DNA of 64,000 nucleotides from Pseudisothecium myosuroides (taxonomy: Eukaryota > Streptophyta > Bryopsida > Hypnales > Lembophyllaceae): assembly GCA_951799445.1 (NCBI GenBank), contig OX637295.1:25110001-25174000 (forward strand). The letters run 5' to 3'. A model generated the notes under the pieces. The model worked only from the letters and a program-made list of their open reading frames with translations. It made no database searches and was not told where the DNA came from. Every line of letters starts with the position of its first letter. The stretch's first letter is position 1. Shown piece by piece: positions 1-64,000 of the stretch. A program made the position numbers and the translations under genes.

Positions 1-2619
1 AAGAGGTACGAGATCCCACGTGTGATTTTTCCAAATTGCCTCCATTTCTTTTGGCATTGCTAATAGCCAGCCAGGGTTGTGTTGTGCTTGTTTGAAGGTA
101 AGGTTGGTGCAGTCAGGATCAGGTGGAGCGGGCTTGGCCGGAGCGGAGGTAATGCTGCTTATGTTGAAGTCATCGGTCAAAAGGCACAGGACGTAACCGT
201 CAAGACGGATGTTTTGCCTGCGGGGTTGTTGGGATCGTCGAGGAGGTGGGATGTTGGGAGCAGGTAATGGAGGCTCGAGCTTGGGCGGGGTGGCAGGAGT
301 GGGGTGAGCTGTGGGTGTCTGCGGTGACTAAGAGGGGATAGAAGAAGAAGACAGTTCAGGTAGTGGGAATGGGGAGGGTACAGGTGAGAGGATGGGAAGG
401 GGTGAGGACGGGAGACAAGAAGGCGAAGAGGTAGGACCAGGAGTCAAAAGTTTGTCTAGGTAGGAGTGATCTTGGAGAGGTTCTGTTGTCTCAGGGACGG
501 GAAGAGTGAAGGTAGTTTCGTCAAAACGTACGTCTCGATTGATTAGGATTTTGCGACTATGGGGATCATAGCAGCGGTATGCTTTATTCTGTTCATCGTA
601 TCCTAACAGAATGGTAGGGGTAGCTTTGAGATCAAATTTATGGCGCTTAGCATCAGGAATATGGCAATAGGCTAAACATCCAATAATGCGAAGATGACTC
701 AGATTGGGTTTGATACCCGTGAAGGCTTCCTCTGGCGTGAGAAGTTTTAGTGCCTTGGTGGGGCAATGGTTCTATATGTAGTTGATAGTTTTGGCAATCT
801 CATCCCAAAGGATTTTAGGGATGTTGGTGCCGATCACGACGCTGCGAATACCTTTGAGTAATGTTCTATTCTTGCGCTCGGCGACACCATTTTGGCAGGG
901 TGAATAACCCGCAGTGAGTTGTCGAGTGATACCATGAGCAACACAATAGATAGTGAAGTCAGTGGATAAATATTTGCCACAATGATCGCTCCGGAGGGTG
1001 CCAATCTTGGCTAAGGGAGTTTCTACAAGGCTGCGGAATTGTTTAAAGAATTCTAGGGTCTGGGATTTTTCAGATAAAAAATAAAGCCAAGTCTTTCTAG
1101 AGAAATCGTCTATGAAGGTGAGAATGTATCGACTACCATTGCGAGTGGGTGTGGGAAGGGGTCCGCATAAATCAGTGTAAATGAGCTGGAGAGACCTAGT
1201 AGTGTGAGAAGTCCTTTTCTTAGGAGCACAATCTCGGGGAAGCTTGCCCAGCATATAGGATGGACAAACGTGTTTGACAAGCGGAAGGGATGGGACACCA
1301 ATGATGAGTTGTTTGGACGTCATGTGATACAAACTTTGGTAATTTATGTGACCTATGCGCTTATGCCAGAGATGAATCTCGGTAGTGGAGGGCTTATAGG
1401 GAGGAGAAGGTATGGACGGTATGGGATCGGGGTTGGGGATACTGGTGGGTAATGATGAAGGAGTGATCAGAGAGACCAGAGCTTGTGCCAGGGATAACTG
1501 ATGCTGAATCAGGGTTTGGTAACGGTCTGGGGATGGGAGTTGCGGCTTGGGTAACTAAACTGAGGTGTCCTGGTTTGTTATCTATTCGATACAAGTTGTT
1601 ACTAGGATCTCGTATTCCTTGTAAAAATATACAATTTGGGCGATCTTTATCGTAAATAAGGCATCGTTGAGTTTCAAACATAACTCGGTAACCAATGTCA
1701 GTGAGCTTGCCTACGGAAAGAAGGTTTGTCTTGACACCTGGGACATAAAGAATAGGGCGGATAGCTTTTATTTCTCCGGAGAAATCCGTGATAAATACAC
1801 TACCTTGACCAGCTACTGGCATAGGCTGACCTCCTGCGATTCTAATGTTGGGCACGCGAGAGGGTGTCATGGCAATTACGAGCTTAGCATTTCCCGTGAC
1901 GTGTGAAGAGGCACCGGAGTCGAGGAACCAGTCCTCCTCAGTAGCTGGAGAAATAACGCATGCGTTTATGACTTCGCAGGCATTGATGCTTTCTTCTGGA
2001 GGCTCGGAGTCATCTTGGAAGGCATCTATACAGTCTTGGAGATGTTGAGGTGGGTCTTCGTCACCGTAGTCTTGAACTTTGGTGAGGTGTACATGTTGAG
2101 TTTGCTGTGTATGAGTATGGGTACAGTGACGCTGTAAATTGCTGAGCTGGAGCTGAAGATTTTTGATGTTGTCTTCGATTGTAGCTTGGGCACAATCTCG
2201 GGCGTAATGGCCAGGTTGGCCACATTGATGGCAATGCACTGCGTTGGTTTGAGAACCGTTACCTTTGACTTGTGGTGATGACGGCTGAACAGATGCTGGT
2301 TTGACTGGAGCAGTTCGGTTCTGAGTCGTGTACCCTCTGCCGCAATTTGATCGGCCACGTTGGAAAGTGTGACCTCCCCGTGGATATCCTCTGCCGGTTC
2401 TGACTAGGTTGATTTCCTCTGTTTCGTCACGCTGACGTTCTAACTTACGACCTAGTTCCTCTTGAAGGAAGAGTCCTTCCAGTTCTGGGAAGGTTGGGGT
2501 TCGTTCTCTGCCTTTCTGGATCTGACGAAAGGTGGACCAACTCTTGGGCAAACTATTAAGAGTAAGGTCGATAAGATCCTCATCTGGAACGAGGATACCT
2601 AAGTTTGCTAACTGGGTGA
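1..2619 (-). pseudogene. Ty1/copia gag-pol relic, larger part (gag end, protease, integrase, start of RT)
   Basis: Read on the minus strand this is a copia polyprotein. In the 1394-2551 ORF a CCHC knuckle (C107-x2-C110-x4-H115-x4-C120) is followed by the aspartic protease motif D211-S-G-A. The integrase (772-1332) keeps a TDLCGPL first-Asp block, an RSDHCGKY second-Asp block (normally RSDNGGEF) and QNGVAERKNRT with the catalytic Glu. Further downstream the GCLAY...KATPTILLGYDE linker and the RT entry (TFKQA...W..AM..EM.AI) run off the window edge. Damage: a frameshift between protease and integrase near 1395-1440, a TAG at about 774, and another stop near 328. The gag is interrupted at 2619 and resumes at 7438. 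The retrotransposon class is certain, and it is clearly not functional. Confidence 0.93.
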
Positions 2620-2959
2620 TGTGGGCGCTAGATTACCCACCCTTGATAATAGAGCGAACACCGACTAGGTTCTATGCCTTTATCCACATTTTTTAATATA
2701 TGGGGGTGATGTGAGCGCGGGCCACTGTGCCTTCCAAGCAATGGATCTTTTTTGCTAACGTTTCCTAAGTGTCGTGGATGGCAGCGAATAATTAGAATGC
2801 ATGTAGTAACTCACAAGGTAACTGCAATGCTCAGGGGTAATGGTAAAATTCTAACTCCCTAACTATCTATCCTATGTCGAGGGTAGACTGGGTAGTTGGC
2901 GTCATTTCTAACGTCCCTAACCACGTAAAAAGGGGAACCCCTATGTTCCTTCCATGAAC

Positions 2960-3960
2960 CTCTAAGACTACCGTGGGGTTTTAAGACTCCACCTAGAAGT
3001 TCTACTTCTAAAGACTAATTCTAAAGTTCAATTCTTACTCTAATTTTCAACCTCTAAATGAAACTCTAGATTTTTGCTCTTTTAACTTGGTTTTAAATAT
3101 TAACTACCGACTTTCGACTCTAGGTTTGTACTCCTAATTTGACTCTGAAATTTATCCTTGAAATTTAACTCTAGGTTTAACTTTTAACTCTAAGTTTTTA
3201 CTCCTCTATTTTATTCTAAATTTATCCTTCTAAATTTAACTCTACGGTTTTGACTTTTAACTCTAGGTTTTTACTTCTAAATCAACTTCAACTCCTAACT
3301 TCCAAGTTTTAACCTTCTAGGGTAATTCTAAGTTTCACTTTTAATTCTATGTTCTTATTTCTAAACTACTCTAAGATTTACCCTCTAAAGTTAACTCTAA
3401 CTTTTCACTTTTTACTGTAGATTTTTACTCCTAATTTAACTCTAGGTTTTTGACTTTTAACTCTAAATTTTTACTTCTAAAATTAATTCCCAATCCTAAA
3501 CTCCAGGTTTAACTCTACGTTTTCACTTTGACTCTAGATTTTTCTACTTCCAACTAACTCTAAAATTTAACTTCTACCTCTAAGTTTTAACTTCTACTTT
3601 TAGCTTTTCACTCTAACCTTTTACTCCCCAATTGACTCTAAAATTTAACCTTTAAATTCAATCTAAACTTTTGACTTTTGACTTTTGACTCCTACTTCCA
3701 AATTTAATCCTATCGTTTTAATCCTAGATTAACTCTAAATGTTACCCTCCTAAATTTAATTCCAACTTTTAACTCTAGGGTTTTGACTTCTAATTTTAAC
3801 TCTATTTCTAACTCAACAACCTACTTCCTAAGTGGATTCTACTTTTGACTTCTATTTCCTATTCTACTTTTTACCTCCCAAAGTTAACTCCAAATTTCAA
3901 CTTTTGAATTTTAACTTCCCTAATTAAAATCTTAATTTAACTCTAGGTTTTTAAACCGTT
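2960..3960 (+). repeat. Degenerate CT/TA-rich minisatellite inside solo LTR copy 1
   Basis: About 1 kb is built of variants of AACTCTAGGTTTTAACTTTT and TTTTTACTCCTAAATT. No clean period survives here. The matching zone of copy 2 (16603-16886) still has a 71-bp period. No coding potential. Confidence 0.7.
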
Positions 3961-5269
3961 ATTTGATCTTTAATTTTAATCCTAAATCCTCCTTCTAATC
4001 TAATCCTAATTTCCGTCCATTGTTCCTTGTGGATCAAATTTAATTAAAATTCCTTCGTTCTACCCCCTACTGCTTAATTTAGCCTAACGCGGTCAGTTTA
4101 CGGTCAAATCTTAATTATAAGATGTTTTTGGAAACCTCTATCACTAATCTATAACTTTTTGAATCTAAACTTCTAATTTGCACTAATCTCGGGTGCTAAT
4201 CACGCTCTAAGGGCTGATTAGGAAAATAAATGTTAATTAGGGAGAAACATCAAAGATTAAATCAAAAACTCATTTCTTCACTACCGGTGTCGGAAATAAC
4301 TTCATCCACGTCCACGTGTACATCCTCACGCTCCATGATAGTCTTTGGCTTTGTTTTGAATTTTTTCCGAGCTCACCGCTTATTGAGAAAATATTACAAT
4401 TTTTGATGATCTAAACTCCCTCTTTCCCTTCCTCCTTCTTTTTCTTTCTTCCCCTCTCTTCTACACTAGCACTATTCCACCTAAGCTTCTATGAGTCTTA
4501 CACTATGGTTTCAAACTACGAGAAGGGTTTAAATGTTCTTCCTACCCTCTTACGCAACCTTGCTTTGTGTCATCCTAATCCTCCTCCCAACGGTTGCAAG
4601 GAGTTCTTCTAGATTTCCTACCTAATCTCCTAGCTAGGCACTATTCATCGTCTCTCTCCTTTCCACTCCTATAACACATCCTTCTCCCTAATTTCCTTCC
4701 ATTGTGTGTAGGTGTGAGTGGTAATGCAGGTAGGATCGGATGTTTTTGTGCAGGTGGCGCGTGGAGTGGCAGCTTCTATTTCTCCCCCCCTTTCTCTTGT
4801 GTTAATGAAGTTCCAAGTTGAATTTTTTCCTCTCCCCAACTGGATTCCAAAATTTCAGACTTTAAAAGATCAAAAAATAAAAAAAAAAGGGTGGTTGGGG
4901 CCCCGCAGGGCATCGTCCTGTTTAGTTCTGGAAATCCAGAAATTTAGTTCAGTTAGCCAAGTTGACTAGCCCGATGGCTCATGTTCAGTTCAGTCAACAG
5001 ACTAGCCCGATGCTGATGTTCAGTTCAGTCAACAGACTGCCCGATGTATGCTGGCTGTATGGCTGGCTGTCGGCTGGTCTAGTATGCCGGTCCGGTATGG
5101 CTGGCTGTATGCTGGCCGGTATGCTGGCCCGGTATGTTGGCTGTATGCTGGCTATATGCTGGTCCGGGGTACTAGCTATCCTTCCCAAAAAATCCACACA
5201 ACCGGGTTTCTTTAGGGGAACCCACTAACACAACTTAAATTGGATTTTTAGTAAGGGGTTAGGGCTAGG

Positions 5270-5700
5270 ATCGAAGCTTCGCCGTCCGGGGAGTTAGGCC
5301 CCAAATTTTTAGAACGGTCACCTAAGCTAAGTGTTACGGGATGGTCACTCTCTTCCTAGAAACTCGTGACCAATCTTGGAAGCTAAACTCTGGACTTTTC
5401 CAAGAAGGTCTTGGAAACTAGACTTTGGAATCTAAGGCTATGGAGGTTCAAGGCTCCGCCGTAAAATTGTTTTTAACACCAACTTTAGGACTTGTAACAC
5501 TCCACGGGTTCAAAGCTCCGCCGTCTAAGACTATTTTAATACACACTATAGGACTTGACGTGGTCACTAGTTCAAAGCTTCGCCGCCGTGGGGGGGTTTC
5601 ACACAACAAGGGGAATATTAGAAGAAGGTAGAAAAGACAAACTTAAGGAACACACGTGACAAAGCCAAAGCTTCGCCGTCCCGAGGGGGGGTCCACACAA
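5270..5700 (+). repeat. Dispersed AAAGCTTCGCCG-type motif in LTR copy 1
   Basis: The motif (TTC)AAAGC(T/C)(T/C)CGCCGTC recurs near 5275, 5450, 5513, 5573 and 5668, usually followed by a G-rich tract and GTCCACACAACAAGGGG. It lies upstream of the TATA-like site, in presumed U3. The same motif forms a regular 96-bp tandem array in LTR copy 2. A regulatory role is inferred only from position and repetition. Confidence 0.6.
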
Positions 5701-6138
5701 CAAGGGGGAGATTAGAAGAGGATGAGAATACACAAGTGAGGAAAAACAACACGGTTAGGACACATAAAGACACACAACTTCACAAGGTAAAGGCCCCCCA
5801 AAGCGGCATTGCCAAAGTACGGTGGGGGTGACTTTAGGATTAGGACAAGACACCAAAAGACTCCTAAACTCACAAGTTAGATCACAAAGGAACTACAAGA
5901 GAGAACCGAGGACTCTTAACTCGTAACAAAGGTACAACAACGTATGAGAAGTACACAAGGCAAGATAGAAGGATCCCCTAAGGACCTTCAAAGCTTGAAA
6001 TCTAGCAACAATGGAGCCAAAAGTGCTCCGAAAACACCGTAGAGGTTTTTGGCTTCAAACGCCAAAATATCCAAAGCAAATTGAACCCACGGACCCAAAC
6101 AAAAGTGAGGGGGTGTTCTAGAGAGAGAAATGGGGCCC

Positions 6139-6147
6139 TTAAATAGG
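6139..6147 (+). promoter_or_regulatory. TATA-like box in LTR copy 1
   Basis: TTAAATAGG occurs at the same place as the better TTATATAGG of copy 2 (19573), within a block that is nearly identical in both copies. It suggests plus-strand transcription and one decayed base pair in this copy. Confidence 0.5.
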
Positions 6148-6558
6148 TTTCCAAGGGCTCACCCCTCTCTCTAGAGTTCTAAGGTAACCTTATCAACGGG
6201 GATTTTCATCCTCATCCTCAAAGATTTTCATCCTACATTCTAAATTTCTACTTCTACCATCTATGCTGGACCAACATCCTAACTTTTGGAGATTAGCTCC
6301 AATCGCTAAATGGATTGCGCCGTTGGATCCAGATCGCCGTGTTTAGTCCAAAATCCCCCTTACCCTCCGTATCGAAGCCAAAAACCCATCGTAGGCTAAT
6401 TTAGTTTAAAAACCAAATCGTGGTAAAATCCTAGATCTTGGGGGGTCTCCTATTTTGAGAAATGTGAATAGCCTAGGGTCTCCGGTAGGTGCAAGAGAGT
6501 TGGGAAGGACTTTTGGTTGACTTTGTTTTGCCATCGTATGGTCCCGGAATGCCGGTCA

Positions 6559-6581
6559 ACGTGGCGGGGACCCCGCCACGT
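6559..6581. promoter_or_regulatory. Perfect GC-rich palindrome with ACGTGG ends, LTR copy 1
   Basis: Eleven-base arms (ACGTGGCGGGG and its complement) surround a single A. The right arm runs into CCACGTGG, a G-box core of the kind bound by plant bZIP/bHLH factors. It is preserved exactly at 19990-20012 in the other copy. Confidence 0.6.
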
Positions 6582-7437
6582 GGTTAATTTCCGAGGAATC
6601 TCGCCGGTTCAGGTACTTGTCGCTATCAGAATGTCGTGAAACTTCACGGAGCGCATTATTAACATAAAACAAGCTAGTCTAATTTTTAGTGAGATTTTAT
6701 TGTAACCTGGGTAATTTTCATGAAATTCCCGTTGGAGGTTAGGAGGGTTGACCACCCGGAAAAAAGTTCTTTTGCAAGTCGGAAGATGCCGGGATTTTTC
6801 ATGTGACCTCTCAGGGAGTCGCATGAAAGACGTGCGGATGTGTTTCCGTACCTGGCACGATTGGTCAATGGAGATTAAAACTGGACATCTCCTCGAATTA
6901 GCAATGGTGCGGGAATCTTCTGCAGGTGGAAGAATCTTGGCGAACCGATTTCGCCGTTGGACTCCTGGCATAGGATTCATCCTAGAACACCATCCTTGGG
7001 CTGTAGATTCCTCCACGGGCCCGGTCTTGCGTGAGTGGCTCCTGCATGCTAACAATCGGGATTTTGGGAATTCGTCGATCTAATGGAGAATTCTAAATCT
7101 AACTCTAGGACCCGACTTAGTGGCCTCGCTGTGGATCCCTCGGACCGACCTAGCCATGAATCGCCACATTCATGGTGGGATTTAGCCCTTTTGGGGCTGT
7201 GTGACTCGAATCCTCTAAATCTAACCTTTTCGTTATTTCTATACTATTTTTAGGCAAGGTTTGGGGGATTTTAAGTAAAAAACACAAATCTAGACCAAAT
7301 ACTATAATGGGTATGACACAACCCTATTTCGGTTCTACACTCTTTTTATGGATTTTTCTATACTTTTATCAACTTTAAATTGCAAATTTCCAAAAAAATA
7401 ATTCTACGAGTTCCAAGTGACAAATTGGGAGCGCACA

Positions 7438-7610
7438 AGTGATAAGTAAATTAATGCTTTGAAGATGATTCCCTACACTTTTGCCCTCGCCCATTTTCAG
7501 AGAGTAAAACTACTCCTTAAGGGACAAGCGGCATGATGAACTACGGACATCACACATGTTCTTGAGCCTCTGCCAAATAGCATGGGGGTCCGTTGTCGTG
7601 GTGAGAGGGG
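7438..7610 (-). pseudogene. Ty1/copia gag relic, 5' fragment beyond the solo LTR
   Basis: Read on the minus strand this gives DPHAIWQRLKNMCDV..., then one TAG, then SLKMGEGKSVGNHLQSIN, which joins the gag part ending at 2619 in the same frame. This W-x-L/Y-S-L-K-M-x-EG-x-S layout is the usual copia gag (UBN2-type) pattern. Upstream of about 7610 the frame decays and no start codon can be defended. Confidence 0.75.
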
Positions 7611-9250
7611 TGCGCTTAGAGAACACGCGAAGTGTCTGGCTGCTAGTTGTAGAGTTTCGATGGTGATTCTTCTAACTTGTATCTTCTTTTTGTCTTCAAA
7701 GTCTTCAAAGTCTTCAAATTTGAATCTTCACTCGATCTTCACCCATTCTATCATGTGGTGGCTCTAAAGGGTCTGGGTAAGGGTGTGTAATAAGAAACAA
7801 GTTTTCGGACGGGTAAAACGGGACAACAGAACACGAGCTGTCGTCCGGATGATGGGCTCCTAAACTTCAAATTCACTGGTCAACTGGTCATTAATCCAGC
7901 CTCACCAATGAAAACGACATAAGATTCGACCATGTGGGTGATCAATCCCACTTCGTCGCCCACAACACAAAAAGAGGCTAGTTGGATACCCAAATAGCCT
8001 CCAACAAGTTTACAATGCAGAATTGAATGCAACGATCCTCCAAAGCTGGATTGGAATAACAATTAAAGACAACGGGCCTCCAAAGCTGGCCAGGAATGAC
8101 AAAGCCACAAGCCACAACACACGGATAGGTCCTCGGCATGTACGGTCCTTGAATCTTCAAACCTTCAAATCTTGGACTCTTCAAGTCTTCAAGTCTCTCA
8201 AAGAAATATAGAACGAAGTATGAAACTACAACCTAGTATGACTGCGTTCTTTGATCTACTCCCAAATATGACTCCAAGCTCCAAATGCTAAGTGCAATAG
8301 CAATTTGGAAAGCTAATAAGATAAACTAACACCCCTCAAAATCTCAATTTAAACTAAGTTACTGTTCAAAAGTTATGAACAACAAAAGTCTCAGCCTTCT
8401 CATTTGAAGGCAGCAGACCTCTCTTACTTCAAGACCCTACAACTCCTTCACTTTTTATTCAAATTTCAAGTTTAATAACTTTTTGGAAAGCTAAACTTAC
8501 AAACTAACTTCTCCTTAAATCTCAAAGAAAAATAAGGTACTGTCCAAGAGTTATGGCGAAGCAAAGTCTCAGCCTTCTCTTTCGAAAGGCAGCGGACCTC
8601 TTCTACTTCAAGAACCCACAATTTTCTCTAAACAACTTCAATTGCTTTGAATGATATGTCTCCAGAAAGTTAAAGAAAACTTCTTTAATACTTGAAAATC
8701 TCAAGAAGAAAAACAAAACCTACAAACTTTGGTGGCTGCTCGAATCTCTGCTCCTCTTTGTCGGGTGGCAGCAGACCTTCTTCCACTCACTCGTTTGTAA
8801 CTTTTTGCTCACAACTCCAAATCAAGCAAATGAAGTGTCTTTAGAAGCACAAAATCATAAGGAATAAACTCTCCAATTTTCATTTCAAAAACATTCTTTT
8901 AACAAAAGATATGGCCGATCAAAATCTTCAGCCTTTCTCTCCACACTCTTCTCTTCTCTCTCTCTCTCTCAAAAACCACACACTAAGATTCCTCCTCCCC
9001 TTTTTCCTCCCCATCTAAGGTGAGAGGTGGGGGCACTTCAGCCCATGCCTCTACCAAGGCCCACCTAAGATTCTAACCACTTCCCCATTCACACTCACTC
9101 CAACTGTAGTCTTTCTTAACTAAAATTCTAACTTCAATTTACTTCTAATAAATACAATCACTCACTGTGATTTCAATAAACACTCAAAACATAATCTAAG
9201 AACTAAAACTTAACAAATATCAACTAGAGGTAAAAAACAAAGCTCCAATC
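7611..9250. other. Non-coding, probably copia 5' leader/LTR remains plus repeats
   Basis: No gene is visible. There are short direct repeats of the CTTCAAAGT type at 7697-7725 and 8150-8200, and a longer degenerate tandem repeat at 8363-8950. No tRNA-Met-type primer site was found by eye. Confidence 0.5.
8363..8950. repeat. Degenerate ~180-bp tandem repeat, 3-4 units
   Basis: Units begin near 8363, 8541, 8721 and 8897. Each carries a core such as AGTCTCAGCCTTCTC followed by GGCAGC(A/G)GACCTC. The first two are clearly similar and the last two are weak. The period is about 178-180 bp, and the array does not code. Confidence 0.55.
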
Positions 9251-9327
9251 AAAGCTTTATTCCATTTGAAGAAACTTGAGAATACGTTTGACGGTAGCAG
9301 CAACATATTCTGCACGCTCAGCCTTTG

Positions 9328-9702
9328 TCAGAGGATTGACAGGCCCTTCCAACCATCGTTGGTGGCCACGACTACCCTCCACAGGCCGAACCATACAAAA
9401 TATTGGTCTTGGTTCTTGCCTTCATAACTCGCCTCGAACGTCACTTCACGAGTGCCTAGTTCAACACATCCCACTTGAAGTAAGATCACCAACGCTCGAG
9501 CATCAGCATCAAGATTACCGTGCCATCGCCGCTCCACACGAGGTTGTTTTGGTGGTCTGGACGGTCCGGTTTCATCTTGAGGACGCCTAATATCTCGCTG
9601 CAAAAGAGGTTGATCTGACAACTGTGATAGTGAAAGCTCAAACTCAGCGTCCGGTTGTGGCTCTTCATCTTGAGACTCAGAAAAAACCCTCCAATTCGAC
9701 AT
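9328..9702 (-). CDS. Hypothetical 124-residue protein
   Basis: The ORF starts at an ATG (9702) with a TATA-like box about 70 bp upstream (9771-9780). The N-terminal 55 residues are acidic and Gln/Pro-rich, followed by a basic PPKQPRVERR stretch. A compact, more hydrophobic C-terminal half follows (ALVILLQVGCVELGTREVTF ... YFVWFGLWRVVVATNDGW), which could be a small beta-rich fold. I do not recognise it. It lies about 460 bp outside the left end of the large DNA transposon, and it could be a fragment of another element or a first exon. The amino-acid pattern is less random than neighbouring ORFs, but the evidence is thin. Confidence 0.35.
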   Translation of the reverse strand: MSNWRVFSESQDEEPQPDAEFELSLSQLSDQPLLQRDIRRPQDETGPSRPPKQPRVERRWHGNLDADARALVILLQVGCVELGTREVTFEASYEGKNQDQYFVWFGLWRVVVATNDGWKGLSIL

Positions 9703-9770
9703 TTGAACTACAAAGTAGAAAACAAACTTACTAATAAGGTTGAATGAAGGTTTAAGGCAAACCCATCCAC

Positions 9771-9780
9771 CTATATACTT
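9771..9780 (-). promoter_or_regulatory. TATA-like box upstream of the 124-residue ORF
   Basis: AAGTATATAG on the minus strand, about 70 bp before the ATG at 9702. Confidence 0.4.
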
Positions 9781-10165
9781 CTATAGGATAACGTCACCTT
9801 TAAGCTTCTCAACCCATAGCGTCATTGTGAAGTTATTGAATAAAACATATAATAATATGTTTTTACAATATGTACTGATATACAACAGGACACCGTAAGA
9901 TGAATGGTGCTAAGAAGGATTGAGTCTCGTACCATGGAAATAATGAGTCGGCCGGCACGACAACGAAGTTCTGTCTCGCGCGCAGTATTGACTTCGGTCG
10001 CGACTAGAATCAATGTTGCGAATTGGTAAGCTCCTTGCGCTGCAGGAGTTGATGGTGTAGGTGCTTGATGTGTTGCAGCCGAGTCGGCAGCATCCACCAC
10101 GGCTTCTGCGGCGATTTGAGAAGTTGCGGTATTGTCTACAGTTACTGAGATCGGTGTTCGGGGAT

Positions 10166-10276
10166 TGCTATTTTGCGTGTGTAGAGATGCGAGCGTAGAG
10201 CGTAGAGCGTAGATTTGCGAGCGTAGAGCGCTAAGAGTTAGTTATTTTTTGGAATGCGGGCAATAAAGTAAAAGTT
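10166..10276 (+). repeat. Left terminal inverted repeat of the large transposon
   Basis: Contains several GAGCGTA units in tandem (10190-10240). It aligns with the reverse complement of 30374-30474 over its whole length with substitutions and small gaps. Confidence 0.75.
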
Positions 10277-10326
10277 ATAGAACATTTTAAGGGTGCATAC
10301 TCCAGGAATTTATAATAATGACGGAC

Positions 10327-10860
10327 CTATGACCGTGGGTTTAGGGGGCAAGAATATGGTGGAGAGGAATTTTAGGGTGTCAGTACACGTACCGTCAAGA
10401 AGTCAAAAGTCCGGGGTAACAGTCACAGGGTCCTATAACCGTGGTGATAAGGATTTAGGGTGTGAGAAGATATGATATCTGTGGTTCTCGATCGAAGCGA
10501 GAACAAGAGTAGAAGGGAAGTCGAGTGGGAATGAGGAGGTATTGTTTACGAAATTGCAAGAGTTAGGGAGAGTACATGATGGAGATTGGGCGCGGAGGAG
10601 TGAGGAAGAGTAGCTACCATGGTGGTAGAGGAACGGATTTCCTGGCAGTTTAGCTTATGTTTAGGGTTTACAACGCGTAGGCAAACAATTTAGGGTGCGG
10701 AGAGATGGTTGTTTCAGAGTTTAGGGTGATTCCGAAACACTTGAAAGATAGACGAAGTCGGCCTCGACAGCGGAAGTGGGTGTAGGGATTCAGAAAACCA
10801 AAAAGGCTTGGATATTAGACAGACGTTTAGGGTTTAGGTCATGCACTTACAGGACGAGTG
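10327..10860 (+). promoter_or_regulatory. Left subterminal region: CTATRACCGTGG and TTTAGGG motifs
   Basis: CTATGACCGTGG (10327) and CTATAACCGTGG (10433) are followed by at least eight TTAGGG/TTTAGGG units, near 10340, 10371, 10453, 10563, 10661, 10689, 10719 and 10826. There is no ORF of note. Such clustered subterminal motifs are the usual transposase-binding layout of cut-and-paste elements. That role is an inference here. Confidence 0.6.
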
Positions 10861-11020
10861 GGAAATATTGCAGGAACTTCTATAGGGTTTGATTATGGAG
10901 CAAGTAGACAGCAACAACTGCTGCGTGCACAAACTCTGGCGGTGGCCCTTCAAGTCTCACCGCCTTCTCTTTAAAGTAGGGGAGAGGATCACATTGCGAT
11001 AACAGGACTATTCATGCTCA

Positions 11021-12001
11021 CTATGCACCGTAGTGTTTTCGTAGCAGAATCTGTAGAACCTGTTTTATCTCATTCCAATTGAAACTAGGAGCGTGCGTAA
11101 AGATATTTACCTCTGGATCTAACCCGCAAACAATGACGAATATATAGTACAAGTGCTTACAATATGTCCATGCTCCTCGCTTGCCAAGTGACTTTTGTGA
11201 CATGTCATTGAACGATGGGCAGTCGCAGCTTGGGAATTGACCAATCGTCAGCAAATACCTAGATACCTTAGAAATATTTCTAGACTGTAAAGTAACAATG
11301 CAGCCGAGAGCTGGAGGAGGAACCATTAGAATACTGCAAATCTCCCCAACAATGGACAAAGCAGAAGTGTAGTTGTTGTGATGCTTCGTTGTTGGAGCGG
11401 CAGGGTTCCTCCGAATGTTCTTCCCGTATCGCTTGGTGGGGTGATCTAAAGGATTTGGAGGAAGAGGATAGTCGCCCAGGTTTACAGAAATGCCTTCCCC
11501 AAACAACTTTCGAGGGGATAGCTATTCGCGCTCCATAAGGTTGAATCCGGCGTTTTTGAGATTCAGAATCTCTTTCCTTGTCAAGTTCGTGCCCATCTTA
11601 ACAGGCCAAACATCAGGGACGATAGGTTTAGAAACTACCCATTTTCGCCGAGTTCCATTAACATAGCGATTGATGTCATCATTGCAGAAGAAGAACTGCA
11701 TGTTCTCCAATCTGACCTTCTTGTAATTGTCCATCAATCTGGTGTAAGTTGGGGCAGCTGTACTTCGATTGTCCTGCACAATCCTTGCCACGCATTTCTT
11801 TTTTGTCTTGGCCTGCAGAGCAAAGCAAGCTTTTGCAGACGTCCTCGGGAGTCTTGCGATATGCCACTGCCGCTCATCGCAAACAGTCTCCTGAATTGAT
11901 TTGACATGCTTAGCCGGAGAGTGGGTCAATGGTGACAGTAGTGGGGGAGTAGTGCCTTCTTCTTGGCTAAGTTCGAATTCTGATTGTGGGTCCTCGGTGT
12001 C
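11021..12001 (-). pseudogene. Transposase C-terminal part with SWIM zinc finger
   Basis: On the minus strand one frame runs from about 12001 (DCAYDTEDPQ...) to a stop at 11522. A second open stretch follows at 11506-11021. The second stretch holds a clear SWIM finger: C94-D-C96 ... C116-K-H118, within SCDCPSFNDM...WTYCKHLYYI. SWIM fingers close the C-terminus of many Mutator-like (MURA/FAR1) and some other eukaryotic DDE transposases. The piece is separated from the transposase core by the capsid-like unit at ~12020-15470, and it has the same strand and order. An internal stop or an unrecognised intron separates the two stretches. Confidence 0.8.
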
Positions 12002-12019
12002 GTACGCGCAATCTAGGCG

Positions 12020-15000
12020 TAAGTATCCTTAACACCAAAATGATGATAAGATAACACGAAATATCGTCCCAGGAGATTCTAGTATGTTTCAGCAAGCTAA
12101 GGAGTTTCCGGATTGTAATCCAAACAACAAAACCCCAAGCAACACCTCTTTCTTTTCCTATTTCTTATACAATGGTTTTCCGGATCCTGACCCGGATCTA
12201 TCTCTTTCCGGTTTCCGATTTGATCCGGATTCCGGGTCTCACTTCTCGACTTCAACTGGTTTTCTATTCCCCTGTTTTACCCTCAGGGTGTCCGCATTTG
12301 ATCTTTAGAGGGGTAGGAACGCACCACTCATAGACATCTATTTCTCTGTACAAAACTTCACACAACACAATACTAACCGAGTTTTTATTGTAGGATAGAG
12401 AAGGTAATAATCCTCACAACTCCCCGGGTAGCTTGCCCGGAAAACAGATCACTCAGGATTGCATCCTTCCGCTTCTACTACAACGACAGATCAAGATAGC
12501 CGGAACTGGAAGAGATTCGTGCATCTATCTACCAGACTGATCCTATGGTTGGCAGACCTTCCGGTGAGTGGGTATTTTCCGCTGGCGGTCGCTTATCTCC
12601 GCTCAGAACCCTCCCTGGATTCCGGACTCGCATCCGCACCACTCCTTAGAACCGGATCACTGTTACGGCAGTTTAAAGGTACCACGCACAAGTCCTTACT
12701 CACAAGTCCAGTAAAGTTTCTTCACAAACTTACTCGCTCAAAACAGGTCCAACTAATTCTCAACCCGGATTCCTCCTCATCCGCCCTCTCTCACACTTTC
12801 ACCATTCATAAACGACTCAAGAAAACGCACACATAGCCAAAAATCCGAATGTCCACTTAGTGGCTCAGATTAGAGAAAAGAGAATATGAACATAAACTAA
12901 TGCACACAAAATGGGCAAGGCTGGAATGAAAGGGCAACAAGCTACCCTTCCCTTAAAACCCAAACAAAAAGCCAAAAAAAGAACACCTGAAAATCCAGGT
13001 GACCAATCAGTAACCAACCGTAATATCCGGAAAGTTCAAAGTCAACTACTCCTAAGAATCCGGAACCGGGTCCCACGCACGGAAAATCCGCTCCAGATTA
13101 AAAATCCTAAAACTGCAAATATACTAATTACTTTCCCCGCTTTGATTTCTTCGCGCTGCTACTTGGTCCTGCAGGTGGTTTCCTGCTCCCTTTCGGTAGA
13201 GTAGACTTCGTTGCAGCCCGGGTCGGAATCTTCCGTTGGATCGGCGGCAGGTCGTCATCCGAATCCGTCTCATCACCGGAAGTGAATTCCCCCTTCTCGG
13301 ACTCCTGAATCATCTCTACTCTGGTCTCCTTCTCTGGCGAATCGTCCAGCTGAATCGGTGTTGTATTTCTCTTGGGCGATGCCTTCTGCATATGAGTAAA
13401 GTCGACCGGATTGGTCCAAGCCGGATTCGACAAGGCCCCCATCCGGTGGATTAAATCGCTCCGGACGGATGTCCCGGATGCCGGAACAGAACTCCCTGCT
13501 TCTACCGGAATCGACTGGACACTCCTCGTCTGGCCGAACTTAGTGGTCTTCGTCTGGATCCGTGCTTGATCTGGAGTAGGTCTTGGGGATGCCGGTAAAC
13601 CGATCCCTGACCCCGGCTTCTGGGGCGTCTTCAACAAGTCAACGTTGGGCAGCTCCGGAAAGTGGGTGAAGTCCAAGGGCTTGTTGGGGTCGAGGTGCCC
13701 CAACAATTGCGCCATCTTCTTCAGAATACCTTCCATCCGGGCTTGGAAGTCCACCAAGATCGTTACTACCTTGGACCCGAATAAGTGGCCTATGCCACTC
13801 AGCTGATTGGTGAAGAGTCGGGATTTGACCACAGCCTCCGCGGGCTGCTCCACCAACGCGGTCAAATTGTGGACGAGTTGGAGAGCTTCCGCCTCCTTCT
13901 GCCGTGCAACTGCGGCATCCGTATCCGCCCAGTTCACCCGACCTAATAGGTCATCCCTTTCCTTCTTCAAGCTCTTGATCCGCTCGTCCTTCTCATGAAT
14001 CAGATCCGGGCTTGGTAGTTTCCGGATCTGATTTATGATATCTTCCGGCTCCACCTTCAGTTCTGCAGCAATCCCTAGGATCATATCCGACATGCCGAAA
14101 TACATGTGCTTGGCCTCCTCCATCCACTGCGTTCCGGCGTCGAAGAAGTCCGACTGCGGTTCCGGTTCCGGGGGTTGACTCGGCTCTCCCTTTTCCGGGG
14201 TCAGCTGTTCCACCCTCGAGTTCGAATTGGTCGACTTTCTTCTCTTCTCCCGCTTGTCGACCAGGTCCTGCTGCTGCAGTTCTTCTTCCTCGTCCTCGTC
14301 TTCTTCTTCTTCCTCCTCCTCTCCCTCGATTGGAGTATCCGGTGGAATTTCGTGCGTGAGGCCATACTTCACTATTTCTAATCCGGTGTTGTAAATCACC
14401 ATCTCTTCACTAGTCAGCACCTCCTGATGGTGATACAGGTGAAACAGGTACGGACTGAGAAGACTCGGCTTCCCCTTCCCTACGTGCGACACGAGCTTCT
14501 TTACTATCCCGGCTAGAACTTTCCCCCAGTGAACTACCTTATCTTCTAAAGCCCCAAAGACAGTGTTGGCCACCGTAACCGTAACTCGGGTGGGCTTTTC
14601 CGGATACATGATCGGAATCAAAAATTCCAACACTCGTTTCTGTCTAGCGTCCTTACAGTCACTCACTGGGTATCCGTCCTTAGTGATAACCGGATTACGG
14701 AACTTCCCAATCCCGTACGTCTCTACCCGAGAACCTAATCCGGATCCGTTCTTCTCAAACCCGTATACGTCAGCCCATACATCCACCGTCCATGCTCCGG
14801 GTTGGCCTCTCACAGTCAACTCGAACTGATTCGGGACTCCTGAGATCAGCTGCTCCAGCATCTCCGCGTTCTTAACATTCCACGGTCGGTGGATCAAACC
14901 TACGCACTCCATCCGGGTCAGATCTGTCTCTAACTCCTTCCGGTGTGTTGGGTCGGCGGGAATGGCCGGTCTAACTATCCGAGCTGTGACAGAAGGTCGG

Positions 15001-15470
15001 CGCGCTACCGGTTTGCTGGACTCCGCCATAGTTTACCGACACCGACTACTAAATCCGGTGCAATCGGCACCGACCTCACCCGTCTCTCCTTGTCGCGATC
15101 TCTAACTCACCACTCTTTCTCTCAGCTAAGTGCGTAAGACAATCAGCAAGGTGAAGAATGAGGAAGATTAGGTCCGGCGAGGGTTTAAGTACTAATCGAG
15201 CTGCCGACCGTTCCCCTTGGCGAACGGAGAGAGGTCCGTTCCCGTAACGGTTCCCTAGCGACGTAGGTCGGATACCTATTCCGTAGCTCGTTCCGATCCG
15301 ACCTAACTCGGATTTAAGATCCGTTCCTGTTCTCAGAAAAACCCGGTTTACAGGATCTGAAATCTCGGATTCTAACTATCGGAATCTATTCGTATCCGAA
15401 TCTAATTTCCTACTTCTTACCAAATTTTTGAAATTTTTAACTAACTCCTAACCTATTTCTATGCTATCTT
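12020..15470 (-). mobile_element. Unit 1 encoding a capsid-like protein, inserted in the transposase
   Basis: A TCCGG/CCGGAT-rich block splits the transposase between its catalytic-Glu part and its SWIM part. It contains one long ORF (13128-15029), about 1.1 kb of 3' and 0.44 kb of 5' non-coding DNA. A second diverged copy sits at ~24440-27860 in the same orientation. No long terminal repeats, terminal inverted repeats, poly-A tail or certain target duplication could be seen, so the ends are approximate and the element class is open. Confidence 0.5.
13128..15029 (-). CDS. Capsid-like / plant mobile-element protein, 633 residues
   Basis: An intact ORF. Order: a short basic N-terminus, a globular domain of roughly residues 25-225 (VRPAIPAD..., QFELTVRGQPGAW, YPEKPTRVTVTV, LSPYLFHLYHHQEVLT), a long Glu/Asp tract of about 20 residues, a Pro-rich linker, a coiled-coil stretch (ERIKSLKKERDDLLGRV...), a second folded region (VVTILVDFQARMEGIL), and a Ser/Lys-rich basic tail ending KKSKRGK. 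I do not recognise the family by name. The domain layout resembles gag-like 'putative plant transposon' proteins, with a weak match by pattern only. The 25619-27391 copy shares the HPEKPTRVT and LSPY.FHLY blocks. Nothing catalytic is visible. It lies in an inserted unit, so a mobile-element origin is inferred. Confidence 0.7.
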   Translation of the reverse strand: MAESSKPVARRPSVTARIVRPAIPADPTHRKELETDLTRMECVGLIHRPWNVKNAEMLEQLISGVPNQFELTVRGQPGAWTVDVWADVYGFEKNGSGLGSRVETYGIGKFRNPVITKDGYPVSDCKDARQKRVLEFLIPIMYPEKPTRVTVTVANTVFGALEDKVVHWGKVLAGIVKKLVSHVGKGKPSLLSPYLFHLYHHQEVLTSEEMVIYNTGLEIVKYGLTHEIPPDTPIEGEEEEEEEDEDEEEELQQQDLVDKREKRRKSTNSNSRVEQLTPEKGEPSQPPEPEPQSDFFDAGTQWMEEAKHMYFGMSDMILGIAAELKVEPEDIINQIRKLPSPDLIHEKDERIKSLKKERDDLLGRVNWADTDAAVARQKEAEALQLVHNLTALVEQPAEAVVKSRLFTNQLSGIGHLFGSKVVTILVDFQARMEGILKKMAQLLGHLDPNKPLDFTHFPELPNVDLLKTPQKPGSGIGLPASPRPTPDQARIQTKTTKFGQTRSVQSIPVEAGSSVPASGTSVRSDLIHRMGALSNPAWTNPVDFTHMQKASPKRNTTPIQLDDSPEKETRVEMIQESEKGEFTSGDETDSDDDLPPIQRKIPTRAATKSTLPKGSRKPPAGPSSSAKKSKRGK

Positions 15471-15473
15471 CCT

Positions 15474-16097
15474 TTATTCTAAGTTTCTGTGCTCCCACAC
15501 TCGGCAATGCGGATTGAGCCGTTGGGCCTTGCGCCTTGGTCGGGAGACACTGATCTTGTCAGGGCGGTGCGAGTCGAATTCTGATCCTGGAGGGAGATCT
15601 GCCTTTCGCTTCAACAAAACGAACACTTCCTCCCCTTCCAGATGCGGATCACGTGTGCAGAAGACGTCAGCACCAGGCATATTGGCGAGGGCAGCATGAA
15701 GAACCTTCGAATTTCCGGAGCGTTGAGCGGTGCGTTGGGCTGTACGAAGACGGAGTTCTTCTTTCCCCGGACCCATACTTGGCTTTCCACCCTTTAGGAA
15801 TTGGTAGTAGGCAACAACCTGCATGAATGCTCTGACCATGTCATCAACGGAAGCAACGTACAGATCATTCTCTCTTTTTCCTGACTATTGCAACCACTTG
15901 TTGTGGACCGACTCCGCCAAATTACATGAGGGCATCTCGGCCAATTCGGTTGGTGAAAGGTCCTGCACACAATCCTACATGATGAGTGTTGAAACAAGAT
16001 ACAAGACTACAAAACATTCCACGAATACGGAGGAAGAGATACAAGAACTGACACAGCGATGGAGTAGTGCCGATATCGGCATGACCATTGCATGGGG
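15474..16097 (-). pseudogene. Transposase middle part with the likely catalytic Glu
   Basis: After the solo LTR the minus strand carries CNLAESVHNKWLQ, the kind of N-x-x-E-S-x-N block that supplies the third acidic residue in Mutator-like transposases (Glu codon at 15912-15914). DLYVASVDDMVRAFMQVVAYY, a long helical Arg/Gln stretch and a HLEGEEVF segment follow. At least two in-frame stops (near the start of this part and right after KWLQ) and a stop at 15474 break it. It continues after the inserted unit as the SWIM part ending at 11021. Confidence 0.75.
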
Positions 16098-16602
16098 TGT
16101 GGGCGCAAGATTACCCACCCTTGGTAATAAAGCGAACACCGACCAGGTTCTATGCCTTTATCCACATTTTTTAATATATGGGGGTGATGTGAGCGCGGTC
16201 CACTGTGCCTTCTAAGCAATGGATCTTTTTTGCTAACGTTTCCTAAGTTTCGTGGATGGCAGCGAATAATTAGTAATGCATGTAGTAACTCACAAGTTAA
16301 CTGCAATGTTCCGAGTGTTGGTGAAACCCTAACTCCCTAACTATCTATCCTATGTCGAGGGTCGACTGAGTAGTGGTTGCCATTTATAACGTCCCTAACT
16401 ACGTAAAAAGAGGAACCCTTATGTTCCTTCCATGAACCCCTAAGACTATCTTGGGTTTCTAAGACTCCACCTAGAAGTTCTACTTTTTAAAGCTACCCCT
16501 ACAGTTCCAACTTCGGAATGTGACTCTAGATTTACTTCTTTAACTTGGTTCTTGACTACTGACTTGTGCTCGGTGTTTTGACTTTAATTCTAGGTTTCTA
16601 TT

Positions 16603-16886
16603 CCTAAATTAACTCTAAGATTTACCCTTGAATTTTAACTCTATGTTTTAACTTTTAACTCTAAGTTTTTACTCCTAAATTAACTCTAAGATTTACCCTT
16701 GAATTCTAACTCTATGTTTTAACTTTTAACTCTAAGTTTTTACTCCTAAATTAACTCTAAGATTTACCCTTGAATTTTAACTCTAGGTTTTAACTTTTAA
16801 CTCTAAGGTTTTACTCCTAAATTAACTCTAAGATTCACCCTTGAAATTTAATCTTAACTTTTTACTTTTTACTTTTTACTTTCTAT
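16603..16886 (+). repeat. 71-bp tandem repeat in LTR copy 2
   Basis: CCTAAATTAACTCTAAGAT begins at 16603, 16674, 16745 and 16816, so the period is exactly 71 bp over three full units plus a partial one. In copy 1 the same zone is scrambled. Confidence 0.85.
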
Positions 16887-18803
16887 TTCCAACTTTAACC
16901 CTATCGTTTTAATCCTAGATGAACTCTAAATGTTACTCCAAGTTTTGACTTCTATTTTTCTTCCCTATTCCTAGCTCAAAAATCTACTTCCTAAGTTGAT
17001 TTTCAATTCTACTGTTGACCTCTACTTCCTACTTTAGTTTTTGACTCCCTAAAGTTAGCTCCAAATTTTGACCTCAGAAGTTCATCTTTTAAAAAGTAAA
17101 AGTGTAAATTGATTCTAATTCTAACTGCTAATTAATCCCTAATTTTAATCCTAAATTCTCCTTCTAATTTAAACCTAATTTTCGTCCATGGTTCTTTTTG
17201 GATGAAATTTTATTCAAAATTCCTCCGTCCTGCCCCCTATTGCTTAACTTAGCCTAACGCGGTCAGTTTACGGTCAAATCTTAATTATAAGCTGTTTTCG
17301 GAAACCTCTCTTCCTAATCTACCAACTTTTGAATCTAAACTTCTAATCTACACTAATCTCGGATGCTAATCACGCTCTATGGGCAGATTAGGAAAATAAA
17401 TGCTAATTAGGGAGAAACATCAAAGATTAAATCAAAAACTCACCTCTTCACTACCGGTGTCGGAAATGACTTCGTCCACGTCCACGTGTACATCCTCACG
17501 CTCCATGATAGTCTTTGGCTTTGTTTTGAATTTTTTCCAAGCTCACCGCTTATTGAGAAAATATTACAATTTTTGATGATCTAAACTCCCTCTTTCCCTT
17601 CCTTCTTTCTTTTCTTTATTCCTCTTTCTTCTACACTAGCACTATTCCACCTAAGCTTTTATGAGTCTTACACTATGGTTTCAAACTACGAGAAGGGTTT
17701 AAATGTTCTTCCTACCCTCTTACGCAACCTTGCTTTGTGTCATCCTAATCCTCCTCCCAACGGTTGCAAGGAGTTCTTCTAGATTTCCTACCTAATCTCC
17801 TAGCTAGGCACTATTCATCGTCTCTCTCCCTTCCACTCCTATAACACATCTTTCTCCCTAATTTCCTTCCATTGTGTGTAGGTGTGAGTGGTGATGCAGG
17901 TTGAACCGGATGTTTTTGTGCAGGTGGCGCGTGGAAAGGCAACCTCTATTTCTCCCTCCTCCCTTTTGTATTTTTAGCCCTAGTCCTACTTCAACCCCTC
18001 TTAGCACAAAATTAGTCCAACATGCTTTTGGTTTGGTTTGCCTTTGTTTGTGTTCGGGTTTGGGGAGAACCAAAAATAATAAAAAAAACCGAGAGAATCT
18101 AAAATTTGGGGAGGAGCCCGAATGGCCCCAGCCTCCCCTGCTGGACTGAGAGCTGCTGTACCGAGAGAGCTGCTGTATCGGAGAGCTGCTGTACCGGGAG
18201 AGCTGCTGGCCCTCCGGCTGGCTGGCCTTCCCGGCTGGCTGGGGGGTTGGCCAAAATTTTTTAATTAATTTATTTTTTTTTCGGTTATGGTTGCTGGTTC
18301 TGCTTGTTGGCTGGCTCGTTTGCTGGTCTGATGTTGGCTGGCTCGTTATGCTGGTCTGATGTTGGCTGGCTCATATGCTGGTTCTGGAACTCGATTTCTG
18401 ACTAAGGCTAAAAGACTAGAATTTTGGCTAAGGCTGAAATAAAAAGACTAGATTCTTGCTAACCTAGGGGGGGATAGAACTTTGGGGGGTGCTAGATCTA
18501 CTAAGATTTTTGGGATACAACTAACTAAATAAAACTTTGGGGAACCACTAAACTCTCTTAAACTTTGGGAAATGACTAAACTTTACTAAGTGCAAAGGAA
18601 CCTACATATCTTGGAAGCTAAACTCTGGAGGTTTCCACAAAGGTCTTGGAAACTAGACTTTGGATCTAAACACGGGGGAGGTGCAAAGCTTCGCCGTGAA
18701 ATTGGTTTTAACACCAACTTTAGGACTTCTAGACTCCCCGGGGGTTCAAAGCTCCGCCGTCTACACTTTTAACATACGCTTTAGGACTTCTACTTTATTA
18801 CTA

Positions 18804-19140
18804 GTTCAAAGCTTCGCCGTTTCCAAGGGGGGTCCACACACTGAGAGAGACTTTAGAAGAGGGAAAAGCTAAACTTTTAAGGAAAAACAACCACACGTGC
18901 GTTCAAAGCTTCGCCGTCCCGGAGGGGGGTCCACACAGTGAGAGAGACTTTAGAAGAGGGAAAAGCTAAACTTTTAAAGAAAACAACCACACGTGAGTTC
19001 AAAGCTTTGCCGTCCCTGAGGGGGGTCCACACAGTGAGAGAGACTTTAGAAGAGGGAAAAGCTAAACTTTTAAAGAAAACAACCACACGTGAGTTCAAAG
19101 CTTCGCCGTCCCGGAGGGGGGTCCACTCAACAAGGAGAAG
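18804..19140 (+). repeat. 96-bp tandem repeat with AAAGCTTCGCCG core in LTR copy 2
   Basis: GTTCAAAGCTTCGCCG (one T variant) begins at 18804, 18901, 18997 and 19093. Each is followed by a G tract, GTCCACAC and an A-rich CTAAACTTTTAA segment. The period of 96-97 bp is a multiple of three, which creates long but meaningless ORFs on both strands. It lies about 500-800 bp upstream of the TATA box, so an enhancer-like U3 role is possible. Confidence 0.85.
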
Positions 19141-19572
19141 GTTAGATGAGGTTGTAAGGAAAAACACAAAGAGAAACACACAAGTTAGACCACGAAAAAC
19201 ACAAAGCTCACACGCTAAAGGCCCCCCAAAGCGGCATCGCCAAGGTACAGTGGGGGGTGACTTTAGAATTAGTGCAAGATACAAAAAAAAAGGACTCTTA
19301 AACTTCACAAGTTAGATCACAACACGTACAAGAGGGAGAGAGAGGCTCTCCACTCACAACAAAGTACCAAAAACTTCACAAAAGAGTACACAAAACAAGG
19401 TAGAAGGACCCCCAAGGACCTTCAAAGCTTGAAAATAAGCAACAATGGAGCCAAAAGTGCTCCGAAAACACCGTAGAGGTTTTTGGCTTCAAACGCCAAA
19501 ATATCCAAAATAACTTGGACCCACGGACCCAAAACAAGAATTGGGGGTGTTCTAGAGAGAGAAATGGGGCCC

Positions 19573-19581
19573 TTATATAGG
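19573..19581 (+). promoter_or_regulatory. TATA box in LTR copy 2
   Basis: TTATATAGG within a block conserved with copy 1. It sets the LTR orientation as plus. Confidence 0.6.
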
Positions 19582-19989
19582 TTTCCAAGGGCTCACCCCT
19601 CCCTCTAGAGTTCTAAGGTAACCTTATCAACGGGGATTTTCATCCTCATCCTCAAAGATTTTCATCCTACATCCTAAATTTCTACTTCTACCATCTAGGC
19701 TGGACCAACATCCTAACTTTTGGAGATTAACTCCAATCGCCAAACGGATTGCGCCGTTGGATCCAGATCGCCGTGTTTAGTCCTAAACCCCCCTCACCCC
19801 GTACCGAGGCCAAAAACCCATCGTAGGCTAATTTAGTTTAAAAACCAAATCGTGCTAAAATCTTAGATCTTGGGGGTCTCCTATTTTGAGAAATGTGAAT
19901 AGCCTAGGGTCTCCGGTAGGTGCGAGAGAGTCGGGAAGGATTTTTGGTTGACTTCGTTTCGCCATCGTATGGTCCCGGAATGCCGGTCA

Positions 19990-20012
19990 ACGTGGCGGGG
20001 ACCCCGCCACGT
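19990..20012. promoter_or_regulatory. Perfect GC-rich palindrome, LTR copy 2
   Basis: Identical to the palindrome at 6559-6581: eleven-base arms around one A, followed by a G-box-like CCACGTGG. Confidence 0.6.
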
Positions 20013-20873
20013 GGTTAATTCCCGAGGAATCTCGCTGGTTCAGGTACTTGTCGCTATCAGAATGTCGTGAAACTTCACGGAGCGCATTATTAACATAAAA
20101 CAAGCTAGTCTAATTTTTAGTGAGATTTTATTGTAACCTGGGTAATTTTCATGAAATTCCCGTTGGAGGTTAGGAGGGTTGACCACCCGGAAAAAAGTTC
20201 TTTTGCAAGTCGGAAGATGCCGGGATTTTTCATGTGACCTCTCAGGGAGTCGCATGAAAGACGTGCGGATGTATTTCCGTACCTGGCACGATTGGTCAAT
20301 GGAGATTAAAACTGGACATCTCCTCGAATTAGCAATGGTGCGGGAATCTTCTGCAGATGGAAGAATCTTGGCGAACCGATTTCGCCGTTGGACTCCTGGC
20401 ATGGGATTCACCCTAGAACACCATCCTTGGGCTGTAGATTCCTCCACGGGCCCGGTCTTGCGTGAGTGGCTCCTGCATGCTAACAATCGGGATTTTGGGA
20501 ATTCGTCGATCTAATGGGGAATTCTAAATCTAACTCTAGGACCCGACCTAATGGCCTCGCTGTGGATCCCTCGGACCGACCTAGCCATGAATCGCCACAT
20601 TCATGGTGGGATTTAGCCTTTTTGGGGCTGTGTGACTCGAATCCTCTAAATCTAACCTTTTCGTTATTTCTATACTATTTTTAGGCAAGGTTTGGGGGAT
20701 TTTAAGTAAAAAACACAAATCTAGACCAAATACTATAATGGGTATGACACAACCCTATTTCGGTTCTACACTCTTTTTATGGATTTTTCTATACTTTTAT
20801 CAACTTTAAATTGCAAATTTCCAAAAAAATAATTCTACGAGTCCCAAGTGACAAATTGGGAGCTCACATGGGG

Positions 20874-23077
20874 CGAAATGAAGAGATGAACCAACTGAAG
20901 CTTGCACTTACCAGTTCCATGAATCTTCCCCATTGGCGGTATCGGAAATGCCAGAATGCTAGCCATAAGTCGAGTCTTGGAAGTCCTTCATCAGTTGAAG
21001 CTCCAGATGATAACCACCATGCACGAATGGCCAAATACCTACTCTGAGCCTCCTCCAAAGACACAGAGTTCTTGTATTGTTTACAGAGGGATTGATGCTG
21101 ATCCTACAAGTCTGCTCTGATATCTGCCTTCGTGTGTTTTTCAAGAGATTGAATCCAGTGGAATAGGCAAGTCCTCTCGCGGTTGGCCATGGGGATTGTT
21201 GGGTCACCTGAACCGTATACAATACGTACAGCATTCCAGTTTGCCTGTGCACTGTCTGCCATAAACCCTTTGAAATTTGGATTAGTAATACCATGCCTAG
21301 AAGACACAGCATTCAGATTCTTCCAGAACACTTGTTGAGCTGCCACATCTTCAGATTGCATATCGCAAACAACAATAGTCATGATGCGGCAGTATGTAGA
21401 ATCATAGACATGACAAGCCATTGTGGTCCAAGACTTTACCCGTTTGACATGATTGAACATCATCCACGCATTTTCCAAGTCGCCTTTGGCTTGCATACGC
21501 CTGACCAAGTCGACCCCACTTCCGGAGCCCAATTCCGCCATCTTAAAAATGAAGACCTTGTCAGAGTCCGCTCCTTGTCCCGGAAACCTGTTCTCCTGGA
21601 TGAAAGCCCAGTTGCTGGAGCCTCTCAGTTTGGTGATGCTATCTAGGACTCCAAAACGACGGAGGTATCGAAAAGTGATAACCTCGTTTCGAATACTCGG
21701 AGACGACATTTGCTTACATTTGTCCAAGACGGGGAGTAGTTCCTCAATTGCTAGAGTCTTCTGAGGTACACCTTCTGGACATAGAAGTAATTCGCCAAGG
21801 TACTCCTTAGTCTCCTCAAGGACGATGGCAGAGTTTGTCGCTGATGGAGCCCTTTCTACATGTTCGCCAATAAGACTACGGAGTTTGGCAGCTGATTCTC
21901 GGTAATTTCCCTGCTTCACAAGATGTGAATGGAATCCAAGATGGATACAGGCACGGGTCATGTAACTTGGGCCGTAAACATAATATATCTTTGCAAGGCA
22001 ACTATCTAAGCAAGCAGGCTTCACAAGGCAGAGGGCACAGACGACAGTAGAATTAGAGGGGGGATCAGATCCGGGAATGAAGGCAGAGGAGGCAAGACCG
22101 TCCCACTCAGTTTCATTTGACTGAGACAAACGGTTGGGCCGACTTCCATATTCGCAATCAGTATTCGTGCAACGTAGATGTCCCAAGCAATTAGACAATC
22201 TGAATGAAAGTTGAGATGCTGATTGGATATGGATAGTAGCCGTTCGAGTCCAAGCATGTCCATCATCCTTTTTATCCATGCCATGCAGCTGCCCGGCCTT
22301 GGTGGATAGCGGATACTTCCCCACTGGAGGGAGCTCAAAGATAATATCACCATTAAAATCTGGTGGGAGATGTTCTACCTTCTCTATCGTAATTGAATTG
22401 TAATCTAACTTGCTAAGAATTGACCTAGCGCCCTTGTTGGTATTCAACTGGCGAAGGTAGTGGACGATACTCTTAGCAGGTGGCAAGGGAGGCTTAGAAG
22501 TGGATGGACCTGAACGACGGGAGGGACATGACTTAAGAACGGAAGGTGCATTCACGACCGGGGGTCCTACAAGGTCGGGAGCAGTAAAGTCAGGCGTGGA
22601 AAGGATGCAGTCACTATCAAAATCATCACTGAGAACGAGCACTGGACCATCGACATTCTCTAATTTAACGTTCCGAAGCATTGGGGTGACCTCTAATGTT
22701 GCAGAAGACCGTCTTGGTGTACAATTGACCATATTGTCCTTTATTCCATACACGCGATAGTTTTCGGGTGACAAAGACCAGACCTCACTGCCAAAAGAGT
22801 CACATGAAATCTGCGCTACAGTGTGAGAGAGTTGCCTCGAGACTGGGTTAATAACGTCCAAATCCAAATGCAAAGTACCTTCCATAATTTGAAACCTGGA
22901 AGCCAAACGAGAACCAGTAACTCTAGTGAAGCCATCTTGCCCCACGACGAAAGAAATCGGCACTGCTAGTCCATCTCCTCGAATTACAACCGCATTGCAA
23001 ATGGCATCTTCCAAGGTAGACATGACAACCCTAACTCTTGAGAAGGCAACACGACAAACATGCAACCTAAGTGCCAA
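20874..23077 (-). pseudogene. Mutator-like DDE transposase, N-terminal and catalytic part
   Basis: Starts at ATG 23077 and is open for 657 residues to a TAG at 21104, then continues in the same frame (DQHQSLCKQY...WLAFWHFRYRQWG) up to the solo LTR. Residues 300-390 form a Cys/His cluster: C303, C308, C347, C350, C356, C360, C377, H379, H383 and H385, probably zinc-binding. The catalytic region shows D559 in HVYDSTY, VVCDMQSED, D608 in FMADSAQANW, then C637-x2-H640, the CxxH that follows the second Asp in Mutator-like transposases. Glu and SWIM parts lie at 15.9 kb and 11.3 kb. It is transcribed away from the methyltransferase-like gene. It is inactive because of stops and insertions. Confidence 0.85.
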
Positions 23078-23899
23078 ACGAGGACCAGGTAAAATCTAGC
23101 TATCGTATTCCTAGAATAAGTAAGGTAGAGTTCGAGGAGTACGTCAATAAAGCGTACACTCATTTCATAACTAAAGACATGCCACCACTTCGTAGTTCAT
23201 TAAGGCAATGTAGTACTGAACCAAACTTTGTGGTACACGTTCCATTCAATTAGTATCCGTTCCCAGTACCAGTGCACACTGTCGACCCCGCAGCCAGTTG
23301 CAACTGGCTGGATTTTGAGATGCTGCACAATTTACAATAATTTAATTAGACTACATATTAGAAGTACGCGTGGAGGGAGGAGCAGTCCCTTAGTTTATTT
23401 TTTAATAGGGGACCACTCATTAAATAGCTAAAACTACTACAAATGTAATTAGGAGCCCATAGGGCTATAACTAGTTTTTCTTCCGTTTATTGAACTGCCC
23501 GAGGACAACCATCAATTGAAGTGTCAGAATATTCAAACCCGCAAACTGGAGGTGGGACCAATACCGTAGAATGAAAACTGTCTCCATGATATTGAGCTCC
23601 ATGTTAAATGAGTTATGATGGCGCCATGGATTCGAAGAGACCGACCTATCATTAGTCATCATCGGCCCGCCAGAATGGAATGATGCCATTAGTGTTTCTC
23701 ACTTGAGCTTTAAACCAGTAATCATCCGTGCTTGATGGCATGTCTGAAGGGTTCAGCATCCCTTTAGGCTGCGTAACCTAGTCTTTATGGCGCAAGCACT
23801 TGAAATGAAACGTAAATAATTGCTATGATACATAAATAGGACTAGGGTAATTAGTATTGTGTGGAGTGGAAATGACAATGAATTCCTGCGCCCTTTAGA
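23078..23899. promoter_or_regulatory. 822-bp divergent intergenic region of the transposon
   Basis: Lies between the transposase ATG (23077, minus) and the methyltransferase-like ATG (23900, plus). A TATA-like CATAAATAGG sits at 23831-23840, about 65 bp before the plus-strand start. No clear TATA was seen for the transposase. No ORF worth naming. Confidence 0.45.
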
Positions 23900-24227
23900 A
23901 TGCCAAAGAGACGGAAACGACAAGCTTTGTATTTTACAAATCCGAAGCGCCTGAATAGGTCTAGGATCATGAGGGAGTTGCGATCAAACGCTAGGATAGC
24001 TTCTGCAGGAGAGACTGTTAGAGTCCTAGAATTTGCTAGCACAAAACCATCAGGTAGCAAAGTGCAGGTTCTTCCTTCAGGTACCCTTACACAAATTGCA
24101 GAGGGCACGATGGGCCGAGGACTTCCAGAGAAATCGTCCCCAGCCAGCAGCGAAAGCGGAAGTACACCTGATGAGAGTGCTGGTGATCGTGCAGAAGAAT
24201 CGAGTAGAGAGGCCACTCCACAGCGAG
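23900..24227 (+). pseudogene. First exon of the methyltransferase-like gene
   Basis: The ATG at 23900 opens a 109-codon frame with a very basic start (PKRRKRQALYFTNPKRLNRSR, a likely nuclear-localisation region) and a Ser/Glu-rich end. It stops at a plausible splice donor (AG|GTAATG at 24227/24228). A possible short next exon follows an acceptor at 24398, and then the second capsid-like unit interrupts the gene. Linking this exon to the methyltransferase exons at 27.9-29.2 kb is an inference from strand, order and position inside the same transposon. Confidence 0.55.
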
Positions 24228-25618
24228 GTAATGTGACGATTAAATTTTTGGTTCATTCGCTAACATCATTGTTGGTGTTCATGAAGGTTTTGTCATCAGT
24301 ACCTTATGCATTGAGTACGGGGAGTATTCCATAAACTCAGGTTCATATAATGATCAAGTCTGCGCAGCCTTTATCAATTCATTGCAAACTCATTGCAGGT
24401 GGGAGTTGCTAGAGGTTTGTCGCAGCACAGAGTAAGTGAATTCCCTATTATACTCCCAAAAACCACTCTAAAGCATAACAAAATGACTCTAAAGATCGAA
24501 CCCACGAGATTCTGTGAAGTGTCTAGCTCTATTCCCAACTTAAGCTCCTGTCAGTCTCCAATTTCTACTTTCCGGTCCTAGATCTAAAATCGGAAACAAC
24601 AACACACCGAAAACAACGACCAGACCTCTCTCTATTTCTTCCGGTCTGTCAAGCTATTCGGTCCTGTAAAACTACCACAACCCAGGATCCTACAACTTCT
24701 GATCCTGGAACTCCTCTGGACCGATCCATTCCGGTCCGCTTACACTTATTCTCACTCTACTCCGGTTTAGTTTTGCCTCTGTTTCACCATCAGAGGGTTC
24801 GCCGCTTGCTTTTGAGAGTGGCAGGCCCGCCACTCCTTCCATAAATTATAGTGGCTGAAGACCCACTTCTCTAATCTACTACTTCCTACACTAGCGCGGA
24901 TCCGGTTTGATCTCTCACAGCCACCCGGATGGCGATCCGGTTTGCAGGTCACACAAAGACCCCCCGTACGATCCTCTCATACTACAACGACCTTGATGCC
25001 AAGTTCCCTCCGTGCAAAGTTAGGTGGTTACAAGCGAACTCGTCCGTTCCAACATCAACTAAAGTCCTTCCGTTTACCAACTGGGGCAACGAGACCTCAC
25101 GGGAGATCGGACACTCAACCGGATTTCCTATCCAGGAGTTCTAGCGCGACTAAGGACTCCTTCCCTATCCGCCTAGCCTAACAACGGCTTTCTCGCCCAG
25201 AATCGTGAACTATAGAAGTGCTGAGGCACTGAAATCCGCTCCCAACACTTAGAATACCCACTCACATGCACATAAGAGCAAAACAAACGCACTAAGGGGA
25301 GAAATCTCTCTAAAATCTGCATACATTTTCCTAACTCCTCACCAAAACAGCCCTGCCATGCGCGGGAGAGACGTACAACAAGAAGTCAATAGAAAACGCA
25401 CAAAAACTCAAGGGAAAAGACTCCCAGTCTCCTTCGCAGAGACTGACTAATATACACTTTAAAACTCAAAAGTCAACAAAAAGGGGCCCGGAAAGTCCGC
25501 GCGGAACTTTCGGTCCCTGCCGAGCCGGCCAGACCGGAAAACATCCGATCCAGACCAGACACACCGGATCAAATCCGGTCCGGTCCTAACTAACAAATAT
25601 TTACAACTAAAATCCTAA

Positions 25619-27391
25619 CTATCCTATCATAACCGGATCTACTCCTTGATCCGTTCCTTCGTCCATAACTTGGTCTTCACCTTGGTCCACGCTCTGATCT
25701 CGTTCTTGATCCGCACCCTGATCCGGAGTCAGATCCATACTTTGATCCTGCCCCTGGTTCAGTGTGGGACTTCTAGGCGGTTCCGTTCCAAGCTGTTCGA
25801 AGATGTTCGTCAGATTTTGGTTCCGCTCCCCGGTTTCACGTTCTGGGAGATCTGGTGACGAATCCAGGTTGATGGTGTGCGCGAGCTTCCTCCCACTCTT
25901 CTTTGACTGGGGAGTTCCCTCCTTTCCTTCTGTCTGAATGCCCACGTTCGGAAAAGACCCGGGCATTGAAAGGTCGGACAGATGGAACGACCGTGACAAC
26001 GTCACTCCGTTCAGCTTTCGGCTGCTCTCCTCCATCCGGTTTGCTGCTCCCCGTGCTTCTATCATCACCAATTCCACCTTCTCGGAGTAGTCCGTCAAAA
26101 TCCGGACCAACCTGGTTCCGGATATTTTCTTCTCCTTGAGGACTCCCTTGTCAAACAGCTTGGACTTGGTGACGGCCTCTCCGGTTGCCCCAAACGTGGC
26201 CTTCACGTCCTCGGCTACTTTCCGGGTAGCCTCTGCCATCTCCCGTGTGGTGGCCATGTCCTCCTTGAGGAACAACAATTCCGTCTTCAACGACTCATTC
26301 TCCTCTTGGAGTTGTCGTATCTCCGCTTCTTGTTTTCGGATCTCATCCGGGCTGGAGATGAACTCTGCAACCACTCCTGCAAGGTTGCTATCCGCTGGTG
26401 CTCCCACCAGCTCGCTGATCTGGTTCAGAATCAGCTTCTTCACTGTCCAGTCTGCTCGAACATCGCTCAGGATGTTGATCAGCTGGTTGAACGGATCCGT
26501 CGGATCCGATCCGGAAGGACCCGGTTCTTCATAAACCGGTTTCTTCCCAGGGTTCGATGTCTCACCCGGAGGGGTTGGGGTTCCTCTCCGGTGAGGAGGC
26601 GTTGTCTTCTGCCGCTTGTGCTGCGGCCGGTGTTGCTCCTCCTCTTCTTCTTCTTCTTCCTCGGAACCGGATACTTCCTCTTGTTCTTCTTCCGATTCCG
26701 ATTCCCCATACTTCAGGAGTGACTCATGAGTCTTCCGCTCCTTCTCCTCTGTATCCGTGAGGAGTTGATTGTGCTTGTAAAGATGGAAGATGTAGGGACT
26801 CAATGGAGTCGGCCTACTTCCTCCGATCTTTGGAACCAGACGGGTGACCAGATCGGAAAAGATCCTGGCCCAGTCCACTTTCCGTTCCCCGCTCAGGGCT
26901 CCAAAAATCAGGTTCCCGATGGCAATGGTCACCCTCGTCGGCTTCTCCGGGTGGATGATCGGAACCAAGAACTGCAACAGGTTGCGATGCCGGTCTTCCA
27001 GACAATCCGCGACCGCATGCCCATCCTTCGAGTCTACGTCGCTCCGGAACTTCCCCCGAGTGTATCCTTCCTTCGAGGAGGCCATCCCTCGACCTCCGAA
27101 CCGGAATTCGTACACGGACCTCCACATTTCTTCCGTCCAACTGCCCGAAATTCCGCGGATGGTCTTGTCGAACTGATTCGAGAGTTTCCCCAACAGCTCT
27201 CAAATCATCCGTTCCTCCCTAAACCCCTAGGGTTTATCGATCAGTCCTCCACAACCCATCTTGGCAAGATCCTCTATCAGGTTGTCCTTTTCCTTCTCGT
27301 CTGCTGGAATAATCGGACACACCTTCCGGAGTTTAACTTCTACTGCGGAGGAACTGGACGGTCCTGCTCTACTCTTGCGGAGCTGAGGCAT
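25619..27391 (-). pseudogene. Capsid-like / plant mobile-element protein, second copy with two stops
   Basis: The paralogue of the 13128-15029 protein. The open part from 27193 has 524 residues. The frame continues upstream to an ATG at 27391 (MPQLRKSRAG...), giving the matching N-terminus (CPIIPADEK...MGCGGLIDKP), but a TAG and a TGA break it about 40-60 codons after the start. Shared blocks: IHPEKPTRVT, LSPYIFHLY, an acidic tract of mixed Glu runs, a coiled coil (EIRQLQEENESLKTELLFL) and LVRILTDYSEKVE. The tail is a run of DQ-containing imperfect repeats (DQGADQERDQSVDQ...), unlike the basic tail of copy 1. Translation could only start downstream, so it is probably dead. Confidence 0.75.
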
Positions 27392-27662
27392 GGACACGAG
27401 CTGTGCTAAACCGGATTCTCACTGAGGCTACCTTTCCCTCTCCTAGCCGCACGTCCCGTTTCTCACCTTCGCTCTTCCGATCTCAACCGGAATACCTCTA
27501 AACCTGCAACAAACTCTAAAGCGCTGCGCGCTCTCACACACACACGCACACACAAACTCACAAAACAAGGGAGCAAATCGCTGAGGAGGAAAGCTAAGTA
27601 CGCGCTGGAGCACGATTTTTGCAAAAGAATTTTGAAAAAGAGTGGCAACTGGATTGGTCAGC

Positions 27663-27671
27663 CTATTTATA
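27663..27671 (-). promoter_or_regulatory. TATA box of the second capsid-like unit
   Basis: TATAAATAG on the minus strand, about 270 bp upstream of the ATG at 27391. A good match to a plant TATA consensus. Confidence 0.6.
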
Positions 27672-27859
27672 GTCTGATCTGTCATCATGACCAAATCCGT
27701 TCCTGACCCAATCCGCTCCAACTCAGATCTGCTCCAACTCTAATCCGGTTTAGATTCAGATAGAATCCGGATTGTCACCTATTCCGTTCCGTAGTTAATT
27801 TCCGGTTATCCGTTACCTCCTGCTTAATTCCGGATACCAGATCACGGTTTCCGTTCCAA

Positions 27860-29165
27860 GATTTAGATAACTTACAAAAAACCAAAAATTCACATTGCAA
27901 CACTTTGAACAAGTCTTGTCCGCATAGTGGCTTTGATTTGATTCTTGGCAATATTAAAGATGGCCTTTGGGTTCCGTCCATTTCAGTGAACCCCGGCGAT
28001 ATCCCTGCCTGGAATGTATACTCTGAGCAACACACTAAAAGTGTTTTTGAGTTTGCGGAACATTTTCTTCACGGTGCGGGTGCAATTCTGTTGTTTGTCC
28101 CAGATGTTCCAAAGATCAGGACTGATGTGCTGTCCTAAGCAAACGGCTACAACTTCATACTGCATCGAGAGTGGTGGGGAATTAATGACCTATCCTCTGC
28201 GTCGTATTACAACTCAGCAAATAAGGTATTTACCGCTTTAAATCAATTACTGCATTCACTGGATTGTGCTTCAGTTTCTGCCTTATCTAATTCAATTTCA
28301 TCGCAATCTCCAATTCCAGAGCAGAGGATTCCGGATTCAGCTCTTCATTCCCCGGGCCATAGATGCTAGCAAATTCACGATAGCGGCCGACGGATCACTA
28401 GCGGAGTTTGGAATGGGAGTTGTTGAATCCGATATGTTATTCAATTTCACTTCTGCGGCCTCTCAATCCATGAATGGATCTGTTCCATGGAGAGGCGCCC
28501 GCGAGAAGGATCCACTTTTCCTTCAAATGCTGATCGAGGCATTCACGAAGCCGGGATCCATCATTCTCGATGCATTTGCCTCTCTTGGTAAGTAATTTAT
28601 TCTCTTGTTATGAATTTCTTTCATTCACCAGGTCATTTACAAAACTAAATTCTTTCATCCAAATTCAAGTAATTCTATTAGAGCTTGCAAAGGTATTGGA
28701 CGACACATTGCGGCCCTCGAAGACGACGCTGTCATCTTCCGGGCTAAGTTGCAGCAGTTCCACCAGGTCAAAGCTACAGCTCCAGTTCAGCTTTCCGCTT
28801 CCGAGACTCCACCAGAGATTGCACTGGACATCCTTGTTCGCCATATCACTAAGAAGAACAGATTTAGTAAGTACGTCTCGTGCTTGATCCTAGTATCTTT
28901 CAGTCTGCTGTTTGTGATGATTTCACTAACACAAACTCGTTTTGCTCAGAGTGATCACTCTACTCCGTTCTCCGACCAAAGACTATTTTATGGCGCCGTG
29001 GGACGCAGACGTCGCTATGTTGCAGGCGGCAGAGTCTTCTCCAACCTCCTCGCGCAGTGGTAGATGTTTTCCTAGCCTTATTGTCGCTTTATTGATGACG
29101 AGGCAGACGTTGACATGGAACCAAGTCCAGCATCTTCTGGCAGTTCCTCGACTTTTTCATTTTGA
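27860..29165 (+). pseudogene. Permuted amino-DNA methyltransferase-like domain (N6A or N4C type), broken
   Basis: Three to five exon-like blocks. Block 1 (to donor 28225) holds GFDLILGNIKDGLW in the place of catalytic motif IV, then HFLHGAGAILLFVPD, and HREWWGINDL after one in-frame TAA. Block 2 (28320-28587) splices in phase and has WRGAREKDPLFLQMLIEAFTKPGSIILDAFASLG, the motif X / motif I layout (K...L...I.AF..PG..ILD.F). Block 3 continues IRACKGIGRHIAALEDDAV, the motif I tail and motif II acidic residue. The simple splice between 2 and 3 is out of frame by one base. A last block ends in an acidic tail (DDEADVDMEP) with stop 29163-29165. Motif IV before motif I is the order of the beta class of N6-adenine/N4-cytosine methylases. 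The canonical D/S-PP-Y/W is not present, so activity is doubtful. Confidence 0.68.
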
Positions 29166-29386
29166 TTATTTCAGTATCACCCGGATTTATTGTTTGAATT
29201 CTTTTCTCCCACATACATCTTGTGCTTCCATTTGTAATGTTCAGCATCTGTATATGTCGATGTAATGGTTCATTTTAGCATCCATTCTTCTTGCAATTGA
29301 AATAGGTTGTTCACCTTAAATATATCAATTCAAGACAGTCTTCCTGGCTTGGGCTACGCTCTCAAATACTAAGGAATTATTAAACA

Positions 29387-29841
29387 TAAGGTAACTACAC
29401 CCTAAATCGCACAGTTATGCTCTGTGGCGTGATTTGTAAGCTCTGGAAAATGAACAACAATTTTTGAGTATACCTGAAGGACTATGAATCAAAATGTAAT
29501 TGGTTTTATAATTTTGGGATGCATTCTGATTTACTTATAAATTTTCAAAGGTTCAAAGAGTTTAGTGTTAAAAGTGTCACCTAGGTGATGCCAAAATCAA
29601 TTTGATGCACATGATGAAATGTCAAGGACAAAAAGTTAAACGAACACAAAGTGTATCCAAAATGGACCACTTGGGAGGTTGCCACCTCTACATTTCTTTT
29701 AATAGAATTGCACACTACTCCAAATGGGCTCTTACACTTGTCCTTTACTGTGCACCATTTTCAGCTTCCTCCCCATTCGTTTTCAGTTTAAAAATAGGGG
29801 TCGTCATTTAGGAGCGGTCCATTTTAGGTGTGGTTACCTTA
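29387..29841. mobile_element. AGGTA-type MITE a (455 bp)
   Basis: Starts TAAGGTAACTACACCCTAAA. The reverse complement of its end is TAAGGTAACCACACCTAAAA. TA at both ends fits a TA target duplication (Tc1/mariner/Stowaway type). It is nested in the right subterminal part of the large transposon and has no coding capacity. Confidence 0.7.
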
Positions 29842-30110
29842 CACTACATTAAAACTTGAACCCTCTAAAATTTGAGGAAGTTCTTCATGTGTAGTCTCCA
29901 TGATTTCAATCTTCACTTTGTTTATATATTTGTTGCAGTCTGTTCGCTCTATCATTGGTTATGAATGGATGTTCTCGGAGGCCATTTTTTCCCTCTTTAA
30001 TATGACCCTTAATCCACAATAATTTCCAATTTCTTCTTCAACTATTGGAGACACACTCATGGTTGCAGCTTCTTAATGAATATGAAATGGTTCTATTCGG
30101 ATTAATGGAA

Positions 30111-30312
30111 CCCTAAACTCCAAATGTACATTAGTTTAAACCTTAAACCCTAAACCGTGGCCTCAGGATAACAACGGCCATTGGGTGTCCACGGTCATAG
30201 AGTACCTACTCAATTTATTTAAGGAATCGTTTCTGTTTACCAAGAAACCGCCCTGTGTTGCCTATTACCGTGGTCAGTCATTTCTCAAATTTGACCAACC
30301 ACACGGCTATAG
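30111..30312 (-). promoter_or_regulatory. Right subterminal region: CCGTGG and telomere-like motifs
   Basis: On the minus strand: CTATGACCGTGG at 30189-30200 (identical to 10327), CTATAGCCGTGTGG at 30299-30312, and TTTAGGG at 30111 and 30148. Orientation is opposite to the left end, as expected for matched ends of one element. Confidence 0.6.
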
Positions 30313-30373
30313 GGCCCTACTGTTGTAGTTCAATTTTTATTTTGACCTTTTGTTTTGTTTAAATTTTATCTTG

Positions 30374-30474
30374 TACTTTTACTTTTTTAGAATATGCCCA
30401 CTTTTGGGGGTCCCTGCGCTCGCAAAAGTACGCTCACCGCTCTATGCTCTACGCTCACCGCACGCAAAATAGCA
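30374..30474 (-). repeat. Right terminal inverted repeat of the large transposon
   Basis: The reverse complement begins TGCTATTTTGCGTGCGGTGA and follows the left repeat block by block to AAAGTAAAAGT. It reads into a copia gag frame at its outer end. Confidence 0.75.
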
Positions 30475-30617
30475 TCGTCCATTGTTGTTCCGGGAGACTC
30501 GACATATTGCCAGAGTCCTTGAAGTAAGATCATTTTGACCTTATAGCTCCAAATGACATAGTTTGCAAGACCAGCTAATTTCATTGACTCAGGGACGTCT
30601 TTGACGTGTGGGTCCAT
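30475..30617 (-). pseudogene. Ty1/copia gag, N-terminal fragment
   Basis: Starts at ATG 30617. The segment LAGLANYVIWSYKVKMILL is the typical N-terminal copia gag pattern (L.G.NY..W...M...L). It runs into the transposon end at about 30474 after roughly 50 codons. About 140 bp upstream are the primer binding site and LTR below, so this is the 5' end of an element whose remainder is absent from the window. Confidence 0.75.
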
Positions 30618-30757
30618 GTTTTGGCAGTATAACGTAGGACTCTCTAACCCTTGACGTTGTTATCTAAGCTCTCGTAAGCAACATCAAAAAATGAATATCG
30701 CAGTCTATGGTTCTAATTGTTTGAGTGTCTGTGACAACTACCAGATCAAACTTTACC

Positions 30758-30769
30758 GCTCTGATACCA
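30758..30769 (-). promoter_or_regulatory. Copia primer binding site (initiator tRNA-Met type)
   Basis: TGGTATCAGAGC on the minus strand directly follows the LTR end CA. This is the classical plant copia primer site complementary to initiator tRNA-Met. Confidence 0.85.
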
Positions 30770-30979
30770 TGTAAAGAAACGTTATACTCTGATAACGTGT
30801 TGCTGAAATCAGCTTCTATTAGAGAGAGATAAAATAGGGATTAGCCCTATGTTTATATACACTTGAGACTAAGCTTAACACTGAGTTGGATGGATGATAT
30901 TCATCCCTGTATGATGTAACCAACACTTCAGGTGTTATCAGATTGTGCCAACACTTCGTAAGTGGATTCACGTATAACA
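30770..30979 (-). mobile_element. Copia 5' LTR (about 210 bp)
   Basis: On the minus strand it would start TGTTATACGTGAATCC and end ...CTTTACA directly before the primer site. The inner end is firm and the outer end (30979) is a best guess from TG. A minus-strand TATATAAA at 30852-30859 is the likely promoter. Confidence 0.65.
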
Positions 30980-31160
30980 TCGCGCCACCATACAAACAAG
31001 TGTGCACGTAAATGGAAAATTGGAAGGACTGTAATTTACAAAGTCCAGCTGCCCCGTGGGGATTTAAGGTAGCCCCAAAATTAACTCAGGACTTCAGTCA
31101 AGATGTATTGTACAGATGTTTGTGATACCGATAACCTTGTGCCTTGAGGCGCACAAGCCT

Positions 31161-32313
31161 TCACGCAGCGAAAGCGCCTTCCTCTTCAAGACGTGCCACC
31201 ACCACTTCGCGAAACTCGGTTTCGCACCGTGATCGCAGTATGGTGAGCGTCTTCGCGGCACGGTTCAATATCGCGCCAGTAGGTGTGATTGCAGTAGAAG
31301 TTCCTGCAAATGAATGGCGTCTCCTGCAATTGAAAGACTTGAGCAATGCAATCATCGCCACAAGTGTTCCAACGCAGGCCACCACCCCAAACCAAAAGTT
31401 GGACCATTTCTCGAAACCCTCAGCTTGCAACGCCCTAGCACAAGAAAAAATACTAGCTGCTCAGTTGCGAAAGTTAAGCAAACTTTTCTGTACCCTAAGC
31501 CCTAAACCCTGGTATCTAATAGCATCACAAAGATCATGTACTTTGACAAAGCCCTTAACGTTACACTGGCAAGGCGTTTACACGGGAAAGTGAGACAGGG
31601 GAATCCATCTACATCTTCTGTGTGTATAACAGGGGCAGACACATATAAGAGATTCACCCAAAATGGCAAAATGTATGCTGAATATAACATATGACACTAA
31701 CTCTAGCTCAACGATATGATAATAACATTAAGTCAACATTGCCATGACATTAATTTAACATCATCTTATATAAATATTTATCCAATGTTCCGTTAGGTTA
31801 ACCATCAATTACTCTGAGAATCTTACAAAAGCTTTGAGAGGCGTAACAAGAATGAAGGAAGTGGTTGGTACCCAAGTTCTGGGGCCATCGCTCGTACCGC
31901 TCCTACCGCAGGAGTGTTGCCAATTAGAACCATACCGACCGCGAGTTTGCTGGCACTTGTGAAGACGCTAAGACCGTTGCTCACAATGTGTGGGCCTCTA
32001 GATCGCTTGGAACTAACCTTTTTCAGGGCGTTTCGCAAAGTCTGAAACGTTGCACTCAAAACATCTTTCCACCTCTTACAAACTGGGAGACTGGCGTTGA
32101 TCAGATTGGGGAAAAGGATAGAGTAGGTCATGGCAAGTAAAACTGCAAGGTCGCGGAGGAGTGTCCAGCGAACACTGTCTTCCCAAATCATTTCGGCTTC
32201 GTCAATCGGACTCTGGATTCCTGCGTCATAATTAGATTCCATACCTCTTCCGCTTCCATACCTCTTCCGCTCGATGGTCTTCGGTGCCTTCCAAATTCCA
32301 GAGAGTCTTTTCG
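31161..32313 (-). CDS. Unidentified membrane protein gene, paralogue A (5' end missing)
   Basis: Two exons fit in frame: 32313-31827 (acceptor AG at 32315-32314, donor GTAAGA at 31826) and 31434-31161 (acceptor CTAG). The joint reads ...RLSKL-LALQAEGFEKW. The protein shows IWEDSVRW, CKRWKDVL, TLRNALKKVSSK, IVSNGLS and a hydrophobic LAVGMVLIG. Near the C-terminus it has a single transmembrane segment FWFGVVACVGTLVAMIALL followed by Arg-rich residues and an acidic end. It is diverged but collinear with paralogue B at 44127-46125, sharing splice positions, which argues for a real gene in the past. I do not recognise the family. The first exon could lie at 32720-33028 but is not proven. Confidence 0.5.
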
Positions 32314-32719
32314 CTTCACAGTTCAAAAAATTGGACAAAATCAAAATATACAGGTACCATATATGCCCAATAAATAGATCGCATACTTAGATTTGCGTAT
32401 TTATATCCTAGGAAGATCAGGGCTTAGAATAATATTCGAGGAGAAAGCGGAGAACATTCTTACAATGTTTTGACTCAAATTCCTTAATCGGTGAACTCGA
32501 TATTACTCTTCACCCTCAAAATTGCAATTACGACATATTTTTGAAATTCTCTTCTCCTGAGTAGATTTTTTTCCTTAAAGTAAAAATGCAAAGTGAAGTG
32601 TTTAAACTATTATATTCACTTTCATTATGAATTTAAACTCCATCAAATCAATAAGTACTCAAAAGTTAAACATGGAAACCAGAAAATGGGTTGGATCCTT
32701 GAGTGCACACCCTAATTGG

Positions 32720-33028
32720 CTAATTAAACCCAAATCTTGGAAATGCAAGATAAACAGACTGGCTCTCAGATGTAGGAAGGATCGCTATTAGTAAGAAGGT
32801 AAGAGCAACTAACATGAAACGGAACTTTTCCAGTTTGAAATTGGCAGTGAAATTCCCGAAAGGACCCGCTGAAGATCGGACAGATCGATGCGTCCACTGC
32901 ACATAACATAAAGTCATCTCGTAAATTCCTTTGCTGGTTGGTATGCAACTAAACAGAAACACAGACTTATTATCAAGAATGATTCGGGCAAAACAATAGA
33001 GAAAATTTAAAGCCTGGATCGAGGGCAC
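32720..33028 (-). CDS. Possible upstream exon or small ORF of paralogue A
   Basis: An open frame of 102 codons whose last 36 residues (FMLVALTFLLIAILP..., then SVYLAF) are matched at 46821-47039 upstream of paralogue B. The hydrophobic stretch could be a signal or membrane segment. Conservation in both copies is the only support, and splice sites to the next exon were not found. Confidence 0.25.
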   Translation of the reverse strand: MPSIQALNFLYCFARIILDNKSVFLFSCIPTSKGIYEMTLCYVQWTHRSVRSSAGPFGNFTANFKLEKFRFMLVALTFLLIAILPTSESQSVYLAFPRFGFN

Positions 33029-35238
33029 GAGAAAGAGCCCTGGCCAGATCGGAATGGCAGTTGATGTCGATCATTTGTGTTGTTACATTATCTAAGTAAA
33101 CCCCACTTTCCTATAGCTAGTATACATACTGAGAGAATGATCATCCACTCCCGTGGAATTACATCAATAAGCAACCTCCAGTCAGATCTGCAAGTTTAGC
33201 AAATTCAGAAACTGAGATCAAACAACGCATAAATTCAAAACTAGGCCGCACCAGGTCTAGAATTGCAAGTTCTTCGAATTTCTCAAATTGAGGAAACCAC
33301 CTATAGAATACAATACTAATTAACCAATCATGAAGCAAAAAACATCCCATACTTGAGGATTACATATTAAGACTGAACACAAGATTAAAGGTAAGAGAAG
33401 CTTGAAACCATTCACTTGCATGATAAAGAATATAATCTAACCTACAATTAGTACATTCTCCATCTAAAACGAGGGATAACCGCAAAAATTGTAACCAAAA
33501 CCCTAAGCGAACATAGGGAAACTAACCACAGGGAACTTCTGGGCTTCCCTTACGCCCAGAAGTTTTCCAGATGAATTAGCACTGAAAAACTTGTGAAATT
33601 AGGGAACAGATAGCGACAAAGCAGGAAAACCAGTGGCACGTATTTTCCCTGTTCCAAGCTATGAAAACGGGAATGGCAATCCGGGAACCAGAGCTATTTC
33701 CCAGTAAGATACCATACACATACCTGGTGCGAGCATGTCACCCCCCCCAACTACAAGCCACAAATTTAGGTCAATCCTACCGACAAAGTCGACTTGCTCT
33801 TCCTCTGCGAGTGTCGCAAACATAGACACCAACTCGTTCCCCTTCTCGGGAAAGACCCAAGCTTCCATCCACCTATGCGCTTTTTCGAAGCGATCTTCCA
33901 AAAAAGACCCTTCCAAAAATTCCAAGTTTAGAGCGAACGTTAATACAATTCCTGTCCTACTCCTTCACTCCGGACTTAATTGATCTCCACGTCGATCACC
34001 CTAAACCCCACGTAGCAACAGCGTCGTACAAAGTTAGGTTTCTGATCCAGCACACCTCTGGAAGGACACGCTTCTCGAAGGTGTCTAGGTAGCAGTGCCT
34101 GCTTCTGTCTCTCGCAAATTTATCGACTAGTATAGCAACGTCTCTATCAAATGGTATGATCGGTGATCAATGTCTAAAGAAGGGCGGGAGGCTTGGATTT
34201 TATACTATCGGTAAGCCACTTAGAAGCAGAAATGGTTTGTAGAATTCCGCCTTCATGTACCCATGGTGTACTTTTTGTTCTGAATATGTACCCGCACCTA
34301 AATTCAGATGGGGGCGGAAATAGGCTGGTCACCCTCCTGTTTCTTAACTCGATTCCTTGTAATCTTGTATGCTACGGAGAAGTTCCCCTCTGTGCAGAGA
34401 ACCCGGTCACGCTGCAAGAAGATGGAGCGCAGTTCAGTTCTTTCCTCGTAGTGCAGCAGCACCGAAGACTCCAGAGTCTGGAGGATTTACCATGTTTGAA
34501 AAAGGCTCAGCATCCCCACCCACCTGGCAAAATGCAGGTGGGATATGGCTTGCAAAATTGGGGGGGCATCTATTTTGGAAGCCGGTTGAAATGGACACCC
34601 CACCCATAGCTTGTTAAGTGGACAAGAAAGCCAATAGCAAACTACAACGGCGACTATTTGTGGGAGGCAATATCCACTCATTTTGACTTTTTGTACACTT
34701 TATCTTGTCTTACACGGTTTGCAAGCTAGCTTTTGGCTTGCAAAACCACCCAGTTTTGCAAACTACTTGAAGTTTTGGGGCCAACCTCTTAAGAAATTCA
34801 TCCGTTTTGCAAGCCTAGTGGGGCACTTTTGCAAGCCGCCTTGAACAAGTCATCCATTTTGCAAGATGGGTGGAGTCGCCATGCAATAAGTTTTTACACC
34901 TAGAATCACTCTTAGGTTTGTGCATAAGAAAAGTTCCCAGTGAAGGTAAGGTATTCCATAAACAACTAAAAATACCCCGACCTAATACAACGATGAGGCA
35001 TGTTTGGTGAGGCACAAAAAACTCCGGTTCTTCTTTGGACAAACATTGGACAAACATTATTATTCAAGTTAAACGAACATTATTGTACTCTCGTCTCAAG
35101 TCATTAGATGGACATAATTATTATTGTTAGGATTTTCAAGTCAGACTTCCCCCAACTTCCGTCACATGCTTGACACGGTATAATTATTTTATTTATTTTT
35201 GAAGGAAATGAAACGGAATTTTATTGCAAAGAGTACAA
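33029..35238. other. No recognised gene; end of the A/B duplication and TTGCAAG-rich DNA
   Basis: Similarity to the B copy ends near 33290. An open frame at 33925-33659 (minus) ends at a donor-like GTATGT and might be a lone exon. It lacks an ATG and I do not name it. At 34500-34880 TTTTGCAAG/CTTGCAAA recurs many times in both orientations without an obvious unit. Confidence 0.4.
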
Positions 35239-35524
35239 TAAGGTAACTACATCCAAAATCGCACAGTTAAGCAATTCAGCATGGTTCCCAATATTATATT
35301 GAATTTTTTTTGTGAAGTCTTCTTGGTAGTTGCAAGGGGATTCTAGATTCTCTTAGAATGCATTTTTTGGACCCCATGTGAATAACCTACAAATTTTTGA
35401 AGTGCTGAAAATAGGTTGTTCTAAAATTGACCCTTGACTCTCATGAATAGTGGAAGTACATTTTAGGCAAGAATATCCAAGAGACGATTTTAGAAAAGGG
35501 TTGCTTTTAGATATAGTTGCCTTA
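35239..35524. mobile_element. AGGTA-type MITE b (286 bp)
   Basis: Starts TAAGGTAACTACATCC. The reverse complement of its end is TAAGGCAACTATATCTAAAA. Same family as 29387-29841. Confidence 0.6.
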
Positions 35525-36585
35525 GAAACCCACTAGCCACTGGTGGCTAACGAAAGAACTGAGACACGAAATCTGATTTCAGTAATTTTGGACGGTGCAA
35601 TAGTAAGGTAAGTACCCATTCCCACCCTTGCACTCAATTTTGTCATCATGTATATATGGAATACATGCTAGAAAGAAAATGTACACCACTTGTACATGAG
35701 GGAGGAGTTCTTAAAGGGATGGGAATGGATGCATCTACCTTATCCAATTTTCCAAGAGTGACAATGAGGTAGCTATGACATCAATGCCATGGATGAAACA
35801 TGCAGAGGTCAAATGAAATCTCCTTTGTTCACCAAATTTATGAATTCTTGTCCAAGAAAGAGTGATACTATTGTGTAGGGAATTAGCGACTCTGTCAATT
35901 AGGATCATTAGTAGAAACATAGTCCTGTATAGATGAAGCTTTAAGTCTCAAACTTGGTTTAATTTATTGTTGCATATATATTTAAACTATAAGACTTAAA
36001 TTTGGAACCAAAAATACTCTAGAATGATCTCCATGTATACAATCACATTATCATTCAACCAGCCTTATAAGGAAGATAAATGTACCAGTCATGCCTTATT
36101 TTTCCACTTTGAATTTTAGCTTTTATGTTTTAAAAGTGTGTATTAACTATCAAGGTGTGTATAATTGAAAATTTAATATAACATTATTGCTTTGGAGTGA
36201 TTAATTGTAGTCCTACAAATTCAAATCTTCAATCAAACTAATCATCGGCGCTACATAATAATAGACATACAATTTTGAAGATGAAAATCAATTGGTGCCT
36301 TAGTACATCCTTTGTTTTTCTTCACCTTTCAGAAACTCATTAGAGAAAAAATCAAGCCTTCAGGATTTCCACATCACCATTGGCCCTATAGAATCTTACC
36401 AATTGTGTATTCACCTTATCTGACTTTTGCAAGGGTGAAGTCACGACTTAATAATTAATGTGCATTAGAGGTAGGTTTAATAATCAAAAGCATCAAATTA
36501 TGGGGGATTTATAATTAGCAGGACCTAAACCTAAGTACTCCAAGTACAAATTGTCACAAAAAAAATGTTCAAAATAAAATTCAAT
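35525..36585. other. AT-rich DNA without recognisable genes
   Basis: Only short ORFs with low-complexity content. Nothing supportable. Confidence 0.5.
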
Positions 36586-37308
36586 TACCATCTACCATCA
36601 AGAAATTCTTATATGGGAATGCAAAAGACTTATTTTATTGACATTTGGTGAATGTGAAGGGTGGGGAGGTTGCCATTTTTATACTAAAATATGTATTGTC
36701 CATCTTGAATCCTCAAAGGGTATGAGATAACTTGAAAATGAGAACTTAACTACTCATTGTTAAAATATAGGAATTGTGCTCAAAGTAGAAATTTAGACAT
36801 CATTTAGGCATAATAGAATAGTTTTTTTCAAAAAAAGTTGAACTAAGTTAATGTGTCAAATCAAGTTAACTTTCATCTTCAAAATCTTGTTTGAGATTTC
36901 AAGACTCGAATCAAAAGTTACAGACAAATTTTAGAGGGATTGGAAGGGACATTTTCTTTGACATTTTCAAACATCTTCTCTGATTTTTGTCCATAACTTT
37001 CTTTTAGAGGTTCAAATTCTCAAACGGTTTTTTGGAGATGACATTTGGCTTGATTTAACGCATTAATTTAGTTCAAAGTTTTTTGAAAAAAATTAATCTA
37101 CCATGCCTGAATGAGGTCTGAAATTCTACTTTGAGCACAATTCCTATGTTTTAACAATGAGCGGTCAAATTATCTTATATTCTTTGAAGATTCATGATGG
37201 ACGATAGATTTTAGTATATAAGTGACCTCGCCACCCTCCATTCTCATCAAATGTCGATAAAGTAAGTCTTTTATATTCCCATCAAAAAATTCTTGATGAT
37301 AGATGGTA
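36586..37308. mobile_element. Fold-back element with ~240-bp inverted arms
   Basis: The left arm begins TACCATCTACCATCAAG (36586). The right arm ends with the complementary sequence at 37308. The arms stay alignable for about 240 bp, including GGAATTGTGCTCAAAGTAGAA and the AGG(C)AT inner part, around a ~235-bp spacer. A related single arm lies at 59405-59525. No ORF and no clear target duplication. Confidence 0.75.
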
Positions 37309-37962
37309 GATCTCACATTCCAACATAAAGTGGGTAGCAATAGGGGAAAAAATTAATTAAAGTGCAAAATAAAATGTAATGTTCAGGGTTTTTTGAGGGC
37401 TTTCTAGCAGCCCTTTGGAGGGTCCATTTTTTCTTTAATGTAAATACCATTGATCATTCAATTAAGTGAATTCCTACCTTATTGACTTGATTGTACCTCT
37501 ATAAGACATGCTAAGTTTGAAGATAGAAACATGTGCAACATTTATAAACAATAGTGTAGTTTAATTCATTAGTGCAATGAAAATTCATCCATCCAATGAG
37601 CTTCATTAGTGTATTAGGATCTATTTGAATAACACTTAATTTTAGAATAATATGTACTAACATTGAACACCTAATAATAGAATAAATTAATGTAATTGGA
37701 AGACTAGGCTATTAGAAGAAGTCACATAATTATAGGCTTATAACATTTGAGCTATTTGAGTGATGGTGAAAATAACAAAGAAACTAGTGGACAAATGACT
37801 TAGAGAATATAGTGGAAAACTTAAAGGAATAAAAAATGTGTTAAAGTTTCTACATGTAGAGTTTATTAAAAAAAATGTGAATTGTAATCTATTCAAGAAT
37901 GTTAATTTGCAAGCAATACATCTCTAATTTATAAGGTTCATAGGTTCGTACAAAGACAACAC

Positions 37963-38232
37963 TGAAGTCGTGAATTCATACCTACGTACCATAATCATAC
38001 ATATTACGTGTACTTTTACGCACTGAATCAGTGCGTAAACAATGCCTATCAATAACGTACGATTGTTGTATTGATGTCAGTACAGTTTAGGTGCATTTTG
38101 GATACCACATTTGTATAATTAAAGTACATAAATTGTACACTTTTAATAAAGATTTTAATGACATTGATTCAGTGCGTAAAAATGTACGTAATATGTATGA
38201 TTATGGTATGTAGGCATGAATTCACGACTTCA
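37963..38232. mobile_element. 270-bp MITE with 71-bp near-perfect inverted repeats
   Basis: Both ends read TGAAGTCGTGAATTCAT..., with an inner end CGCACTGAATCA(G/A)TG. About six mismatches separate the 71-bp arms. The ~130-bp centre is AT-rich. The target duplication is not obvious. Confidence 0.75.
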
Positions 38233-39242
38233 ATACGATATCTGTTGAAAAATCGTCCTCCCTCAAGTTCGAGATGTATACAATAGGATAACTAAAGCAT
38301 GGAAAAGTCTCTTATTTTTAATTAATGCTATTGGCAAAAAGTTGTTTATTGAGGTGAAACATATTTGTGTTATTTGAATTCACATCATAGAGTCTACCTC
38401 TGAAAGGAGACACCAAGAATAGCACCCGCTATCGAAGCCTATATGGCTTAGATAGTAGAACTAGCCCCAACGCTCTTTATTCATGATGGTCATAAAGACC
38501 AGAGTTACTCTTTTTCTTCTTCTTCCTCTGTTATTTGAATTATAGAATATTTGCAAGGAAACATTTCAAATCTATGCTATTCAAAAGCAAGTTCAAAAGT
38601 TAGAACACCAACACAAGAATAAAATTAAAAATTAGAAGCATAAATTCTCTAAATGTCCTTCAATTTGCAAAATTGGGATGGATGATACTACCAATATTGT
38701 TGAATTGGTTATCTATAGGGTGAATTCTTATCCAATCTTTTTTTCAAATTATCCTAAAAAAAGATTTGCAAATTGATATTTTTTCGGAAAAATCATTCTA
38801 TTTGGAGGGATCACATGTGCATGACTAAGATAATTTATAATGGGATATTATTTTAGGTCCCTTGAAGTTTTAGCATAATTAGATGATTGTCTTATTAAGA
38901 CATTTTGAATTGAGATCAAGAAAACAAGATGTAGTTTTTTAAAGTTTCACCTAAGGTAGGATGACCCAAATTAGGCATTGTCATCCCTTTAATAGATGCA
39001 TGTATGTAGATTGATCGGATTTGCAATTTTCCTTGAACAAAACAGCAAATTGGAGAAGTTTCTCATATATTTTGGTCAACTTATTTTTTATTACAAAAAG
39101 ACAAATTGTAGGTGGCCATAGCAATAACATATACCGATAATTAGCTTCCCATTGTTGTATGTCCCTACTTAGGATTGTTCTCATCTATATGGATTCTCAA
39201 TGTGGTTCTTTAACTCCAGCTACGTACATAGTTGTAATCCAA

Positions 39243-39710
39243 TAAGGTAAACCAGCCCATCATGGTCAAATGACCCATGACGGACACCTAAAGAATGATC
39301 CCATGATGGTTATTATCAGTTCATGAGATTTCGGACCACAATCAATGCTCTACCTGACACTAATGGATTAATTAGTAACCTCATTAGGAACATCCAACTA
39401 TTTCAGTGTAAATCACTATAGGAAGTGACTTTTTAAGGCCTTTCACTTCATAAAATATTTTGACTGCTTTAGAAGAGTAAGGTGAGCATTATGGATATAG
39501 TTGCATGTTGGTCTTGGGGTAGTCTACAGGATCTTTTGGGCTGAACAGTTCAAAAATTTATAGCTAATTCATACTTTGTTGAAAAAATATAACTTCAATT
39601 GCTCTTACTATTTCTCACAGTTGTCTGTATGTGGGGAAATTTTTTTTAAAATTCAGCCATGGCATGAGGGCAAACTAACAATTCTGACCATGATGGGCTG
39701 GTTTACCTTA
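39243..39710. mobile_element. AGGTA-type MITE c (468 bp)
   Basis: TAAGGTAAACCAGCCCATCA at the left and its exact complement at the right (about 28 bp TIR), with TA at both ends. Confidence 0.75.
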
Positions 39711-40145
39711 GCTAATTGTCCCTCAAGGATTGTAAAATCATTACAAGAAATTTCAGCCTTCGAAGGGACCACGAGTTTTGACCCCCCCGGGTGCAATTGA
39801 AGAAAAAATTCAAATAAAATATTATTTGATTTCGGGTGCTGATGTGGCACTACTAGTGCCACGTCAGACTTTTTTTTTTAAATTTAATTTAATTTAATTT
39901 TTTTTTTAAATATTAAAAAAATAAAAAATAAAATTTTAATTGTTCTGTAGTTGCACCGCAGGGGTGCCGAAAATCATCTGTTAACGGCCTCTTCGAGGCC
40001 CGAAACTTCTTCTAATGAATGAATGAATTTTTTGCCAAGTATAGAATAACATGGTGACTTGTCAATCCAATTTCAACCGCTTTTCAACTCCAATTCCACA
40101 CCAATTGAAAGTTGTTATGATGCCAAACTCCTTTCCAATTTTTAC

Positions 40146-40560
40146 TAAGGTAGTGTGCTCTAAAAGCGAGCAGCCTCTTCAAATGGCGACCCTATATTTA
40201 GGTCTTAAATGGACATTAGTTGGTCCTTAAATGGACCTCTCAAGCCATTGAGAGAATCGAGAGAAAAACTTTATTCATTGCAAGAGCCAATCATTGACCT
40301 TCATTTACTCAAATCACTTTAGAAGTTGCAAGTGGTCAAATTTTGGAAGACCTAGGGTCACAAATAGGTGCCTACAACAGTTTTTAAAAAAAATTCATGA
40401 GTAATTCAAAAACGATTCAAAAAATATGAAACCACTTGTGTAACGTTCCGTATCCATTTTTCTTTCTCTGAAAAATGATCCAAAAATACTTTTGTTCAAG
40501 AAAACCTGTGAAAAAGGCAGATCAGCCCTTAAATGGTCGCTTTTAGGCCATACTACCTTA
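40146..40560. mobile_element. AGGTA-type MITE d (415 bp)
   Basis: Left TAAGGTAGTGTGCTCTAAAA; the complement of the right end is TAAGGTAGTATGGCCTAAAA. Its interior (GAGAATCGAG..., ATTGCAAGAGCCAATCA, GACCTAGGGTCACAAATAGG) matches MITE e in opposite orientation. Confidence 0.75.
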
Positions 40561-40808
40561 CTAACATTAGAATGCAACAAGGCACAATTGGGCCAAGAAG
40601 TATGGATCACAATCGGGGTGGAGGAGGCAATTTAGTGTCTCTACACTTTAGCTGAGTGTTCATTTCACCACAACCTGAAATTAATTCGACACTGAACATA
40701 GCCAGAGAGATGACAAACATTGACAAGCTAAGTGAAATCAGGGCTACTTCTTTGCAGCCTGCTTTTGCACCCTTCATCTGGCTTATGAAATTTGGAACAT
40801 CATTTTCC

Positions 40809-41583
40809 TTAACCCCTAAGGACCCAAGTGACCATTTTTTGAGCTGCCTGTTCTCATACTTTTATTTTTTTGGAAAATAAATTTTATTTCTAGAAAATAG
40901 ACTTTGTTACAAATCCAATGGCAATAGTTTCATCAAATTTCAAGTTAAACTCCGCCTTGTGGAATTTTTCAAAGTTTGCAGTGTAGTTTAATTTATAGCT
41001 CGTTTTTTTGTACTCAGTTTAGGGTTGGACTAAAAAGTCAGCAAACCAATGAGCTTCTTGCCCACCTCATAAAGGTCAGATCCAAGGAGCTCAAGGAGAA
41101 GACAAGTGTCCCATTCTTTTTTCTCTTGCAAATTCTACTCAAATTTCAGTGACCAACATTCATTGCAAGCTTCACCATGATTTATGAAATTCTTGGAATG
41201 TTACGAAATATTACATGTATATTCTCAACTCTCTTATCTTTCATTGAGCACAAAAAAGCATCAATTTGAAATATTCTCACAAAGATATGCTCCTTCAAAT
41301 TGAGTTGCCTTATATTTCCATTCACCCAAATATAACTTTAAAATTAAATATCTCCTAAACCATGCGGTCAAATAATCTAAATTTTTTTGAGGTGCTCACT
41401 CTCAATGTTAACTTCAAGATCCTACGGTTATATTATATCTGTTCTCAAAAAAATTGGATAAAAAAAATTGCCCAAATTGTTGGCAGTTTTGGTCCATTTT
41501 GAAAGAACCCCACCCCACCCCACCCCATCCCCACCCCATCCCCACCCCATCCCCACCCCCACCCCCGGATCCTTAGGGGTTAA
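40809..41583. mobile_element. TTAA/CCC-type MITE P1 (775 bp, piggyBac-like ends)
   Basis: TTAA at both ends. Inverted ends are CCCCTAAGGACCC and CCCCTAAGGATCC. TTAA targets with CCY-starting ends are the mark of piggyBac-type elements. The right end carries a CCCCACCCCATCC tandem tract (about 41507-41566) that could fold as G4/i-motif. Confidence 0.65.
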
Positions 41584-41654
41584 ATTACTATAGTTCTATT
41601 AAAATGGCATGGTGAACCCTCAATGAGCTACGGAATTGCGAGGGGATGACGGTG

Positions 41655-43102
41655 GGCCAGGGTGAACTGACCCCCTTATTGCCCCACCTTGGGTTGGATG
41701 GATGGAAGGGGGTTCAGTTTCCTGTCCAGACACGAGGGTGTTGGCCTAGCCCTAGCTTGGCGCGCTTCGCGGTTGCCCAACTCCATCTGCCTCGAGCGCT
41801 AATCCCTGCTTGGAGTTGTCAGTTTGTCACCTTCTCTGTGGTCACTTATTCTTCCCGCCCTTCATCACCTGCCATGCTCGCATGCTCTAATGTTCGTCCA
41901 AGTTATCACCAGTTTCTCCTCGGCTTGAAATCGAGAGACTTGGGGAGAGAGTGTGATGACAAATTCGAAGGAAGAACTAAGGAAGAGTGGGAAGGGAGAT
42001 GGGGCCGTGCATTGCAGATGCAAGTATTTGGGTGTTTTAGTCTGCCAGTTTCTCAGAGCAGGATTCCATGATTCGCCACATGAGTGCATCTTGATTATCG
42101 GCTAAAGCAAGATTGTGTGTCCTAGCCTCCTGCCTGGGCTTACTGGTCAAAACTTCATTCTGAGAAGAACTTGAATTTTTTCCCTATGAACTTAACATGT
42201 CTTAAACCCTTGAGTTGCAAGTAATTTTTTTTTATGGAAGCAGAACATGCTTAAATGATGATTGCTTCATCACTAAATTCTCTTATTGCAAGCTCATTGG
42301 GGAAACGTGCTGAATCCACAACCCAATAGATGTAGTTGCCACCGAAGTACGTACAAGCTGGAATAGTAATAAGCTTTGCAATTCAATCAAGCCCAGAAAA
42401 CGAATCTAGCATCGCACTGGAGTCAATCAACAATCAGTTGCCTGAGAAGCAATTGTGGCCTCCGGCCTCGAACCAAGATGTGCCATTTCTTACAGAGATG
42501 TGGCCATGTGAGGTTGAGGATTACTTGGCAGTTGACTTAGGACCCAGCTAGGTTTCAAAATGCCTCGACTGCCTGCAATGAATCCTTGTTCTTGTTTACT
42601 TTTATGTTCTCTTTTGGAAAGATCGACTTCAGCAATGTCCTCGGGGCTAAACAACAGGTTGCAGAGCTCCTGCTTGGCTCTCTCAGCGAGCTCAGATTCA
42701 GTCTGGTCCTCTTCATCTTCTCAACGTGAGGAACTTTGGTGTGTGTTTTTCAAATGAAAGGAACTAGAATAGCTGCTCGTCTGACCAAGCAAACAATGTA
42801 AGGTAAGTGCAAGCGCTCTTGTCCATATGAAGAAGAGAAGTTCGTAGAGACGTGTGAGGAGGAGCGCGCTCGTGCAACAAACAGGAGAGAGGGAAAAGAG
42901 ATTCTTGTGCTTTGTACACAACAAAAAAGGTGACAACTTCGGGCATGGTTTAGCGCTCGAGGCAGATGGAGTTGGGCAGCCGCGAAGCGCGCCGAGCTGG
43001 GGCCAGACCAACACCCTTGTGTCTGGACAGGAAACTGCCCCCCCCCATGCATCCCTCCCTCCATCCAAGGCGGGGCAATAAGGGGGTCAATTCACCCTGG
43101 CC
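41655..43102. mobile_element. Mutator-type non-autonomous element with perfect 9-bp target duplication
   Basis: ATGACGGTG flanks the element on both sides (41646-41654 and 43103-43111). The ends are inverted repeats of about 180 bp starting GGCCAGGGTGAA and including GCGCGCTTCGCGG and GCCCAACTCCATCTGCCTCG. Long TIRs with a 9-bp duplication are the Mutator signature. The ~1.1-kb interior holds two modest ORFs (42336-42551 and 42560-42757, plus) that could be captured gene fragments. I recognise neither. Confidence 0.85.
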
Positions 43103-44126
43103 ATGACGGTGGATATCTTAGTTGAGCATACCCAAATGTTGCAGATGGAAAGTAATTTGCATACTAATTTGCATGTTTATTGGTACATCATGCTACTCTA
43201 TATGTCACAATATTTTGTGGACCATAAAGCGATTGGGCTCTAAAAGTTTTTTGTAACATAGATACACATTTTGCTTTCTTCAATGTACCAACTTCATTTA
43301 TCAATATACTAACTATGAACGTAACAAATGGTGGCCAGGGTGTTCTTAGTGACCTATGTGATTCCAACTTCAAAATTCATAACTAATTCCTTGAAGGTCC
43401 AAAAAACATGCAACAACTTGGGTTAGATGTCAAGTCCATTTTTCTTTTGAGGGAAATTTTACTGAAGAATATTTCAAGAAGTTCGCCTCCAATTGCAAAT
43501 TAGCTCTTAAATAGTCGCTATATAGACCTCCTACCTCAATGCCAGTGCCTCCACAGACAAATGACCTTCTAAATGCACTCACATATGTTTATAACATGAC
43601 ACGTGGAGGGTGTCCAATTACAAAGATGTGCACACAACAATATAGTTTCTCTGGGTTTACTGCACAGAATGGGTGGAAGTTGTGAAGTTGCGGAAGTCAA
43701 AAGTGCCACACTCAATTTAAAAGATATGCATATAAATCTGTGCCCCTCTTGTAAGCTTAATTACCGTGGTCCATAGTAGACCTGCCATCAGGATCAAGTT
43801 ATGGAGAGATTTTGGTACATAAGATAAACGGACTCAAGCATTGGTCATCCACAGAACAAAGAGTGCGAATTGCAGTGATACGAAGGAGGTGCAAGCGTCC
43901 CTTACCGACGCTGGTTGACTTTTATTCATGCACAGCGTGCATCTAAATGGAAAAATGAAAGGTCAAAACAAAGGTCCCCGGAGCCCCGTGCGGACTATAA
44001 TACTGGTACTTAGACCAAGTCTAAGTTAAAACTCAGGAAGTCAGGATGTGTAGATGTTGTGCGAACGATAAGTAACCTTGTGCCTTGAGGCACACAAGCC
44101 TTCACGATGCGTAAGCTCCTTCCTCT
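43103..44126. other. No recognised gene; fragments of AGGTA-type MITE interior
   Basis: 43400-43560 resembles part of the MITE d/e interior and ends CTCCTACCTC. Similarity to the paralogue-A region (30.99-31.16 kb) begins at about 43950. Confidence 0.4.
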
Positions 44127-46125
44127 TCACGACGTGCCACCACCACTTCGCGAAATTCGGTTTCGCGCCATGATCGCAGACTGGTGAGCCTCTGCGCCAA
44201 AGTTCGCGTTACGGTTCAAAATCGCGCCAGCAGGTGCACTTGCAGCAGAAGTTCCTGCAACTGAGTGGCGTCTCCTCCAATTGAAAGACTTGAGTAATGC
44301 AATGATCGCGACAAGTGTTCCAACGCAGGCCACCACCCCAAACCAAAAGTTGGACCATTCCTTGAAATCCTCAGCTTGCAACGACCTGGCACAAGAAAGA
44401 ATACAATTAAGCTGCTCAGTTGCGAAAATTAAGCAGACTTTTCTGTACCCTAAACCCTAACCCTGGTATCTAATAGCATCACAAAGATCATGTATTACGT
44501 TGATAAAGTTCTTAATGTTACACTGGCAAGGCATTTAGATAGGGAAAAATGAGACAGGAGAATCCATCTACATCTTCTGTGTATGGATATACACAGGGGC
44601 AGACACATACAGGAGATTCACCCAAAATGCCAAAATGGATGCTGAGTATAGCATATGACACTAACTCTAACTCAACATACGACACTAACTCTAAGTCAAT
44701 GTCGCCATGACATCAATTTAACATCATCTTATGTACATATTTATCCAATGTTCCATTAGGTTAACCATCAATTTTTATGTGAATCTAACAAAAGCTCTGA
44801 GGCGGTACAAGAGTGCTGCCAATTAGAACCATACCGACCGCAAGTACGCTGGCACCTTTGATAAAGCTAAGACCGTTGCTCACAATGTTTGGGCCTCCAG
44901 AGTGCATGGACCAAACCTTTTTCAGGGCGTTTCTCAAAGTCCGAGACATTGTACTCCCAACATTTGTCCATCTCTCACAAATTGGGAGATTGGCGTCGAG
45001 CAGATTGCGAAGAAGGATAGCGTAGGTCTTCGCAAGTCCAGGTTGAAGTGCATGGTCAAGGAGGAGTGTGTTGCGAACACTGTCTTCCCAAATATTGTCA
45101 GTCGGATTCTGGATCCCTGCGTCAGTTGGACCGGTGTGGCGTCGATGGTTGAAATGCCTGGAAGTGATTCGCTCAATGAACTTAGCTTTGCGAGGTCCTG
45201 CAAATTCGTCGTACCCTAGTTAATACCAAATATAAGGATCAATTAGTTCAGCGCAACCCGGGCTTGAGAGCAAACAACTCCAATGGTCAAGGAGTAAATT
45301 TTATGATGCTCTTCTCGACAAGCTTAAGCTACAGAAGGGCTACATTATTACCTGAATAAATTCCGAAGTTGCCAGCCTGAAGGTACCCCCCTTAAGTCAT
45401 ACACTAATTAATTAATACCAAAAGTAATCAATCAAAGCAACCCGAGCTCAAGTCGAAACAGCAGCCAATGAACACATAGCCCCATTTCCAAAGTGCAAAG
45501 TCTATGGAATTTCGCAACTGGAGTATGGAATAGAGCCCGAAGTTCGCCCGAATTTCACAGCGAGTTTAATTCCATGGACTTTGCATTTTGGAATTGGATA
45601 GCCCTATGTATGAACTTGTTGGATTTCTCTGGTGACTTCTTCAAAGGTCAGTTAAGGACTACATTTTATGATATTCTTTCCTCGAAAAGCTTAATAAGCT
45701 ACAAGAAGGTCAAGTTCTTACGTTTTTCTCCAACGAAACCCTTTCCATATGAGCTACGCAGCTCTTCTCATCGACCTCTTTCAAGATCCTCTTGTCAGCT
45801 TCGTAATCTTCGTAATCTTCCCAGGATGGGTTGATCCTTGGGATGCGATGAATTAAGGCAAAAGGGGCATCCCTATCAATCTGCTCGATGGTCTCTGCTT
45901 CGTAATCTTCGTAATCTTCCCAGGATGGGTTGATCCTTGGGATGCGATGAATTAAGGCAAAAGGGGCATCCCTATCAATCTGCTCGATGGTCTCTGCTTC
46001 GTAATCTTCGTAATCTTCCCAGGATGGGTTGATCCTTGGGATGCGATGAATTAAGGCAAAAGGGGCATCTCTATCGATCTGCTCGACGGTCTCTGCTGCC
46101 TCGTCAACTCCAAAGAGTCTTTTCA
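44127..46125 (-). CDS. Unidentified membrane protein gene, paralogue B, with triplicated 33-residue repeat
   Basis: Three exon-like blocks on the minus strand: 46125-45722 (acceptor TGTAG, donor GTAAGA), 45215 to about 44780 and 44385-44127. It keeps IWEDSVRNTLL, TLRNALKKVWS, GPNIVSNGLS, LAVGMVLIG and the membrane segment FWFGVVACVGTLVAIIALL of paralogue A. The first block holds three copies of a 33-residue unit (EQIDRDAPFALIHRIPRINP + SWEDYEDYEAET), absent from A. The paralogous frame of block 2 does not join block 1 in phase with the visible donor, the end of block 2 is shorter than in A, and the last block shifts frame before its stop. It may be a decaying copy or use unseen splice sites. 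Confidence 0.45.
45799..46095 (-). repeat. Three 99-bp tandem repeats within the paralogue B exon
   Basis: CTTCGTAATCTTCGTAATCT begins at 45799, 45898 and 45997, with almost no differences between units. 99 bp is in frame. Near identity means recent amplification. Confidence 0.9.
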
Positions 46126-46820
46126 CTACACAGTTCGAAAAATTGGACAAAATCAGAATATGCAGGTACCATATATGCATAGATTGCAACACTTAGACTG
46201 CATACATAGATTGCATATCCATATCCTAGGAAGATCAGGGCTTAGAATAATTCACAGATCTGAAAGCGCAGAACATTCTTACAAAGTTTTGACCCAAATT
46301 CGGAATACTCAATAATACTCTTCACCCTCAAAATTGCAAGTATGACATATTTTTGAAATTCTCTTCTCCTGAGTAGTTTATTTTCCTTGAAGTAAAAATA
46401 CAAAGTGAAGTGTTTAAACTATTATGTTCACTCTCATTATGAATTTAAACTCCATCAAATCAATATGTACTCAAAAGTTGCGCATGGAAGCTAGAAAATG
46501 GGTTAGATTCAGGGTGTTTTTTTTTTCATTTTTTATGAAGTGGCAAAGTGGCAATATAAAATGTTATAGTGGTGCTCTAAATTTCAACATTCATCCACAT
46601 ATTGGATAGAAAATATCACATTAGCACATATCACATATCCATAATTCTATTTTCATTCACAATATGGCGATTTCATCCAAGATTTTTTTTATTTGAAGTT
46701 TTCTAGCAAAAAACTTCATGGTTTGTCGTCATTTTTTAGCCAAATTATTATTTTCTAGTGCAATATTCTGGCACTAAAAAGCCAATCAAAAAGCCCTATT
46801 TAGATCCTTAGGTGCACACC

Positions 46821-47039
46821 CTAATTAAACCCTAATCTGCAAAATGCAAGATAAACGGACTCGTTCTCACTTCTCACAGGTGTAGGAAGGATCGCTTTTA
46901 GTAAAAAGGAAAGGGCAACTAACATGAAACGATGCCGAGGAACAGCTGAAATCGACTGATGAATCCACTGCACATAAAATAAAGTCATTTTCATAAATCC
47001 GACTGGTATACAACTAAACAGAAACAGACTTATTGGCAA
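46821..47039 (-). CDS. Counterpart of the 32720-33028 ORF upstream of paralogue B
   Basis: Shares FMLVALSFLL.AILPT and SVYLAF with the A copy. It is shortened in the middle. Possible exon, weak support. Confidence 0.2.
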   Translation of the reverse strand: MPISLFLFSCIPVGFMKMTLFYVQWIHQSISAVPRHRFMLVALSFLLKAILPTPVRSENESVYLAFCRLGFN

Positions 47040-47232
47040 GAATGATTAGGGCAAAACAAGAGAGAAAATTTAAAACGGGGATAGAGGGCACGAGAAAGAG
47101 CCCGCGCCGGCATGGCAGTTGGCGTTGATCACTCAGGGTGTTACTTTATCCAAGTAAACCCCACTTTTCTATAGCTAGTATATATACATACCAGTTGAGA
47201 GAAAAGATCATCCACTCCCATAAGAAGTGATG

Positions 47233-47646
47233 TAAGGTAGGAGGCTCAGAAATGGAGCATCTAAGGGCTGGTCCCCCTTTTTCATGTATTTCCTTGGATG
47301 TGAATATTTTTAGCTCATTTTTCAGACATAGAGAAATTGATGAGGAATCTAACCCAAGTGGTTTCGTATTTTTCCAAGCATTTTTGAATTACTTATGAAT
47401 TTTCAAACGAGTTGGGTCATAGGTCCCTATTTGTGACCCTAGGTCTTTCATAAACGGTTCACTTGCAATTCTAAATAAAAATGGGGAAAGCAAAGAGAAT
47501 GATTGGCTCTTGCAATTAAAAATGCTTGTTTCCTTGATTCTTTCAAGGACTATACTAGTCAGTTTCAGAACCAACTCATGTCCATTTCCCAGCCATTTAT
47601 AGGGTCCATTCTAAATGCCCGCTCTGTTTTACAGCCTCCTACCTTA
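47233..47646. mobile_element. AGGTA-type MITE e (414 bp) inserted in the B copy of the duplication
   Basis: TAAGGTAGGAGGCT and its complement form the ends. The A copy (33148-33165) has uninterrupted sequence at the same point, so the insertion came after the duplication. Confidence 0.8.
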
Positions 47647-48006
47647 TTGGAGTTACATCAATAAGTGCTATCATAAGCAACCTCCAGTCGAAAATTAGAT
47701 CAGCAAGTTCAGCACAGTCAGAAACTGAAATCGAAGAACGCATCGATTCAAAACCAGGCCGCGCCGGGTCTAGAATTGCTAGTCGGTGCCCTGTACCTGT
47801 GTATCATTGCCATAGTCAAAATAAAAATAAAAGTTATATTCTAATTTTTTAATTCATAAAAACTTCAAAATTCAATATCTTTTCTACTTTAAGCCAAACC
47901 GCCATGAAACGAAGCCCACGCATCTTTCTTGACAATACCAAGAATATGATCAAGGGACGCATGGTCTAAGAGATTGCATTGTAACAAACAAAACAAACAG
48001 CCTAAC

Positions 48007-48582
48007 TTAATCCCTTAAGGACCATGAGTGCAGATTTTGAACAATGAATGAACGGAAATACATTCCAAACTCACCAAAATGCGTTTTTTCATCCATCAGT
48101 TTTTTTTTTAACATTCTTATATCAGTTCTTTAATATTTGTACAAGTCAAATTATGAAGATTTTGCTTTGCAAATATTATATAATTCAAAAGGTATCGGAA
48201 CGTCTTGCCTCAAAAAATAACTTTTTCACTTCAAAATATGACCCTTCAAAAGCAACTTCAATCAAAAAATAAGATAAAAATGTTCTAGAATCACTATAAT
48301 TAGAACTTAGCATTTTTAACTTATAGAATTTTTATTTTTTTTAAATTCATAATATTCAATTGATAATTGATTTTAGAAGGAATTTCTAATTTCTGGTTTC
48401 AAATTTTATTGTAAAATATTGGTTTATGCAATTGTTGATCTAACCATATGGATGTGATTTATAAATCATATTTTACAACTATTGTTTGAGCGTCATCATT
48501 AAAATATTGTTCTAAGTTGCATTTTATAATAGATCTTCAAAATTTTAGAAATCTGGACACCCCTCGGTCCTTTAGAGGTTAA
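48007..48582. mobile_element. TTAA/CCC-type MITE P2 (576 bp)
   Basis: TTAA on both ends. Inner ends are TCCCTTAAGGACCATGAG and CCTCTAAAGGACCGAGGGG. More diverged than the other copies. AT-rich interior. Confidence 0.5.
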
Positions 48583-48794
48583 TGTAAGTCCGATTGGACA
48601 TATATTGCAAAAAATATAGGTGAGAAATCATCCATCCGAAGCCGAGGAGACAAAAAAAAAAGGACAAGTGTTTCTTACAACCACCCGTAAGGCCTAATTT
48701 GTTTAGTGATCTACCAAGCCATACAACTTCATAGGTTCATGAAAAGAAGCTAATGTATTCTAAGTTGGTGGATCTTTTTCCAATAGTCATCTAA

Positions 48795-49640
48795 CATTTA
48801 CTTTGCTATGTAATACTTAGTAGTTGAACTAGACAAAGTGAAACAATCCGCTCCTCTAGAGTGGCTTGTTTTGGAACAAGAGGCCTAGTCTGCACTACTG
48901 TAGCAATGGAATGAGAGACTATTATCTCTGTCATAAAAAAGGCCAAAGCCCATTGTCTTCTTGATATAACAAAGAATGTGCTTGATTGCTTCCTTATGAG
49001 ACCTTTGTGACTAAGTTCACAGTATAAGCAAGATTGGGACATGTTGTTGTGAGGAAGATGAGCTTTCAATACTTGATTGGTTTGACATAAGGAGATTTCA
49101 TATCTACTATCAATAGCTAAAGTCTAATTAGAAGAGGTACATGTTTAGGTCTAGTCTAACCTTGTATTCCATATTGATGTAGAAGAAAAATTGCAGAAGT
49201 TGCAGTTATATATTGATGCTAGGAGATAAATATGTCTGAGGAAAGTATAGTAAGTTCTATACTAAGGTATCAATGTTCAACAAGATTAAGGTCATAAATC
49301 TTATACTCTTTGTGGAGCCACTTTTTGATCCAAGAAATTGTTGTTCATCTCCACCTAAGACAAATTAATTGTCCATGTAAACCATGAATATGATCTTGTT
49401 TTCACATTCATCTATATGATAGAGATTTTAGTTATTGAAACTATGGATCTTGCCAATTGACTTGAGGAAAATATGAATGCACTCATACCACATATATGGG
49501 CTTTCCCTAATACTCGTAGAAAGCACATCATAGTTGACTTACGAGTTTCTCAATGCCTAGTTTGCATATTCTTAGGGCTCATCTTATAGACCTCATCATT
49601 CAAAATGCTATATATGAAACAATTTTGATGTGTAATATAG
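48795..49640 (-). pseudogene. Ty1/copia reverse transcriptase / RNase H relic
   Basis: Minus-strand fragments, in order: WYECIHIFLKSIGKI...LYHIDECENKIIFMVYMDN (the palm W-Y-E...VYVDD pattern, Asp changed), then ISWIKKWLHKEYKIYDLN (thumb, usually ..L...F.MKDLG), then near the end FTLSSSTTKYYIAK (the RNase H end normally SLSSTEAEYIA). Many stops and shifts. Old and dead. Confidence 0.75.
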
Positions 49641-52200
49641 AGTTTCTAGATGTGAACTTTGCATTGAAGTTCTAGTGTGAACAATTTTATAAACACTTAT
49701 TATTTTTTTAGATATGATGCAATATGAAAGCAATTACCTTAATAATTAGACATTTGGTTATTGACGGTTAGGAAATTAGGAATTAGGAAGTTATTTTACA
49801 GGAATGGCTATAGTCTTAGACGATATAAGACTTTTATTTTTGCCTTGGGCTTCATTTTCTAAGCAAGTGGTGATGATGGGGCTCATTTTGTGAACTTTCT
49901 TTATACATGTGCAATTTTTTTTGTGATTAACCATATATGTGCATATTCCACTTAATCAAGTGAGATTAAATTGGCTATTTTTAGTGTGTGTTTTTGGATA
50001 AAACTTGCAGGAAGCAAGTATGGTGTAATGTTTATTTTCAATAATGTGGGGTGATTGCAAGAAACACTTAGTACTATTTTTGTCACACATAGCTGGTTGA
50101 TTTGTTTTTTGAACATAACTTCTTTGTTTTGGATCCAAATGACTCAAAATTTGTAATGAAAGTACTCATAACCATTATACACTTTGCCTAATTTTTTGGT
50201 AATTTTAAAAAATATTTTATTATTTAAAAACAGCCCCCGATTTTATGTCACACTTGCCAATTTGGGGGGTTTTAGTACTATTTAGTACCCAAAAAAACGA
50301 ATTTGGAGCTGAAATTTGGAGGAAATGGTCTTCTAGTAGATTTATAGCTTTTCAAGGAAGGAATTCTAAAAATAGTTATTTTGTATTGTGTGGAAGTCCA
50401 CAAAGTGAGCTTCTTTTTGCTTGCATTTTAGAACATGTAAAATATTATTTTGGTGAATTTTTTGGTTTATGACCATCTCTATAAAGTTTTTACAAATGGA
50501 ATATTTTTATTTTATTTATTTTATTTTTTTCCCTATTTTTAACTAATTAAAGCATCAAGTGTCTATTTTCTTGAAATTTAGCACTTCTCTAGTTCTCCCA
50601 CTTAAAGAATTTTTTTATGCTTTTCCTTTGGTGGTTATCTTCATCTTAAAGGTATATACATTGGCCATATTTTTTATATTTTTTAAAAATTATTTTTCTA
50701 ATTTTAAAAGTACTTCAGAAAAAACCACAAATTTTCTTGAAAACGCAACAAATAGTACATGTGTTTCTTGCAATCACCTTGTGTTGAGAGACAATAATTG
50801 TTTGTTTGTGCATGTATTAATCTTGCTTGAGCTTTAGGCTATATTTGAATAATGCAAATGATATAGGCTATAATTAGACTTTCCTAACTATTGGAAATTG
50901 AGTATATAAAGCATAGATAAAAAAAAGACTAGTATTCTTGAGGTAAAACACAAAAATGCTTAATTGTGTGATTTATAGAAAGTGTGTGAAATATAGTCTA
51001 GATGAAGTTTTTTTTAACTTTGAGAGGCAATTGATTTGGATTTTGGAGTCTTGAGAGACTGATTATGGTAGTCATTGTAATGGACTAATGGCCAAGAAAA
51101 ATATATGTGTGAAGCCATTGTTAGATTACTGATGTTGAAGACTATCATGTCCACATATTGGAGACTACAATTAATCAATTATGGTAGAGATTATAGCCAA
51201 CGAAAATGTAAATAGCTAGGCTATAGTCATGCGTGTAAGACTGTGAGAGTGTTTGTTGTGATACAATTAAAGAAAGTTATGGGTTGTGGGAGTTTACAAT
51301 GTTATGTGTGAATGTTGGCTAGAATATGGATGAAATAGTACTATGATTTTGGGAGTGTCATAGATAAAAATGTTATAGAATTATACTTTGCAAATAAATA
51401 AAAAATGGATTCAATGTACACAAAGTTTTAAAAAAAAGGACTGAAATGATGAATGTTTTCAAAATTATTAAATTGAAGTGTACATTAATTTAAGATGATC
51501 ATAGAAGTGCCTACTTAAAAAGTTATGGGAACTAAAATTAGTTGGTATTAATATAAACATCATGGTGAGTGTGCTAAAGGCTATTGCTAAATGATGGATT
51601 ATGAGACTATAATTAGCCTACTGCCAATCTATTGCCACATGATGATATTAATGAAAAGACTATTGCCGATGAGTGATGCACATTTGAGTGACCCTTATCC
51701 CACTGTATTTACTCTTTTGTTATAAGATTACAACATTTGCATAGAATTGCATTTATGGTCTATTAGTAGACAAATATAGTTATTGTCTTCATTTTATAGG
51801 ATATATATAGGAAATTACTTGTTGATATCCCCTAAACACCCCTTTTAACATCATGTTTTGTAATTTGAGCCATTTACCCAATACATGACCTTAACTACAA
51901 AAATTTATCTAATATTGATGTCTTTAAAAAATCCAATTTGATTAGTATTATTTTTGGCATTTTTAGTCTAAACAAGTTACAAAAGTAACTACATGATTTT
52001 TAGATGGTGGATATTATGTCCGAGTTGTGCAATGTAAGCTATGAGAATACAAATGGTTGACCACTTGATGACATGCTCAAAGGCCTTCCAAAAAACTAAT
52101 TTTAACATCAGACTTTAACGTTTGGGTTGCTTTCAATGTATGTACAGTTTCTCCCTACTCACATTGCGGAAATTGGCGAAAATTTCAAAAGACTTGAAAA
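49641..52200. other. AT-rich DNA without recognisable genes
   Basis: Only short low-complexity ORFs on either strand. No TIR pairs or tandem arrays stood out. Confidence 0.5.
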
Positions 52201-52204
52201 TTGT

Positions 52205-52400
52205 TTTTCGATTCCAGTTTTACCAATGTTCACGGAGAACCTCCGGTCACTTCATTGTTACACAGTGAAATTAGGAAAAAAATGGTGAAAAAATCTACAA
52301 AATTTCTAAGTAGAGAAAAAAGTAGAGAAAAAACCAGACTCGGTACAATACTTGAAAAAACGGTTACATGTAGGAAAATAGCTGATAAAACTCAAAAAAT
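52205..52400. repeat. Dispersed repeat shared with 61950-62150
   Basis: GAAAAAATCTACAAAATTTCT and AAACTCAAAAA-type stretches recur in the same order at 61.95-62.15 kb. The repeat makes up the first third of a 190-codon ORF (52201-52773), which argues against that ORF being a gene. Confidence 0.6.
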
Positions 52401-52729
52401 ACTCCCACTCCACACAGAAGTCCGCTCTACATTACAAGCAGAGAGTGACACATGTTTGGAGAACGGCCACTTACCAAATGGCTTCGTTGTCCAGAATCTC
52501 AGCCTTCCAGATGCAACCGCCTCCACTCTCAGATTCCCCTGCACTGGATTTCTGTGGCTCTCAGTCCCTCACCGGAGTCACCGCCTAACTTACAACCTCC
52601 ATAGCCACCAACATCTTCAGTTCATGTGTACCTTACACCCCAACCCTAGTCTCCGCGTGCACGCAACACTCTCACTCTTACAACAGTGGGCAACCTTCTG
52701 TGTTGCCCCTGTTGTGTGTCCGAATTGGG

Positions 52730-53220
52730 TCCCGTGCAGTGATTTGGAGATGCTTTTGTCGGCCGATTTTTGAACCCGAAAGATTGGACTTTGGGTTGCT
52801 TTTCAAGGCACCACTTTGTTAATTCGTGGAAGATTTTTTTTTTAGCCCATTTGTGGTTAGATAGCGATTGTTTGATTGATCTGCAAACAGTTTCGTAGCT
52901 TGAAATTTGGTTAGTTTCCATTCTCAAGCTTTCGTCTTAGTTAGTGCAGCGCTTCCCGTGTGGCCGATTTTTCTTCTTCTGAATTGTGTCCCTTTTCTGT
53001 CGGTTTAGATGTGTGGTGATTTGGGTTTGCTGTCGTCTTCCGATTTTTGAATCGGAAGGATTGGAAATTGTGTTGATTCGGCAGTCACGGAATTGTTGAA
53101 TCGTGGAAGAATTTCTTGGGTCCATTTGCAGTAAGGTTACGATTGTTTGATTGATCTATAAACAATTCCGTAGCTTGAAATTCGATTACTTTCCACTTGC
53201 AAGCTTTCGTTCTAGTGCAT
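52730..53220. repeat. Duplicated ~210-bp block upstream of the DnaJ-ferredoxin gene
   Basis: 52730-52945 and 53010-53220 are related: both have GATTTTTGAA.C.GAA.GATTGGA, TCGTGGAAGA, GATTGTTTGATTGATCT, TTCCGTAGCTTGAAATT (one base differs) and CAAGCTTTCGT in order. It lies 200-700 bp before the ATG, in promoter or 5'UTR DNA. Confidence 0.75.
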
Positions 53221-53429
53221 CTTGTCCCTCTAGTAAATTCCGATCTTGTTTCCACTCTTTTACATCAATTTTTTGAGCTGGAAGTATTGTCCCAGGAACC
53301 GATTTTAGTATTGGAATTTGTGTTCCCCTGCTAATTGTATTCCACTGTTAGTTCAATTCGTTTTACTTGCAATTGGTCTCTGTTTGGGTCATTTACAGAT
53401 TCATTAAATTCGTCGATACTACTAGAACT

Positions 53430-56400
53430 ATGGCAGCATGCCAAGCCCTACTCCCGTTGCCATCTGCGGCTAGGGTGCCTGCCCAGGCAAGCCCCAAGGC
53501 TTTTATGCTTATGCCTTCCCCTTCTCGCCTCCGACCTCGGAGTGTGCGTGACCTCTTTCGCGTGAAGGTCACACGAGCTTGCAGGAAAGCAACAGAGCAG
53601 CCCCGCGCCAGGTTGGGTGGAGATGGCGATGTGGATCTCAACGGACAGGCCATAGGCGAGGATTTCTATTCGGTCCTTGGCTTGGTACACTTAAATCTCT
53701 TCAATCTTTAATCTTCAAATCCCACGTATTTCACTATGACATAGTTTGAATGTGTGCCAAGTTTGTAGAATACTCTAGAATGTCGGTATAGAGAATGCCA
53801 TAACAAAGAAGTTTGAGTGTACGTGAATAAAAAGGAAACTTATGTTCATTACAGAATTCGGGTGCCAGCTTGGCTCTTGACAACGATGATTTCTTGGTCA
53901 CAATTTCATGACTTTTAGAATAATAACTCTAATGTGATGTTATGTTGTTGTCGGCGCAGACACCCGATGCAACGCAGGATGAGATAAAGAAGGCGTATTA
54001 TTCCTGCATGAAGACGTGTCACCCTGATCTCAGTGGCAATGACCGAGATGCCACTGATTTTTGCATGTTTGTAAATGAGATTTATGAGGTATGACTCGTC
54101 ACATTTCTGTATGGTTTTAGGCAATTCAGTTATGGGTTAGTTTGTACTACGGAGTAATCCCTATATAGCTTACTATAAAGGTTTCTGCTTTTAATTGAAG
54201 AGCATGCTTGTGAAGACCCAATCCCGGTTTGAGAGTTTTTTCTACGAGCATCATAAACCACGAATTACAAATCCTTTAGTGAATAGCGTTTGTGAAAAGG
54301 GTCAATTAGGTTTGGAAGATCGTTCGATTTAGGGTCTAGTATGATTTTTATGTATAAGTGAGTCCCCTTGGGCTAGCTATTGATAGGTGTGTTATTTCTG
54401 GTGTTCAGGTGCTGAGTGACCCAGAGCAAAGGATGGTCTACGACGAGATTAATGGCTACGCATTGACATCTGCGAACCCTTTTTTGAATCGTAATGCTCA
54501 AGAACGAGATCATGCATTCGTTGACGAGTTCTCTTGCATTGGTAAGTTCTGCTTCCTGGTTAGACATACGTTCCTAATTGGAAGTAGCTGATTGGAAGTT
54601 TGCTTAGGTGGTTGGTAATGTATTGCAACTATGCAACTTTGCACTTGGTCTAGCCAGCTGCAGCGTTTTGGTCACTGTACAGTACCCTCACAAAAGACTG
54701 CTACGGGCACTGTACAGAGAAGCAATTTGTAGTTTTTGTCTCATAATTGTAGCGTGCAGTTGCAATAACGAGCCCGAGAACTTGAAAGGTAAGGTAGAGC
54801 ATACAATATGTGTCACTTAAAGCATTTTAACTTATCTAGGATTCTTGGGAGTTGTATAGAGCTGTGGAGAGAGCTTTGGGTTCAAGAGACAAATCTGTTG
54901 TGCTTGAATGTTCGTCACTATGTATGAATTTCTTATGCATTTTTAAAGTCGGAGGTTGTAAATCACCATAAGTTACAGTAGAAAATCCTATTTCCGTTCG
55001 AAGATCTCTGGCCATAGACATACAGCCAAGTCATGCTTACACCAGTTGCCAATAAGTCCCATCAAATGTACAATAGGTTGGTTACTGGGGTCAATATAGG
55101 AGACAGGATTAGGTCTCTCACGGTTTTGGGTATCCTCTCCCTTCTTGATATATATGTGCATCTTTTGTCTTATCTTCAATCAGCTACTTGCAAAGGAACC
55201 TTTTCATGATATTTGAAATTCAATTTTCTCGTTTTGCAGGCTGTAAGAATTGTGCCAACACGGCTCCTGATGCTTTTGATATCGAGGACGATTTCGGCAG
55301 GGCACGGGTCTTCTGCCAATCGGGAGATGTTCGAAGAGCACAGCAGGCTATTGATACATGGTAATAACGAGCTCAGCGGCCATCTCAACAATTGTTTCAC
55401 TTTTCAATGTTTGAACGCGGTTTGGAAACAGAGTAGATCCAATCCAGGCATTAGCGACTTAGGCCTCATGTTCGTAGATTTGTGGCCTTGCAATGTTCTG
55501 ACGCGAGAGGCTGTGTGGTTTCTTGCAGCCCTGTAGATTGCATCCACTGGGTAACAGCTGCGCAGTTGACGCTTCTCGAGGACGAGATGAGAAGGATTGA
55601 GCGTGTCAATGTGAGCTTATGATCCTTTGATTCTTTTGACTGATAAATGTCATTGGAAAGATTGCTACTGGTGTTTTTTCAGAATAGGCGGCTTGTTTTG
55701 CTCCCTTTTCACCGCAGTTGGTATCTTCAAGAGTCCAATACTCTATAGTTTATTTGGCAGGAGTAGTACAGAGGACCCACCATTTTGTATTTTAAGATAT
55801 GAGAACTGACGCATGTGGTTCACGTTTTGGGTTATGGTGTTTAGGTCGGCGTGATGATGGCAGGCCAGGGTTACCAGTCACCCGACGTCTTTGCACAGGT
55901 ATTTCTCTACACCCACATTAACCGAATTAGTTCATTTGTTTAGTTTTCAAGGCGGTCAGAATGTAAATTTTAGGCTTGGACTCTGAGAAATGGTCAGCCT
56001 TTGGAAGGCCATATTGCACTATCTCAGTTCGGCCCTTCTAAGTTAGTGCATGTTGGCTCCTTCCTTGCTTTCCATATAATGTTAATATCCCCAGGTCGCT
56101 TGGTCCAACACTTAACCCTTGATGTATTTTGTAGTTTAGGGTATGATTAATTTGGTGAATAATTACCTGACGTTTGGATACTGGGTTGGGTCTTGCAGGC
56201 AAATTGGAGGTGGGAAAAGCGACAAGCTAAGGCATTGGTATGCACTGCAACCCCAATTATGACTCCACGTTTTGGTGTTTGTTTATATCAGGATAGACTG
56301 AAATTACTACTGTAAGAATTTGTCTAACCGTGCACTGGGGTCTCTGGCCAAGGACCATGAATTTATAAGTAGCCCTATAAGCTGGCATTCATGTGGCTAT

Positions 56401-57735
56401 CATGTGACAGTCGGTATGGATTACGCTATCAAAACCATCCTCATCTATTAGAAGTTAGAATACCATGATTTCTATGTCCTTGTATGTTGATGCGAGTAAG
56501 TATGAATTATTACCTGGTAGGATCCTTCTTTGTATTAGAACCCCTGCACTCGATAGTTTACACAGTTGAAAAATCTTAATCTGTGAATGTTGATCACTTG
56601 ATTGGCAGGACCGCGCGCGGATTCGGATGATGAAGGAGAAGGGTGCAGGCGGATCATGGTGGCAAGGGTGGGGCAATTTTGGAGGCGATGAAGATTTCAG
56701 GCCAGGTATCTTATTCTGAGCCTTTATTAGAGTTAGTACTTTCCGTGTACTATAATTTTCCGCTCTTTGCTTCTACAACTCTGTAACTATCCAGGTGCTT
56801 ACGTTTTGCAATTTCTCACTACACTGAGGGTAATGCCGTCTTCTTGTTTCTATCCAGAAATTGATAGACTACCGTACCCCTAGGTCAGTTTCAACACTTG
56901 CGTTGTCGAAGTGGTTTAATATTGGAATTCAGACTGTACGAATGCCATATTTAAATCATTGGAAAAACATTCTGGCATTTCAGATTTCACAAAGAACTAA
57001 AATGTTTCAAAATAAATTTTCTATGTTTTTTGATATCGGTCTACAAACTCATCAAACTTTGGATATGCTTCAAATTTTGCTTAATTTTTTACGAAACTGA
57101 CCCACATGTAGAGTACTCTTTCTTGACTTAACGTGGCCCGGTCTGTCTTCCTGTCCTCCTGCCCGGCTAGTTTGTACAATAGAGAATCTGGTGGAGGATA
57201 CCCAGCGTATTAGAGAACTTCCTCTCCCGGACCCAATGCTTTGAAGACCCCAATCCAAACTTCCGGTTCCAATTTGAAGACCGTCACAAATCACAAACCC
57301 TACGAAATGGAGCACAAGTAGGATTTGTGATGTTCCGCGAGGGTGTGCATTCCTTAGAATCATGTCAAAGTTTTTAAAAATTACCAAAAAAAGTTTCCTA
57401 TTGTTTGATCTCAAATTGACCTTTGGTTTCTGTAACTACACTAGGATCCTCTTTCCTTCAGACTGGACTTTGTCGCCTCCATGTCGTCTAGAATGGAGAG
57501 TGATACGAGGTGAGTCATCTATAAAACTCCTGTCCATTTGCAATTGTCTTTCATGTTTGTCACCCTCTTTGTTTTTCATTTTTCAGATGACTTGGGAGCT
57601 CGAGAGCGAGCAGCGAAGACAGCTGCTGCTTCCCGGCGCTGGCGAGAGTATTCAAGGCAGACAGGTCGGAAGAGCTCCTTTTCGCTTCCTTCACAATCAG
57701 GACCCGGCGAGTCTAAGGAGACTGCTGTCAAGTAA
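53430..57735 (+). CDS. Chloroplast DnaJ-ferredoxin (J domain + [4Fe-4S]) protein, nine exons
   Basis: Exons 53430-53684, 53960-54088, 54409-54541, 55240-55360, 55529-55610, 55845-55898, 56199-56237, 56609-56705 and 57587-57735 join in phase with GT/AG ends to 352 residues. Residues 1-60 are Ala/Ser/Arg-rich without acids, a likely plastid transit peptide. Residues 77-145 are a J domain with HPD at 106-108, so it should stimulate an Hsp70. Residues 171-217 are a bacterial-type ferredoxin segment: C171-x2-C174-x2-C177, then C213-P-V-D-C217. The fourth Cys of the first half (CxxxC) is Ala181, so one cluster is likely. The C-terminus is Trp/Gly- and Arg-rich. This layout matches the plastid DJC76/77/82-type DnaJ-Fd proteins of plants. 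Which one it corresponds to cannot be said. Upstream lies a duplicated block. Confidence 0.9.
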
Positions 57736-58249
57736 CAGACAAGCATGCCTGTAGTACTCTGTATTGTATTATGTAGTCAGTAATGTCCATTTAATTTCTC
57801 TATCAGGTACATAGATGTATCCTGTCTTTTGTAGTCTAAGCTATTCCATTTTTCTTCGAAGCATCGAAGCCTCCTTCGTTGCCTCTTTTTAATTTTGCTC
57901 AATCCTGTACATTGGAGCTTCTGTACTGTACTTGTAGCATGTTAGCTTATTAGTTCCTCTCCCCTCCCTCCTTTGGACTTGTCTGTTCTGTGGGAAGGAC
58001 AGACTAAGAATTGGCCGAAGTGGTGGAGAAGATCCAAATAGTTGTCGGTCTGTGGCTCGGGCTGCCCTTTCGGGGCTTCAGTATGCAATTTCAAGGGATC
58101 AATTGCTGTGTAATTACTTTTTTTCTAATGAAACTATTATGACTTGTAAATGTCAGCGGTGTGAAGATCACGAGTGATTTATTTTTGTGGATTGTATATT
58201 CTTTAGTACCAAGCCTGCCTAGTTCTTTTAATTTAAAAAATCAATCTTG
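57736..58249. other. 3' UTR and downstream DNA of the DnaJ-ferredoxin gene
   Basis: T-rich with several AATAAA-like variants but no certain poly(A) site. No other gene visible. Confidence 0.4.
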
Positions 58250-58479
58250 TTAACCCTTAAACGTGGACGCAGCCATTTTATGGTCGATGGATGAGAGGGA
58301 ATCAAATTATGTAGGACAGAAATGCAACTATTCATCCTTGGAATTTGTTGTGAAAAGGGAAGATCTTCTACAGTAGTTTGACTTTCAATGAGCATTTTTG
58401 CAATTGTTTAAGCCAATGATTCATACGGTAATGCAAAAGGATGATTTTGAGGGTCACCCCTTCGTCCTTTAAGGGTTAA
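58250..58479. mobile_element. TTAA/CCC-type MITE P3 (230 bp)
   Basis: TTAA, CCCTTAAACGTGGACG ... CGTCCTTTAAGGG, TTAA. Its interior (CAACTATTCATC, GGAAGATC, CTACAGTAGTTTGACTT) is shared with P4 (61109-61337). Confidence 0.8.
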
Positions 58480-58799
58480 ATTAATTGTTGTTTTGTGCAT
58501 AAGAAATCTTAAAGATGGGGGTAGTGCTACCTTTCTTGACCTTAGAGTTCATTAATTTATTTATCAATTTATTTTATTTTTGACACAAATTGACACGAGT
58601 TCAATTGCAAAAATAATGGCAATTTACAACCCAACCATCAATTACAAAGGGGCGGGGGAAAGAAAACAAAACTATCTCCATCCCTCTAGTTAGGCCACCG
58701 AAGGGCGTGTATCCAACCCATTTAACCCTGGAAAGACACTGTAGACATGAAAGGTTCGCTGGATGACTTCACCAAAGAAGAATGCTTTCAAACCAATCT

Positions 58800-59340
58800 T
58801 GATGCAAATGACCTAGAATTGGCATCAATGGTTGTTGAAGTTCTCGAGAAGAATCTCATCATAAGATTGTAGATACTTCCTAAATTTACTAATGGCTTTA
58901 ATCTTAGAACAGCAATGAAGACTAAAAGTGTCCAATGGAAGACTTTGTTGTTCATTGTAGAAACAAAGAATGCATGCATTGGTTCAATAGGTTTGCGTCC
59001 TTCTTGGGTCAACCTAAAGGTTGCACCTGTAATGCACTAAGTTTTGCCAAATGATTTGCTTGGTCTTCTCTTGGCTCCATATGTGGTTGTTGAAAACTTT
59101 GCCGTTCTTGGTAATCCAAATAATCCAAAGAGTATTGCTCTTTAGAAGCATCAAAAGCCTACCAACAATCTTAACCTAAGAAGGACATCAAGGACAATAA
59201 GTGTTTGATAGATGACTTTCTTTGTAGAAACACGGAATGCACCTATTAGTCCAAAAATTGAGTTTGCCATTTTTTATTGTGTACCTATCACCGAGGTGAT
59301 CAATGCCCTTCTAGGATTAAATTTTTTAGGTTTACAATAA
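58800..59340 (-). pseudogene. LINE-like relic (C-terminal, zf-RVT-adjacent region)
   Basis: The minus strand reads KNGKLNFWTNRCIPC... and SNTLWIIWITKNGKVFNNHI + WSQEKTKQIIWQN, the L..IW..RN...F pattern seen near the 3' end of plant LINE ORF2 proteins. Frames shift and stops occur. Assignment by pattern only. Confidence 0.45.
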
Positions 59341-59404
59341 GTAAACAGGGTTTGGTTCCACCTGTGTGAGTCCAATGGATGTCCCATTTATCCCATAGCT
59401 TTTG

Positions 59405-59525
59405 AAGATTAATGATGGACAATTGATTTCTCTATAAAAGCAACCTCTTCGCCCTTCATTTTCAACAAATTTCAATGAAGTCTTTCACATTGCCATCAAA
59501 AAAAATTCTTAATGGTAGATCGGGT
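59405..59525. repeat. Single arm of the 36586-37308 fold-back family
   Basis: ATGATGGAC, CCTTCATTTTCAACAAATTT and ATTCTTAATGGTAGATC correspond to the right arm at 37190-37310. Confidence 0.6.
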
Positions 59526-61108
59526 CTTTGAACTATCATTGATTCATTTAAATTTGAAGTTTCTCAACAATAAAGACTACCATTTGTCTTTTGTAAGTTT
59601 CAACAGAGGTAGATACTCATGGAGGTCAAATACATGTAGTTTTGGGAGTATTACAAAGTCCAAGGGGTATTTTATGGCACCCTATAAATGATGCTTTTAG
59701 ATAGAATTATTCTTAAATGTTCCACGAATATGCTCTTGCATGATTTTGTAGATCCTACTTTACTTCTAAAAATTATAATTATTAGCTCCAAGGAATAAAA
59801 TGCACCGTGTAGGTTAGATTCACGTGGATTTCTAATTTTTTGCTAGTCCCTTTCCTAAGAGTAGACGTTTGTGTAGCACGTCTCTCCCCATCTTGGTAGA
59901 AAATAGCATGAATTCCTTATTGTTGAATATGTTATCTGGCTCAAATCCTAGTCCAATTAATCAACAAGGCCATCAAATAGTAGATTCTTTCTTTGGTCTG
60001 GACCTATAATGAGTTTTTGGACCCTCACTTTAGTACATTGATTTATCCTATCAATGCATGGGACACTAATTTATGAAAGTCATACTATTTTAAACTTGTA
60101 GAGGTTGGATGTTAATTTAGTATTGTAATTTTCAAAATTAATAAATTTGTAACGACATTGAGTTTGCAAGTGACAATAATTTTGTATTTTTGTTAAAAGG
60201 AAAAACTGGTGTAGCTACAATAATAATGTTGCACTCATTGTTCTTTCCCACTACGATGAGTAAGAAGAAGAAGGCACATAACATTATTAACCAGCACTGG
60301 GGGTCTTTTGCTCCCTCCAAAAGCAAGAATTCCTAGCAATGCAACTTCCTAGTCAACTACTGTAGTGACTCTCTACAAATTAAACTTATTTCACTCCAAG
60401 GGATCTAGGGAGAGATTATCCCAATTTCCAAGGGAGAATGGTTTAGGTTGGTTAGCAATGTTATGTAGTGAAGAGAATTTGTCATCTACAAATATTAGAT
60501 CATTTTTGTCCTCTGTTTGATTCTCCATCCATCCATCATTATCCCATTAGCTCACTAAACCAGTCAAAAATAGTTCCTACTCTTCTTTTTAATGCAGTGG
60601 GTTTCCCATTTCTTAACATATATATATTTCCTACTCTAGGAATTTCCCCCTTACCACATTACTTGGTATACTTTTCTTCCATTTTTTTAATCCACAGGTT
60701 AATTTCCGATTCTTGCAATTCTCCAACCATTCCCATCCTTCACTTTCAAAATTCCACTTAATTTTTTTTCCGTTTTCTCTGGTTCATTTTACACTAAATG
60801 ACAAAGTGCCAAACAATGTAGCTGGCACCCAAAGTTGGGTGCATATAAGCTATTGGAGAACTTTCACAGGGGCACAGCCCTCCCCCTTGCCTCGTTCAGT
60901 CCGTTCAGCTTGAAAGTTATTCTAGTTGACATGATTCCCTATTTTTTGTCCAATGACTTCTGAATCGAAGCAGCAAGGTATATGGACACTTGGAATGAGG
61001 AGTGGTGTTACCAAAGTGAATCTGGTCCTGGTCCAGAAGGGTGTCTAAATTCATCCCTACCATCTTGGCGACACCACTCTTAACATGGAGTGCCACCATG
61101 CCAGAAAT
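59526..61108. other. AT-rich DNA without recognisable genes
   Basis: Short ORFs only. Nothing supportable. Confidence 0.45.
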
Positions 61109-61337
61109 TTAATCCATAAACACCACTGAGGACGTTTTCAGGCTGATGAATGATAAATAATTTCTCCATGCAGGACAGAAGTGCAACTATTCATCTTCCA
61201 AATTTTGTGGGAAAAAGGAAGATCATCTACAGTAGTTTGACTTCCAATGAGTGCTTTTGCATTATTTTAATCCAACAATTCACACGGTGACAAAACAGAT
61301 GATTTCCACGGTTATAGGCACGTCATTTAATAGTTAA
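61109..61337. mobile_element. TTAA/CCC-type MITE P4 (229 bp)
   Basis: Sister of P3 by length and interior. Ends decayed to TTAA-TCCATAAACACC and CGTCATTTAATAG-TTAA. Confidence 0.65.
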
Positions 61338-62239
61338 ACCTCGAAAGGATTTGCCTCCCATTTGGATGCCATATTCTTCAACAACTTCTTGACGATGAAT
61401 GTGAATGTACTCTAGCCAAGTAATGAACAATGGCACATATAATGAATACACACTCTTTCAATGGCCCTTGATCCAGTGGACATTGGCTCATTGTCATGAC
61501 AAACAGACACTTTATTCATGTTGGCCTTCTTCGAACACCGGAGTTTCTATCTGTCTACACGCTCTAGATTTGGGGTCACTATTTTTAGGTTAACTTTTTG
61601 TATACAAACTAAAGATAATAATATTAATCTCAAAAATTTATAATCACAAAATTTGAAACCACTCCAACATACCTATATCCTTGATTTGTAAAAAATATTC
61701 TTTTTCTTTCTATTTATATATTACATGAAGCTTCCTGAAGCTTCCTCAATGAATATTAATTAAATGAAGCTCACTTCTCACAACATTCATCACGAATGGT
61801 TGAGGGCTTAGTAGGGACATGTGAATGCATTGGGGGCCTAAAAAAGCGCTAGTTAAACATACGTTCTTAGTTCTCCCACCTCAATATGCACTAATTGTTG
61901 AGAAGCAATTTTAGCACAACTACCCAAAAAACTTTGGTCCCTTGTGACAATATTCAAGGGGAACCACCAGTTAGTTTATTGTTAGATTGTGGAATTGGAA
62001 AAAACTCTGGTTGCAATTTGAGATGAAATCTGAAAAAACCGATGAAAAAATCTACAAAATTTCTATTTTGAGTAAAAAATAGGGAAAAGAACCAAATTCA
62101 ATACTTAAAAAAATAGTTTAATATGGGAATCAAAGAAAACTAGCCAATAAAACTCAAAAAGTATCTTTGAACACTATCTTCACAACTTTTTGTCTATGAT
62201 ATCCATACAATGCATTCAATCTATATCTTAAATTAGGTT

Positions 62240-62265
62240 GTTTGTTTTGTTTTGTTTTGTTTTGT
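62240..62265 (+). repeat. TTTTG microsatellite
   Basis: Four to five tandem TTTTG units. Confidence 0.8.
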
Positions 62266-62471
62266 AACGGTGAGATCTTTGGAACCTTGTGTCCCTGGTC
62301 AAGTTCTTGATACCGTTGGAAAACTCTCCACGGGAAGAAGTGAACAGGTTTTGTTTCATGATGTTTGGACCTATAGTGTGAAAATAATTGAATTATCAAG
62401 TTTTTATGAATTAAAAAAGTATTTTTACTTTTATTTTGGATGTGGCAATGGCACACGGCAGTGACGATACA

Positions 62472-62500
62472 TTAACCCCTAAATGACGGACCCATGACCA
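62472..62500 (+). repeat. Single TTAA/CCC-type MITE end P6
   Basis: TTAACCCCTAAATGACGGAC matches the family end, but no partner end was found to the right before P5. Confidence 0.4.
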
Positions 62501-63211
62501 TAGATTTCAAACCTCACAGCCCATCACACAATTTGCTACCATTTTGTAGCTAGATATGTATGGAAAAATTTTATATTTATTTTTCAAAGATGAGATTACA
62601 TGTTTTCTTTACTTCACAAAAAAATTTAATTTTTTTGTGGAAAATTTATTTTTTTGAATTTTTTTGAAGAAAAAGTGAAGAAAAATCACATCAAATAGAA
62701 TATGATTTCAAAAAATCTGAAAATTTCACCATGTGTGTATATTACAATGACAAACATCATGGTGTAAATTCAATTTCCGTATCATCCTATAATTAGAAAA
62801 TAATAGACATTGAAAATACACCCAAAGTTCAAATTGCAATGATATATTCAATATTAGGATTTTTTTCAAAATTTAAATTGGAGTAGAATCTAAAGTAGAT
62901 GACCTTTGTTTTGTTGGTTGGACTCAAATCCAAAAAATATCATTTTTGTGGAGAAATTTCAGATTTAGAGCAAGGAGCAACAACTTCCCAAAATATTCTA
63001 AAATAGCATATTTTGTGATCCATTTTTTTTAATAACTTCTCATTTATGTGAAGACAAACATTGTAAAGAGTACAAACTCAATTGGATACTCTTCATAACC
63101 CAATATGAAATGTCAACAAGGGAATAGAGGATAAAAAAATGCTTTTAAACTCTTTTCAGCTTACAATATTGTCATCAAAATGCCACGGAATGGCACTGCG
63201 GCGCTCCACAA

Positions 63212-63795
63212 TTAACCCTTTAGTGACCGGTTGATCACTATTTGGTCGAATTTTGGATTCTTTGTCTTTCACTGCCCTCAATAGAGGATATTTGAAAAAA
63301 CTCAAAGAGTAACGCAAATAGAGCTTCAGCATGCGCTCCAAACAAATCCAATTTCAAAGAATTATGTGTAGTAACAAGGTAGCTGTGCTTGTCCAAAGAC
63401 AAGAGGGCCGACCTCAGTTATACCTTCTAAGTCGCATATATATTCAATAATTCATGTGATTCTATTTGAAATTGTCGCCTAAGAACGATAGAAACGTTGC
63501 CCAACAATCCCATGAATTGTAGAGGCATGTTTCAAAAGTTATGGGCAATAATGTATTATGTTGCTTTAGCTGAAGGCTACTTCAATGCATCGCACTTTGA
63601 AGATCACTCATAACAAATTGCACCGTCAGATCATGTTCACTTTTTGTTTTTTTCACGGAGAAAGCCTACAACATCAATTCCTACAATCTGATTTGGGATT
63701 ACTTTCTTGGAGTAGTGATGAAATTTTCCTTTTCCAAATTTGTATTCAAAAATTTGCGCTCGCCCCCAAATCAACCACGATCACTAAAGGGTTAA
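63212..63795. mobile_element. TTAA/CCC-type MITE P5 (584 bp)
   Basis: TTAA, CCCTTTAGTGACCGGTTGAT at the left. The complement of the right end is CCCTTTAGTGATCGTGGTTGAT. About 20 bp of good TIR. Confidence 0.75.
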
Positions 63796-64000
63796 GGTAG
63801 AAACACTCGTTAGCGTCCTTGTTCTCATTCTTGTACCTTAGACTATCACTGAATCTCTCCCTAGACTTTCCATTAATGTGTCCTTGACATGCTTAGCTCT
63901 GATTCGCTGACGCATTTGAAAGACACATGCCTAACTCTAATTTGTTGACTACTGTTTTTTGCAAATTTCAGTTTAGGGTCCACCTATGTGACAATTCTAG

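Follow-up and report, generated by a model that had tools for sequence, protein, structure and literature searches.

A Mutator-like transposon family whose second gene combines a ParB-like part with a methyltransferase-type domain of altered motif IV

Introduction

To our knowledge, genes for DNA-modifying enzymes are rare in transposons. The closest described systems are the following. Mutator-like elements produce target-site duplications of 8–11 bp (PMC6446971), and maize MuDR (mudrA/mudrB) and other members of this group combine a transposase with a SWIM-type motif, inverted ends and duplications and, in some cases, a second gene (PMC6446971). VANDAL elements of Arabidopsis, also of Mutator type, carry VANC, an extra gene that acts against silencing (PMC5735166, PMC10398659, PMC6446971). 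DNA methyltransferases are carried by charophyte and dinoflagellate retrotransposons, in the form of cytosine (C5) enzymes (PMC5890265), and certain fungal DNA transposons bear a gene for a DNA-modifying enzyme of the TET/JBP dioxygenase class (PMC12730594). In Wolbachia prophage genes, a ParB-like domain precedes a methyltransferase (PMC3089641).

Here, we describe a Mutator-like element in a stretch of 64 000 nucleotides (the window) together with its relatives in a 388-Mb genome, probably of plant type by its gene content and size. The element shares the SWIM-type motif, inverted ends and duplications of the Mutator group, and its second gene belongs to a family with a ParB-like part and a domain of the N6/N4 DNA methyltransferase type. 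A first-pass annotation had read the locus as a transposon with its own amino-DNA methyltransferase-like gene. The partnership with a methyltransferase-like gene is supported by our analysis, whereas motif IV of the domain is not the canonical tetrad and amino-methylation is doubtful.

Results and discussion

Extent and ends of the element

The element occupies positions 10160–30480, as defined by alignment to the related copies L010–L017, and is a dead copy with three large nested insertions. Within the window, inverted arms of 61 nt (10166–10226 and 30414–30474) are 79% complementary. In copies elsewhere in the genome the two ends are GGGGATTGC and GGACGATGC, which places those of the window element at 10160 and 30480. 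The left terminal inverted repeat (10160–10226, plus strand) begins GGGGATTGCTATTTTGCGTG and the right one (30414–30480, minus strand) begins, as its reverse complement, GGACGATGCTATTTTGCGTG. Two divergent genes lie within this one set of ends, as first annotated, and related copies have the same layout. Terminal inverted repeats were detected in five of 11 stretches (the window, L010/011, L012/013, L016/017 and L024/025) and the ends of L014/015 were also seen; no such pair was detected in the other five of the 11 stretches, some of which cut the element off.

The target-site duplications of the window element (10150–10159 and 30481–30490, plus strand) are worn and match at eight of ten positions. 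Taken alone they are weak evidence, with other near-matches in the box searched, one of them 9/10 at other limits. Exact 10-bp duplications flank four of the six copies tested (L010/011, L012/013, L014/015 and L016/017, the last with slightly different element ends); the remaining two are the window and L024/025, which has a 12-bp match with ambiguous limits. An exact 10-mer occurred by chance in a box of equal size in none of 2000 random trials. Together with these exact duplications, two copies on different contigs that are 99.1% identical over 12.9 kb are evidence of mobility.

The window element measures ∼20 kb, compared with 12.9–13.5 kb in three related copies, because of nested insertions at about 11997–15510, 16095–20871 and 24418–27903. 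The first is a gag-like element (11998–15510, minus strand) with a 634-residue frame at 13128–15032. The second (16098–20868), probably a solo LTR similar to 2620–7437, lies in a transposase intron. The third, a gag-like element of 3.5 kb (24418–27903, minus strand), took the place of about 4.85 kb comprising the ParB-like and middle exons of the second gene, which are present in L010–L015.

The nested sequences have some features of their own. The main pieces of the ∼4.8 kb repeat at 2620–7437 and 16098–20868 are 77–92% identical and it is probably a very long LTR; the former copy adjoins copia-like polyprotein frames (331–2632, minus strand) and the latter stands by itself inside the element. 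The gag-like frames at 13128–15032 and 25619–27199 look similar and each lies in a 3.5-kb element; neither reverse transcriptase nor long terminal repeats were seen in these two elements of the window. The Mutator copy of L010 is itself situated inside such a gag-like element. A copia-type gag-like frame (30475–30659, minus strand) meets the right end of the Mutator-like element, and its continuation past the left end was not seen.

The transposase

Transposase exon 1 (20912–23023, minus strand), for which a start codon and splice site were read from the sequence, encodes an N-terminal domain, a putative WRKY/GCM-like zinc region and the first part of a putative RNase H-like domain. The next exon (15511–15962, minus strand) reaches up to the nested insertion and contains a putative catalytic Glu motif, NLAESVHN, and the C-terminal part (11021–11997, minus strand) carries a SWIM-type CxCx19CxH motif. 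These pieces, which the first-pass annotation had named, are real: frame 21107–23095 has 47 relatives at E ≤ 1 among database proteins, and contig L001 encodes the same transposase followed by regions matching about 15534–16004 and 11048–11920 of the window, including CxCx19CxH.

No match to MULE or SWIM, nor anything else relevant, was obtained for the transposase with Pfam, and the PDB sequences gave no match. Since Pfam names nothing relevant, assignment to the Mutator group rests on the duplications, the ends, the motifs and weak fold matches (WRKY and GCM). A zinc domain of the WRKY/GCM type in the transposase would be a link to Mutator. The motifs and strand order fit a DDE transposase of RNase H-like type that bears CxxH and a SWIM-type motif, the RNase H part of the model being of low confidence.

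Organization of the second gene

In the related copies, the methyltransferase exons of the second gene are preceded by a ParB-like and a middle part, with GT–AG junctions. Splicing of these parts into one protein is inferred from the GT–AG sites and open frames. In the copy that was modelled, one junction (between the middle part and the second of the ParB-like exons) is out of frame and the exon after motif I has an in-frame stop; scattered stops occur in other copies read.

In the window, the second gene retains a first exon and three methyltransferase exons, whereas its ParB-like and middle exons are gone. The exon assigned as first (23900–24227, plus strand; MPKRRKRQ…), which would be spliced to the later ones, is 67–71% identical in three copies and 51–55% identical in two more, and was not found in the other five at E 1e-3. 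The first methyltransferase exon (27904–28225, plus strand) contains motif IV, NIKD in the window compared with DLKD in three sister copies, and an in-frame TAA at 28136–28138. The second (28320–28587, plus strand) contains PWRGAREK and motif I (DAFASLG), and the third (28670–28866, plus strand) follows motif I with SIRACKGIGRHIAALEDD. The blocks at 27.9–28.9 kb, proposed at first sight as a methyltransferase, proved to be exons of a methyltransferase-like family, with 107 database proteins at E ≤ 2.2e-5 and one more at 0.12.

The window copy is dead, with both genes broken: the transposase has three stops (21104–21106, 15885–15887 and 11522–11524) and an Asn codon (21452–21454, residue 548 of the frame) in place of the Asp found in the other ten proteins of alignment A1, a putative catalytic residue, and an insertion has replaced the central portion of the second gene.

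In the ParB-like part, IPLCRM, RP and DGNHR are invariant in all ten rows. We take the IP..R..RP and DGNHR boxes to be marks of a ParB/Srx-like domain. PHROG 1033 (ParB) was matched at E 0.043 by one of two rows; Pfam ParB did not match this part, no phage or plasmid match to it was found and the PDB rows were unrelated. The label ParB-like is applied to the N-terminal part on motif evidence only.

Additional repeats accompany the gene in some lineages. An inverted repeat of 288 bp with arms 96% alike lies between second-gene exons of L016/L017 (oriented 13350–13637 and 16221–16507); the arms are 92% alike in L018/L019. In one lineage (L020/L021, oriented 14069–14909, and relatives), a tandem array with a period of ∼79 bp precedes the ParB-like exon.

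The methyltransferase-type domain

Three of the rows scanned exceed the cut-off of Pfam N6_N4_Mtase (30.6, 30.5 and 27.8 bits; cut-off 26.7), two of them from database proteins and one from the L020 lineage, and rows of the window lineage fall below it, with E values of 0.017 and 0.031. A 12-row profile matched CcrM (5.1e-6) and then DpnA (4e-5) best in the PDB, ten of its 11 matches at E ≤ 10 being DNA methyltransferases by name. PHROG DNA methyltransferase families were matched down to 9.5e-9, and hhalign with six phage methyltransferases gave 97.5% over 58 columns. These matches show homology to N6/N4 DNA methyltransferases, and the domain would derive from enzymes of this kind of phage type or from bacteria. 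The permuted order noted at first annotation is kept, with the motif IV exon before the motif I exon. In most rows motif I has the form D..ASTG, and its Asp is present in 95 of 96.

Canonical motif IV is [DNS]PP[YFW], in which the aromatic residue at position four stacks on the flipped base. Twelve rows of the 109-row alignment cover this motif: 11 come from the database and have D[LIV]P[ED], and the twelfth, from the window, has NIKD. Apart from NIKD, the variants in the genome copies are DLKD, DLKS, DIPE, DILE and DMPE, and a second, divergent methyltransferase copy near another element in L028/L029 (oriented 1866–3667) has DVPE. The Asp is kept in ten of 11 genome copies. An aromatic fourth residue is found in none of the 11 and in none of the 12 covering rows, whereas the motif is D[LIP]PY, with Tyr in fourth place, in all six phage relatives. 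The Pro is also lost in the lineage of the window and in that of L016–L019 (DLKD, NIKD and DLKS).

These features bear on the reading of the first-pass annotation, in which the second gene encodes an active methyltransferase for N6-adenine or N4-cytosine and the transposon would use this enzyme to mark its own ends or escape silencing. The domain family, the retention of both Asp residues and dN/dS values below 1 (see below) agree with such an enzyme, and the altered motif IV does not exclude activity. The aromatic residue is nevertheless missing in every member read while the six phage relatives have Tyr, and two lineages also lack the Pro, so that we regard this explanation as unlikely; amino-methylation by the second protein would be possible but is unproven and doubtful. 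Because the aromatic residue has given way to an acidic residue (a K-form in two lineages) in every member seen, we favour a recognition factor, or an enzyme of altered chemistry, over an amino-methyltransferase of the ordinary adenine or cytosine kind. With its catalytic motif altered, the second protein may therefore recognize or protect the DNA of the element instead of methylating it in the usual way.

The altered motif IV could also serve methylation of something other than a DNA amino group, such as RNA or protein. The motif is conserved and not merely decayed, as seen from D[LIV]P[ED] in 11 of the 12 rows, and the best rows for a weak structural model of the second protein include METTL4 and the tRNA m1A58 methyltransferase. 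We consider such a substrate improbable.

Conservation and linkage of the two genes

Ten copies, chosen for stop-free transposase matches, were read across, and all have the transposase and the ParB-like, middle and methyltransferase parts in one divergent layout. With the window they form four lineages (the window with L010–L015; L016–L019; L020–L025 with L028/029; L026/027), of which the most distant share 23–46% identity in the ParB-like and middle parts. The second gene lies between the ends of the element in copies in which both ends were found. For the window against L010/011 and L012/013, dN/dS, given as point values without a significance test, is 0.10–0.13 in exon 4, 0.25–0.28 in exon 3, 0.50–0.51 in exon 5 and 0.24–0.26 in the transposase. 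Close copies, which differ by few changes, give 0.07 to 0.75, and dS is saturated in most comparisons between lineages. Fragments of host genes are a frequent cargo of Mutator-like elements (PMC6446971), and the methyltransferase-like gene might be a captured passenger of this Pack-MULE-like kind with no role; one layout in four divergent lineages and dN/dS well below 1 make this very unlikely.

Two transposase queries gave at least 68 and at least 65 matches in the 388-Mb genome, merged to at least 94 loci, and the methyltransferase query gave at least 144, merged to at least 111 loci, some of them fragments. The queries came from two lineages and distant copies are therefore under-counted. 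Among the matches listed, a divergent methyltransferase locus lies within 15 kb upstream of 60 of the 94 transposase loci (66 within 30 kb), in line with the expectation from the first-pass annotation that related transposases would occur beside this gene elsewhere; a same-strand locus lies within 15 kb upstream of none of the 94, and one locus has a match on its downstream side. From the methyltransferase side, 60 of the 111 loci are linked within 15 kb and 67 within 30 kb, again among the matches listed. On the same basis, 34 of the 94 transposase loci are unlinked at 15 kb (28 at 30 kb), having no methyltransferase match in that range, and 51 of the 111 methyltransferase loci have no transposase within 15 kb among those listed. 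Of the unlinked transposase loci, at least one (C2:35267973) does have the gene, which the query missed.

The window is full of nested repeats, but adjacency by chance or nested insertion is refuted by the 60 divergent pairs among the 94 loci listed against a mean of 0.24 and a maximum of 3 in 300 trials of random placement, and by the position of the gene inside both ends where these were found. The partnership of the transposase and the second gene is real and conserved, and is under selection as judged by dN/dS. In the database, a transposase relative (P0044) and a methyltransferase relative (P0148) are both on contigs of 619 392 bases, probably one contig; if so, the linkage exists in a second assembly.

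Proposed role of the second protein

On balance, we think it probable that this is a Mutator-like family in which the regular three-part second gene provides a DNA-bound accessory. The protein would comprise the ParB-like part, the middle part and the methyltransferase-derived domain, would recognize the DNA of the element through the ParB-like and methyltransferase-like parts, and would keep the element expressed or assist its transposition. VANC of the VANDAL elements and the second gene of maize MuDR may be parallels for such an accessory role.

A more specific scenario is put forward tentatively, as possible though short of probable. A plant-type Mutator lineage may have taken up a phage-type ParB–methyltransferase and kept it under selection in several lineages, with an acid in place of the base-stacking residue. 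The product would be a DNA-recognition protein that binds SAM and marks or shields the DNA of the element itself, either without ordinary base methylation or with a new chemistry, and, if confirmed, would represent a new kind of transposon-encoded factor. If inactive as a methyltransferase, the protein offers a natural example of an enzyme converted into a self-recognition factor; if it is active, a plant-type genome contains a mobile source of 6mA or 4mC. With at least 111 loci matching the gene in one 388-Mb genome, and some copies near-identical, its effect on silencing and amino-methylation is directly testable.

Comparison with known systems

A search of the literature by title and start of abstract, with most subscription papers and Repbase outside its scope, found no Mutator element with an N6/N4 methyltransferase. 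The passages of PMC12730594 name Vandal, SET and TET/JBP cases and contain no N6/N4 methyltransferase case; the fungal TET/JBP transposons carry another enzyme class. In maize MuDR, mudrB is described as being of unknown function (PMC6446971), whereas a ParB-like part and a domain of methyltransferase type mark the second gene here. VANC is not described as a methyltransferase in the sources cited above. The charophyte and dinoflagellate retrotransposons carry C5 enzymes (PMC5890265), in contrast to an N6/N4-type domain in a DNA transposon.

The domain family itself is shared with the N6 methyltransferases of phages, prophages and bacteria, including the Wolbachia prophage genes, CcrM and DpnA, and the Wolbachia genes also share the order of a ParB-like domain before the methyltransferase (passages of PMC3089641). 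The six phage proteins compared have Tyr in motif IV, whereas the transposon family has an acidic residue or the K-form there, and its gene differs further in having a middle part and introns and in being accompanied by a transposase.
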